A stretch of 64,000 nucleotides of DNA, taken from Sipunculus nudus (lineage: Eukaryota > Annelida > Sipuncula > Golfingiida > Sipunculidae). A program made the translations under genes and the position numbers. The stretch covers positions 35,665,558 to 35,729,557 of the forward strand of contig CM049310.1 in the NCBI GenBank assembly GCA_026874595.1, in the 5' to 3' direction. The number at the start of each line of letters is the position of its first letter. Positions within the stretch are counted from its first letter, which is position 1. The notes beneath the pieces are model-generated. The model saw only the letters and a program-made list of their open reading frames with translations, ran no database searches and had not been told where the DNA came from. Below are positions 1-64,000 of this stretch, one piece after another.

Positions 1-72
1 AAACCTAGGCAGCGGCGGCGGCGTGCAGCTGAAAACATAGTATCCGCAAAACTCTGTTTTGGCGGATACAAT
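1..72 (+). mobile_element. 3' end of tandem-unit element, cut by window edge
   Basis: A (CGG)n run, then a terminal hairpin (GTATCCGC ... GCGGATAC) ending GATACAAT. Matches the right end of the full copy at 33,690-35,207, so a third copy runs off the left edge. Confidence 0.8.
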
Positions 73-385
73 AATGCTCTTCCTCTACGGGCAGGTGAGC
101 CATACATAAAAGAATGAGAGCCTGGGATGAACACTTCAGCTTAAAATGTGTCCATAAGTTTTTTTCAGGAAGTAGGCTCTGTGAGCTTGACCTTTGACCC
201 TGTGACCTCAAATTGATAATGCTCTTCCTCAATGAGTAGGTGAGCCATATGTAATAGATGAAAGGTTTTGGTCAAATGGTTTGGCTAAAAATGCATCCAC
301 AAGCCAATTACAGACAGGACGGACGCATGCACAAACGGGTGTTACTATATCCCCTCCTGCTACTTCAATGAGAGGGGATAATAAG
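73..385 (+). repeat. Two ~145-bp tandem units ending in a hairpin
   Basis: Units start with AATGCTCTTCCTC at about 73 and 218 and carry a GACCTTTGACC-type motif. The block ends in a stem TATCCCCTC / GAGGGGATA at 348-380, like the hairpin end of a second tandem-unit element family. The rest to 674 is AT-rich intron with nothing recognised. Confidence 0.6.
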
Positions 386-674
386 CTGGTAAACATTCAA
401 GATATCAACTGAATCTGTATCAACTTTAGTAAATCAGTATATACACATAATGGACAAACATCCCAATATGCACTGAGGAGAGCAAAAGAAGGTGATAAAA
501 AGTAACAACATTTAAACAGGTCAAAGTTCAGGAATGATCCACTTGCATCTGCAGCAGCTTCTTTCCTTTGTTCTCCAATGCAATATCAGACAGATAGTGT
601 AAAATGCATATTTTCTTAAAAATACATCAGCTGTATACTTTTTTCTCCATATAATATTATCTTAAGCATATTAC

Positions 675-780
675 CTGTGAGCAGAAGATAGCCCTCATCT
701 CATTGTCTGTGGCAAGGGCTCTGAGCAGAGTGACACACAGCTCAACAGTGGCACTGGCACAACCGTAACAGTGAGTGGTC
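675..780 (-). CDS. UBR4: UBR4 exon w63 (last in window)
   Basis: Encodes [16 protein letters not shown] and [16 protein letters not shown], identical in core to vertebrates. Phase 2 in, 0 out, so the gene continues left of the window. Confidence 0.97.
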
Positions 781-3700
781 CTGTAACAACCATACATAAT
801 ATAATAACAAAGATATGACATATAGAAAACACTGTAGTCCAATACTAATAGGCTACAAGAATTATTAGCCTATTATTACAGATATATCACTAACATATAC
901 TGGTTTTGTAACACCAAGATTATAAAATATGCAAAATAAAATGGTCTTTCAAATAGTAAATCAACATCTCTTTCTTAGCCTTAGGTATGGGCTTGTCATT
1001 ACATATACATTGCCTTCCCCAAAAAAGAAACATTTTATTTGGACATTAGTAAACAAAGTCTTTTGTCAATTAACACATTGCACACAATACACAACAGTAC
1101 ACATCCCACACAATAACATTATTATTAACCAACCATGCATGTTATTACCCAGATACAGAGCCCCTGGCATACATAATATGACATGCAATTCAAGGCCCAT
1201 ATCAATGCCCTTGGACCTCAGGCCAATATGTCACCCTCAGGCCAACATGAAGGCAAAACAGGACACAGCAGTTAATAACATGTAAGTATCCCACCTTTCT
1301 CTGATGGTGGTGTCACACGAGGGTACCTCGCGGGCACGGCTCAGGGGGTGCTCTGCCCCACCCCTGGGGCTGACTACAGGTGTGGTGGGGTTAGAGCTAC
1401 CTCCAACTGCAGCAGCCAAGACAGCCTCCTTCTGCTGGCGGTCGTATTCCACCAGCTCCTTACGGGATGCTAATACTCGCTGAAAGAAGATACAGATATA
1501 CATGTATGATACAGATACACATACATACATATCACTGTTTCGTATGTACCTTTTCGTGGTGAAAAATGATTTCTCATGCACTCTGACATTATATGAACTA
1601 TATATTCATTTCATTATTATAGGCTTCCTCTCAGGGGGTGTCAGTGTGGCACCTTACTGCCAGAATATGTATGTGGGGTGTTATCCCAGACCAGCAATCC
1701 TGGTTTAAACACCCTGAAAAGAAGAGATTGATTCTTTACTATACAGTCTGTCACTGATGGCCAATTGGTGATATAAACACATTTTTCCTAATCAAGATTA
1801 AATTTCTCCCAATTTGTTTTGGGAGAATAACCTGCTAATATCAGATTTGAACCTATAAGTTCCTAAGATAAGAAACTATGTATGAAAAAATGCCATTTCA
1901 TATTAAATTGTTGTCACAAAGTAAGAAAGCAGTATACTGTGAGAGAGTGTAATAACAGGCACTGTATCCCTAAAAATATCACATTTAAAGCCTGGCAGAT
2001 TCATACACAGGATCATGCAAGTATTAACAGTACAAACAGTAAATATAACAACACGTAACAAGAGAACAACCATGGATTCATTAAACTGGAAGTGATCGTA
2101 CCACATATGGTACACAGACATGCATACTTCAGACACACCAAGCAGATGTAGTATGTCCTGCAATGTAGTTACACACTTAAGCCTCCACATTTGTAACGTA
2201 CCTGAATGACCTTGCTGAGCTCCTCATATGTGGTGCGACAGTCCTGGTACTTCTGTGCGATCTGGTAGATGGTTTTCTTGACCTGTGGGGAGGTGTTGGC
2301 GTTGGCGTTGGTACCACTTGGTGTTGTGGTTGTGGTAGTAGTACCCGCACTCTCAGCCTGGAATCATCAATCACATCACATCAGTGAAACTTTTCATCTT
2401 ACAAACCTGGGAATTTATATACTACGAGCAAATAACAATCTCAGCTCACAAATTAACTTCCTGATAATACTAATCCATATGAGTACTCTATGATCCTATT
2501 TACCTAATGTTAATCCGAAAAAAACATTTGCATGCAGAAAAATAAACTGACAAAAACATCTGCTTAAGCATAAATCAAGTAATTTCTATAATCATTTTTA
2601 TAACAGACTGTGATAAAATGAAAACTTGTTCTATTAAATGTGCAGGAAAATGCAGAATATCAAGGTGTCAAAAATGTAGAAATAAGGGACCATGTCATGC
2701 CTGCTAACATCCATGTTAAATAAACAATATGTGAATAACAGTGTGACTGTATTGAACCAACTAATAACTTTCAGTATTTTACATGAGACAAATAATTTGA
2801 ATGACTAAGCGAGAACTATCCCAGTTCATCTATAATTGATACAGAAAGAAAGCCAGTTAGAATATAAGAAAGTGATACTAACTGCACTGGCAGACAGAGT
2901 GGGTTCTCCAAACAGCAGCCCCTCCAGTCCTGGTCGCAGAACCTGGACCTGCCTGTACAGCTTGTCAGCCTTCTCCAGCAGACTATTAATGGTTGATACA
3001 GCCTGTAAAATACCACATCTAACAGTAAACGACCTGTAAAATACAGCATCTAACAGTAAACAGTCTGCAAAATACAACATCTAACAGTAAACAGTCTGCA
3101 AAATACAGCATCTGAGAGTAAACAGTTTATAAAATACAGCATCTAACAGTAAACAGCCTTTAAAATACAGCATCTGACAGTAAACAGCCTTAATGGTGCC
3201 TCATCCAACATTAATAAAACAACCTCAGTATTAGCATGCTAAGATGTAACATATTTCACCATTCCTGTATATCTTCTTTTTCATGACAATTTTCCATAAA
3301 ATAGACTAAAGCTGAATTTTAATTGCCTTTAGGATGAGGATTATCAGGGCAGTTACACTCTATCTTGTATAAATTCTGTATAATGAATTATAAATGTAAT
3401 TTTACAAAACAGTCCATTGTAATATGACATTTTACAGACAGCCTCAACTGATAGTCCTAAGCTAGAGATGACAATATGACATATAATAGTATTATCTACT
3501 GTAATTTCAAGTGATACACTGACACCATATTTACACCTCATATATACGCATCAAGTGACCTCTGACATATCATATATACATCTCTCTAATATCACAAGCA
3601 TAAACAAATATGGCAGATACTTAAGATATTCCAGCTTTATGTACCTTCTTACGGTCTTCATCATTTTCGATTGGGTCAACAGCAGAGCATGGTCTGGCTG

Positions 3701-6700
3701 TCAGACTGAAGTCAAACTTGGCATACTTGCAGAATCCACAGGCGTTACACAAGAATGGGTCTTTCTCATCATAGTTGATTGACCTATAAAAGATGTAAGA
3801 AATTTCATAATATCTAAATACAATCCACTCCTAAACATACTACTGTCATTCTTTATAAAGATCAAGGCCGTTCACGGGTGCATGAAGGGTTCTGCAGAGC
3901 TGATCAACTGGTACACTTGCTCAGCTTTACAATCATACTTGGGTGTCCTTTCATGACAGGATTTTGGGCCAAACCGGACTGTCCCTGTCCACGTTTAGCA
4001 GGTGTCCACTCATGACAGGTCAATTTTAATGGGAAATGGGTCGGGACATTGGCTTAGTGTCCGTACATCGAAGGTGTCACATCCTGGTGTCCCCTCATGG
4101 CAAATTCTGGTGTACTTGATATATTAATATTCTGAAACTTAAAATGCTATCCACATTGTGGCATGTTAATATTTTTGGGTTTTCCAATTCTTAGCTTTCA
4201 GATTATGAAAAAAATGTGTACAGACACAAATGAGACTGTGTTGGGACATTAATTCTGAATTATTTATCTAGAGAAGTGATCAATATGGGTGTGGCCTGTG
4301 GGCATCCACAGGTGCATAAAACCATACAGGAAGCTGTAGTTATTGATCCAAAAATCAGGGAAACTAGATCCCTATAATATTTAGCAGATAATACATTCTT
4401 ACCTGCACTTGTGGCATTGGAACACATTTTCTCCACAGTTTCCACACACACCAGGATTGGCAGGCACTGAGGCGCTGCACCTGGGACACTGGAGAGTTTC
4501 TGTTGTCCCTTGCAAGTTGTCATAGAAGTCAGCATACTCTATCATCAGGTTACATGCCACAATAGGCAGTGGGAACTCAACCTGGGACAAGACAATGTGG
4601 TTTTGTAACTTGTATTATTCTAGCTTCAGGTTGCACACCACTATAGGTAATATGAACCTGATGTTTGCATTCCTTGTATTAAACTGCTATATTTATTATT
4701 TCTATGATAACAGAAAATGTCTACAAGAGATACATTCCATCACAACTCTATTTTTTTTTGCAGTTCTTGATGCTGCAGGTGTGATAGAGTATTCTTTGTA
4801 ATTTAGTCAATGTTATATTTACATTTTCATTAACAATATGCTACAATGCTATAGAGGTTAAAGTGAAAAGTAAAAGATAAATTACTATGGACAGACATAC
4901 TTCATTTGCTTTTGCCAGCTCCAAGTGGTACCACTGTACTGAGTAAAAATCTTCATATTTTTTTAAATTTTTATTTCACTTTATTCCTCAGTTTGGAATA
5001 TAATATATACAAGATTGCATCAAAATTACAGCAGGTAATGTGAACTGTTACTCTGGCAGTCATGTAAAGCATCAGTAAAAATAACATCATTTAAATTTGT
5101 ACCTCTAGTATGGTCATGTGATATCCTACCTTAATATCAGTCTGTCCAGCTGTCAAGGTCACCTTCTTTGCCTTGTGCCATATTCCAGGTCTGAACAAAT
5201 TTGTGTAATAAAATTTATTGATACTTTTAATGATACATGAAGAACAAGTACATGTAAATCTAACAGTGACTGTTTGATAGATTCACAATGTTAATTGCTA
5301 CATCTAATCATATGAATATAGTGACTTAATGACAATGTCTATACCTGGGTGAACAAAATTGAACTGGTAAGTTGATCACAATGCTGTAATACGGTCTTCT
5401 GCAGAAACTTTGTATGGTAACAGGGGGCTGAGTAAAAATCACATATTATAAATTTTCATGTAAAATCTACCTATCTATAAACAATAATATTATTAAGTGA
5501 AGAATTTGGACTCCCTTATTTTATAATAAAATCAACAAACAAAAGACAACTATGACGATGATTACACAGAAAATACTACTTTATAATAAGTTAAGTGATC
5601 TTTTTTTATGATTAATGCAAAAACTGAAAGTGAAAACATTCTAGGGATCAAATTTTACAAAAACAATCTAGCCTCCACTGAATAATACAGCTTTCTCCAA
5701 AACATGCTTTACTATAAATCAGACAGCACTAATTACAGCACTGAAATTGAAAGTAATCTTACCTGTTTTTCAGCTCAACAACAGCCTGTACTGCACGGTT
5801 GTTGTAATAGATGTTTATAGTTCTCACCTACAAAATAAGAATAAAACGAATAAAATGTGCCTTAAATATTAGAACCTTATACTGAAATATACTGTATCTT
5901 TACAATTTTAATTCAGACAACAGAAAGAAGAAACTGAATTAAGTCTTAAAAGAAAAACATAGTAATTCCAAGTGTTTCAATAATTTACAATGATCCCTTT
6001 TCATTTAACATAATTAAAATGGTTATACATTAGAAACTCTTTAATTAATAGAACAATAAATGATATATGAAGTTATATAGAATTTTTTGTTTGTTTAAGT
6101 TCTTGAAAATACATCTATCCCACACCTTTGCCTTCCTGGTAACATATTAATATGTTAAAATGTGCTTAGACCCGCACATAAGTCGACTCCCCTTTCTTGG
6201 ATTAATTTTTTGGGAACAAATTTCTCGACGTATATGCGGTTTTTTACGGTAGTTCAAGAAATACTGTGATTCACTATATTACATTAAACTGTTTATGTAT
6301 AAAATATCTGTTGCTTATATACCATTTTAGTTCTCTTGAGGTCACTGATTCTGATGGCAATCTTGGAGATGTTGTAACTCCCGAACAGCTTCACAATCTG
6401 AGTGGTTGTAGTGAACTTGGAATCCACTTTGATGGCAGACAGCTTTATATTCTGCAAATTAATATTATTGGCGTTGTTATAAACAACAGATTATCCCCAC
6501 CAGACAACCTCTCCTGTAACAGGACACCCTTTTAAATACGAGAGATCTGATCCAAAAGGTGGTCTTGTTAGCAAGCGTTTACTTTAATATATACTTTAAT
6601 AATATAAAGCAAGAACATATATTATTTACAAGCTAAACTGCTGTACATGGGGTAAACTGAATTTATGCACAATCATAACAAACGCCATTAATATGACAAG

Positions 6701-9700
6701 AAATAAAGTTAAACAATATAATATATACATATTACATTGTTATGTAACTCAATTTGAATGATGATAAATTAACTGAACTAAGACTGATATCAAAGGTTGG
6801 CTTCTACTGATCTTAGCATAAAGAGTTAGAACCAAAATTAAATAAAGAGTTCAGCTTTGACATACAGTGTAGGGAACTTCTGGGTTGTTGCAGACGAGGC
6901 ACGGATCACTCTCCAGAAAGTAGCCGTCCACCTCTACCAGTCCCTGCAGAGCACTAGAAAAGAGAGAGTAAAATCAAAATACTTTTTATCTGGTTGTGTC
7001 AGCCGGAACAAAACCTTGTGGAATATAAAATCTGGACATCAAAATCACTTCAATCATCTTGTTGGTTCAGTGGATAGAACTAGTGCTCCCAAGGACACAG
7101 GTCTCTCTTTAAATCCCAGTAACTCTGCCCTGCTTAGGACATCTGTACTCTTTTTTTCATTTTCAGATGTCCCTGAATACTTTTATGTTTTTACATTCCA
7201 ATACGGCAGCACAGGTCATCTGACCAAGGACTTTTAGTGGTGAGTAAGATTAGAAGTCTGATTTGTAATTGGAGAGCCTTCTGCACTGTGGCACTATGGC
7301 AGGCTCATGAAATTCTTCAAACTATCAGATTTTCATCATGATTGGCTTCTCTTAGAAGAAATTTAAATTTTGGTAATTTTTGGAAATCCGAACTTATTTT
7401 GATTTAATATTACAATTGTAATTTTCCTATTATGCTCTTGTAATTGATTTAGCAAATTAACAATTTTATGCAATAAGCCCTGTTTAAATTATTATTATTA
7501 TAATCATTATTATCATTACTACTACTACTACTACTATTACTACCATCATCATTATTACTATTATTATTATTATTTTTATAACTATTTTTATAATTATCAT
7601 TATTAATGATGACTGATGGTGGATTTTTTTTTACTTTTCTGAGTCTTGTGGTTCCCTCTCTTGGGTAAGGCATGTACAGACAATAAGGGACATCCTTACT
7701 CTGACACTACTGGTGACTGTTAAGTCATGTCCCTGAGTTGACTTACTTGTAGATGCTGGCATTGGGATGGTTGGCCAGCATATTATTCTGCCTCCGCAGT
7801 ACTGCTACAGCTTTCTCAACATACGGCTTCAGCACGTGAACAAGGTTGGGCTGAAAAAAGGTTGTACAGGTTGTCACAATGTAATACATTAACTAGAGTA
7901 AACACTATAAATATTGTTCAGGGTGGATTTCTATCTTAACTAATATAGGGAATAAATAAATATCAGCCAGCATTACACTCCTCCATGCCACCATGATTTC
8001 ATATAAATATCATCATATTTTTTTTTAAAATAGAGTTTCAATGATCAAAACACTGATATTTTCTAAAATCTAAACAAAGTTCTACATTAATACATAAATG
8101 TTAATGCAGCTAGAGAAAATTTGCTCTCCCAATAAATAAAATCTGTAGAATTCCCTCTCAAAATATTCTGGATCAAAAGTTATTTTTTCTTTTAAAAGAA
8201 AAAAAAAAACTATTTTCTTTTAAAAGCAAATCTGATACAAACAAAAATTCTTTTCTTTGAATATCTCTGTATATAAAGTAAGACTTGTTCTCTTTTTTTT
8301 ACAATCTACATCCAAATTAGACTCACTCTCTTCTTCAAACAGGCTGAGGCCTTGAGGGCAAAGTAGCCGAGCAGATCCACAAACTGTGCTCCCTTCCTTC
8401 CGTAAGCTGGCAGTTCACACCACAGAGCCCACATCAGGACCAGCAGGTCATCTTGCTGTGCCGAGGGTGAGCATCTGTGATTATAATGACATCAATATAC
8501 ACTCGTATTAAACATTAAAACTTGAACTTACATTATCTACAGGTGGTTGTGATCAAAGGTTTATTTAGGTTTTGCTTGGTGATTAAAGATCTGGTCTTGC
8601 AAGGTTTCAAATTTTAAAATTTCACAATATCTTAAGCTATCTAAAAACTTGTTTCCCCTAGCACCATTATTACAACCTAAAATGTGGGATATTATATTTT
8701 CTTATAAGCCTCACAATCAAATATTACTACCATACATCCTTAAGCATATACAATGAAGATCATCCATAGATAGAATACCTGTATATATGGAGGATGAGAG
8801 CATGTGCCTGCCAGCGGACAGCAGTGGAGTTGGACTCGAGCAGGAATGCCCTTATAAACTTTATCAGCAGCTCTCTTGTGACAAACTTTGACACTTGCTG
8901 GACCAGCGTCTGGCACAGCGCTTCATCATGCTTCTGGTTGTCATCAGATTCTGAAGCTGTTAATTAAAATGTAAACATTTAATATAAATCTGTATAGTTA
9001 TATCAGCATGAAAACTTTTGCTTAGTGCATATCTGTGGTGATCCTGGTTTATGCATTAAAGGCACTGAGAAACAATGTGTTAATAGAATATTCAATATAC
9101 TGAGCATAAAACACTCAAAAGAGTGCATACTTCAACCAAAGCCCTCATCTGAATCCAGATCCTTCCACAAAATTGACCTTTTCACCATGGTCACAACATA
9201 CTTAAAAAATATATAAAGGAAGGCTATCATACATTTTCAATAGGGGCCATAATTAAATATGTATCATGCACACAAAAGTGATATCTTATTGCCACAGTCA
9301 TTGCATCATGACATGTCCATTATAACATATAATTCTTTTATAACATAAGGACCACCCACAATCATCCAGACTTAAATAAAAATTTGACATCTTGTAACCA
9401 TGGCAACAGCATCCTGACCTTCCTCCTTGTCTTTGTCTTTGTTTTTCTTCTTGCTTGGTGAGCTGGAGCTGCTCCCTTGCTGAGACAGCGCCTTGACTCC
9501 ACACAGAGCACACTGCAGCAGCTGAAGCAGCACAGGGGCTACTCCCTCGTCCAGCGAGATGCTTGCTGTCACCAGGAATGGCAGCACAGCTACAACACAA
9601 ACAATAGGTGTCTTATTGTTAGGGCTATAACAATACATTGATGGATCAAAACACTGCAATACCAAGTCAAATACTGTGGCTTGCTTCATTTTCACAAGGT

Positions 9701-12700
9701 TAAAAATATTCATTTTTCATTTTTATGCATTTCTTGATTGTTCCATTTTTGCAATCTCACAATTAGGTACAGGACACACAGAGCATTTTCATTATTATAT
9801 GAATTATTTAACATTTTAGCAAAATATTAACAATCTGAGTGGACATTCTTGATCATTATTGGCATATGATGTAATAGATCTCATATTATTAATATCATCA
9901 ATCTTTGGTTTACAGGTATTGTACAAGATCTGTTATTCTTTAAAATGATGACCTTTTGACTTTTGATACTACATACATGAATAATGTGCACAAAGTGCCT
10001 CTGAGGCCACAAGTTGACTGTTCACCTGTGTAGACTGGGCACCTTATTCACGACGGTTTTACTTTTTGCAATAATTTCTTTTTAGTGTAAATCCCAAACT
10101 GGAAGCCTTTGGGAATGAAAATGCAATCTCAGTATCATATCATTATCATCAGATGCCCCTGAATTGATAACTGATGATTTTTTATCATATGAAGAAACAG
10201 TATAATAGTGTATCCATGCCAAAAAAGGAATGCAAGATCAAACATAACTTTTAAGAAACAAGAAAAAATGCTTCGATCTGGTTAATAAATACACAAATCA
10301 ATAGAAAACTAAGGGAAGCTTGGAATCTAAAGTATAACATGCATTATATGTATCTTGTCCTGTAATATTCCGTAAAGTAACAAATGTATCATGCGATGAG
10401 GTAATCTATAAACAGCCTATATTTATCATGGTGAATTAAATTCTACTCTTTCTGATTCCATTTATGGTGAGTAAATACATGTTCATCATGCTTTTTATTA
10501 CATGAATGATGATATATGCCCCTAAATTCCTATGAACATATGTAGGAGGAAATGAAAACAATATAGAGTAACTGCTTTAAATAGTGAACTGCTGTAACCA
10601 AACATTCTGAGCAGACTTATAAATGGTAAATCATGCAAGCTGTAAGTCATTTCTGCAGGTTTTATGATACTTACTGTCATCTTTTTGACAAAACGACTGC
10701 CAGTTGACCACACGGCTTGTAGCGATCTCACTGCAGGCCTTCAGGTGCTCCATCTGATTATGATATTAAATTTATTTAAACTTTAACAAATCAGATACAA
10801 CATTCCAGTCCTTTATGACAAACATTTCAGTAGCCATTTTTCCTTAAATTTTTTATGCTCTTCTATGTTATAAAACTTTTACCAATTCGCAATGATGGGT
10901 ATAACAAATTACACTCCATGCTGGTATCACAATCCTGTAACTGCATATGAGTTATTCATGTGTTGTGAAAGTATAACTCACCAGGTTTATGAGTGTATCA
11001 TATGGTATAAGAACTGGCGCTGCTGATTCTGTCGTCATGTCAAACCCTTCCTTCTTACACAGCTCTCGCACCTGACCCATGTGGGTTTCCAGTGAGTGCA
11101 TGTCACGGGTCTGTCGGTAGTGTTCTTTAGACCCGCAGATGAACAGCAGGAGCTACAGCAGAAACATTATAGTTATACACTGATGTTCATTTTTTAAAGG
11201 ATGTGACCTTGACCATTATGTGGCCCCAAAAAGTAAGAAATGGTGGTGCTACTTAGACACACAGATGAAAAACAATCAGCTAGAAAAGAAATATTTATTT
11301 ACATTTAATTTTTTCATATTAGTCCTTGACCAGGTTTCCCCATTTTGTACTGAAGGTGGGGTATGGGATTTTGAATCAAAATATAAGTTCTTTCTGGTAC
11401 AAACAAACTAAATCGATGTAAAAGATGTTGACTTGAACTACTGTAACAAGCATTACATTAATACAGCAAGATATGCCACAAAACAGCATATGTTGGCATT
11501 TATGAATCAAGGATATATATGTATTTTATCCCTTCATGTCACAGCTTCTTAGATTACCTCCGAGTCTTAAACTGGTTCAATATTTTCTTAAACAAATCAT
11601 CATTAAATCTGTCAGGTTTATAATGTGTTTAATACTACCTCTCTACTATTGTCAAACCCTCAGAGAAGCTGCCCAGCCCTTACTAAGGATCTCCCCATAT
11701 CTACCATATCAACACAGAAATGCTCACCTTTCTGACTTGTCGCTTGACAAATGGTGTTTGTGGTGGAGTCAACATGTACTACAGAGAAAGAAAACCAACT
11801 GTTAAGCAGCTATACTACATATTTATATCCTGCAGCTCTAGCAGATGTTCCCTGATTTGTAAATTAATACCACATATCAAAATTCAAGGAAAGTAAACAA
11901 ACAATTTTTATAATGAGCATAAAAGTGTTCCAAAGCTTTTACAAAAAGGTCTCTATTATTTAAGTAACATGCACAAAACTATTAACATGCCATGTCTGGA
12001 GTTAAATGCTAATTTTAATAATAATTTCTCTAAAGCAGTCTTCTTGGAGGGATATGATTTTCATTTATTACTTAAGAAGATATTTTAATTGGGGGAAGTA
12101 ATTAAGGAAAGGTGGAAGTATCAATTAGGTAGCAGTTACTTTGAAGTTTCTAGCAAAATTCAAAATATTGTGAACTGACCTCACAAAGAATATTGTACCA
12201 GGCCTGATCAAACACAGGAGATGTCAGGTGGGGGGCACTGTCAGCGATCTTCTTCATCTGCAGAAAACAACGAAACATTCAATTTAATCACAGCAAACAT
12301 ACTAGTTGTCTCTTTTACAGATCTTTAATCAAGTATTAATTAATTTGCAGCTAACATATATGATAAGTGGATGCAGACAAAAAATTGTTACATGACAGAT
12401 AAGAATCCTTTATGTTTTAGTAATTTTATGGTAATTTCATAACATGACGCTCCTAATGAAAATAATTGTTTTTTTTGGGGGGTAGGGTTTCACATGCCTT
12501 TACATATACATTAACTACTTGCTGAAATTATTTATATCTTTGGTATTTGTTCCACTGTGATCTTTAAGGCAAAGTTTGTAAATTTTGCTGGAGTAGCATA
12601 CACAACTGTGTTTGCATAGATCAGATGAAAAATCTGATTATTACTCTAAAAAGATCCTGATGTAGACTTATTCAATACTAAAGACCCCCCACAGCAACAA

Positions 12701-15700
12701 CAAACTATACAAACAAACACACAGAAAGCCAAACACATTTTAGTCTTTCTCCATAAGAATCCAACTATGAATAATTTTTGGTATACTTTACCTGGTACGG
12801 TAGTCTGAGGACCATCTCTGTCAGCAGCTGAGGATACGCTTCAAACACATCACTGGCGTGACCTTTGACATACTGTCTCAGGAAAAACGGAGACATGTCC
12901 GGAGGTGAACTGGTCGGCTGAGGTTTCAGAAGTTGCCCACCCACCACAGTACCTTCCTGTAAATAATTATAATTTATTCATGAATATTAATGATTTCATC
13001 AGATATCTGATCCATTTTGAGATGTGAAGGCAGGATCATTTATGCCCGTTTGTAAACAAATCTCCTTCAAAGACCTGGTACTGGTGCTGACATCTGGCTA
13101 TGGGATTTGGTACTACGAGACAGACCTGGTGGACAGATATCAGTATTTGACTAAATTCTGGAGAAGACATGGCAGTGGCTGAGGTATGCTCTCTGAGAAC
13201 TATGTCTTAAACATTCCTTACATGTACTAGGCTATTCATGTTGAGCGTTGGATGATGAGTGCATGGCTAAACATTTGATTTTTTTTTTGCAACAACTAAG
13301 CTTGCAAAACTCTATGTCAGGGGAAACTGAATTCGACATCATGTAAACAATTGTTATAATGGTGCAAAGTGGTTCATCATGTAATAGAATTCTTTGTTGG
13401 TCTACAGTGGCAATCAATACATCAATATATTATGAACAAAATCGGTCTTCTATGGTACATTTTTGCCTGTTTGTATATCATGGTGCAGAGCCAGGCTACA
13501 TAACTGGTTTTCTCATTCTCCCAGTGGGTCCATACTTGTTCTGTTGGTTTAGGGGCGGTGGTGTAATGATTAAGGTGGCGGCTCATGATCTAGAGGTCAT
13601 GAGTTCTAATCCCAGTCAGACATTCCACTGTGCCAAAACCGTTTGGCAAAGACTCAACTGCATGTGTCCCTTTATCCATCCAGCAGTAGAAATATGTACC
13701 AGTGAATACTGGGAAGGTAACCTGTGATGGCCTAGAGTCCCATCCAAGAGGAGTTTAACCAAGAGTGTAATACCCCTAATGGTTTAACTCCTAAGTTGCT
13801 TAATGCTACAGAAACGGGAATAAGCTCCGGCCTGATGAGTAGGCTCGGGTGTAAAAGTCGAACAGACTTTACCTTTTTACCTTGTTCTGCTAGCAGTGAC
13901 TGAAAACAACCATCCTCCTCTAAATATTTTATATTAAAATGAGCAATGTATGTTCATACCTCTTCTTCAGGAAGTGTTTTCCAGTACTTCAGCAGAGTTT
14001 TCAGTATCTCCAGGCAGAGCTCGATCACATTGTTCTCTAACATGGCTCCAGCAGTGTGGGTGCTCACGAAAGATGATGTCTGAAAAACAGATTCACAGGT
14101 CTCAAAGCTCATGTGACCAACATCCAACAGCTCTTTTGTTTTTGTAAAAACAATTAATCCCCACTTGCTCATATTATCAGAAGTGCAAGTTCTGTAGTAA
14201 CACATAAAAAATATCCAGTAATTTTGGATTACCTTCAAGAAGTAACTTTTTGTAAGATTTTTGCAACTTTACATTCAATAATACCAAACACTATGAGTCA
14301 AACAAGTATAATTTTTAAATAAATGAGATCTGTCGTTCTTCATTAATATAAAATTCAAGAAAACTTACAACAGTGAATCATTCCAGGATAACTATTCATG
14401 ATTCTCATATTTGTACTAAGAACCCTGAAATAAAGCTATTTATATAAATATTTAAAAGACATGGGATATAGATACAGTTCTATAGATGTACCATGAAGCA
14501 AAACCACCAGCAGCATTAACTCACCTCTGTTGAAGGCTTGGTTCCGGCCTTGGTGCGAGACATCAATACACTTAGGAGCCTCATTGTGACCAGGACAACT
14601 TCATGCCGGGCTGTGCGACAATCAATGCTTCCAACATCCTGAATGTGTTTGATAAAACAAAACAATATATGACGCTGTGTACAGCAATATGTGATGTCCA
14701 CTGGTTTAAGTTTAGGGTCATTGTCTTCCTGGGTTATCAAAATCAACCCTAAAACAATCCTTCTTAATCTTTCATTAAAACTTTGAAAAAAATATGCAAG
14801 ATGATGAAATGATACATATAAAATCTTAAGGAGGTTTAGGTCCTATTTATGTGAAATTATGTTTCTGAAGGTTATTTAAACCCCCCCCCCCCCTTCCACA
14901 GGGTGGAGGATTAAAGGGGTTGATCAGTTTTTTTCTTTATTCATATTTGGGTTAAAATTTATTGTTCTTGGACCTTCTTAGTCCCCCACAAAAAGCTAAA
15001 CCATCAATCTCAATTTTTTTCCTTTTCTTTCTTTCTTGCGCCATTTTCTGTTTGCACCAGATCTCAAAAATGGCTCTATTTCAAAAGCTGAAACTGGGAC
15101 ATAATATCATTCCTAGGTGACAGATTAACACCTGATATTGATTTCTGATCATGACCTAATTCTGAAAGAATCACACTAGAAGCAAATCCCTGATTATCAC
15201 CCAGTTGCAGGCCTCGAGGAGGATGGGGTTCTGAAGGATTCCTTTAAAGATAAATGGGTTTTTAAGTATGAATGGTTAGAAATAAGCAGTTTCAAGATCA
15301 GGTTAATGTAAGCCGTGCATTTATGCCTGTGCATATGGTGATTGTAACCCTGTGTAAATGCAAGACAGCTGATCTTGTTAGAAAACATTTCCAGACAGTA
15401 TCAATTAAGAAAATTATTACCCCTTTTTCATCATTTTCCAATTGGGCAGTATTCTGCATGAATTAAAACTTCCCTTAGTTTCATTCAGTTTCTAATACAT
15501 AAACATATTTTATATGTCTATATATTAAAGGCTCTACAAAATCATGATATCCCTATGATTACTGCTAATATTCATATCATATATATTCATATATCATATA
15601 TACAATTACTGTTAATATTCACACCATTACCATGCCATTGTCAGGTGTACTTCAGTGATTTTACCTGCTATGGCATCGCCAGGTCTATTTTAATAATTTA

Positions 15701-18700
15701 ACTTGCTCTGGAATTGTCAGGTGTAATTTAATGATTTTACCTGCTATGGCATCATCAGGCGGATTTTAATGATTTTACCTGCTGTGGCACCATCAGTTTT
15801 ATTTTAATGATTTTACTTGCTCTGGAATTGTCAGAGTATTTTTATAATTTTACCTGCTGTGGCATCATCAGGTGTTTTTAAATGGTTTTACCTGCCGTGG
15901 CATTATCAGGTGTATTTTAATGATTTTACCTGCTGTGGTAGCTTGATCTCAGCCATCAAAGCTGTCAGCAGGGAGGTGAGCGCAGCCTTGTCTTTCTCTT
16001 CCTCACTGTCCAAGTCAGAGCTGAGCATCAGCAGTACCTGCAGTAACAACAGCATCATCAGTATCTTAGATTGAGTTATTATTACTCTCCATCATCATCA
16101 GTTTTTTAGCTACCACTCTAAAAAACTCTTCAGGCATAAAAAAATGGAAATAGTGATTTTACCAAACAAAATTCACCATACTGTAACCAACATTTTACAA
16201 CATGGTGCTGATGTTTAAATGACCAACAACATTATGACAAAGATGATGATGATGAGTCAATGGGGCTTTGTTGATACAAAAAAATCCTTTAGCATATGAC
16301 AAACACCAAACTGTTGATTAAAGCTACAATTATTGAATCATGCATGATACGTACAGTCGGTCCTGTTTAATTGAATATTGTATTTGTCAACAGATTATAT
16401 TCATTTAAGCAGGCTATTCAAATAAACTGGGTGTTAATCTTCAAGGTTGTAGCCGTCCCTATAATACTATGAATTGCCATCGGATATAGCTTGTGTGTGT
16501 TTCCCGTATTATTCAGATGTTCTGAATTATCCATTTTGGAATTTTTCATTTAATGATGTTTCAATACATTAGTTTTTTATATTTTATTTATTTATAATTT
16601 CTACACCTTCTATGGAAAAAATACTGTGTAATCATCTGTTTGGAATTATTATTGATAAAAACAATCTCACTACCAATGGCTAACAGCTTACAGATCACAT
16701 GAACATATCAAATGATATCAAAGATTTAATATGATTCCTCAAGGATTTTAATTTATCCTAAAACATTTTGTTTCAACTCAAGAAGTAAAGAATTACTTTG
16801 CATTCACCTGTTCATATATGTTATCTATGAAAAGTGATGCTGCAAAATGGCTGACAGCTTAAGTTTCACGTGAATGTGTCAAAGGTCATGAAGTTCAGGA
16901 AGATTCCTAAAAGATTTTGATTTTTGTAACATGTATTGTCTTCTTTTTTTACTTTAAAAATACTTTCTGCACGTTTACCTGTTCTTGTGTGGTCTTAAAA
17001 AAAAATAAAAAGATGTTTCTGGAAAACGTCATCCGTCCACCACCACTACTCAAAACCATTGTGAATACCACCCTACGCAATGTGCATGGCTGGCTGCATA
17101 CTGATCACGTGAATATGTCAAAGGTCAATAAGGTGAGAGGCCACATAAGGCCAGCAAAATACAGATTCATACTTCGAATTAACTATAAAAAACGAATTGA
17201 TACTGTTTTCCTAAAGGATGTTCTTATGTATTAAAAAAATGATTGACCGTATAGGTAATGCTCTCGAATGAAGACCATGTTTAAAGCATTTTCTGGTGTT
17301 TATAATGCAACCTACCCTGTGACAGTTTGTCCAGGGAGCACATGTAGAATTAAAGCATCAAACACACATTTACTTAAGCATGTAATCAAGGAGGGAAACC
17401 ATTTCAGCCGAGTCATATCAAAGGCTAATTAGAAGAAAGAGTGGTCAGTGGTTCATGAGGTAACCCTTCAAACCCGTCGGGTGAGCAACATCAAAGGCTA
17501 ATTAGCGCACTGGGCAATTAGCTGTCCGTAAGACCATTGTCGCTCATGAATATCCGGGATTGTCATGCATGATGGACGGATTTTTCTATACAATTACCCA
17601 GTATACATTAATCAGATATTCATATAAACAGAGAATTTTATTAAGAAGACATAGGACAAGGTTTTGGTTTTCATTATTTTATACAAAAATATAAAATGCA
17701 TGTCATGCATGATGGACAGATTTTTCTATACAATTACCCAGTATACATTAATCAGATATTCATATAAACAGAGAATTTTATTAAGAAGACATAGGACAAG
17801 GTTTTGGTTTTCATTATTTTATACAATTTAATGGGATATACATAATATGATATACATTTAAGCAGGACCGACTGTATATGTCAAATGACACTTTGATTAA
17901 TAATGCTTAAGAATTCAAAAATGATCTGATAACCATTTACCTTTCAAAAATGACAAATAAGAACATTAGACTGTAAAAGATAAAGATGAGTGACAGCACA
18001 CATGGTGCTTCTTGCTCACGTCTCACTTTTGCTTTAATGAATGTACACTCTGAAATATTCATTATTGATTCATTTGATCTCACTACCTCTGATGGTTATC
18101 AATCTAAACACTTAAATAAGTTACACTCTCAACCATTAGGCAGTAACAGAGTATGGCTGAGCATTTTCACATACAAAACACCAGCATCTACAACTGAACA
18201 GTAAAACAATGATGACCTTGTGAATTACCTGCATGAACGGGATGGCTCCAACACCTCCCACCACATGTATCTCTGGTAGATACTTGAGCATGTGATCCAG
18301 CATCAGTAGTCGGAGGGTGTGGAGTCTCACGCCGCTGTCTATCTCAGCTTGAGTCTCAGCCTCCTGGACCTCTCCCTCGGGCAGGATAGACCCGCTTGGT
18401 GCGCCCACACTGCTTGTTTCACTGCGTGCCCCAGTGGTGGCTGATTCTGCAGCGCCATCCCCGTACAGACTGCTACGACCACTCACTACATTGAAATCAA
18501 AAGATTAAGTATAACATAATAAAACCACAGGGTAACATAAATCCGTTGTTATTATATAGAACATTATGAAATCATGATGGCAACCAAGAGATAAGCCACT
18601 TGCTTTCAGTGAGTAGGTAACGTTAAGGAGGTCCTTTTACTTAATGTGGTGTCAGAACTATTATTTTATTTTCATTATTTGTCTTTTTTGGTCTCCTGAA

Positions 18701-20630
18701 GCACAGTTAAGGAGAAATAGTTGTGATGACCCTATGCCAAACTCAAAGGATACATCATGAGTAATATCATACCAGGTAAGTTTGAATAGTATTATAATGC
18801 TGAACCCTGTTAAAATATAAACTCCCAGGATATTTTGTCCAAATCAATCAATAGACAGATTAAAAGTTTGAAGCCAAAATGACAATGAATGTACCCAGCT
18901 CTGTTGGCTGGATTGACAAGAAGTAAACTGTATATAGTACACAAAAGAAAAGTACCATTGTGTTCTCCAGAAATTGATTCAATGGCACTGCCTCCACTTT
19001 CTGAGCCCGCACTTCCACCATGTTCAGCTGGTGAGGTACGAAGTGTTGACCCATCAGTCGCAGCTGTACTACCAACCTCATCATCGCTACCCGGGGCCGA
19101 AGCCGTGGTGTCTGACAAATGACCTTCACCTAGAGACGAAGGCCCCTGACCCTGTATACCAAGCTGTAATCCCTGTAGGTTCAGTCCACTTCCCTGTCCA
19201 GCCTAGATTGAGAAAGCAGAGGATCAAAGTCAAAGGTTTTAAAAGGTTTTCATGCGTTAGTTTCAATATGAAGGAACTCCACTGAGATGTTTAACATCAT
19301 GCATTACTAAAAACAAAACACATTCAGTCATTCTGAAGAGAACAGGATTTGTAAACAAAATTATTGTCTCTTGTTAACATATGCTGCATCATCCGTACTA
19401 ATGGTTAATAGCAAAATTGGCTTGTTAGCCTTATCAAAGTGCTAAATGAGGGTATGTTAAAGTTGGAAATGGTTAGAAAAACAACGCATGTTAGAATATT
19501 GATCTTTTCATATCCATGCAAATTAACTCTTAAATAATTTAGATGGAACAGTTTACTTAGTTGAGTTGGAAAAACAACAAGCAGTAGCTGTATCTATTCA
19601 GAACTTGTTAGAATGGGGAAGAAAGCTGAGAAAATTTCTATGGCCCTGCGTGAAAGATGTATTATGTGTGATATGATGAGAAATCAATGGTGATCCCACA
19701 GGCCTTCATAACATCTTTATCACATGTTTACATACCTGACAGTCACATGGGTTTAGATATACCAAAATGTAAGTGACCATGAGAAGGCTCTGTCGGAATA
19801 TCACCAGGCTGATTAAGTCCAATCAGCTCTGATAGTCTTTCTCCAAGCCCAGAGAGTAAATAAAACATCCAAGCCAGTCACTCATCTTTAGGTTTATCTT
19901 GAACCATGAGCCTATATTGAGTTTTTTAACAAGTACAAGGGGAGCTTTCAAGCATGTGGTATTTCAAAACACAGTAACTTGTTGAATTCCTTTATACTCT
20001 TGTGAAACTAGCAAAGCTACATTTCCAGATCTCTTATATCATTACTAAATGCATAAAAAACATAAATAGATATCATTAAATTTATCTGTTCCCTATTCAT
20101 ATTTCCATGTCTATCCTGGTATTTCCATTTCTATTTCTGGTTGATAAATATGCACATACTAAAAAAAACACCTGGAATTCTCAAAAATTATTCCGAATCT
20201 AATCAATTCAGTAAGAGCTTAAGCCTGATGTAGGAAGGAAAAGATACAGAAGGGTAGCCTTATCCTCTCCATGATGAAACTCTGCTACACTTTTTGGAGA
20301 ATATATTGTATTTTATCAGAAGAATGTAATTCCAAATGACTGAGTTACTGGGATTGGCCTTAACCTGATGGGCATTGCCACAGTTATTTATGCCACAACA
20401 CAGAATGTAAGCCTTATGAGACAGTCCTAAATGCTCTGGATACCCAAATGCTTTTCCATACAGGAATAATTCTAAATTTGAAAGCTACTGATTTGGTATA
20501 TTTCTGGAAGTGTAACTCATTGTATTTATGTTCTTTGCTAGAACTAATACATATATTACCTTTACTTGAAGCAACTGCCTTTGGTGTTCATTATGTTTTC
20601 CCACACAACTTCTCTCTAAATACAGCATGT

Positions 20631-20675
<45 letters not shown>

Positions 20676-23600
20676 GGGGTAGCAACATCTAAACATTATT
20701 TGACAGGGACCTTACAGGGACTTTATATAGTGACCATGTTGTCTTTGGGGACAACCTTCAGAAACAGGACAATGAATACATTTAATAATACTAAAGGAGC
20801 CCACCCTTAGTACCTGGAGTCACCTTTACCGTGTGAATATAATTTTTTTTGTGGGGTTAAGGATAATATATTTGTCTTGGGAGACAACAGAAATTACAAT
20901 AATATATTAGTCTTTAAGGACATTACTTAGCTCTGCTGCTAGTATTCTGCTTGACTCTCTGCCTGTCTTGGGTATTTTTTTACCCAACACCTATTGGGGT
21001 TTCACTCACATATAACAATCACTTATCATATTTGCTAAATGAAAGAATCTTCAATGATGCATATAACTAGCCTTTCCTAAGGTGGAATAGTTCTAAATGC
21101 CTCAGATATATATTGATTCAGATAATGTTTCCTTTATGGAACTGGACAATTCTAAATGCTCCAAATGGTCTATAGTGCCATAGATTATCTATCCTTCATA
21201 AAAAGGGACATTTCTAAATGCCATAAATGCTCTATATTGTCTCAAATTATCTGCCTTTCACAAAATGGGACAGTTCTATTTCAAAATGCCTTCAGTACTC
21301 AAAATTGCTTTAGTGTATTTACCTTCCATCAAATGGGACAATTCCAGATGCCAAAAGTGCTCTAAAATGCATTGTTTTGGCTTATTTACCATTCATCACA
21401 TGGGAGAGTTCTAGACCTAAATGCCTCAAGTACTCAAACTGCCTTGGTTTATTTAATGTTCATCATATAGAACAATTCTAAATGTAAAAATGTTATAGTT
21501 TTGTCTCAGATTATATATTCCTCATCCAACTGAACAGTTCTAAATGCCTCAGATACCCATAATACCTAACATTTTATTACCTTTCAGCAAAATGGGACAG
21601 TTCTAAATGCCTCAAGTACTCAACATTGTCTCTGCTTCCTAACCTTCTTAAAAGGGACCTCAGAATATCTACCCTTTATCAAATGGGACATTTCTGAATG
21701 TCTCAAGTACTTGACACTGTCATGCCATTTACCTTCCATTAAATGGGACCTCGGGGTATCCATCTTTTGTCAAATGGAACGATTCTAAATGCCTCAAGTA
21801 CTCAAAATTGCTTTGGCTTATTTACCTTCCATAAAACGGGAAAACTCTAAATGCCTGAATTGCTGAATAGCTCAAAATTGCATTTCCCTATCTTATTTAC
21901 CATTCATCACATGGGAGAGTTCTATTTCAAAATGCCTCAAGTACTCAAACTGCCTTTGTTTCTTTAATATGAATCACATGGAACAATTCTAAATGTAAAA
22001 GATGTTACATTTTTATCTCAGATTATATATTCTTCATCCAACTGAACAGTTCTAAATGCCTCAGATACCCATAATACCTAACATTTTATTACCTTTCAAC
22101 AAAATGGGACAGTTCTAAATGCCTCAAGTACTCAACATTGTCTCTGCTTCCTAACCTTCTTAAAAGGGACCTCAGAATATCTACCCTTTATCAAATGGGA
22201 CATTTCTGAATGTCTCAAGTACTTGACACTGTCATGCCATTTACCTTCCATTAAATGGGACCTCAGGGTATCCACCTTTTGTCAAATGGAACGATTCTAA
22301 ATGCCTCAAGTACTCAAAATTGCTTTGGCTTATTTACCTTCCATAAAACGGGAAAACTCTACATGCCTGAATTGCTGAATAGCTCAAAATTGCATTTCCC
22401 TATCTTATTTACCATTCATCACATGGGAGAGTTCTAGACCTAAATGCCTCAAGTACTCAAACTGCCTTGGTTTATTTAATGTTCATCATATAGAACAATT
22501 CTAAATGTAAAAATGTTATAGTTTTGTCTCAGATTATATATTCCTCATCCAACTGAACAGTTCTAAATGCCTCAGATACCCATAATACCTAACATTTTAT
22601 TACCTTTCAGCAAAATGGGACAGTTCTAAATGCCTCAAGTACTCAATATTGTCTCTGCTTCCTAACCTTCTTAAAAGAGACCTCAGAATATCTACCCTTT
22701 ATCAAATGGGACATTTCTGAATGTCTCAAGTACTTGACACTGTCATGCCATTTACCTTCCATTAAATGGGACCTCGGGGTATCCATCTTTTGTCAAATGG
22801 AACTATTCTAAATGCCTCAAGTACTCAAAATTGCTTTGGCTTATTTACCTTCCATAAAACGGGAAAACTCTAAATGCCTGAATTGCTGAATAGCTCAAAA
22901 TTGCATTTCCCTATCTTATTTACCATTCATCACATGGGAGAGTTCTAGACCTAAATGCCTCAAGTACTCAAACTGCCTTGGTTTATTTAATGTTCATCAT
23001 ATAGAACAATTCTAAATGTAAAAATGTTATAGTTTTGTCTCAGATTATATATTCCTCATCCAACTGAACAGTTCTAAATGCCTCAGATACCCATAATACC
23101 TAACATTTTATTACCTTTCAGCAAAATGGGACAGTTCTAAATGCCTCAAGTACTCAATATTGTCTCTGCTTCCTAACCTTCTTAAAAGGGACCTCAGAAT
23201 ATCTACCCTTTATCAAATGGGACATTTCTGAATGTCTCAAGTACTTGACACTGTCATGCCATTTACCTTCCATTAAATGGGACCTCGGGGTATCCACCTT
23301 TTGTCAAATGGAACGATTCTAAATGCCTCAAGTACTCAAAATTGCTTTGGCTTATTTACCTTCCATAAAACGGGAAAACTCTAAATGCCTGAATTGCTGA
23401 ATAGCTCAAAATTGCATTTCCCTATCTTATTTACCATTCATCACATGGGAGAGTTCTAGACCTAAATGCCTCAAGTACTCAAACTGCCTTGGTTTATTTA
23501 ATGTTCATCATATAGAACAATTCTAAATGTAAAAATGTTATAGTTTTGTCTCAGATTATATATTCCTCATCCAACTGAACAGTTCTAAATGCCTCAGATA

Positions 23601-26600
23601 CCCATAATACCTAACATTTTATTACCTTTCAGCAAAATGGGACAGTTCTAAATGCCTCAAGTACTCAATATTGTCTCTGCTTCCTAACCTTCTTAAAAGG
23701 GACCTCAGAATATCTACCCTTTATCAAATGGGACATTTCTGAATGTCTCAAGTACTTGACACTGTCATGCCATTTACCTTCCATTAAATGGGACCTCGGG
23801 GTATCCACCTTTTGTCAAATGGAACGATTCTAAATGCCTCAAGTACTCAAAATTGCTTTGGCTTATTTACCTTCCATAAAACGGGAAAACTCTAAATGCC
23901 TGAATTGCTGAATAGCTCAAAATTGCATTTCCCTATCTTATTTACCATTCATCACATGGGAGAGTTCTAGACCTAAATGCCTCAAGTACTCAAACTGCCT
24001 TGGTTTATTTAATGTTCATCATATAGAACAATTCTAAATGTAAAAATGTTATAGTTTTGTCTCAGATTATATATTCCTCATCCAACTGAACAGTTCTAAA
24101 TGCCTCAGATACCCATAATACCTAACATTTTATTACCTTTCAGCAAAATGGGACAGTTCTAAATGCCTCAAGTACTCAATATTGTCTCTGCTTCCTAACC
24201 TTCTTAAAAGGGACCTCAGAATATCTACCCTTTATCAAATGGGACATTTCTGAATGTCTCAAGTACTTGACACTGTCATGCCATTTACCTTCCATTAAAT
24301 GGGACCTCGGGGTATCCATCTTTTGTCAAATGGAACGATTCTAAATGCCTCAAGTACTCAAAATTGCTTTGGCTTATTTACCTTCCATAAAACGGGAAAA
24401 CTCTAAATGCCTGAATTGCTGAATAGCTCAAAATTGCATTTCCCTATCTTATTTACCATTCATCACATGGGAGAGTTCTAGACCTAAATGCCTCAAGTAC
24501 TCAAACTGCCTTGGTTTATTTAATGTTCATCATATAGAACAATTCTAAATGTAAAAATGTTATAGTTTTGTGCCAGATTATATATTCCTCATCCAACTGA
24601 ACAGTTCTAAATGCCTCAGATACCCATAATACCTAACATTTTATTACCTTTCAGCAAAATGGGACAGTTCTAAATGCCTCAAGTACTCAATATTGTCTCT
24701 GCTTCCTAACCTTCTTAAAAGGGACCTCAGAATATCTACCCTTTATCAAATGGGACATTTCTGAATGTCTCAAGTACTTGACACTGTCATGCCATTTACC
24801 TTCCATTAAATGGGACCTCGGGGTATCCATCTTTTGTCAAATGGAACGATTCTAAATGCCTCAAGTACTCAAAATTGCTTTGGCTTATTTACCTTCCATA
24901 AAACGGGAAAACTCTAAATGCCTGAATTGCTGAATAGCTCAAAATTGCATTTCCCTATCTTATTTACCATTCATCACATGGGAGAGTTCTATTTCAAAAT
25001 GCCTCAAGTACTCAAACTGCCTTTGTTTCTTTAATATGAATCACATGGAACAATTCTAAATGTAAAAGATGTTACATTTTTATCTCAGATTATATATTCT
25101 TCATCCAACTGAACAGTTCTAAATGCCTCAGATACCCATAATACCTAACATTTTATTACCTTTCAACAAAATGGGACAGTTCTAAATGCCTCAAGTACTC
25201 AACATTGTCTCTGCTTCCTAACCTTCTTAAAGGGACCTCAGAATATCTACCCTTTATCAAATGGGACATTTCTGAATGTCTCAAGTACTTGACACTGTCA
25301 TGCCATTTACCTTCCATTAAATGGGACCTCGGGGTATCCACCTTTTGTCAAATGGAACGATTCTAAATGCCTCAAGTACTCAAAATTGCTTTGGCTTATT
25401 TACCTTCCATAAAACGGGAAAACTCTAAATGCCTGAATTGCTGAATGGCTCAAAATTGCATTTCCCTATCTTATTTACCATTCATCACATGGGAGAGTTC
25501 TATTTCAAAATGCCTCAAGTACTCAAACTGCCTTTGTTTCTTTAATATGAATTACATGGAACAATTCTAAATGTAAAAGATGTTACATTTTTATCTCAGA
25601 TTATATATTCTTCATCCAACTGAACAGTTCTAAATGCCTCAGATACCCATAATACCTAATATTTTATTACCTTTCAACAAATGGGACAGTTCTAAATGCC
25701 TCAAGTACTCAACGTTACCTTAGCTTATTTACCTTTCATTAAATGGAACCTCAGTTTAAATAAATCTACATATCATCATATGAGACAGTTCTAAATGCCT
25801 CAGATGCTCTATATTGCCTCAGATTATTAACCTGGTCTTGCAGACTAAGGGGGACAGTTCTAAATGCCTCAGATGCTCTATATTGCCTCAGATTATTTAC
25901 CTGGTCTTGCAGACTAAGGGCAATAGCCAGCTCAACCATGGCCTCATCGTCAGCATCAGGTGGTATATCCAGTAACGGCGGGAAATTTCCTCCGCCATCC
26001 AGAAGAGCCTCGAGCGGGCTGGGCTGAGGAGGCGGAGCATTCACCACAGGTGGTCCAAGAACCATGGACTCAGGGGGGTCCTGTGGCAGCAAAACAAACC
26101 AACAAACCACACTCAAAAACGCAACTCAAGATGGTTAATATACTTAGTCTGGAAACACTATAATCTGTTCCACACCATCAGGTATAATGAGCGTGTAACA
26201 ATTCATTATACTGTGATTTGACACATATGTTGATACTTCACCAAAAATACTATACATACACGTAGTATTTAAGTTCAGAGTCCCAAGCTGTTACTCTTCT
26301 TTATTCAAGTTTGTCATGCCACTGCCTCCAAAGTTCAGGAACAACTAGAATCCGCTTTGTTCTTACAGAAGCAATAACAGATATCTCCCCACCCCCCGAC
26401 CCCCCCCCCTCCCCCCAAAATTTGAGGAAAAAATATGCACAATATCAAAACTTATGGCAGTAATAGAAACATATGAATCCATAGATTTGACCTGAAAGAT
26501 CAAACTTTGTGGAAACAACCCGTGTGAGAAATTTGAGGGAAAAACCTCCAGTACATAAAAAGATTTCACTGTTTAAAAATATTAAATCATGCTTCTCTCA

Positions 26601-29600
26601 AATAAAAGTTCATGCATGTGACCTTTTTTGACACTGTCACTAGAGTAAACACACTATTGTGGAACAGACTATAATGTTTTTATTAGTGCATGTACTAAAT
26701 ATAGGTTAATATTAAAAACAAAATCAATAACAAAACATAAAGAAAAAGTGACATTAGCCCATATCAGTTTCTACACTTATATTCCTTTTACACATAATTC
26801 TGCTGCATTATGAAAATACAAACAGTCCAAAAAGAATGCATGCTGAATTATTAAAAATTTTAATTTCACTGAAGAATAAAATTGTGGTTGACATAAGTGA
26901 CTTGGCATTGAGTGATTTTATATCTAAAGAATCCAGGCTGAAAGTGCTGAAACAAAGATTGAATGAAGTAAGATTAGCAAAATATTGGGAAGGGAACAAA
27001 TCTACACATGAACATGAAACACTGGTAGTCTCCTTAATCATGGGATGACTGGACCTGTTTCAGAGCAAGGATTCATGTGAGAATTCCCACATGACTAAGC
27101 CCACATGATTCATGCAAGCATGTGCCATTCACATTTACAAATAGGCATCCAAGTGAAGGTTTGGCATCAAGGGTTTACAAATATATGAAGAATGAGATGG
27201 AAGCTGTCATGCCACACATACATATGGCCATCTATGCATGATGCATGGTCCATTTGGTTCAAATGTCAAACGTGGCATTTAAATTGCAATTTGTGTATAT
27301 TTACAGCCATAGGTCTTACACATTATAACTTTCCTACAACTTCATTAGAGCTCTCTTACATGATACAGGGGAAACATCGGTTGTGACACCACCTACAACA
27401 TGCATGTGAAGAAATCACGAGGCATGAGATTACAGGGAACCACAAGCAACTTTAGACTTTCTACATATAAAACTAAATTCTTGGCACTTCTGAGGAAACT
27501 GCAAGATATTGACATTACCTCATATCAAGTGAGGAATGGTCGTGCAATGGAATCGTCCATACATGCACTGTGTGAAGATGCACAGTACAAACTACTGCTA
27601 CCACATAAAAGCTATGATACCTTCAAACAATGCAAGAAAACATGACATGCAAAGAGCTCCACTGTATCAAGGTCTACATGACCATTAAATTATTTAGAGG
27701 AATGACATGTTAAAAAGCATTCACAAAAAGAAAATCATCATACTGGTACAGTAGATCAAAGAGCATATGAGAGACACCTGTGTCAATGTTACAAAGTTCT
27801 ACACATTGTTATATCTGAAACAAAGATTCGGCAGAGCTAAGAGATGTAAAGCTGAACTGACCACGATCTCATACTGTTCTCCAGGCTCCTCCACTGGAGG
27901 CTGCTGTACCAGGGGTTCATCAGCTGGAGGTGGTATGGAGTCCGGTACCTTGTGCTCAGTATCTTCCTCTTCATCCTCCCCATCACGCCCCTCTGTTAAA
28001 TCAAAGATTACCCTGTCAAAAAAGTCTTCACCCAAGAGGGTTAGGACAGTCTGCTTGTTAATATGTTGGATTATTATCTGACTGTCCTTTGAACCCTCTG
28101 AGTGCCCTAACAGGAAAACGTTGAGATGTCAATGAAAGAACAACATTAAAATTATCTTAAATCATAAATGTGAATAGACAAGTCTATTTGTGTCTTGGTA
28201 GTTTCAGCATATACTTATTCATATAACAACAAATTATTCATACTAACTTTAACTTCAAACAGGAAATCCATGGCAGGTATTATATCTTCCTTCACTTCAT
28301 ATTGGTTCAGTATGTCATCAAGATATGTACAGGCAAAATTCTTTCCTATTTAATAACTGTATAATGTATCGTAAGAAAAACATGGTTGGTGGTGGTGGTG
28401 GAATGGGGATAACACTGGTGATAAACTTACCTGGTGTACTGCAGTGAGGGGGAGATGGAATGAATACACGCTTCTTCCTCTGCTTGGGTCGCAAAACTCG
28501 AATCAAGGCCTGCTTACATGCAAAGCTCACACTCGAATCCTGTAAATAGATATAGCATCTTATCAACAAAATGAACCACATGCCAACTTCATTTATCATA
28601 ATTCTTTAAAAGTTAAACAGTTTGTTAGGTTTATGTTCAGATGTTGTACACAGTTTATGAATATAAAATGAAAAAAGATACACATGCTTCAAAATAACAC
28701 AGAATTCTTCTGTCCATCTGATTCCTTAATGGAGAATTGTCTGGGTCTCCAGCTGAGCCTTTCCTGGAATATATCTTACCTGCAGGCTATATGTGAGCAA
28801 ATCAAGTACTTAGACTTGAATCACCCGAGGGTCAACTGTGTGTTTTTATGACCAGTGTTCTTCTTGGACTGTTGGTAAAATAGACATGCAGGTTGATGGT
28901 TCACAAATAAGAAAATGGAGTCAAGATTTGATACAAATAATATTCAATCAGTTTTCTCTACCTCAGATGAAGAATAAAGCTGATATATAAAATATTATAT
29001 CATTGTGTCATATTGTCTCATGTCTTCTTCAGAAACTGGCACCATACGCAAAGCAGAAAATTATATATTACAAAGAGAGTTTAAAATAAACATATCATAA
29101 ACCTTAAACACTCACCTCACACAGGAGGAGCTTGACATACAGTTTAGACGCCAGAGCGACATTGTCCAGATCGCTGGCAGCGTACCCGTGGATAATCTCC
29201 ACCATGGCTGCCACAGTTGCCTCTATGTGGGTAAGACCTGAAGTGACAGCTCGGAAGGTTATACCTGATTTATTATCCATCAGAGCAGACCAAAAAGTCA
29301 TGGATTTAACTAACTGCAATTTTTGCAAAAATGCTATAAAAATGCTAAAAAATTAGGTTTAACATAATTTTTATCATCCATCAGAGCAGACCACACAGTC
29401 ATGGATTTAACTAACTGCATGTTTTGCAAAAATGCTAAATTTAAGCCAATTAAAGTTGGTTTATGACTTAAAAACAGATAAGGTGATTTCACATTGCAAA
29501 ATACTATCTGTTTTGTAAAGGATTTAGGGGTAAATATGAAGCCCTATGACTATTCAGTTGATTTTATTCATGTTATGTACAGACTGCATATTATTTTATA

Positions 29601-32600
29601 TAGATATGCACTGACACATTTAACTATATGCAAGATAATAAATTGTAACATCAAAGTGCCCAAAACATGCCCCAGTAGAAAAGCAGAATGTTCATGGCTA
29701 CTGCTTCCACCATGTCTTTGCCGTGGACCACCACCAGGAGTACTACTATTCAATGTACTACCAGTAAGGGCCCGCTCAAAAATTCAAAACTGGTTTTGGT
29801 TAGGGGAAAACTGGTTCTGTATGGTATGCCTTGTATTTAAAAGTGGACTGTTTCTGTTTTTATAGGGAAATTATGATAACATCACAAATTATTTAATATA
29901 ATTATATGAAAATTTTATCAAACTGAAAGATAGAGATCCATGCCTGTGCACTTTGAGACCAAGTGAGAGGGTTAATAAATTTGATTGGCCAATTTATATT
30001 GTAATTATTATGGAAATAGACTGTTTCTCTGTGTCATATAACACATCCATGTGTCAAACAACATGAACATCATGATACGTGCATCTCATCTTTAGCTAAA
30101 TGGGTTAAAGTAGGGAATACTGAATTCAAAACACTTCTGAAAGAATGTTTATACCTCAATCTTTGCTTATTTAATTCTAAAAGGCATTAACAGTATCAAT
30201 CAATAAAATTATTAACAAAATTGCACTTCTTTGGCCAACCGCTGCCATCATGCCAGTATTATCACAGAGTGGACAGTTTCAGCAAAACTCAAACCATTTC
30301 TGGAGATGGTTTCGCAGTTTCGCCAAAACCAGTTTGCATTTCAATATTATTAAGTGATTAATTTCCCGGAAGTGGCCGAAACCAGTTTCAAATTTTTGAA
30401 TGGGCCACGGCACCAATATACACAGCTCCTCCTGGCAGCTGATCATAGCATACATTCCCTGTGAGGGAGCAGTGTGTCAAAAGAAATTAATTAATATATG
30501 CGACCCATATAGTTCATGGCCAGAACATCCAGAAACAATACAGGAATCCACAGACAAACTGTCCATCAACCAAAGAAAATCCTTACTGATGGTGTATGTT
30601 ACCTGGGAGACAAGGTGGCGCCACTGAGATGTTCTTGGGTCTGGAGGCGTGAAGCTTCCAGAAGGCCTGCAGCAGCTGGACCATGAAGTGCTGGGTTTCA
30701 GACTCCTCCAGCTGTAACAGGTACGGCATGACTGATGCAGGCTCCTCAGGGCTGCTGCGTGCCGCTTCATCCCCTTCCAGGTCTGTCACCTCCATCTCTA
30801 CAAGGCATAGTTTTCCAAGTTTTAAAGATTTTCAAATGATCAAAGCTGCAGGACTTTTCAAATGTGGTCTAATTACCAGAACATAATTAACATGATGGAA
30901 CCGGTCTTGAGCTCAAAGAAATCAAAAGTTCTACTTTGCAATACACAAGTCAATCATGGCATTTTTAATTCACCTTACTTGGGCCATAGTTATAAGAGTA
31001 ACAATCACATAACCCCATGCCTAAACAATATTTGCTATAATATACTTGTAAATAAGGCTAACTCCTGGTTGATGAGAAAAATATCTTGTTTCAGAATCAA
31101 GTAGTAAATTTATTCATAAGACTCTCAAGGTTTAAGCTTTCCTAAAATTTATTGAAAAGCCGACAGAATCATGTGACCTCAATTAACATTTGTAGCGCAC
31201 AATGACTAAGTAATCTCACCAGGTGACTTGGGTTCTGCTACAAGTGTGCTGTCTTTCTCAATGAATCTAACCAGATTGGCTGGGCGAGCCACGGCTACTG
31301 ACCGTGCCGTGACCACCAGTCTCTGGAAGGCTTCAGGGTCACTGCCAGCTTCAGCATCATCCTGTGTTTCCTGACACTGTTGCAGAAGCTGAACCACGTT
31401 GGACAGCAATGCCTGGTCCTGTGATAAATATGTCACAAGGTAAGTGTGATACTTAGCTTACCCCACATAAACCATGTGTAAAATATCAGATAAATCACAT
31501 TGAGATCTTATGGCTCAAGTTCCCTCTATATTATAATCGTAGATGGTAGAACTAAATTTTTGCACTAAGTCCTCTGTGGCCATACCTTGGAAATACCAGT
31601 TTTGGACTTGAAGTGTCCTAAGGGCAGTTATTTTTCATAAATTCCCATAAATATTGAGGAATTTAACATTATTTTGAGAAGGGGCTATCACAGCAACATC
31701 TAACAGAATCTACATAATTGTATCAAGTGGTTGATTTCATGAGGGTATTGTATACAGCCTCATCTACTGTATTTGGAATAAAACTTCAAGTGCTAAATAA
31801 TGAACAGGTAATATTGTAGTCTGTATAATGATAGGACAATCATCTTGTTATAGAATAATAATTAAATTGAGCTATGTCATAAATAACATATGAAAAATAG
31901 TCAGAAAAACATCCTTTAAAATGATTTTAAAATTTTAAAATGTCAGAAAAACATCCTTTAAAATGATTTTAAAATTTTAAAATGTCACTGCTGTCTCAAA
32001 TCTAACATGTAAAATATTTAGATACATATAAGGTACTGCAACATCATCATAAATGTATTTTTCATGGTGCCATGAAATGATAATCATAATCAATCAGTTT
32101 TTTTATAAGTTTTTAATCTGCCAATGATATTAGACAAGAGTTGTATTTCAGCCATATCTGTCTGTAATACTTTTTGACTCTCTGTACTGGTTTCTCTGAC
32201 TGTTTGTATTATTTTCTGCCTGTCTGGTTTACCGTCTGGCTGTTAGACCCACTGTCTGTTAGTTTTTCTCACATGGTCTGTCTGTCAGTGTGTCCCGCCT
32301 ACTGTCTGACTTACCCTGTGATTGTAGTAGGCCCCTCTGCTGGTGAACAAGGATGACAGCAGGGCTCTGGTTGGCTGTTGTACAGAGGCTGGTGTAGGAA
32401 GAGTCAGCAGCCTGGTCGCCAAATCCAGAGCTGTCTGTCGTGATGAGTCCTACAACAATAATATATCCTGTGTGCATGTATGTAACTGAATTTCTAGGAC
32501 TATTCCTGCACCCAGTTTACATTTTCAAGGACTATACTTACACAGTTTTTCCATGTTTCTGTCAATATTTAAATCCATTTTAGATCTTAAAATCAGATAA

Positions 32601-35600
32601 TCACAAAAGGTATAAAATACCAGCTGAAAACTTTATTAATAGACAGAATTTACACACCCCTGTGCAATACTTAATAGATCTAACATATACTGAGCTTTTC
32701 CCTGCATTTATGGAAATTATGGAATCAAGCACGGTCTATAGTCCATAACATCCACCCATGTCCACTTGTTTTTTTAGCGATTATTTTTTTACCAGTCTGT
32801 CTTACGTGGAGCTAATTGTGAAAAATCAGGTGGACAGCGGTGTGGAATGGACTAAAGCTAATACATCACTAATGTTGGAGGCTTCATTACTGTGATAACA
32901 TGTTATTACAATATGCCAAAAGGCAAAAGTATGCAGAGTTGAGACAAATGAAGGCTTTCTGTTTTAGGAAATCAAAATTGCATTTACATGAAGACACATC
33001 AGCTCTAGACATATGCTTCAAACCAGAGGCAACAACTAGACACTTTTGCAAGAAAGTATAGACATACCTTTAAAACAGTTTCAAAAAGATTAACAGAGCT
33101 TTATTAATTCATAAATAATTCCATAGCTGTCTCACTGTTTGTAGATATGCATTTAGCACAACAGTCTTGGTAATACATTTGAGTAACAGACAAGAATTAG
33201 TATAACTGGAACAGAACTTTCCACATTAGAAGAGACAGAGATATAACTGTACCACAGGACTCACCTTCTCATCCCCTGTGCCCAGCACAACTGCAGCACA
33301 GTCTAAAACCTCCAGGGAGCTGGACAGAAGGTGATCCACCAATGACAGGGGGACTGAGGGCACGTACTGACCCTCTGTATCGTTATTATTAGAGCTCAGC
33401 CCAACAGGGACTGGCTTAGGCCCAGGAGCAGCTGGATCTGGAAAATCCTCGGTCTCCTCAGGCCAGCCGAATGCTTCTTTGGTTTTAACGTAAACTTTGA
33501 TGGAGTCGACCATTGTCACTCCTGCAGGATCAACGCTTGCTCCCACTGCAATACCCAAACTTCATTATTTTATGTTACTTGGCTATTTTTACCATGTCAT
33601 GCAGATATCATATCAAGTGGTATCATTTTCCATGTATAAACAAGTTGGCTCAGCTGTAATAGCATAACAATGCATGCACCACTTATTACAACTAGAATAC
33701 GGGTAGTCGACAAGCGACTACGTGTATCCGCCTTAATCAGAGTGGAACGGGTGAAGTGAGGCATGGATTGAGTGGCAAGGGGAAATAGAGTGTTGCATAT
33801 TAGCATGGATGTCTGCAGCCAAATTGTGTATGTAGGTTGCCCCCCCCACCACAAAATCCAGAAAGCCGTCCAAGTTGTATACATATGCAAAATTAAAGGC
33901 AGATAAGTCAAACCACTACATGTATATGAGTGATTTTAGCCCGTGGCAGACAAACAGATGGACGCTGTGCAAAAATGGTTGCACGTGATGCCACCAGTTT
34001 TGCGTATGATAAAAAGCTATGTGACAACTATACACATGCAAAACTTTGGCCCAATCGGTCAAACGGTTCCCAAGATATGAGCTTGGATGTCTGCTGCATG
34101 TACTAGAATGCAGGTGGCGCCACCTGTCATAAAATCAAGAGAGCTATCGGGGATGTATAAACCTGCAAAATTTTAGGCAGATATGTCATAACACTGCCGA
34201 GATATGAGTGATTTTATCCCATGGCAGACAAACAGACAGGAGCTGTGCAAAAATGGCTGCAGGTGGCGCCACTAGTTTTGCGTATGATAAAGAGCTTTGT
34301 GAGATCTATACACATGCAAAATGTTGGCCCAATCAGTCAAACGGTTCCCGAGATATGAGCTTGGATGTCTGCAGCTTAAACGTGAATGTAGGTGGCCCCA
34401 CCTGTCATAAAATCAGAAAAGCTATCCAGGATGTATACGCATGCCGAATTTCAGGTGAATTAGTCAAGTCACTGCAGAGGTATGAGTGATTTAAACCCAA
34501 GGCAGATGAACAGATGGACACTGTGCACACATGGTTGCAGGTGGCGCAACCATTTTTTGTGTATGTTATAAAGCTCTCCAAGGGCTACATTTGTGCAAAA
34601 AAATTTTCCTGATCGGTCAAACGGTTCCCGAGATATGAGCTTGGATGTCTGCAGCGTAAACGTGAATGTAGGTGGCGCCACCTGTCATAAAATCAGAAAA
34701 GCTATCCAGGATGTTTAAGCATGCCGAATTTCAGGTGAATTAGTCAAGTCACTGCAGAGATATGAGTGATTTTAACCCAAGGCAGACGAACAGATGGACA
34801 CTGTGCAAACATGGTTGCAGGTTGCGCCACCATTTTTTGTGTATGTTATAAAGCTCTCCAAGGGCTACATTTGTGCAAAAAAATTTTCCTGATCGGTCAA
34901 ACGGTTCCTGAGATATGAGCTTGGATGTCTGCAGCGTAAACGTGAATGTAGGTGGCGCCACCTGTCATAAAATCAGAAAAGCTATTCCGGATGTTTACGC
35001 ATGCCGAATTTCAGGTGAATTAGTCCAGTCACTGCAGAGATATGAGTGATTTTTAACCCAAGGCAGACGAACAGTTGGACACTGTGCAAACATGGTTGCA
35101 GGTGGTGCCACCATTTTTTGTGTATGTTATAGAGCTCACCTACGCGGCGGCGGCGGCGTGCAGCTGAAAACATAGTATCCGCAAAACTCTGTTTTGGCTG
35201 ATACAATTAAAAAGTTTTTACTTGATGAATTAAGGCTTCCAGTCCCTAGCCCTGTACATGTCTATATTAGCTCAGATGAGACCAATGTTAAAAACCTGCT
35301 AGAGTATGCAACTGAGATAACAAATACTAAAATTTTGGTGAATATAATTTAAACTAAAGCAGTGTCTGTTAAACTGGAGGATATAATAAATGAAAAATTC
35401 AAATGTAACTAAAAGGTTAATACACAACTAGAATGGCTTTGATTCTGTGATATACGTCTCCCCCCATGGGCATTCACAAAACATTAGAGGCAAAAATATG
35501 CAATAGACTGATTCTAGACGTCAGCAGATTTGACCATCAAAGTCAAGGTCATCATTTTTGAACTCCTCCAAGATTTTGGCAGAAAGAACTGGTGTGTCAA

Positions 35601-38600
35601 ATTTGAAGAAAAAAAATCTTCAGTACTTCCAAAGTAATAGGGGTCACCATCATTGTAGAACTGCGCAAACTTAACCTTGAAGATCAAGGTAAAAGGGTCA
35701 CCAGTTCCCATACAATTCCGAGAACTAAGAGGAAACAATTTGTGTGTTGAATCTGAGGGAAAAATATGCTATGCTTCATAAGTTACTAAATTCACAAGAC
35801 AATCACTATAATTCGACTTATTTGACCTCGAAGATCCTGGTCAAGGTCAGTAGTTTTCAAACTCGTCCAAGAACTTCATTGAAACAAGTCTTGTACCAAA
35901 TTTGAGGACAAAAGGTGAAATACTTCAAAAGTAATGGAGTTCACAAAAATAGTAAATTTCAGCAGATTTGACCTTGAAGATGAAGGTCAAGGTCATAGGT
36001 TTTCGATCCAGTCCAAAATTTTGGTAGAAAGAATTTGTGTTTCAAATTTAGGGGAAATATGCATATCGTGCTCACAAGATATCCTGCAGACAACAGAGAA
36101 TGACACCAATGACCAACGACAGATGATGGCACTGAAGACAACATGTCTCCCCCTAGGCTCAGTTTTTCATAACCCAATTATTCATTAGACATTAACATTT
36201 TGATATTCATATATCTTTTTTATTAATGTTCCTCTGAATGTTTAAGCATGTAAATATTATTTCTGCCGCATGAAATGTGGAAAAACCAATGCTCTGATGT
36301 ACCTTATTTGATAGGATACCCAAGAGTCATAACAGACAAATTTTCTTGTATTTGCAGAACAATATGCCTGAAGAGAAATGCTATACTTACAGAATAGCGT
36401 GAATTTCTTGTCAGCAGTGAGAGACTCCTCCCTTGTGAAGGGCAAGTCATACCAACGAGACCTCAAGGTATTCACCTAAGAGAAATAGACGATCTTGTAT
36501 ACATAATATTGTATGCAGTAAAACAGCACAATTTTATATTTTTCATTTAACCCTTGATGACTCATAAAAATGATCCAAACATAAGTGAGCATACAATATT
36601 GTTTCTGTGCATACTGAATGGATCCAATGCAGGATTTAATGATAATTAGATGTGTTGACTCATCAATGTGAACAATATGTAGCCTGGATTAACAGCTTGC
36701 ATTGTTTGGATAATATCTCTGAATGGCCATCAATACAAGCCACATCACCCTTTATAATTCTGTGTTTTTGTATAAATGTCCCACAATTTGGAATATCTCT
36801 GATTCAAACAAGGATGTTCATTACTTAATGAGCCAATGATCCATGGACTAATAACCCCTCCATCCCCCCAAATCACACTAATTTTGTTAAAGGGGCCCAA
36901 TCACCTATAAAGCATGTTGAGTTAACACGAAAAATAGCTTCTTCCCTTTAAAATAAATCTGAACCTGCCAAAATATTGCCTTGAAACAGTTTGCTTACTC
37001 CTATTAATGAGTGTTAAAAAAGTGAACCAGGCGCGATCGCAGGTGTCAACATAAAAAGTGCGTCGGGCCGTGTGCTGCCCGAAGCCACAACACCTGCCAA
37101 TCAGGAGATACCCTGACTGACTTGGCTAAAAATGTAATACATGTTCCCGCTGGCTTTATCACCGCGTGTTGCCCCTGTAAATTAGACCTCTGGTCACATG
37201 GCCTTGTTATGGTAAACACTGTTTACCAACACGCAGGGCTATAACAAGGTGTTAAACAGTAGTATGCGAGGAAATGAGACTTTGTGCTGGAATGGATTTG
37301 CTTGGAAACTTAAAAAAGTATAAAAGTAAAATTGAACTGATAGTGTGAAAGAATAGGCATAATTTTGCTCCTGATTATGTTCCTTTAATCCTTTAACCCT
37401 TATAAAAATCCCATACCTCTGGGACAGTTCTTAATCAACAGTGTCTGAGTCAAGTGAGGATCTTTCTCCAGTCATGTGGTTTTTCATTCTCCTCTATGTA
37501 CTTTACTGACACAGGGTTATGGTCTGTTGTGTCGCATCTGGATCACTACCTTATCTCTTTCCCTAATAATCCAGTTTTGCACAATTCTGATACAAACAAC
37601 TAACCAGTTTCACAGTATCATTATTACACGCCATCCACATTAGAAATTTCCATTTATATAAAGCCACTATAAATCACACCTTGGTAATATCTGAAGGTAA
37701 CAGAACTTACTTGTGTGGTTCTCCCAAACACTTCCAGGTATGATGGTGCCCTCTCTACGGCCTGACTGCCTACTAGCACGCGAACTCCCACCATCACGTT
37801 ACTGTTGTTAGTGTTCATGATGTCCAGGCTGAACCCAGCTTGCTGTAAATATTATTATAAATATATATATGGTTTCACTTTTGTGGTCACACACTACATT
37901 GTTATCATAAATATTAATATGTACTCACAAGAATTCAAATCATAAAAATAATAATGTCAGAGTCATATAAAAGGAAACTCAGAGAAAACTATATTAATTT
38001 GACAGAGAAAAATATTAACCTTCTTGGGACTTATCATTAACTTATGTGGAATATCTTAAAACATTTTTATGGGCTTGTCTACATTAACAAATACGGCAAA
38101 TTAATAATTCAGAATGTGCAATAACTTTAGAATTCACAAAGTATCACAGCAAAAACAAATTTAACATTAGCTAGCTTTGATATATACTGGCTTGTATCCC
38201 ATTCTTTCTGCAACTGACCTTGGTACTGGCGATGTACATGCCGTTAGTGTTCAGACGATGCTTCACCTGAGCTGTATTGTATACCTGTAGCACATCGTTA
38301 CCTCCAAACTACAAAAGAAAAAAGAATTTTTTAAAAATTTTCTAAAAAATATCCTTTGGATTCATAAAATGCTGTGTAATTATTTTTGTTTTAAATGAAA
38401 AAACAGTTGAGTAATTTGTTAATTGTGTGTTTACAAGTCTGACAGTAATATATTTCCAAAATATAGATATAACTTGTAATTTAGATAGATCTGTTGACCT
38501 TCAAAAAGGCTGGATGCCTTAGAAGGCATTACTAGTGTCACATATATTTTGTTACTCTGTGCAGATTTAAAGCACAAACTATGAAATGTCTTACAAAATT

Positions 38601-41600
38601 TGACGATTTTAAGTTAATGAAGGCAGAGGTTCATTCTTTATCAAATATCCTGGAGGTCATTTCAGAACAGTATGGGAAAGAATGCAGTGACGTAAATTCA
38701 AACTATTCACTTCTGAATTTAACACTAATGCAAATATAAATGTAAGACATTTGTGAATTTCTGTTGCCCAAGCTTTGTCACCTCAAGGTCATTTGTCTGC
38801 TGGCAGTTCTCAAAGAAGTCGATTGGGAAGGTCAAGGCCTCTGGCTGGCGACCTGGAGAACAGTCATGAATATTAATGAGCAGTCACTTAGTACAACATG
38901 GATTCATTTAGTGAATGTTATCAAGATATATCTGGAAAATCATTTGTGAGATGCATAAAAAATTTGACTGGAATTCCTGCCAAAGTTTGGGTCTTTTCTC
39001 ACGATAAAAAAGATGTACATATTTCTTAAATAACTCTTAGCACATTATGAAACTATTCTGTTTGCCCATGCATCTCTGGGAATCAACTAAAGTTATACAG
39101 GCTACAACGTCTAGCTGTCAAAAGCCTTACAAACTTACAATTTATCCCTGAAATCCCAACAGATACACTTGCATTTCAATCTTAGCTAAAGTGACTGCTG
39201 ACTTAAAAAGTAAATTTTATAACAAACTAAAATGAAGCTCAAGAAAACAAGACAACATCCACTGGTCAGCAAAGTTTTGGATGATATAGACATTAACGTG
39301 ATACAGGTGTTTCAGATGATACAATGTAATAACTGGGATCAACAATTCACATACTTCTGCTGGACTTGGTGGTTTTCTTCTTCCTGGCAGGTTTGAGGGA
39401 TGACAGGATGCTCTGCGGCTGAAGTAGCGGAGACATCCAGTAACCCGTATTGTCCACGTTGGCCATGTATATCCTCAGACTGCCATCCTCACACAGCAGG
39501 ATCAGTGTAGTACGGTGCTGCTCCGCGCTGGATCCCGTGTGTCTCAGAGCCACCATGTCCTGTATCTAAAGCAGTGCAGGGTTTGAAAATGAAGTGTATA
39601 AACTCATATATCTTTTTACAGGTATTTTATAGTTACAGAGGCTGAACACCTAACCCCATTTGATCATTGTTATGATACATAATGTTAAATGAAAGTTTTA
39701 TTTAAGACCGAGTCTAACTTTTTGTATTACCAACAGGCAGTTCAAAACAGATAAACAGAAAGAAGATTTTAGGTGTGCCACCATAAACTTAAGGCCAATT
39801 AGGTCATCTGATTTTCAAGGTAACACTTTAAATGCTTTACCATAAAACTGCTCATCAATATGATGCCTACATATATTTGAAATATGCATATCATGTCACC
39901 CTGGTTCTGCTACAGTAAATAATATATTTGCATTAAACATAAAATCCCAATTCCTGACTGACCTTGGCTTTGGCTGGCATGACCTTGATCTCCTGGACAA
40001 CAAAGGTACAGGGATCTAGCATGATGATGACGGGATTGTTGGAGGTCTGCGTCATGGAACAAACGAGACCCGGGTGGTTGGCCACCTCCATCCACTGTAC
40101 AAGAGGCTGCTGATGTCCGGCCTTCCCTCCATTCCTAACCGACAGAACTCATTATTATTACAGAATTCCTACCCTTCAACAGGATCAAACTTCATTACAT
40201 TTTCACAATTATTTATGCTCTTTATAAACTTAAGAATCTTACTGAACCTGTTTCAGTGTTTCCATGAACATGCAAAAAATGAACAGAACATCCTTATTTA
40301 CACTGCTTACATAATGCTAAGCAATAGCATTTCAAAGTTATTTAGTTTATTTCTGTATAATGTATGCAATTTTTGTCCAAAGCTAATCAAGTCATAGATT
40401 CGAAGATTATATAGTCTTCCATTAGGAACTTATATTCCATTTCACTATGTGAAGAAAACCTGAACAAAAGATATTTCTCTCAAAAGAAATTTTAGAAAGT
40501 CAGTCCTTTCCAGGTATTTGGAATATTAGGTGAAAGTCCACTACTTTCTGGGTACTAAACAATAAGTCAGTAACATTTTAACTTTTAGAGGGAGCAAGAG
40601 CCCTGCATTACATTATCACAAGATATACTGTAAAACACTTTTTCCCTAAAGATAAGATCATAGGCACATGTTTACACTATCATTTTACTGTTGTTGCTAT
40701 TTATGATTCAAATGGTAACTTACGTTTTCCAAGTGAGAGAAAACAGCTTGGTGAGCTGTTGAAGATCTTTGGGTACTGGAGCCACAAAGCTCTTACCTGT
40801 AAAAACAAAAAGAAGCCAGTATATCCCCTCATCCATTTGATAATTACCTAAACAAATACTCCAATAGCTCAGCTTAGCTGCACTATTCGCTGAGAGGTTA
40901 GGATATGGCATGAGGCAAAGTGCACATTTAACCCTTGCCGAAATGCAAACCCAAGAAATTAATCATACATCTTTTACAGCAGTCATATATCAAGGACTTG
41001 ACAACAGATTGTCTCATCACACGCAAAAGTGACTGGTTCCAAAATTGCCAGTCTCTGTGCCAAACTGACTGCTTTTTCAAGAGAGAAATTTTTGACCTCC
41101 CCTCTGCCCCTCTTTCTAAATAGCTTTTTTGTTTGACAAGTCTTTCCTCCTACTCCTCTTCCCAACTGCTTTTTACAGAAAGTCACTCATTTAAGTCTTT
41201 TCTCCTTATTTCTATGTTGCAATTCTATGTTCTCCCCCACTTTTCAAGATCCCTTTTATAGAAGAAAATGCTATTTACTAGCAACCTTTTACAGAAAACA
41301 AATCTCCCTCCTTCTATACAAAATGTGCCATTTGTGTAAAATCATCAAAGTTAATAACAGTTTTAAGATATATGACTGTTGGTTATACACATACCCTGTG
41401 AGTAACTCAGGAAGAGTAACTGGAGTGCATGGGAATAGTAGACTGACACACCACCACCAGCTACCTGTCCATTGGCTTCCTGTAAATATTAATAAATCAC
41501 ACTAAGCTGATGGTTACCATTAGTCATGGACAAATTATAAAGTGAGGCCCAAATATTTAATGTTAAGCCTAAGGACACCAGGTGGCACTGCCAGCTGCAC

Positions 41601-44600
41601 AAAAATCAGGAAACCACATTTTAATAGACTGGGAGAAGTGTAATTGGAGCCAGCAAAATTTACAAATTTATGTATAATGCTGTGACTATATAGTAATAGG
41701 CATAACAATTTATCATAGTTTGCAAATTCTCTTTTTCCTGTATGAAGCTAGAACAACATATAAAAGACATAACTGTTATGAAGACATTATTTTAAATGAA
41801 TATGTCAATGTTTAATTTTACCATGCATACTAGTAACATAATCTATATACAAAGGCTGTTCTGTTCTAAATCCTAATGAACTACTTAATCATATCACTCT
41901 TCTCTGAGATGTTGAAATTACTCTTTAGACCACCTGTGATAAATATCTGCTTCCACCGAATTGGACCGGTGCATCTAATTGGACAGTTATCACTGAAATT
42001 CATAATCAATGCAAACTATTTTCTCATTTGTACATAAGAAACCCAACAAAGACCTGTCACTAATACTGACATCTGGATGAGGATATGGTACTTACACTGA
42101 CAGTTACAGCTAGTGAATCTTGGGGAATTTAAACTTGACAGGTGAGATATTTGTATGTTTTTTTTTTAATAAGGCTGAGGTCATGTTTTTCTTACTTTGA
42201 TATCAGGGTGGTCAATCTCCAGTATATTTGTAATGTAGAAGGGCCCATGCTGGGCACTGCTTTCTTCATCCATTTGCTGAGTGTAGATGTAACCGGTTGA
42301 GGACATCACCAGCAGGTGGCGCCCCTCTTCTGTGAACATGAAGGTGGTGTCGCGGATCTTTCCACTCGGCAGCAGATAGTAAAACACTGGGCTGATCACA
42401 TCCTCTGATAAATCATACACCTTCACAAAATTAGCTGTCACAATGGCAAGCTCTGTCTGTGACCCTGGCAGCCATACAGCCTGAAAGACAACACACAAAT
42501 AAACCATACTTTACTATAATATATCACAAATGTATTATTCAACAGGGTGCTAGTCTGCAACAAGTGAAACTATACTTTGATGCTCCAAGGTGGACATTAG
42601 ACCATTTATCGTCTCTTACACTCACATTTAACAAAGAATAAGTCTGGAAATTGACAACCTAAGATGGGATGAAATATTTGATCATAAAATCCTCAGTTTA
42701 AATTTTACTCCGTTTTTGGACTCTTTCATAAATCTGACAATATAGGTGCCTCCTTTATGAGTTACCATCTTTTTTTTGTCTGGATTACCTTCGTTTCAGA
42801 CCATAAACAAAACAGAACCAAATCCACATTCATGAAATATATTCATCTTTGCATTTGAGCAATGAACTTGGTCAGTGAGATCAGGGGTAACAGTAATCTT
42901 AAAACAGAAAGTTTTATAAGATATCAATTTGAATTCTTTAACATTTTCAGAAAATGTCTTTTCCAATGTTTTTAAATAATGTTAATCATATTTTCACAGT
43001 AAGCATTTCTATCAAATACTATCTCCTATGAAAGGAAAACAAAGATGAACCAGTGGAATAATCAAAAGATACTGTGACATTTTTTAAATAAGCAAGCATA
43101 AAGAATATGATGATATATGATGAGGTTAGCCATATGATAAGTGTGATATATCATTATTGAGCCTGCTGGACTTAATTAAGGTTTCATATACATGGGGTTA
43201 GGAATTAAACAGAAGTCAATACCTGTCATTAAAACATTAACACCAGTCTCTTGACAGTTCTTGGGAGATTTCACCGTTTTACAATTAAGGCAACTGCAGG
43301 GGTTGAAATAGAGACTTTCAACTCTGTAGTATGAATGCCCTACCCACTAGGCAAAGTTCTACATTTAAAATAACATGAATAATTTAGGTTGCTGTTTCTT
43401 ACCTTTATGATGAAGTTCCCGGTTTCTAGTGAAGGGTGAAGTACAATATGGTCTCCCACCGACCCTGAGCTACTGAAGGTCAGTACATGGCATTCCTGTA
43501 AAAGAAAATACATACTGGTAAATATTTAAACATATTCTCATTTCCTTTTTTTTCTTAATAATTGTTTTAAAGGAGGGAGGTAACAGGGTGGTTACATGTT
43601 TTTTTCTCTCATTTTTATATACTGGTGTTAAGCAGGCCCATTTTGTAATAACCCCCACTTGCATGTCATACAACCAAGAAACCCTGAAAGGTGCACTCGT
43701 TTGTGAGTGAAACATGGTTGTAGGGCACAAACTTCTCATTAAGCCTCCAGAGCCCTCAACCTCAGTAAGGGCCAACCAAACATTCTTATTGCTCCTCAAC
43801 TGGGTTAAAACTCATGATCTCTCTTCTCCAAGTCCTGTGCTCCACTCCTTGACCACTGGAGTCTGTTCATTTTCTGTTTGCTACATGCAATATACTCTCT
43901 TTGTTTTATTATTACAAAATAAATGTCCCTAATCAGTTCTGACTGGCCCATTCTACATGCGAGCAGTTGAATATCTTTACTTTTTAACAGTTTGAAACAA
44001 TGACCTTCAGTGTGTACTGTTTACTGAATGATGATAAAAGCAGGTCTAATACACTTCCTAAAGGTTTGAAATTAATAACTTTTTAAGGATATTAAATTTT
44101 GCGACTTAAATGTTTTCTAAATATCACTGGAAACCATGGAAAATTTAAGTCTTTGAGAATAATTAAAACATGTATCTATGGTACTACAACAGAATTTCAG
44201 AAAATAGTAGAATATGATAACGCCTGAACATTTTAAATATTTCTTTGGGGTGGTAAACTGCGCTGACTTACTGACCTTGAGGCCACATACTGCGAGGACA
44301 TCTTCGTTACATGGGTTGCCAGCCATGCTGAGCACAGTGAAGGGCACTGGTGCTGATGTCAGCCGCTGTATGGAATAAAATAAAGAATTTTAAAGAAATT
44401 CACCTGAAATGCTGTGCATGCATCCATACATGCTACAGATACTCATGAAGCTAATGAGCCATGTTGTTTGGACACAAACAGCCCATGGCGCAATCAGAAC
44501 AGGAAGTTTAATATCTACATTACTTGTAACAAGTACATGTAGCTAACACAGACCTCATTATCAATGTAAATGAGTCACTGCAAAAGTATATCTTTTCATT

Positions 44601-47600
44601 TCTCAATATAAACTTTAAATCCAATTATGTTTTAATAATATTACAATTAATCAGGTGGATATTTGATCTCATTTCCACTTAATGAGACATGTAAAATATC
44701 AAATGAAAATGTAAACTTATCATATCAAAATAAAATTTGGATTAATGATCTTATCATTTATTTCCTTTTAAGAAAATGATTTAACATTAGAACTTAATCA
44801 AAACCTGTAAAGCATTCTTTGCACCTTACATAAAATCAGATTAATGGGTATATCAAACAGATATGTAGCCACAGAGAAATCATGATGTATTATGGTTTGT
44901 ATAATATGAAAAGATATATTTATTGGGAAAATAAAAATAAATAGATAAAAGATATAACTGATACACTAATACCATATACAAATGGCAAAGTTGTGTCTCA
45001 CTGAATGTATTACTTACCGTCAGTGTCAGCTTGCGTTTTGATGAGTCAGCCTGTTTCAGCAGGGCTGATAACTGCAGGATGGTTATTTTGCCTTTTTCAT
45101 GACTGACAGCCAGATGCTGGCGTTTGCCTGTTGGGCTGGTCATGCAGCACATTGCCACACGTCGCAGCACATGAGACTGGATCAGCTGTCTGATAGTCTG
45201 ACCCTGATCACCACTGTAGTTCATCTTGACGTTCTCAAATGCTCCTTCCTGAGACCCCAGTGTCGCTGTCTGTAAAACAATCAAGAAACTTAGACAATAT
45301 GAGGAATGCATGATAAATATGACTGAAGCTATCACACTTTTAAATCACTGCAAAAGGTACAACATCAAGATTTGATGTGAATTATTGTATACTGCAAGTG
45401 TAAGCTAAACCAGTGTTTTTTATACAGAGAGGAGGACAGCATATTTATCAGTCATATAAAAACCAATAAAAATCATATAAATGTATTTCCTGCATTTAAA
45501 CCACGATAACACGCAGTCTTTTGGATATGTAACTTCCCAACAAGCTATATAACACAAAACACCCAAATCTAGTTAGCTGATCTGTTTATCATATGTATGT
45601 GGACTTCAGGACAGAAAATAATGATTAAAGGTTACACATGACCACGTTTTCTTTGCGGTTAGGCAGATATGATGACAACAAGCACAAGCATTACAAATTA
45701 ATATTTACAAACTAAACTGATGTATTTTAACAATAAAATTTTGATCAAATTAAAAATAAATAAAATTCCTGCCCACCATGAGTTGGTCCGAGGTTTCACA
45801 TCGTTTGTCCAGGGTGTGTAGATCCTGTAATGCTTTCAGAGCTCTCTTCCTGCTGCCGACGGATGACGTACACTGATAGTTCTCTACCACAGAGGGCATC
45901 ACCGAGGTCAGGAGCTCCAGGACGATGTTCACTACCCCGCTCTCTTGCTATAAAGGCGAAAAAGTCAATATTGATGGTAAGGACTCCCATATGATGACGT
46001 TATATTTTCATATTTTAGGAAAAGGATGACATAACCTTATTCTTCAAATGACATATGATATGACAGTGTATATTTGCCTATTTTTATGTTTACTATAAAA
46101 GGAAAATTTTTTTTTCTCCTGTGTATTAAATCCTACTGTCAAGTTTATTATTTAAAAGAACAAGACACTTTTCTTTCTTTAAAAATCTGATAAATATATT
46201 GAATTTTCAGCCAAATGCAAGATTCTTGAAAGTGTGAACACACAAAAAATTCTGGTTTTCTAGAAAGTAGAAGGAACTAATAGAAAACATTAATCTGATA
46301 GTAATCTAACAAAAGTTTCCATGAGCCTTCTTGTTATCACTTTGATATAAACAGGGCATTACGATTATGAAATTAGTTGGACACAACAAGGTTATATTAT
46401 ATATGGAATGTTTTAAACCATTCCTAAATATAATGATTTCATACTAATTAATGCTTACAGTGGTATATTACCCTTTAGAATTATTTATTCAAATCTGTTT
46501 GACACACATTGGATTTAGTTCAAAACCTGTACTCACCATATGAATGACAATGTTGCTTTTATAGCCCTGCAATAAATAAGGAAACAATGCTGTGAATTAA
46601 CTAAAAATATGAAATTAATCCTGTAATCAAGAGGCTCAATGTTGCAAATGCACCATTAAAATCCCTTTGAATATAACTATGAATCAAAACAGATACTTAT
46701 GTAAACCTCCTTGGTTAGACACATTTTAATATCAACAGTAACTGTTAAAGTCACTTAAAAAAGATACAGATAGCTGAGAAAATATGAGCTGGACAAGTAT
46801 TACTTAAAATATAGAGATAATGGAAAAAAAATATTAGCTGAAATAGTACCTCAATCTGCCTGCAGATGGCCTCGCGTGCTTTGGCCAGTTTGCTGCTGCT
46901 CTTGGACACTTCAGCACTGTCCATCTGTGTCGGTGAGGACAGCCTACGTCTGAGGGAGCTGGGAAGGGTCACATCCCCGGAGAACGGTGATGCTCCGCTG
47001 GCCGGGCCGCTGCTGTCCATGCCGCTGGATCCTGTTCTCTTAACTAAAGCCTAAAATGAAGAATTACATAAGATTCTGTAAAAAAAAAGAATTGGGACAG
47101 TAATGTGTTCGTGTCTGTGTATATGTCTGTCATGAGGTTGTGACTCCAGGAAAATGTACAAGGTAGATATTTATCAAATGGGTCAGTGATGGCATCTCCC
47201 TGACTTCACAAATTTTGGATTTAATCAGGTGGCGATATCAGCCAAGTCTGGGAACAAACTCACAGGACAAACAAAATACTCCTGGAAAAGGTCTTGCGTT
47301 CATACACTGTGTCCCACATTCATAACTGACACCGTCAATACACTGAATGATACTTAATATGTTTTGCATATCTGCAGTTCTGAATATGAAAAATTACCCT
47401 GTGCTTAATGGGGTATAGAAGAAGATGAAACCCTGAAAAGTTTGGGTGTCAAAAGTCATTAAAGTCTATGACTCTTCTCCATAGGTTGTGTAACATGACT
47501 TTAATTAAATACATGGTCTTTTCTGCTCCCATGCTGCTCTCAAGACAATAACCTTCACTTATATCCTTTTAAGAAATTTCAAGCCAAAATAGTGCAAGAG

Positions 47601-50600
47601 TAACTGCCACAGAAGGGTTTTGATAACTGAACCCTCTTATAAAAGACATCACCATTGTAACTTATAACTACATGCAGTGTAATAAAATGTATTTTATAAA
47701 TACTAATATGAATCCAATTTGGAATTTTGGTGGGCCCTTTGTGATAATCCTGCCAACATTTTTGAAGAGTGTGGTTCATCATGTCAGAGGTAGCTGGAAT
47801 AGGTGTCTAGGAGGTTTTTCAATTCAAAATTATTACTATCTTTCTGATCAGCCCTACATATCTTACCTGACAGCTGCCATCTTCTTTAGCTCCGCAGTCA
47901 CAGAAGAAGGAGCCGTATTTGGCGTATGACAGCTCATGATCCTTGTGACAGACCTTGGCACACACATTACACACTCCCATTCCATCCACCATCTTACAGG
48001 TGTGACAATGATACCTGCAAAATGAAAGGTATCAGAGTAACAAAGAAGCAGGTACGTAACTTTGATAAGATCATCTTATATCATCAAGACAAGAATTGTA
48101 AACATATGTATAACAGTGGCAACATTCATACCAGTGGATAATATAGTGTAAGTTATATAGGACAGGGTAGGACCAGCAGCTGTCAATATCTATTAAATGA
48201 GGACAATGATAAACATATAAGAATGATATATTCCTGGACTTTCATTTTACATCAATGGAGCTTTAAAGCATAGTTGGTTGTTAAAACACAGGTGTGCATC
48301 TCTGCTGTTTTGCTGAAATTTCACAATTCTGCTGGCAATTCTAGGACAGTCGATATTTAACACCAGTACATGTTCAACCAAATAGTGCTGTCAGTTAATC
48401 AAACTCCATGACTTTTAATCAGTTTAATATATTTCTGGCCTTAATCTTACATCACAAATTTCATGACTTTACAAGGATTTGAGAGAGCATAAGATCCTTT
48501 GGAGGGAGTGCAGTGAACATAATAACATCATGAATTTTAATCAGTCTACTGTGATTATTTTTATCACATAAGATATTGCTACTTACCAGTGCTGATTCAT
48601 AAACTCTTTCTGGGTGACAGTAAAGGTGCAGAGCTTGTTGTTGAGGGATTCTTCATCCTGAAAAATAGTTAAAAACATAAAGAAATATTACACTACATAT
48701 AAATATTTTTACAGAAGATCGTTCAGTGATGTACATCAATGTACAGTCCAACCTGTCTGAACAACCACCTGTGAAATGCGGGCACTTGGCTAATACGACC
48801 ACTTGATATCAGTCCCTTTAAAAATTCCTTTATATTATCTATAGATAAAACCTGTGAAATACAACAACCTGTCTACTACTGATTACAGGCAGTTTTTCCT
48901 GACCAAAGTGACATATTACTTATTAATTAACCTGCCTAATGCGGGCACTCTTTGTGCTACTCACTGACCAGCGCTCACAGGTAGGTTGATTGATCATGCG
49001 TGAAGTTGCGGTCACTTGCACCGCTCTCTGTTTGTTTTTTGCTCTCTGTTTGTTTTACCCGTGTGTGTGTATTGAGCACAGACTGGTGATTATTGGGACC
49101 CTGGGCCTACCCTTGGCCTGGAGCCCCAGGCGGGCAACGTGACTGGCTCACACGACCTATTAATCCACAGGAATGGAGGTCCCAAAAATTAAATCTTTGA
49201 TCTGTGCCCCTGTGAACTGAATTTGATCAATTCAGTGCATTATACGACAGGCTTAATTACACAGAGTGGATAATCTATGATGTTCCTAACAAGCAATTGA
49301 TGTTAGTAACCAGTGGCATCAGCAAACAATTTTGATTTTGTTAATTTGAGCACATTCATTGTGTCAGAAGAACCTCTATAAATATGAGTACGTAGAGTAC
49401 CTTCTAATCAACTGTGTGCAAATTCATTTTATTTATGAACACATCAAATTACACATAAGTACATGTACATTTGTGTGCAATTACAAAATACATGTAACAC
49501 CGAGATCGTTCCCTTCTGCCAACATGTTTTTTTTATTTATAGTCATAAAGATGTTCTAATATTTCCATCATACATGTCATCTAGATTTGTGCAGTTCCTT
49601 AATGTTCAGAACCTGTTAATTAAGACCACCTGTCAATTACGACCACTTGTGCCGAGTCCCTTGGGTGGTCACATTTGACAGGTTCAACTGTATGTAGAAA
49701 ACCATAAGATTAGACTGAGATACTAACATTAATCTTTCATTTTAGGCACTGGGATAGCTTTTGAGATGTTAGGCCTCCTAAAGGCAGAGCTGGTAATAAT
49801 CTTGAAGTAACAGCAGGTAATTTGAACATCAAAACAGACATCTCAGGTCAATTTCATTTTCACCATAAACAATCACTGTCGTGGTGAGTACCAGGTTATT
49901 ATGGGCCCTGTTTAATGAGTCCAAATCCTTAAACAGACTAGTTATCTCCAGGCCAGAGGGTGTGGTCATGTCACTTTATTGTTTACTCACCGAGTCCTCT
50001 CCATCAGACTCTTCCTCCTCCGGTCCGACCTCCTCAGCCCAGTCACTGTCTCCATCCTGATAATCAGAAAATGTACCAGTGCAGAAGCAAACTCTATAAA
50101 ACATGGCAGCTGCCACTCCATATTTTTTTTCTTCTAAAAAAAAATTTTTTTCTTGTAAATTAAATTATCTCAAAGAAATCTTATATCTGATGTCATGTAT
50201 AACGATTCTTTTGTCACCCATTTATTTACCAATTGTACACACCATAAATTAATGCCAAAATCATTTTTTTTGTCTGCCTGCTTGTTTATATTTGCGTCAT
50301 TTGCTATTTGAATATCTGCAAACCATCATGTGTTGTGCGACCCCAATATGTCATCTGACTGTGATAATGTGCCAATTTCAAAGGCTCAATACATACACAA
50401 TCAAGAATTTATTTATGTATAGTACAAAACTGGAAAAGTACATATTTTCCTCTTTCTGGACAAGCATATGTTTTATATGGCCAGTTTACGTTACCAAATG
50501 ATAATTGCAAAAGACTAGGTGGACAGGCAGAAGTGATGGAATGACCATTAATGTAGATAACATACTTGAGTGGTGACCTCTCCATCATATGGTGGTGAAG

Positions 50601-53600
50601 CCAAACCACATTTACTGAAAAGAAATAATAAACCATCAATAATAACCAAATAAAATACTCCTGTAATGTCTGGTACTGGTAGAATTTTAAGATGACACAC
50701 AAACAATGCACAGGGTCTACCTTGCATGTGTCTAATCAGTTGATTAGTAAAAGAAAAAGACTCTCATGATGGCAACTTTAATCAACCAAAAAGGCTAAAT
50801 TCATAGATTCATGATGAAATCTTTGATTTTCTAATATCTAAAGTAAACATAAGAAAATATATTTATTGCTTAAATTAAAGAGATGTGATGATATCTGCTC
50901 AGTTAACAGCCTTTTTCACCTGTGAGTAATGATGATGATACTGATTTACTGCTGTGACTGATCAGTCTTACCTGTCGGAGCTGAACCTGACAGCACCCAG
51001 GATGTCACTGATGTATGACAACAAGCAGCAGACAGACTCCACTAGGGGCTGATGCTGATAACAGAGACGTTCAACACATGATTTATTTGAACAGAATTGA
51101 ATCATCAGCATTCTGTTTTTCAAATATTAGCATTTCCACATGCATTCAGAGTTTTACCAAAAGAAGTATTAAGCTGCACACAGACAAAAAAGTTAAATAT
51201 ATCAAGCAGCATGATGAAGTACTTTTAATATTATTTTTTTAAATATATTCATGGACGCAAAAAATATTAATGAATGAATGTCATGAAAATGAATATCTAA
51301 TACAAAGACCATGTATCTTTTCAATGAAAAACAGGCTAAATCACTCAACACAAGATGTCATGTGACTTTAATGGAACTGTAATGATAACACTACTGATGT
51401 TTAACTTGGTTATTCAAATATTTTGCTTTAATTTACACATGCTGGTGTGGGAATGTAACACAACTGAAGGCAGCCTTACCTGTCCACTGCTGACTTTCTC
51501 ATGAAACTTCTCTGTTAGTCCTGCCTCTTTGATTTGTTTTTTGCTGAAAATGAAATACAAGGTCAGCATTAAAGTAGTCACAACCATGTTCAAACTGGAA
51601 CCAAACGACCTACAGACACAGCAAAAATGCTATGCCCACCAAGTTAAGAGCTGACTCAGATGTTTTGGAAAATTTGGAAAACTAAAATGTGTTCAGGTAC
51701 ACTGAATCTTATATGTGTTCCCATAGATATAGTTGCTACAATTCCAGTTACTACAATTACTACAAGTCCAAAGAATCAAAGAGTTAAACATAATATTTCT
51801 TTAGAGTGTACATGGGAAAGCCAACTTAAAATACAAATGTGAATCATCATTACAATACACAAACAGAACCAGGATCTTCGCCTTACCAGTCCTGGAGCCA
51901 GTCAGTGGCTGCCCACAGCAGCATGAGGTAGCCCTCCCCAGCACCAGCGCTGGCCAGCGTCTGCATCACCACCATCAGCTCCGGGAAGCCTGTACCACCG
52001 CACTCACCAACAGCCAATAGGATGAGAGCCTTCAGGATCACCTTGGCAACCTCCTCATCTATGTGACTGGAAAGCAGGAGTGAAAAATATAGAAACACTG
52101 TGGGCAACTTTGTCAGAGTTACAATACTGATCAGAACATTACAGGGCTTTCAGGAATGTGAGAATATGCTTCAGAGACACTTGGGATCACTTGCAGATGC
52201 TTGGCTATTGGTGCCCATATGTCCAAGAGAATGTGCAGTTTCTGGTTGCATGACCTAATGCTCAAAGCCATCTCCTGTAACAGTCATTGACCAGTGCAGA
52301 TAACCTCAAACCACTCTACCTTACTTTTGTATGATTTAGTTCTCACATATGATAATTTTTATTAAAAAAAAAAAAGCAAAATTAAGCAGTATACTGCAAA
52401 ATGTTTGGTATTATTAAACGTATGACAATGAAAAAAACTGATTTAATTTTACATGGACCCTTCAAATCTGGCCACGGATGCTTGACATCCCCTAATTCCC
52501 AGTGGACACTCCAAACATTGACCTGAAAGTCTAGGACTATCCAAATATTTGGTAAATTAAAAGCCCTGCATTATTTTATCTTGTTGAAAATACATTACAA
52601 AGTAGTCCCTTTCTGTTTATATTTCTGCAAAAATACTTAGGAAACCAAAAAATTACTCAACCGACATTCTTGTAGTCTGTAGTCTATCATGCCAATAAAA
52701 AGAAGAAGAGATACTAAAAGTGAGTGTGCTGTATCAACACTACTTCAAACTTTAATATCTTAATGTAAAGACTGCATCCAACAGCTAGCAAAAATCTCAT
52801 AATAATACCAACTCTTAATTGCTCACTTTAAGTCTGGAAAAACTGGAGGTTTTGTTGGAACATTACACATGGAATTCTCTACAAAGTTGCAGTATTTTCT
52901 CTCACCAAGGAGTTTCACTTAACTGGAACAATAAGATGTAAAGCATGCAAAACCAAATACCTGTTGTCCTTGACCAGGTATGAAGTCAAGCTCTGTAGCA
53001 GGCGTCTGTTCTCTTGAAGAGTGCTAGTGTCATCTGTACACTAAAATGAACAAGGGCAAGAATTTATGTAAGTACACAGATCCAACCAGGGTTGAGGTCA
53101 AACACAAATTTGGAGTTATATTTGCATTAATACAATAAACTGTGTATTTATACTTATATTTAAGAGTGCACTTCTCTTTCTCTCTGTATTTTGATGTATT
53201 AATCAAATAGCGTGTGTTTACAAGTCACACCTTGTTGGGTCATATATAAAGTAAAAATATTGTATCACCAATATCTTATCTTGGTATCTCCTTCATCTAT
53301 ACAGCTGAAAGTGATAAACAACATGAAAATTTAAATGGAAGAAACTGTGCTCACTGTACCTATCTTGAATTTGTATTTGATGTAAAGCAAGTGACATTTT
53401 TGCATATGATATCCTGTATTTAAGTATTTATAATCAAGCAGACTGTTAGCATTTCTGCGCTGACCAGCATCTGTACTAATCACAAAAGCCCCGCCGGAAT
53501 GCAAAACACGCCCATTGTATGCCTTGTGACCTCTAACCTCAATAAATATGTATGGATTTTGCCAAGAACTGAATTCAGGTGAGAAACTCTATAGTGAGTT

Positions 53601-56600
53601 TCATAAAAACGAATGAGACTTTGGTGAGTCATCACAGTGCCACTAAAGTCTGGTGACCTCTGACCTCATTAAACATGCGTGAATTTTGCTTAGAATCAAA
53701 CCTGGGCCAGATAAAAGTATTTATCAAGTAGTTATAGTGAATTCCAGGAACTTTCAGCAAAACCCTGGTAAGTTATCGAAATGACACTAAAAGTTAATGG
53801 ATGGACATATGGACAGATGGATGGGCATATAAAAACAACCATCCTTTTCCAGATACCAATCAACATTAAGAACACCATAACATGTCAGTCTCGAGTATAA
53901 TGCTGACCTCTAGTGGTGCGAGGACCATCTTGCTCAGCCACTTCATCAGACGATCTCTCTCAACTTGAGCCAGGTGACCGAGGGATGCACAAAGTGTCTC
54001 GTAACTTTTGTCTCCAGGATTTTTCTCAGCTGGAAAAAACATTAACTCATCAGGATCAACTTATTTACATATTTCAATTTCACTCAACATTGTGGAGAAA
54101 GATCAGGATTAGACTGTTATATAAAAATAAACCTTGCATTAAATTATCCAGTCCTCAGTTTTGCTGAAAATTTAGTGTTACGTAAAATATTAGTCTAACA
54201 TGATAGCTAGGACAGCAGCTGATGAAATAAATAATCACTCATTTGATTGTACAGGAAACCTCACCAAGCTGCAGCAGTTTCTCAAAGAACTTGAGCACTT
54301 TGGTTCCATACACAGGTCCGAGATGCTCATTCCCCGTAGACAGCAGTACATTCACCAAATCTGAAAAACAGTAAACCGATCTCAGACTGAAAATCTTACA
54401 TGGTATACCTACCAAAACCATTCCAAAGAGTAGATGCTGGTTGCAGACTATACCATCAACCTAGCAATGCACTGGACCCCAGCAGGCAAGCAAAGATGAT
54501 GTCTATAAAGAAAACATGATGCTGGACAGCTGAAGCTGAAACAAAAGTTCTATGCTGAAGCTGGTAGAGACATCATTTTCATCTATATTATAACTGATGG
54601 AGACACTGAATCTTTGTCACTAATGTTCTCTGTGGAAACCTCTGTATGCCTTTTTTTGGTTTTGAAGAGTCGGGAATGATACCAAGTGTGTCCTAAGGGG
54701 GATCATTTTCCATATTTTCCCATATATCTAGAGGAATTTGACATTTGGGAAACTAGTGAAGGGTCCGTCTCAGTGCCATCTATCAGAAACTGTGATAGTG
54801 TATCTAGCAGCTGAAGCCAACCACAGATGCAAGGATCTGCTCCAAAGCAAAACAGTTATTATACTAGTCAAAACCAAGACACTTAAATAGGGCAGAATGA
54901 TATGTACAACTCACTTACCAGCCCTATCCTTGTAAAATCTCTCCAGGGCTGTCTTAGCCTGTGGTTTGTCTAGGTGCGTCTCCAGGAACTTGAGGCAATC
55001 ATGCAGGATACGCTCATCCAAACCACTGTAAAACAAATATAAACCATTCAACAGTTAATGCTCATACAAACTGCTATATAAAATACAAACATTATGACAT
55101 TTAATGGTCATTCACAAACACTTTAAAATAACATCAAATCACTTAAACAATCTATAAACTTTCAAAAATACATAAAATACTTGCTATTGTAATGGTCCTT
55201 CAGTTTTTGCCAATAGCACATATTGCAGATCAATGCTTATACAGAAATTACAAAACAATTTGAATGACTTTGAAAAAAAGAAGATAGAAGTGGATTTATT
55301 TAATTCTTGCAGAAAATGATAATCTGAATATTGCAATACAACTTTTTACATAAAGCACAGGTATTATTAAGCTGAAATGTTTCCTAAAATTCTGACTTGT
55401 CAATCTGAGTTTTCTAATAAAATTAAGATTTAATAAATAAATAATCTTCACAGATTATCCATTTTTACGGACAATCAAAGAATTTTGAGGATCACATTTT
55501 CATTCATGCTTACATTAAAACAGCATACCCTATTAAATGTGAACAAATTCTCATTTATCCATGTGATCACATATTTGAACACACCCTATATCCCTGCAAG
55601 ACTCGGAATATTAGTGCTTTTCATTATTATGTGTTAATAAACTGACCTGTCGGGGTCAGAGTGGTTAATGAGCAGATGATGACATTTGGAGATGACATGT
55701 TGATACATCTTAGTAATGAAGGTATCGCTGTCAACAGACCCCAGGAACTTCTCCAGTGTTGAACAAACCTGCTCCAGTAAAATAAAAGTACTTCATACAT
55801 AAATAACTTTGGACACACATTGTTCTTTTACTCCTAATAATTGTTAATATTCAACCCAGCAGTTTTGTTTTTTATTCATTATTTAACACATTTTTTTTCA
55901 TTAACAATGCTCCTTGATTCTACATGTACGAGTCATAATCAAGTGAAATATTAATTTCTTACTAAAGCTTAATCTGATGTATTAACAGTGAAGAACTAAG
56001 CCTTCTCTGTACAGCAGACTATTCATAATATTTACTTTCTTAGCACAGCGTCTCATGTCACTGTGGCAAAATATTTTGTTAAAATGTACACCATTACACA
56101 AAGTTTCCATTAAATTTCTGACAGGAAATTCAAACTAGGTGTAGAAGTATGTTACTTTCAAGTAATGGTCCTTTTTTCCTTTTCAGCCCATGGAACAATC
56201 TTTAGGTTAAGGAGCCTTTACACAAATAATTTAGGGGAGAAAACAGGCAAAGCTGTGTGTTGAAGTAAAATCTTAAATATAAATATTTGTGTATAATACC
56301 AGTGGAACCTTGCATTAACAAGCACAGGTGTGACCCAGGAATACTCTTGTAATATAATGCTGCCTGTATACAGGTGCCTGAAATAGAGAAAAGCCCATAA
56401 AACAAGAGCTTCCATTAAGAGATAATAATGCATATATACAAGTACTTACATTGTCAGCGATATATTCTGTTGTGGAGTCATACATCAGAGGGAAGAGCAC
56501 TCTTACCAACTCCTTAGAGCTTCCATCATCTGGACACCAGCTACAAAAATAGATCAATATGAATACAGATCAGACTGACTCTTGTCAAGTCTTTCTGATA

Positions 56601-57859
56601 AACATACATGGGTGGAGACATAACCCCTTCATGTTGTTACGACACCGAATAAATCCTAATATAATTTGAGTATTTGGGCATGGTAAATAAAACTTGTTAT
56701 CCCACTCTACATTTTGCCAATACACGTAGGTCCCCTTGCCACCAAGCTCTCTCCTCAGATAGTTTCTTGCCAGTGCGTTCTCTTTGGAGTAATTCATGTC
56801 ACATCCCACAGCTCTTATCATACCATAGTTTATTTCAACCGGTTTCTCAAAACCGCTCATGGAGGCTGCCATTTTGCATACACACTAAAACCTGGATGTC
56901 ACAGGTCCCATTTCATAACAGTTGGTATAGTGCTATTAAAAGAAATATTACACTGTCTGCATTATTAAGAGACTTACATGATGAGGTCACTGCTGAAGCG
57001 AACCAAAGCATGCATCAGGTGTTTCAGTCCAGCTGTCAAATCCAGACTGCCTGGAAAACAAGACAACAGATTTGATAGGTAAGGCGCTAAAAGAACAGAG
57101 TATACAGATGGCCATACTAAGCACTTACAATTCACAGCTTATCACTTACCTTTAATTATTACTGGTATATACATTTGATTTCAATAATGTTACAGCTGAT
57201 ATGAAAGGTGACATTAACACATACCCATAGACTTTATGAAAAAAGAAAATTGATACCTGCAAAAAGAATTTATAATGACTGGTACTCATTCAACTATACA
57301 TGCCACACAGTTTACTAACAAAACCACCATTCACAGGGAGGGAATGGGGGGGGTTTTATTACGTAAACATAATTGTGAGCTGTTTCTGTATTAATGAGAA
57401 AAGAACAGACAAACCTTGGGGAGGGAGCACCTACCTGGAACGAAGGAACGAGGAGAACGCAGTGCTGGGATGGCGCAGCAGACGACATCGACGGTGGAAC
57501 AGACGGAGAGGAAGAAGATGGCCTGGAAAATTGGAGGACCTCACCCGACGCGATCACAGGTCCCAGGGAGTAGAGGCCCGAAGCCTGGAGCTGAACATCC
57601 TTTAGATAGAATCGTGTGAATGTAGACGGAGATTTCCAGTATCCCTTCTTGACCAATTGATTGGGTGAGATCCCGGAGAAATGTGCCAAGGAAGTCGAAA
57701 GAGCTCGAATGTCGTGAGCTTTGACCTGGAGTTGGTCTAAGGTGGATTGAGAAGCTGATTCATATGCGGTGACTATAGTAGCTTTGAGCCACGCACTAAT
57801 GGTGATAGGGCTAATCTCCCTATTGGAAGTTGTGACTTTTGTAGAAATAAACAACTTCA

Positions 57860-57896
<37 letters not shown>

Positions 57897-60800
57897 TAAA
57901 GAATGAGTAGCTTTAAGATAATATCGTAACGCACGAACCGGGCAATTGGTAGCCCCATAACAGTATTGACCGTTAGGGAGGGCCGGAACGTGCCAAGCAG
58001 ACGGAGGGTCATCGAAATTTTGGTTTTTCCTATAAAAATCCGGAGGAAAATGCAGGGTGGCCGACGAACCGTCGGCCGCAATTTGTGCGAATTTCGAATC
58101 AGCCACGAGGGCATGAAGCTCAGAACGGCGACCGGCCGAGGCTAGAGCGAGGAGGAAAACCGTTTTCCGAGATAAATGGAGAAGATGGGCTGAACGCAAC
58201 GGCTCATAAGGGGGTTCCCGGAGATGACGTAAGACTACGTCCAGGCGCCAGGAAGGCGCAACATACCGAGGACAAGACGCACGGGCATGAACCCCCTTGA
58301 GAATCCGACACCAACGGATGATGAAGGACAAGATCGTGACCCAGCGGACAGAGCACAGACAGCAGGGCGGCCCGATAGCCACGCAGAGAGGTATAGGATA
58401 AATGTTTATCCCGCAGTAAGAACACAAAAAAGTCCAATACCGCCGCAAGCAACGGATCTAAAGGAGAGATTTCCCAGGAAGACGTCCACTCTGTGAAGAG
58501 ATGCCACCGGGAGTCATAGATGCGGTCCGAAGAACGGCAACGGGGAGCCGAGGCAAGGAGAGCAGCCGGACTTGAAATGCCCTGATCCTTGAGGTGTCCG
58601 AGGAGAGCACGCATGCGCAGAGAGGGTACGACCGAAATGGGCGATGCACACGAGGGAACGACGGGAGCGTGATGCGGAGCGGTAGTAGAAGTGGGGGGCG
58701 AGAGAGAAGCGAGCGCCACAGAGGAAACCAGGGAGCCGCAGGTAGAAACGGGAGTATGAGAAGAAGGGAAGTCCGGTCCGCGCGTGACAAGCGGAGAAGG
58801 ACACGGCGGAGGAGATGAGGCGCCGGAAACGCAAAGAGAGACCGGTGAGACCACTTGGACGGGGAGACGGTCGCGAGGGTGACGTAGACGGGTCGCGGTA
58901 GGCACAAGAATGGGGGGGGGGGACGGAAAATCTAACAGATCGAAAGCCGGCCGCCCCAGGCGAGCGAAAACCCTCCGAAGAACTGGGAAGGGAAGGAGCG
59001 GAGAGGAAGGAGGAGACGCCGGATGACGGGATAGGGAGTCTGCGAGGATGTTCGACACGCCCGGCAGATGGGATGCACGAACCGAAGCCCGGAGAGAGAT
59101 GCAGAGATCGAACAAAAGGTAAGTCTCCTGCATGAGAGAGGGAGACCGAGTACCGCCCTGCTTGTTGATATAGGCCACCACCGTGGTATTGTCGGTCCGG
59201 ACGAGAATGTGGCTGCCGATCAAGCGGGGGGACCAGTGTGAGATCGCGTGACGGACAGCATGTAGTTCTAGGATATTGATATGGAGCAGACGTCCCGACG
59301 GGGACCATATCCCTGAAGCGCGAAAATCGGCAAGATGGGCCCCCCAACTGAGGAGAGACGCATCGGTATAGATGGTGCAATCGACTTCCATGGAAAAAGG
59401 AACGCCGCGCAGGAGAAAAGAAAGGTCCATCCAAGGACGAAGGCACCGCCATGTGAGCCGAAATGGGAGGACCGTAGGACGAACCTAGGTTAAACAGAGA
59501 AGGCTGTGACGGCGCAGGAGAGACTGAATCAGACGTAGGTACAGTCGGCCGCACGGGATAAAAGACGCGGCCCAGTTGAGAGCACCGTGGAGAGAAGCCG
59601 CAGTGCGCGAGTCAACACGGCGCCCCGTGAGAAACGAACGAATTTGCCGGCAGAGCTTGAGAGCAAAATCTCGCGGGAGCGACGCCGTGCCGGACGCAAA
59701 AGCGAGCGTGACACCCAGAAATTGGAGGGACTGGGTGGGAGTGAAAAGAGATTATTCCGCATTGACTAGAAAGCCAAGGTTCCGAAGTAACGTGAGAACC
59801 CGGGAACGATGCGACAGTAATAGGGAGCGATCGGCCGCATGTACCAGCCAATCGTCCAGATAAGGGAGCACAGAAATGCCCTGGGAACGGAGAAAACTCG
59901 TGACCGTGTGAACAAGCATGGTAAAAATCCAGGGGGCCACGTTGATCCCGAACGGAAGGGCCTGGAATTGAAAAACGCGGTTCTGATACGCGAAGTGAAG
60001 AAACGGTTGAGACGAGGGATGGATTGGAACGTGAAAATAGGCATCCGTAAGATCGATTTATAACGCCCAATCCATCCGCCGAACAATGTGGAGCACAGCA
60101 TGGATATTGAACATCCGAAATGGAGGCTGACGGATGAAAGAATTGAGGCGCTTCAGATCGATGATTGGGCGCCAATGGCCGTGCGGTTTGGGAACAAGAA
60201 AAAGGCGAGAGTAAAACCCGACGGTGGACGGGGAAACCTCGAAAATGGCCTGTTTGTGTAACATAGATTGAATGGCCTCCTCCAAAGTGAGGCGTTTGGC
60301 CGGATCGGACAGAGGCGGAGTGAAGAACAGGTGCATGGTGACGGGAGGTGCCTGCAAAAACGTAAGACGGAACCTGAACTTCATGGTGCTGGGAATTAAC
60401 CGGGTGCTGGAAATTAACCGCTGTGAGGTGATACATGCCCACGCGGGAAAATGGGCGCTTAGACATGCGCCGACCGGAGCACGAGAGTCATTTCTTGGTC
60501 GAACCTCGTTTGGAGGAACGACCACGAAAAGGCTGAGAACGGCTGGAACGTCAGGAAGGACGTGAAGACGTAGTAGAAGCGCGGCGCGGCTGAGCTGAAG
60601 CCGCAACCGGAGGCCGAGGGCGGGGAACACGGAAGGATGGCGTAGGAGCCAGAGAGGTCGAGCGGAGGCGGGCCTGACGATCCGAGCGCTCCAAGGCGTG
60701 GTCAAAGAGAGGCCGTAAATGGCCGCCAAACAGCAGGGAACTGGTGAAAGGCTGAGTAAGCTCCGGCTTTAAGTGCTTTAAGGACTGAATACAAGCCGTG

Positions 60801-62931
60801 CGGCGTAACAAAATGCAATTTTCAACCAGGCGCCAAACGACCTGATTTAATTCAGTGCAAGTATGGGCAGCAGCCTGCCAGATGCATTTAGAGTGAGCTG
60901 GTCAGGAGAAACGGCGAGCAAGCTAGTAACAGCCTGCAAGTTGTTAACCATACCGGCCGCTTGCCGGCCGAGCCCCTCCAGATCCGATAGGTGACGATCG
61001 GAAAACTGGACAGACGAGGGAAATAAAGACTTACCGTCCGCAAACGGTTGTTCAAGGCCGGACTCGAGTCTCATTGGAGCAGACGGAACATCCGGGTGAT
61101 CAGGAGAAGGGAGCAGGCGATCGAAACAGGTAGCCCGGTACCCACGCGAGTTCCAGAGGGAACCGGGGTACCACGGCTTATCCGAACCCGGCGGAAGCGG
61201 GGCCCCAGTAGAAGTGGAGCGAGACCCTGAGTAGGAGGTACCGACGCACTTACCTGTACCCCAGGAAGGGCCGGGCGATCCAGCGGGAGGGCACCAGCCG
61301 GCCCCGGAGGTAATGAAGGAATCCGGCGAGGAGCCGGGGGCGACGAGAACGGCCAGGGAGAAAGGACCGGGGGCGCCGGCGAGGGCGCCGGTCGGACTGA
61401 ATCGGGTCTCGACGAATCCGACATAAGTGATGAGCAAAACCGGGACAATTTATGTAATATGGAATAGGCAGATGTGCTGTCAGAACGGGAGGCCACTGGA
61501 ACGGGGGAAGATATCCGTTTCCTGGAATGAGAAAGCAACGATTTTACTGTCGAAACCACTGGAGAGGTGACAGGACCGGTGGGAACAGACGGTGAACGCA
61601 GCACGGCCGTGGTGCGGTCAACCAGGGTAGGCTCCCCCCCCTCCCCCCCGGAGACAACCACGGGGCCAGACAAGGGAAGATTTGAGGGGGAACCCCCAAT
61701 AACCTGGGAATGAACCCAATCCTGGAACAATGCCCACTTGTCAGTGGACCACGTCTGGCAATGGAAACAAGGATCAGCCGGACCACGGCAGGAGTCATTG
61801 TTGGTGCGGCAACCAAAACAAGTAGGATGGGAGTCCCATACCGGGATTAAAGTGCCACAAGAGACACAATAATTGGGTTTCTCCATGGCGGGCAAGGGAA
61901 AATAAGAACAACTTACAATCAGTTGGCAAACTCAAAACGACAAACCCAACAGTGGACGAATCACGCAGCGCGGGATCATACGTCCATCATGGCGTACGCC
62001 AGAAGAAAATGTGTTTATGGGTACCGGAAGTGTGACCTAGATACACAGGAACGAGGCGGGATGGGCGATAATAGGCCCAATAAGGGAAAATTTTCGGTTG
62101 GCTTACTCTGGCGTATAAACTTTAACAGAGAAAATTCTCATTAATACAGAAACAGCTCACAATTATGTTTACGTAATAAAACTGAAAGTGACTTTCATTT
62201 TGAAGTGCACATTAGGACTTGATATTTAAATATCTTGCGGGCAGACACACACAGATGCATTTATTGATAATACAAGCAAAGAATGTAACTGGATTTAATT
62301 GGTACTTACTTGACAGACTGCCCATGTGAGCAGTCAGGATGGCATCAATATAGCTTTCTGATGGGATGATGTCGTTGGCATAAGCATTTCTCTGTAAAAT
62401 AAGATTACCTTTAAATATTTACTTCCTCACATTTATATACTCTACATCTGTATCCAAACTCTATCCAAGAAATAAGGTCTGATGCAATGATTTTAATAAA
62501 TGGAGAACCTTTAATCAGTACAAGTGGCAATCGATCACCAAAATTTGGCAAGTAACTATTAATTTTCATTTCAATTTCTTTTGTGTGTAATGTTTATACT
62601 GAATCCAGATATATTTTAAAAGTAATTTGACGAAGAAAATCCACTTCACACTGATAACAACTACCCTTGCATGAAACATAAGAAAATAAAGGAACATACA
62701 TAAGCACTGACTGAAGGGAACTCTGTTGCAGTGTTGGAGCCCCATTTCTCAAGTGCTGTTCTGACTGGTCCAGGCAGCCATGATGAGACAGCCATGCCCA
62801 GCACAGATACTTTGGAGGCGTGGGCTGAACTGATGCTAATGACAGTGCTGTAAGCCTGAAGAGCTGACTTGGTGTACTCCTGCTGGTCTTCACCAGCGCT
62901 GGGAGATGTGATCTTGTTCAGAAGGAAAGAC
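675..62931 (-). CDS. UBR4: UBR4 (E3 ubiquitin-protein ligase), middle part, 63 exons
   Basis: UBR4 binds destabilising N-termini through its UBR box and builds ubiquitin chains with KCMF1 and calmodulin (family knowledge). The 63 exons listed below give about 2,757 residues, colinear throughout with remembered vertebrate UBR4 (~5,180 residues). Order from the right: helical repeats, UBR box, WD40-like region, jelly-roll-like segment, acidic and low-complexity linkers, UIM-like helix, helical repeats, zinc-binding cysteine clusters. All exon phases agree and there are no stops, so the gene looks functional. The start codon and first ~1,000 residues lie beyond 64,000, and the C-terminal ligase module lies left of position 675. 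Introns range from under 200 bases to about 6.7 kb (between 19,202 and 25,901). Exons are near 50% GC in introns rich in A and T. Introns without a separate entry show no recognisable content. Confidence 0.97.
1295..1479 (-). CDS. UBR4: UBR4 exon w62
   Basis: Starts [16 protein letters not shown], matching VFASRKELLEYDLQQ, then a variable Pro/Ser linker. Donor GTGGGA, exit phase 2. Confidence 0.96.
1480..2201. other. Intron, nothing recognised
   Basis: AT-rich, with a short ATACATAC-type simple run near 1,495-1,530. No repeat termini or reading frame of note. Confidence 0.7.
2202..2357 (-). CDS. UBR4: UBR4 exon w61
   Basis: Begins with a Thr-rich low-complexity run and an Asn/Ala repeat that vertebrates lack in this form, then [15 protein letters not shown], aligned with LAQEYCGDCKNSFDEL. 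Phase 0. Confidence 0.95.
2883..3002 (-). CDS. UBR4: UBR4 exon w60
   Basis: Encodes [11 protein letters not shown] and [10 protein letters not shown]. Its acceptor (ATTTTACAG) is the edge of a 31-33-bp tandem array just upstream in the gene. Confidence 0.96.
3003..3190 (-). repeat. Acceptor-anchored tandem array (31-33 bp units)
   Basis: Six units of CTGTAAAATACAGCATCTAA-type sequence, running from the acceptor of exon w60 into the intron. Each unit edge copies the exon-acceptor junction (minus strand TATTTTACAG then GCTGT). At least three further units keep an AG at the matching place and so form decoy acceptors. Confidence 0.9.
3645..3783 (-). CDS. UBR4: UBR4 exon w59, zinc ribbon continued
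   Basis: Contains SINYDEKD and [16 protein letters not shown], completing the cysteine cluster, then [10 protein letters not shown]. Exit phase 0. Confidence 0.99.
3860..4120. repeat. Intronic region with repeated CATGACAGG motif
   Basis: GTGTCC and CATGACAGG motifs recur several times between about 3,945 and 4,100, suggesting a degenerate interspersed element. No family is assigned and no clear ends are seen. Confidence 0.3.
4403..4581 (-). CDS. UBR4: UBR4 exon w58, zinc ribbon
   Basis: Contains [19 protein letters not shown] followed by [12 protein letters not shown]: three CxxC-type pairs forming a zinc-binding stretch, identical to vertebrates at nearly all positions. Exit phase 2. Confidence 0.99.
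5130..5190 (-). CDS. UBR4: UBR4 exon w57
   Basis: Encodes [14 protein letters not shown]. Exit phase 0, donor GTAGGA. Confidence 0.96.
5763..5827 (-). CDS. UBR4: UBR4 exon w56
   Basis: Encodes [15 protein letters not shown], nearly identical to vertebrates. Exit phase 2. Confidence 0.97.
6160..6255. mobile_element. Possible fragment of a pogo/Tigger-like element
   Basis: CCGCACATAAGTCGACTCC followed by CGACGTATATGCGG has the look of subterminal sequence of Tc1/mariner-pogo elements. Only a fragment, recognised by eye. Confidence 0.3.
6323..6451 (-). CDS. UBR4: UBR4 exon w55
   Basis: Encodes [15 protein letters not shown] and DLKRTKM, a conserved beta-rich segment. Donor GTATAT is weak but the phase fits. 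Confidence 0.96.
6866..6953 (-). CDS. UBR4: UBR4 exon w54, Cys pair
   Basis: Encodes [15 protein letters not shown]. The CxxC pair is a conserved metal-ligand candidate. Exit phase 0 with donor GTATGT. Confidence 0.97.
7050..7240 (+). mobile_element. tRNA-derived SINE-like sequence
   Basis: Box A-like TGGTTCAGTGGATAGA and box B-like GGTCTCTCTTTAAATCCC lie about 35 bases apart. Ends are not resolved. Confidence 0.5.
7483..7620. repeat. Trinucleotide-rich simple repeat
   Basis: Imperfect TTA, TAC and ATC trinucleotide runs. The minus-strand Asn/Ser-rich frame across it is a by-product of the repeat. Confidence 0.85.
7747..7850 (-). CDS. UBR4: UBR4 exon w53
   Basis: Encodes a helix with [12 protein letters not shown], then [10 protein letters not shown]. 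Exit phase 2. Confidence 0.97.
8327..8474 (-). CDS. UBR4: UBR4 exon w52
   Basis: Contains [19 protein letters not shown], unchanged from vertebrates except for one residue. Exit phase 0. Confidence 0.98.
8779..8956 (-). CDS. UBR4: UBR4 exon w51
   Basis: Contains [17 protein letters not shown] and ILHIYR. Exit phase 2. Confidence 0.98.
9419..9589 (-). CDS. UBR4: UBR4 exon w50
   Basis: Contains [16 protein letters not shown], then Ser- and Lys/Asp/Glu-rich low complexity as in vertebrates. The end is set by phase: donor GTCAGG joins cleanly to the next exon. Confidence 0.95.
9590..10674. other. 1.1-kb intron, nothing recognised
   Basis: AT-rich with no terminal repeats, tandem structure or sizeable frame that I can see. 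Confidence 0.7.
10675..10753 (-). CDS. UBR4: UBR4 exon w49
   Basis: Encodes [12 protein letters not shown] and [11 protein letters not shown]. Exit phase 1. Confidence 0.97.
10982..11152 (-). CDS. UBR4: UBR4 exon w48
   Basis: Starts [14 protein letters not shown] and ends YDTLINL. Fifty-seven codons, phase 0. Confidence 0.98.
11728..11778 (-). CDS. UBR4: UBR4 exon w47 (51 bases)
   Basis: Small exon encoding [12 protein letters not shown], identical in core to the vertebrate motif. Donor GTGAGC, phase 0. Confidence 0.95.
12180..12257 (-). CDS. UBR4: UBR4 exon w46
   Basis: Encodes [13 protein letters not shown], aligned with PPVFDHSWFYFL. Twenty-six codons. Confidence 0.95.
12792..12956 (-). 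CDS. UBR4: UBR4 exon w45
   Basis: Contains [17 protein letters not shown] and [11 protein letters not shown]. One of the most conserved exons in the window, phase 0. Confidence 0.98.
13544..13880 (+). mobile_element. SINE with 9-bp target-site duplication
   Basis: CTTGTTCTG occurs at 13,535-13,543 and again at 13,881-13,889, bounding a 337-bp element. The 5' part is tRNA-like (box A-like GTGTAATGATTAAGG, box B-like GGTCATGAGTTCTAATCCC). The 3' part has a GGAATAAGCTCCGGCC motif and an ACTTTACC end, resembling (from memory) the conserved 3' module of Nin-DC-type SINEs of marine invertebrates. The duplication is perfect, so the insertion may be fairly recent. Confidence 0.85.
13960..14079 (-). 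CDS. UBR4: UBR4 exon w44
   Basis: Encodes [13 protein letters not shown], matching vertebrate LHVLKSLLEYWKS. Forty codons, phase 0. Confidence 0.96.
14525..14638 (-). CDS. UBR4: UBR4 exon w43
   Basis: Contains [14 protein letters not shown], identical to vertebrates at 12 of 14 positions. Phase 0 on both sides. Confidence 0.97.
14639..15627. other. Intron with poly-C tract
   Basis: Holds a 13-base C run at 14,881-14,893. Nothing else recognised before the tandem array that starts near 15,628. Confidence 0.7.
15628..15929 (-). repeat. Donor-anchored tandem array (38 bp units)
   Basis: About seven and a half units of roughly 38 bp run from the donor of exon w42 into the intron. Each unit begins like the exon-donor junction: TTTTACCTGCTGTGG on the plus strand, which is CCACAGCAG|GTAAAA on the coding strand. 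Five units keep an intact GCAG|GTAAAA (or close variant) donor. Confidence 0.92.
15930..16037 (-). CDS. UBR4: UBR4 exon w42
   Basis: Encodes [14 protein letters not shown], aligned with VILMLTTDLDGEDE. Its last bases plus donor GTAAAA are the unit edge of a 38-bp tandem array just downstream. Confidence 0.95.
16354..17874. mobile_element. TIR element with TA target duplication
   Basis: Begins CAGTCGGTCCTGTTTAA and ends with the inverted counterpart TTAAGCAGGACCGACTG, with TA on both sides, as for Tc1/mariner-class insertions. About 1.5 kb with no transposase frame, so nonautonomous or decayed. Contains a 140-bp direct duplication near its right end. Confidence 0.75.
17562..17824. repeat. 140-bp direct tandem duplication
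   Basis: The block starting GTCATGCATGATGGAC at 17,562 is repeated at 17,702 with only a few differences. The whole lies inside the TIR element. Confidence 0.95.
18229..18485 (-). CDS. UBR4: UBR4 exon w41
   Basis: Starts [10 protein letters not shown] and ends [11 protein letters not shown], matching the vertebrate VGGVRAIPYMQ. Exit phase 0. Confidence 0.97.
18956..19202 (-). CDS. UBR4: UBR4 exon w40, Ser/Gly-rich linker
   Basis: Contains [14 protein letters not shown] and SGSESGGSA-type sequence, strikingly conserved with vertebrates for a low-complexity linker. The first part is Gly/Gln-rich. Exit phase 1, donor GTACTT. Confidence 0.97.
19203..20632. other. Intron, nothing recognised
   Basis: The first part of the longest intron (26.0 to 19.2 kb). 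AT-rich and without visible repeat structure up to the CT microsatellite. Confidence 0.65.
20633..20675. repeat. (CT)n microsatellite
   Basis: About 40 bases of CT repeat with one G interruption. It produces Leu/Ser and Arg/Glu shadow frames. Confidence 0.97.
21100..25740 (-). repeat. 511-bp higher-order satellite array
   Basis: The anchor ATTCTAAATGCCTCAAGTAC preceded by GTCAAATGGAAC recurs at 21,781, 22,293, 22,804, 23,315, 23,826, 24,337, 24,848 and 25,359, a period of 511 (512 once). Each 511-bp unit holds about seven diverged 60-75-bp monomers sharing TTATTTACC ... AATGGGACA ... TTCTAAATGCCTCA. Flanking partial units extend to about 21,100 and 25,740. Units differ by few bases, so homogenisation is recent. 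The small frames inside are repeat shadows. Confidence 0.97.
25784..25920 (-). repeat. 69-bp duplication including exon end and donor
   Basis: GACAGTTCTAAATGCC starts at 25,784 and 25,853, and CTGGTCTTGCAGACTAAGGG at 25,832 and 25,901. The second copy of the latter is the true 3' end of exon w39. The first is a decoy, with donor GTTAAT instead of GTAAAT. The unit matches the satellite monomers next to it. Confidence 0.95.
25901..26080 (-). CDS. UBR4: UBR4 exon w39, UIM-like helix
   Basis: Contains [15 protein letters not shown] and then [10 protein letters not shown], which has the acidic-hydrophobic-Ala-Ser spacing of a ubiquitin-interacting motif (inference). The exon ends at ALSLQDQ. Its last 20 bases and the donor are repeated downstream in a 69-bp duplication. 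Confidence 0.97.
26161..26671. mobile_element. MITE-like element with TA flanks
   Basis: Inverted ends TAATCTGTTCCACA and TGTGGAACAGACTA (one mismatch), each flanked by TA, span 511 bases. Inside are C-rich runs and sequence like the 35.5-36.1 kb repeat. Confidence 0.55.
26672..27861. other. 1.2-kb intron, nothing firm
   Basis: Holds three short plus-strand frames of 64-81 codons with no recognisable motif. I do not call genes here. Confidence 0.55.
27862..27992 (-). CDS. UBR4: UBR4 exon w38, acidic linker
   Basis: Encodes [13 protein letters not shown] and a Pro-rich tail ending YEIV. It matches the vertebrate acidic linker in composition and position rather than residue by residue. Confidence 0.9.
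28431..28539 (-). CDS. UBR4: UBR4 exon w37
   Basis: Encodes [14 protein letters not shown] followed by a basic tail (KQRKKR). Exit phase 1. Confidence 0.97.
29116..29237 (-). CDS. UBR4: UBR4 exon w36
   Basis: Encodes [13 protein letters not shown] and the IIHGY motif, identical to vertebrates at most positions. Exit phase 0. Confidence 0.97.
29272..29440. repeat. ~101-bp tandem duplication
   Basis: ATCCATCAGAGCAGACCA and the following TCATGGATTTAACTAACTGC occur at about 29,275 and 29,376 with several differences. Confidence 0.85.
29768..30406. mobile_element. MITE-like element, ~32-bp TIRs
   Basis: The left end GGGCCCGCTCAAAAATTC runs on to AAAACTGGTTTTGG. The right end is its inverted counterpart (AAACCAGTTTC ... 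AAATTTTTGAATGGGCC). The AAAACTGGTTT motif recurs subterminally. No target duplication is obvious and there is no frame of note. Confidence 0.7.
30603..30797 (-). CDS. UBR4: UBR4 exon w35
   Basis: Encodes an acidic start, then [13 protein letters not shown] and PPCLP. Phases 1 in, 1 out. Confidence 0.96.
31220..31418 (-). CDS. UBR4: UBR4 exon w34
   Basis: Starts [10 protein letters not shown] and includes [14 protein letters not shown]. Exit phase 1. Confidence 0.97.
31419..32314. other. Intron with short duplication
   Basis: Apart from the 42-bp duplication at 31,900-31,983 and a CTGTCTGT-rich stretch near 32,160-32,300, nothing is recognised. Confidence 0.7.
31900..31983. repeat. Perfect 42-bp tandem duplication
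   Basis: GTCAGAAAAACATCCTTTAA and the bases after it are repeated at 31,942 without change. Confidence 0.97.
32315..32449 (-). CDS. UBR4: UBR4 exon w33
   Basis: Encodes [13 protein letters not shown] and [13 protein letters not shown], matching SLPAPASVQQQSK. Phase 0. Confidence 0.96.
32450..33264. other. Intron, nothing recognised
   Basis: AT-rich single-copy-looking sequence with no repeat ends or frame of note. Confidence 0.7.
33265..33545 (-). CDS. UBR4: UBR4 exon w32
   Basis: Starts with the conserved [14 protein letters not shown] and [11 protein letters not shown], followed by a divergent Pro/Asn-rich linker. The acceptor is TTGCAG. An in-frame ATG just upstream is intronic. Confidence 0.97.
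33690..35207 (+). mobile_element. Tandem-unit element with hairpin ends (Helentron/HINE- or pearl-like)
   Basis: The left end AACTAGAATACGGGTAGTCG contains the stem GTAGTCG/CGACTAC followed by GTATCCGCC. The right end has (CGG)n and then the hairpin GTATCCGC ... GGC(T/G)GATAC and ends GATACAAT. So GTATCCGCC and GGCGGATAC form inverted subterminal repeats. Between them are five ~280-bp units (GGCAGAc.AACAGATGGAC at 33,943, 34,223, 34,501, 34,781 and 35,062), most carrying the palindrome GGTGGCGCCACC. There is no protein frame. The layout (short left end, tandem core, hairpin right end) recalls Helentron-derived HINEs and oyster pearl elements. That class is inferred. Confidence 0.8.
35515..36110. 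repeat. Four degenerate ~145-bp tandem units
   Basis: TTTGACC(T)TGAAGATcAAGGTCA-type motifs recur about every 145 bases, with AAATTTGAGG and CAAGATTTTGGCAGAAAG blocks. The same family appears near 26,420-26,560. It may be the core of another tandem-unit element. Confidence 0.65.
36391..36475 (-). CDS. UBR4: UBR4 exon w31
   Basis: Encodes [13 protein letters not shown] and the TADKKFTLF strand. Exit phase 1. Confidence 0.97.
36891..37384. mobile_element. Possible TTAA-flanked element
   Basis: TTAA at 36,887 and 37,385 bounds a segment with weak inverted ends (AGGGGCCCAATCA and TGATTATGTTCCT). It holds a GC-richer stretch near 37,030-37,110. The ends are imperfect, so this is tentative. Confidence 0.35.
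37711..37842 (-). CDS. UBR4: UBR4 exon w30
   Basis: Encodes a beta-rich segment with [13 protein letters not shown] and [13 protein letters not shown]. Forty-four codons, phase 0. Confidence 0.98.
38219..38308 (-). CDS. UBR4: UBR4 exon w29
   Basis: Encodes [11 protein letters not shown] and then [12 protein letters not shown]. Nearly identical to vertebrates, phase 0 on both sides. Confidence 0.98.
38782..38852 (-). CDS. UBR4: UBR4 exon w28
   Basis: Encodes [11 protein letters not shown], the conserved start of a jelly-roll-like segment. Donor GTGACA is non-optimal but the phase is right (1 in, 0 out). Confidence 0.94.
39355..39565 (-). CDS. UBR4: UBR4 exon w27
   Basis: Contains [15 protein letters not shown], identical to vertebrates. 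Ends in a basic Lys/Ser tail ([11 protein letters not shown]). Exit phase 1. Confidence 0.98.
39963..40134 (-). CDS. UBR4: UBR4 exon w26
   Basis: Contains [12 protein letters not shown] and [13 protein letters not shown], both conserved propeller strands. Exit phase 0. Confidence 0.97.
40724..40796 (-). CDS. UBR4: UBR4 exon w25
   Basis: Encodes [14 protein letters not shown], aligned with vertebrate KSFAATISRTTLEVL. Phases 1 in, 2 out. Confidence 0.94.
41395..41479 (-). CDS. UBR4: UBR4 exon w24
   Basis: Encodes [13 protein letters not shown] and ends in LSYSQG, matching FFSYCQG. Exit phase 1. Confidence 0.97.
41480..42195. other. Intron, nothing recognised
   Basis: AT-rich with a short T run near 42,160. 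No repeat structure seen. Confidence 0.7.
42196..42480 (-). CDS. UBR4: UBR4 exon w23
   Basis: The longest exon here (95 codons). Starts [14 protein letters not shown] and includes [11 protein letters not shown], with near-identity to vertebrate propeller strands. Confidence 0.98.
42481..43239. other. Intron, nothing recognised
   Basis: AT-rich up to the tRNA-like SINE sequence. No frames or terminal repeats of note. Confidence 0.65.
43240..43365 (-). mobile_element. tRNA-derived SINE fragment
   Basis: On the minus strand, box A-like TAGTGGGTAGGGCATTC is followed by box B-like GTCTCTATTTCAACCCC. Only the tRNA-like head is clear. Confidence 0.5.
43403..43495 (-). CDS. UBR4: UBR4 exon w22
   Basis: Encodes [13 protein letters not shown] and TGNFIIK, continuing the propeller. 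Phase 0 on both sides. Confidence 0.97.
43690..43875 (-). mobile_element. tRNA-derived SINE-like fragment
   Basis: On the minus strand CAGTGGTCAAGGAGTGGAG and GAGATCATGAGTTTTAACCC are spaced like boxes A and B. Ends are unresolved. Confidence 0.45.
44276..44365 (-). CDS. UBR4: UBR4 exon w21
   Basis: Encodes [13 protein letters not shown] and LAVCGLK, a propeller blade. Thirty codons, phase 0 on both sides. Confidence 0.97.
45018..45269 (-). CDS. UBR4: UBR4 exon w20, start of WD40-like region
   Basis: Contains [16 protein letters not shown], then [16 protein letters not shown]. Nearly identical to vertebrates over 84 residues and begins the WD40-like beta-propeller region. Confidence 0.98.
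45777..45947 (-). CDS. UBR4: UBR4 exon w19
   Basis: Encodes [12 protein letters not shown] and ends in CETSDQLM, aligned with vertebrate EMTDQLM. Uses a less common donor, GTGGGC. Confidence 0.95.
46537..46566 (-). CDS. UBR4: UBR4 exon w18 (30-base microexon)
   Basis: Encodes only [10 protein letters not shown]. It has acceptor TTGCAG, donor GTGAGT and phase 0 on both sides, so inclusion or skipping would both keep frame. There is no strong sequence match to fix it. Confidence 0.75.
46850..47050 (-). CDS. UBR4: UBR4 exon w17, Ser-rich linker
   Basis: Starts [12 protein letters not shown], which closes the UBR box region, then a Ser/Pro-rich linker that differs from the vertebrate one. Phase 0 on both sides. 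Confidence 0.93.
47051..47866. other. Intron, nothing recognised
   Basis: No tandem structure, terminal repeats or credible frame. The short frames near 47.6-48.1 kb are shadows. Confidence 0.65.
47867..48014 (-). CDS. UBR4: UBR4 exon w16, UBR box core
   Basis: Encodes most of the UBR-type zinc finger: [14 protein letters not shown], then [14 protein letters not shown], then [13 protein letters not shown]. The expected Cys and His zinc ligands are all present, so N-degron binding is probably kept. Confidence 0.98.
48587..48657 (-). CDS. UBR4: UBR4 exon w15, start of UBR box
   Basis: Encodes [15 protein letters not shown] and ends in the split Trp codon of the QHWYHCHTC motif. The Cys of KLCTF is the first zinc ligand of the UBR box. 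Confidence 0.97.
48744..49690. mobile_element. pogo-like nonautonomous element, TA target duplication
   Basis: The left end CAGTCCAACCTGTCTGAAC runs on to ACCACCTGTGAAATGCGGGC. The right end inverted reads CAGTTGAACCTGTCAAATG then TGACCACC. TA flanks both ends. CAGTTGAACCTG-type ends with ACGACCACC subterminal copies are typical of pogo/Tigger elements. There is no transposase frame in 947 bases. Confidence 0.75.
49991..50056 (-). CDS. UBR4: UBR4 exon w14, acidic linker
   Basis: Encodes [14 protein letters not shown], the acidic run that directly precedes the UBR box in this family. Phase 0 on both sides. Confidence 0.95.
50566..50614 (-). CDS. UBR4: UBR4 exon w13 (49 bases)
   Basis: Small exon encoding [12 protein letters not shown] in the weakly conserved linker before the acidic stretch. 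Supported by phase (2 in, 0 out), donor GTATGT and acceptor TTTCAG rather than by strong similarity. Confidence 0.85.
50972..51048 (-). CDS. UBR4: UBR4 exon w12
   Basis: Encodes [12 protein letters not shown], matching the vertebrate CHIMSYLADV helix. Exit phase 2. Confidence 0.94.
51480..51543 (-). CDS. UBR4: UBR4 exon w11
   Basis: Short exon encoding [13 protein letters not shown], aligned with vertebrate CKKYLSQKNVVEKL. Exit phase 0. Confidence 0.93.
51887..52066 (-). CDS. UBR4: UBR4 exon w10
   Basis: Contains [12 protein letters not shown] followed by TLASAG, almost unchanged from vertebrates and one of the most conserved parts upstream of the UBR box. Phases 2 in, 2 out. Confidence 0.97.
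52067..52960. other. Intron, nothing recognised
   Basis: Contains an A-rich run near 52,365. No repeat ends or frames of note. Confidence 0.7.
52961..53040 (-). CDS. UBR4: UBR4 exon w9
   Basis: Encodes [12 protein letters not shown] and then SYLVKDN, colinear with vertebrate ENRQLLQLLTTYIV. Exit phase 2. Confidence 0.94.
53526..53795. repeat. Two diverged ~127-bp tandem units
   Basis: GTGACCTCTRACCTCA begins at 53,526 and 53,653, each followed by ATTTTGCnnAGAA and AAAACnnnnGAnACTTTnnG-type sequence. Looks like the core of a decayed tandem-unit element, followed by a GGATGGACATATGGACAG tail. Confidence 0.6.
53908..54029 (-). CDS. UBR4: UBR4 exon w8
   Basis: Encodes [13 protein letters not shown] and the following KWLSKM helix. 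Donor GTCAGC, exit phase 0. Confidence 0.95.
54265..54360 (-). CDS. UBR4: UBR4 exon w7
   Basis: Encodes [12 protein letters not shown], matching the vertebrate RVLKFFTKLFQ helix. Phase 1 on both sides. Confidence 0.95.
54919..55025 (-). CDS. UBR4: UBR4 exon w6
   Basis: Begins with the conserved [12 protein letters not shown] motif and runs into an amphipathic helix ending near FYKDRA. Phases 2 in, 1 out. Confidence 0.95.
55026..55646. other. Intron, nothing recognised
   Basis: Strongly AT-rich with no visible structure. Confidence 0.7.
55647..55768 (-). CDS. UBR4: UBR4 exon w5
   Basis: Encodes [11 protein letters not shown] and the INHSDPD motif that precedes the conserved SGLDE box. Donor GTCAGT, exit phase 2. 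Confidence 0.95.
55769..56449. other. Intron, nothing recognised
   Basis: AT-rich. The minus-strand frames across 56.2-56.5 kb are read-through from exon w4. Confidence 0.7.
56450..56540 (-). CDS. UBR4: UBR4 exon w4
   Basis: Continues DLI with IWCPDDG and then [12 protein letters not shown], a predicted helix pair matching the vertebrate VIRTLLPLLLESS segment. Exit phase 0. Confidence 0.95.
56585..56872 (-). CDS. Unrecognised 95-codon ORF inside a UBR4 intron
   Basis: Lies between exons w3 and w4. Starts [13 protein letters not shown] from an ATG in good context (AAAATGG) with an in-frame stop shortly upstream. The first ~60 residues (including [18 protein letters not shown]) have coding-like composition and the rest looks like AT-rich read-through. 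It is not UBR4: the flanking exons join without it. It could be the first exon of a nested gene or a fragment copied from elsewhere. I do not recognise the family. Confidence 0.3.
   Translation of the reverse strand: MAASMSGFEKPVEINYGMIRAVGCDMNYSKENALARNYLRRELGGKGTYVYWQNVEWDNKFYLPCPNTQIILGFIRCRNNMKGLCLHPCMFIRKT
56978..57050 (-). CDS. UBR4: UBR4 exon w3
   Basis: Short exon encoding [12 protein letters not shown] and the DLI of the following motif. Phase 1 in, phase 2 out, with donor GTAAGT. Confidence 0.93.
57353..57400. repeat. DIRS-like element, left inverted terminal repeat
   Basis: Starts GTTTTATTACGTAAAC and ends TTAATGAGAA. It is the reverse complement of 62,135-62,182, with no mismatch that I can see. 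Confidence 0.95.
57570..58560 (-). pseudogene. DIRS-like tyrosine recombinase region
   Basis: The N-terminal helical part ([20 protein letters not shown]) is in the RNase H frame and the catalytic part in another (open from 58,448). Catalytic Arg in [12 protein letters not shown], the HxxR box in HDIRALSTS, and the Tyr in [13 protein letters not shown] are present. A long poly-Gly run from a C tract interrupts the domain, and the open frame runs on past the terminal repeat. Confidence 0.9.
57864..57895. repeat. 32-base poly-C tract
   Basis: An uninterrupted C run (poly-G in the coding sense) within the recombinase region. Its exact length is uncertain in any assembly. Confidence 0.95.
58950..59430 (-). 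pseudogene. DIRS-like RNase H region
   Basis: Contains [40 protein letters not shown] and [16 protein letters not shown]. The four acidic catalytic positions (Asp, Glu, Asp, Asp) are all present. Followed by a Pro/Ser-rich linker in the same open frame, which runs to 58,204. Confidence 0.9.
59470..60310 (-). pseudogene. DIRS-like reverse transcriptase region, stops at 60,058 and 59,752
   Basis: Motifs in one frame: [41 protein letters not shown] and the catalytic LPYLDDWL. In-frame TAA codons at 60,058-60,060 and 59,752-59,754 and a TAG at 59,485-59,487 interrupt it. All sit in the same frame as the RNase H that follows, so these are point changes rather than frameshifts. Confidence 0.9.
60551..61895 (-). 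pseudogene. DIRS-like gag region, frameshifted
   Basis: Opens at 61,895 with [11 protein letters not shown] and further paired Cys (CFGC, CFHC), a zinc-knuckle-like start, then Ser/Pro-rich sequence. Gag-like helical sequence ([17 protein letters not shown]) continues in another frame (61,437-60,847), and [13 protein letters not shown] with TSSLLFGG in a third (60,811-60,551). At least two frame breaks. Confidence 0.75.
62135..62182. repeat. DIRS-like element, right inverted terminal repeat
   Basis: Starts TTCTCATTAATACAG and ends ACGTAATAAAAC. It pairs with the left repeat and lies upstream of the gag-like region on the minus strand. Confidence 0.95.
62310..62391 (-). CDS. UBR4: UBR4 exon w2
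   Basis: Contains [13 protein letters not shown], nearly identical to the vertebrate counterpart. Ends with one base of a split Ser codon (donor GTAAGT). The next coding exon is more than 5 kb away because a retrotransposon lies in the intron. Confidence 0.96.
62700..62931 (-). CDS. UBR4: UBR4 exon w1 (first in window)
   Basis: Encodes a helical segment containing [12 protein letters not shown] and ending FPSVSAY, matching the vertebrate stretch just before the WRNAF motif. The first base completes a codon begun in an exon outside the window. Acceptor TTGCAG, donor GTATGT, exit phase 0. Confidence 0.95.
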
Positions 62932-63472
62932 CTGCAATGATTCCCACAGTATGTTGAATAATAATAGCTCCAAACCTTTTTTTTAATTTATGGGTCTATT
63001 GAATGAAAATTGAGGTCAAGAGGTGCAGCCATTTTCCAGAGGGTTGTGGTTGGGGTTGCTGCTCCACTGACATCATGCTTTGACAACTTTTAAATCATCC
63101 AAGGTATCCCATCCAGGTGACAGATAATGGACAGACAATGGATAAACAGGCAGTCATGACATATTCTAGGTAAGTTAGTGGTAACAAACAGGATGCAGGA
63201 CTAAGTACAGTTTCTGAGATCTTATAGATTTGCAACTTTTTGAAAATCATTATGGCAGGCAATGGCTGATTGCCTTCGAAATAACAGGTAAATAAGGCAG
63301 CAACCATGCCATGTGAACAGCTTATTATCCAAACTGCAAGATCTTGGAAAGCTTAAACTCTCACACTGTTACTGAAATCTTATCAATAGGTATAGGAATT
63401 CTAGTAAGAAAAAAAAATTTCATAAGGTTTACAAACTAAACTGCTGAGTGTAAACATAAGCATTTTATTTAA
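62932..63472. other. Intron, nothing recognised
   Basis: AT-rich sequence upstream of exon w1 up to the start of the tandem-unit element. Confidence 0.7.
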
Positions 63473-64000
63473 AACTAGAATACGGGTAGTCGACAAGCGA
63501 CTACGTGTATCCGCAAAAATCAGAGAAGGACGGGTGAAGTGAGGCATGGATTGAGTGGCAAGGGGATATAGAGTTACATGTGTTAAATATTAGAATGGAT
63601 CTCTGCCACATAAACATGATTGTAGGTGGCGCCACCTGTTATTTGAATGAGAAACTATCCAAGATATATACACATGCAAATTTTCATGTGGAAAAGTCAA
63701 ACCACTGCAGAGATATGAGTAATTTTATCCCACAGCAGACAAACAGATGGACGCTGTGCCAAAATGGCTGCAGGTGGCGCCATCATTTTTGTTCATGTTA
63801 TAAAGCTATCCAAGGGGTACATTTGTGTAAAAAAATTTTCCTGATTGGTTGAATGAGTCCGGAGATATAAGCATGGATGTCTACAGCGTGAACATGAATG
63901 TAGGTGGCGCCACCTGTCATAAAATCAAGAAAGCTATGCGGGATGTATAAGCATGCTGAATTTCAGGTAATTTGGTCAAACCACTGCAGAGATATGATTG
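63473..64000 (+). mobile_element. Tandem-unit element copy, cut by window edge
   Basis: Begins AACTAGAATACGGGTAGTCG like the copy at 33,690 and contains nearly two ~280-bp units with GGTGGCGCC motifs before running off the window. Same orientation as the other two copies. Confidence 0.85.

Follow-up and report, generated by a model that had tools for sequence, protein, structure and literature searches.

The window, a stretch of 64,000 nucleotides from Sipunculus nudus (contig CM049310.1, positions 35,665,558 to 35,729,557), carries a homologue of UBR4 on the reverse strand. Exons were called with a home-made model whose splice matrices were typed from general knowledge, and at least one of its donor calls looks wrong: at 19013 the exon probably continues, judging by the human protein. 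The exon of main interest, w39 (a label that is presumably the first-pass annotation's own numbering), belongs to a spliced fragment that matched human UBR4 with an E value of 1.5e-82. The features of this exon and its intron are as follows.

25901 to 26080, reverse strand: coding exon of the UBR4 homologue (w39; exon model), phase 0 at both ends, ...ALSLQDQ terminus, donor CAG|GTAAAT
19013 to 19202, reverse strand: following coding exon of the UBR4 homologue (exon model), which bounds the intron as 19203-25900
25784 to 25920, reverse strand: 69-bp tandem duplication of the 5' splice junction, two copies (TRF: period 69, 2.0 copies, 98% matches)
25832 to 25900, reverse strand: segment between the two w39 donors, 69 nt, open in frame
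21075 to 25733, reverse strand: satellite of about 62-bp monomers, with a phase that starts at the donor-like GGTAAATAA (monomer HMM)
21590 to 25679, reverse strand: eight full copies of a 511-bp higher-order unit, 511 or 512 bp each, plus partial copies

That the w39 junction is duplicated as a 69-bp unit, as the first-pass annotation had claimed, was confirmed by TRF. The unit overlaps the exon edge by 20 bases and continues through the donor into about 48 bases of intron. The intron halves of its two copies are one base apart, whereas the two junction copies show 60-78% identity to the 18 other monomers compared. Because of this contrast (one base as against 22-40%), the 69-bp copy looks, on sequence comparison, like the youngest piece of the w39 array and not like its seed. 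The 20 exon bases are present in this newest copy and in no other part of the array.

The 511-bp copies are 95-100% identical to the query copy, and the one that was dissected is composed of seven monomers (59-75 bp) and two 31-bp pieces. With mean identities of 0.59-0.74 among monomers, the higher-order units are thus more alike than the monomers inside them. GACAGTTCTAAATGCCTCA, with up to two mismatches, was found at 21 sites in the window, all inside 21086-25871, and in none of 100 shuffles; TTATTTACC was found at 22 sites, 19 of them inside 21382-25901 (shuffles: mean 1.0, maximum 4). A monomer HMM from whose building the junction was left out gave 71 rows in the window, of which 67, including all those with E < 0.1, fall inside 21075-25901. 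Among the 55 pairs of inverted repeats in the array, the 25 listed represent one word inside the repeated unit, and a comparison with Rfam gave no match at gathering scores. A search for the repeat elsewhere in the genome, which the first-pass annotation had proposed, returned 13 matches to the 511-bp unit, all within C5:35686703-35691459, that is, in the w39 intron and exon edge; the unit was not abundant at other loci, as a classical satellite would be, although such searches skip very common words and absence elsewhere is thus short of proof. The other 1.9 kb of this intron likewise gave a single locus genome-wide.

Other exons of the gene also carry arrays at their junctions.

15641 to 15938, reverse strand: 38-bp array of 7.9 copies on the donor of exon 15930-16037 (TRF), exon side ranked 1 of 51
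15930 to 16037, reverse strand: exon bearing the 38-bp array on its donor, with a human UBR4 match
2998 to 3190, reverse strand: 31-bp array of 6.2 copies on the acceptor of exon 2883-3002 (TRF)
2883 to 3002, reverse strand: exon bearing the 31-bp array on its acceptor; DRKK|AVSTIN aligns gap-free to human UBR4

The 38-bp array includes 9 exon bases (CCACAGCAG), which are repeated before GTAAAAT and changed in some copies, and it too occupies one locus genome-wide, very common words again being skipped. Units of the acceptor array carry about 5 exon-like bases (GCTGT or variants) after the splice-site position. Two more donor arrays, of 38 bp (3.6 copies) and 25 bp (37.9 copies, at L005:2430), are found in UBR4 in L005. 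The earlier claim of three splice-site-anchored arrays in the gene was therefore right in placing the arrays at 3.0 and 15.9 kb on junctions but was an undercount: among the 100 UBR4 exons called there are five junction arrays, four on donors and one on an acceptor. An apparent acceptor array at 12738-13933 of the UBR4 region was excluded, as short repeats and a 180-bp repeat had been merged in it.

We compared the monomers with the w39 junction, against shuffled controls. The intron side of the junction matched the monomers with 38.3 bits, ranking first among 51 donors and far above background; only 11 of 1000 simple shuffles gave any match, the best of 4.0 bits. The monomers are in phase with the donor, and their similarity is limited to the intron side of the junction. 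In ungapped comparisons at three lengths the w39 exon tail ranked 28, 24 and 32 of 51 exons, although it ranked 2 of 51 in a gapped one. Set against 50 other exon tails, an exon origin of the w39 monomers is unsupported, and no exon sequence could be recognized by this ranking in the older monomers; in the 38-bp array, the same comparison did detect it. Thus, of the proposal that the monomers share parts of the junction, the intron side stands but the 20 exon bases do not. The idea that the splice junction seeded the satellite is, as judged from these alignments, partly supported by the intron-side similarity, the donor phase and the single locus, the seed being the start of the intron and not the exon; growth of this satellite from a unit with exon sequence is unsupported. 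The monomers may then have originated at the junction. Conversely, w39 could hold an ordinary intronic satellite that reached the exon, a donor-like monomer having formed or replaced the junction by recombination. We consider this unlikely, even though it would account for monomers that match the intron side only, ending at the last exon base, and for junction copies that are not especially central (mean identity to other monomers 0.68 and 0.71, as compared with 0.59-0.74 for the others). Against it, the monomer phase coincides with the donor, and exon sequence is copied in other arrays, both of this gene and elsewhere in the genome, where the direction is thus from exon to array.

The first-pass annotation had also suggested a scan of introns for repeats that include a splice site. 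In a sample of six gene regions (324 kb; 269 called exons, 267 after removal of two false calls), donors with units that copy both the exon tail and the donor were found at 8 of the 267 exons, with up to 37.9 copies; the exon content at these eight donors is directly observed, but the placement of arrays outside UBR4 gave weak support (see below). Apart from those of UBR4, donor arrays were present in HUWE1 (93 bp, 21.1 copies), DNAH12 (92 bp, 2.9 copies), DNAH2 (55 bp, 7.9 copies) and a dynein gene on contig C3, where a decayed array of about 103 bp was missed by TRF. No junction array was found in 41 exons of a TRRAP-like gene. The units of DNAH2 and DNAH12 contain conserved coding sequence, so that in those genes the exon gave rise to the array. 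Exon ends are supported by alignment at several junctions, the spliced protein being gap-free across those of DNAH2 (VITPLTD(R)|CY), DNAH12, two UBR4 donors and one UBR4 acceptor. Weak donors were rejected as a cause of duplication, as seeded donors did not differ in strength from the others (P 0.27). A protein-isoform function for the class was also rejected: unit length is not a multiple of three in six of eight cases, and in six of eight the first unit would add a stop codon if retained. Finally, conservation of the donor window relative to the rest of the unit (0.958/0.862, 0.995/0.994, 0.986/0.956 and 0.963/0.900 in four arrays) differed too little to be told from copying, and the idea that the donor is specially conserved was dropped.

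Exon tails recurred downstream (at least 14 of 16 bases) in 7 of the 267 exons, compared with none of 267 for exon heads upstream and for each of two wrong-side controls (Fisher test against the three pooled comparisons, 5.8e-5). This 16-base test misses the array at 15641-15938, in which 9 exon bases are copied and which was counted from TRF and alignment. HUWE1 1599-1707 (13 of 16 bases), among the eight top-ranked tails, was dropped because no array was seen on reading. Placement was assessed with 49 arrays, obtained from 81 merged TRF arrays by leaving out units below 20 bp, dispersed families (periods of 275-285, 336, 361, 673 and 179-182), retroelement-like spans and any array contained entirely in an exon. 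Within the 49, the 69-bp duplication of w39 and its 4.3-kb array are two arrays, the second scored as not spanning the junction. Seven of the 49 span a donor, as against 1.56 expected (P about 0.001; P ranges from 3.5e-5 to 0.013, depending on how much exon overlap is allowed). Outside UBR4 the figures are 3 of 29 and 1.03 expected (P 0.08), and the placement test by itself is weak there. The ratio of donors to acceptors was 7 to 0 by one test (P 0.015), but 7 to 3 when array overlap was counted.

Together, these observations suggest that intronic minisatellites in this genome have probably been born repeatedly at 5' splice junctions. The first event would be a short tandem duplication that copies the end of the exon, the donor and some of the intron. 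The first, exon-proximal donor would presumably stay in use, leaving the protein unchanged and turning the extra copies into intron, where slippage or unequal exchange could multiply them and where they could also decay. The left end of the array would be pinned to the junction by purifying selection, which acts on the exon. The excess of donors could reflect position: a surplus donor sits downstream of the true site, but a surplus acceptor sits upstream of it, where the spliceosome would meet it first and the message would gain sequence. In this scheme w39 would be an old and large example, in which a unit that begins at the last exon base and the donor and measures about 62 bp would have been amplified and then diverged, its monomers later being reorganised into the 511-bp higher-order unit that spread recently. 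The last step would be the new 69-bp duplication, which added 20 exon bases at the junction.

A 2007 study in PNAS by Zhuo and colleagues reportedly dealt with the origin of introns in human; its title links introns to tandem arrays, and it is not known to be a survey of donor-anchored satellites. Tandem repeats across exon-intron boundaries have been published: a 2009 report on human segmental-duplication genes describes internal tandem repeats at these boundaries (mean 30 bp, 4 copies) and 27 intron modifications, said to form novel introns and splice variants (PMC2812944). Minisatellite-sized units cross the boundary and alter intron structure there as here, but here the genes are UBR4, HUWE1 and dynein genes, the arrays sit on intron donors and the message is predicted to be unchanged. 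In intron gain by tandem genomic duplication with AGGT, as outlined in a review (PMC3443670), an exonic segment is duplicated and an intron created. Both processes involve a short splice-site duplication that is tolerated since splicing removes the copy; in the present case, however, an intron is lengthened from its 5' end and the unit amplified to many copies. Intron 1 of an earthworm metallothionein gene likewise holds structured minisatellites in an invertebrate intron, with a link to splice junctions unstated in the available part of that paper (PMC12783039). A description of donor-anchored intron arrays as a recurrent, donor-biased class was not found in the literature searched, mostly outside subscription journals.

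The second w39 donor, if used, could possibly extend the exon by 23 residues. That such a UBR4 isoform is made is quite unlikely. The 69 nt are in frame and open and the second donor reads CAG|GTTAAT, but chance alone would leave about one in nine such duplications open and in frame (our estimate), the T at +3 is disfavoured in the donor matrix used, and the human UBR4 alignment has no such insertion. It also seems improbable, slightly more so, that the arrays are kept for a function, the donor series serving as U1 docking sites or as an unproductive-splicing switch. Additional sites that equal or exceed the true donor in strength, the true donor itself being excluded from the counts, are biased to the sense strand at L005:2430 (34:0 sense to antisense), DNAH2 (6:0) and 15930 (5:0), and the stop codon that most retained first units would add could suit a switch. 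Copying alone yields a sense bias, however, and the bias is absent at HUWE1 (6:7) and DNAH12 (6:5). Moreover, the w39 intron has one further site at least as strong as its true donor, GT is lost in 16 of the 19 exact-flank copies of HUWE1 (the true donor being among the 19), and seeded donors are no weaker than others. Insertion of a dispersed repeat or mobile element beside w39 is highly improbable: the region does contain dispersed 277-280-bp tandem repeats and retroelement-like frames, but no copies of the 511-bp unit, the 38-bp array or the remaining 1.9 kb, of the kind expected of an introner or transposon, were found at unrelated loci when very common words were skipped. Tandem arrays are prone to assembly error, yet artefact or chance is hardly credible, as array copies differ from one another by substitutions, donor arrays were located on C1, C3, C5 and C9, all of them large contigs, with further ones on C1 and C2, and shuffles gave no comparable match.

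More tentatively, and with somewhat less than an even chance, duplication of 5' junctions could be a general, donor-biased route to satellites in the introns of this lineage. Genes would then be left with series of about 35 equally strong donors, the right protein being given by the first alone, and the donor bias would be a trace in the DNA of how the spliceosome selects one among equals. Such a route would tie the origin of satellites to splice-site choice, usually a separate subject, and would let introns grow from exon ends in a way that can be dated. Were the class to hold throughout the genome, it would supply many natural constructs with near-identical donors competing one behind the other, from which the rule of choice could be read in RNA data. 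Bearing on the probable repeated birth of arrays at 5' junctions, tandem strong donors were also sought elsewhere in the genome. By hand count, at least 22 tandem-donor loci and 12 reversed-word loci were present in the same listed territory, a difference that is not decisive because the donor word is expected to be commoner singly as well. We read 21 of the 22 donor-word loci and 13 controls (all 12 from that territory plus another farther on in C3), leaving unread two further controls listed on C3 and those of later contigs. The threshold for an exon end was the 95th centile of 214 false sites, which passes 89% of called donors, these being its own training exons. A coding-like exon ended at the first donor in 4 of the 21 tandem-donor loci and in 0 of the 13 reversed-word loci, small numbers in both cases. 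In three of these four loci the exon tail was copied at 19 of 20 bases, and in the fourth at 10 of 20.

The minus strand of the window carries part of a UBR4 gene, of which a simple exon model retained 51 exons below 56 kb; spliced fragments from the window, with one fragment from a flank, matched human UBR4 chains in the PDB. The exon of concern, w39, and its intron are as follows.

Window 25901-26080, minus: w39 exon, phase 0 at both ends, encoded residues ending in ...ALSLQDQ, donor CAG/GTAAAT
Window 19203-25900, minus: w39 intron; the next exon begins at 19202

The first-pass annotation had described a duplicated w39 junction with an adjoining 511-bp array, and both were confirmed: TRF returned the 69-bp tandem unit at 25784-25920 (98%), and the sequence words singled out by that annotation were concentrated in the w39 array far above shuffles. 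The unit comprises 20 exon bases, the donor and about 48 intron bases, and the frame between the two w39 donors is open for 23 residues. Behind the duplication, the intron holds 8 complete units of 511 bp (21590-25679) along with partial ones; identity to the query copy is 99% for four and 95-96% for the outer three. One copy, when dissected, proved to be built of seven 59-75-bp monomers plus two pieces of 31 bp. In a search of the genome (1.43 Gb, 153 contigs) that skips very common words, the 511-bp unit had 13 matches, all at the w39 intron, while the 38-bp array at 15641-15938 and the other 1.9 kb of the w39 intron each had itself as sole match. The w39 exon ends (25901-25951, minus) in a stretch similar to a ubiquitin-interaction motif (Pfam UIM), whose score of 12.7 bits is below the cut-off of 21.

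The proposal that the splice junction had seeded the satellite was partly supported, by the intron side but not by the exon side. An HMM of the monomers, trained with the junction left out, scored 38.3 bits on the first w39 intron bases, with a match starting at the last exon base; among simple shuffles of the same bases, 11 of 1000 gave any match (best, 4.0 bits), and w39 was the only one of the 51 UBR4 donors to be matched. Conversely, the w39 exon tail fitted the bases preceding the donor-like word in 10 monomers no better than the tails of other exons did (ungapped, rank 28, 24 and 32 of 51 for the three lengths compared; 2 of 51 when gaps were allowed). The w39 monomer thus starts at the donor and shares the intron start, whereas exon sequence is confined to the recent 69-bp copy. 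The copy at the junction is as similar to T3, a monomer of the far end (identity 0.77), as to its near neighbor, H3 (0.73); other far-end monomers were at 0.66-0.72.

A class of donor-anchored arrays is a stronger finding than the w39 satellite alone. We sampled the UBR4 flanks and parts of a TRRAP-like gene (named by its Pfam family only), of HUWE1 and of three dynein heavy chains; exons were called, TRF was run, arrays crossing exon edges were sought, and the arrays were then read individually. After removal of two false exon calls, the sample was of 267 exons in 324 kb, and arrays were found at 8 of the 267 donors.

DNAH2 (L025): 55-bp units x7.9, containing the donor and the exon end that codes for VITPLTD
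DNAH12 (L023): 92-bp units, 30 exon bases
HUWE1 (L016:7223-9340): 93-bp units x21.1, 23 exon bases
UBR4 flank (L005:1503-2444): 25-bp units x37.9, 15 exon bases
UBR4 flank (L005:6869-7001): 38-bp units
UBR4, window 15641-15938: donor array
UBR4, window 25784-25920, minus: w39 donor duplication, 69-bp unit
C3 dynein (L029): decayed donor array, unit of about 103 bp

No donor array was found in the 41 exons of the TRRAP-like gene. Once spliced, DNAH2, DNAH12 and both UBR4 flank cases align to the human protein without gaps across the junction. The protein thus requires the exon-proximal donor, and what these four arrays repeat from the exons is conserved coding sequence. The alignment is of little help for HUWE1, whose junction falls in an acidic stretch, and for w39 it has a gap of 1-2 residues near the junction. 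Three acceptor arrays were seen, one at window 2998-3190 and two in the C9 dynein region; their resemblance to exon sequence is shorter or weaker. The clearest, 58-bp x 31.6 at L024:2596-4545, lies at the acceptor end of exon 4534-4751, whose start, GAATGCTT, its units resemble.

When the last 16 exon bases were compared with up to 1500 nt of downstream intron, 7 of 267 tails had at least 14 matches, as against none of 267 for the first 16 exon bases with the upstream intron and none of 267 in each of two wrong-side controls. With UBR4, where the pattern first came to notice, set aside, the count was 4 of 167. The exon's own tail ranked first among all tails in 8 of 267 cases (1.1 expected); one of these eight was discarded, as reading showed no array. 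Random re-placement of 49 arrays gave 1.56 expected at donors against 7 observed (P about 0.001; 3.5e-5 or 0.013 when the overlap allowed into the exon was 20 or 60 bases), and 1.56 against 3 at acceptors (P 0.2). The donor figures were 5 of 40 arrays outside the window (1.32 expected, P 0.009) and 3 of 29 outside UBR4 (1.03 expected, P 0.08).

Genome-wide, CAGGTAAGT occurred twice within 15-45 bases 695 times and the reversed word 259 times, many occurrences being repeats within single arrays. Counted by hand among the matches listed (contigs C1, C2 and C3 to 48.6 Mb), these amounted to 22 and 12 loci, a difference too small to be decisive. Of the 21 donor-word loci read (of 22), 4 had a coding-like exon ending at the first donor, as did none of 13 controls, at a threshold passed by 5% of 214 false sites and by 89% of called donors, its own training set. 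The exon tail was copied at 19/20 bases in L039, L043 and L045 and at 10/20 in L047; L033, slightly below threshold, also had 19/20.

A tandem duplication across a donor would leave the true donor upstream and add a spare behind it; with the first donor used, the protein would be unaffected and the extra copies would become intron, free to grow. Duplication across an acceptor would instead place the spare upstream, where it would be met first. This asymmetry would explain the donor excess; a mechanism targeting donors could also do so. The arrays need no function, because the seeded donors are not weak, the units are mostly out of frame or stop-adding (in 6 of 8 the length is indivisible by three; the first unit introduces a stop codon in 6 of 8) and the HUWE1 GT is mostly lost. 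Among 19 HUWE1 copies found by exact flank, GT is kept in 3, true donor included, and has become GA in 15 and AA in 1, which may reflect decay of the site, the spreading of a single mutant unit, or selection against decoy donors. At L005:2430, in contrast, the intron holds 34 more donors that match the true one in strength. Tandem repeats across exon-intron boundaries (PMC2812944) and intron gain by tandem duplication (PMC3443670) have already been published.

Other repeats lie around these genes. A 140-bp unit present in 1.9 copies (window 17561-17826; 99% identity) is a recent duplication away from a junction, the nearest exon edge being 403 nt distant. In the C9 dynein region, a 26-bp x 33.8 array (L024:5275-6151) stops 29 nt short of an exon edge. 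In the window, a weak 21-bp x 2.6 repeat lies within a called coding exon (13964-14019). Arrays of 277-280-bp period, at window 33924-35137, in the UBR4 flanks and in the C9 and C3 dynein regions, look like a dispersed repeat family by period and recurrence; 336-bp arrays, matched by period alone, occur at both the C1 and the C9 dynein locus. Long open frames at window 57300-62900 (minus), which in their motifs resemble a reverse transcriptase/recombinase retroelement, have a similar set in the right flank (L011).
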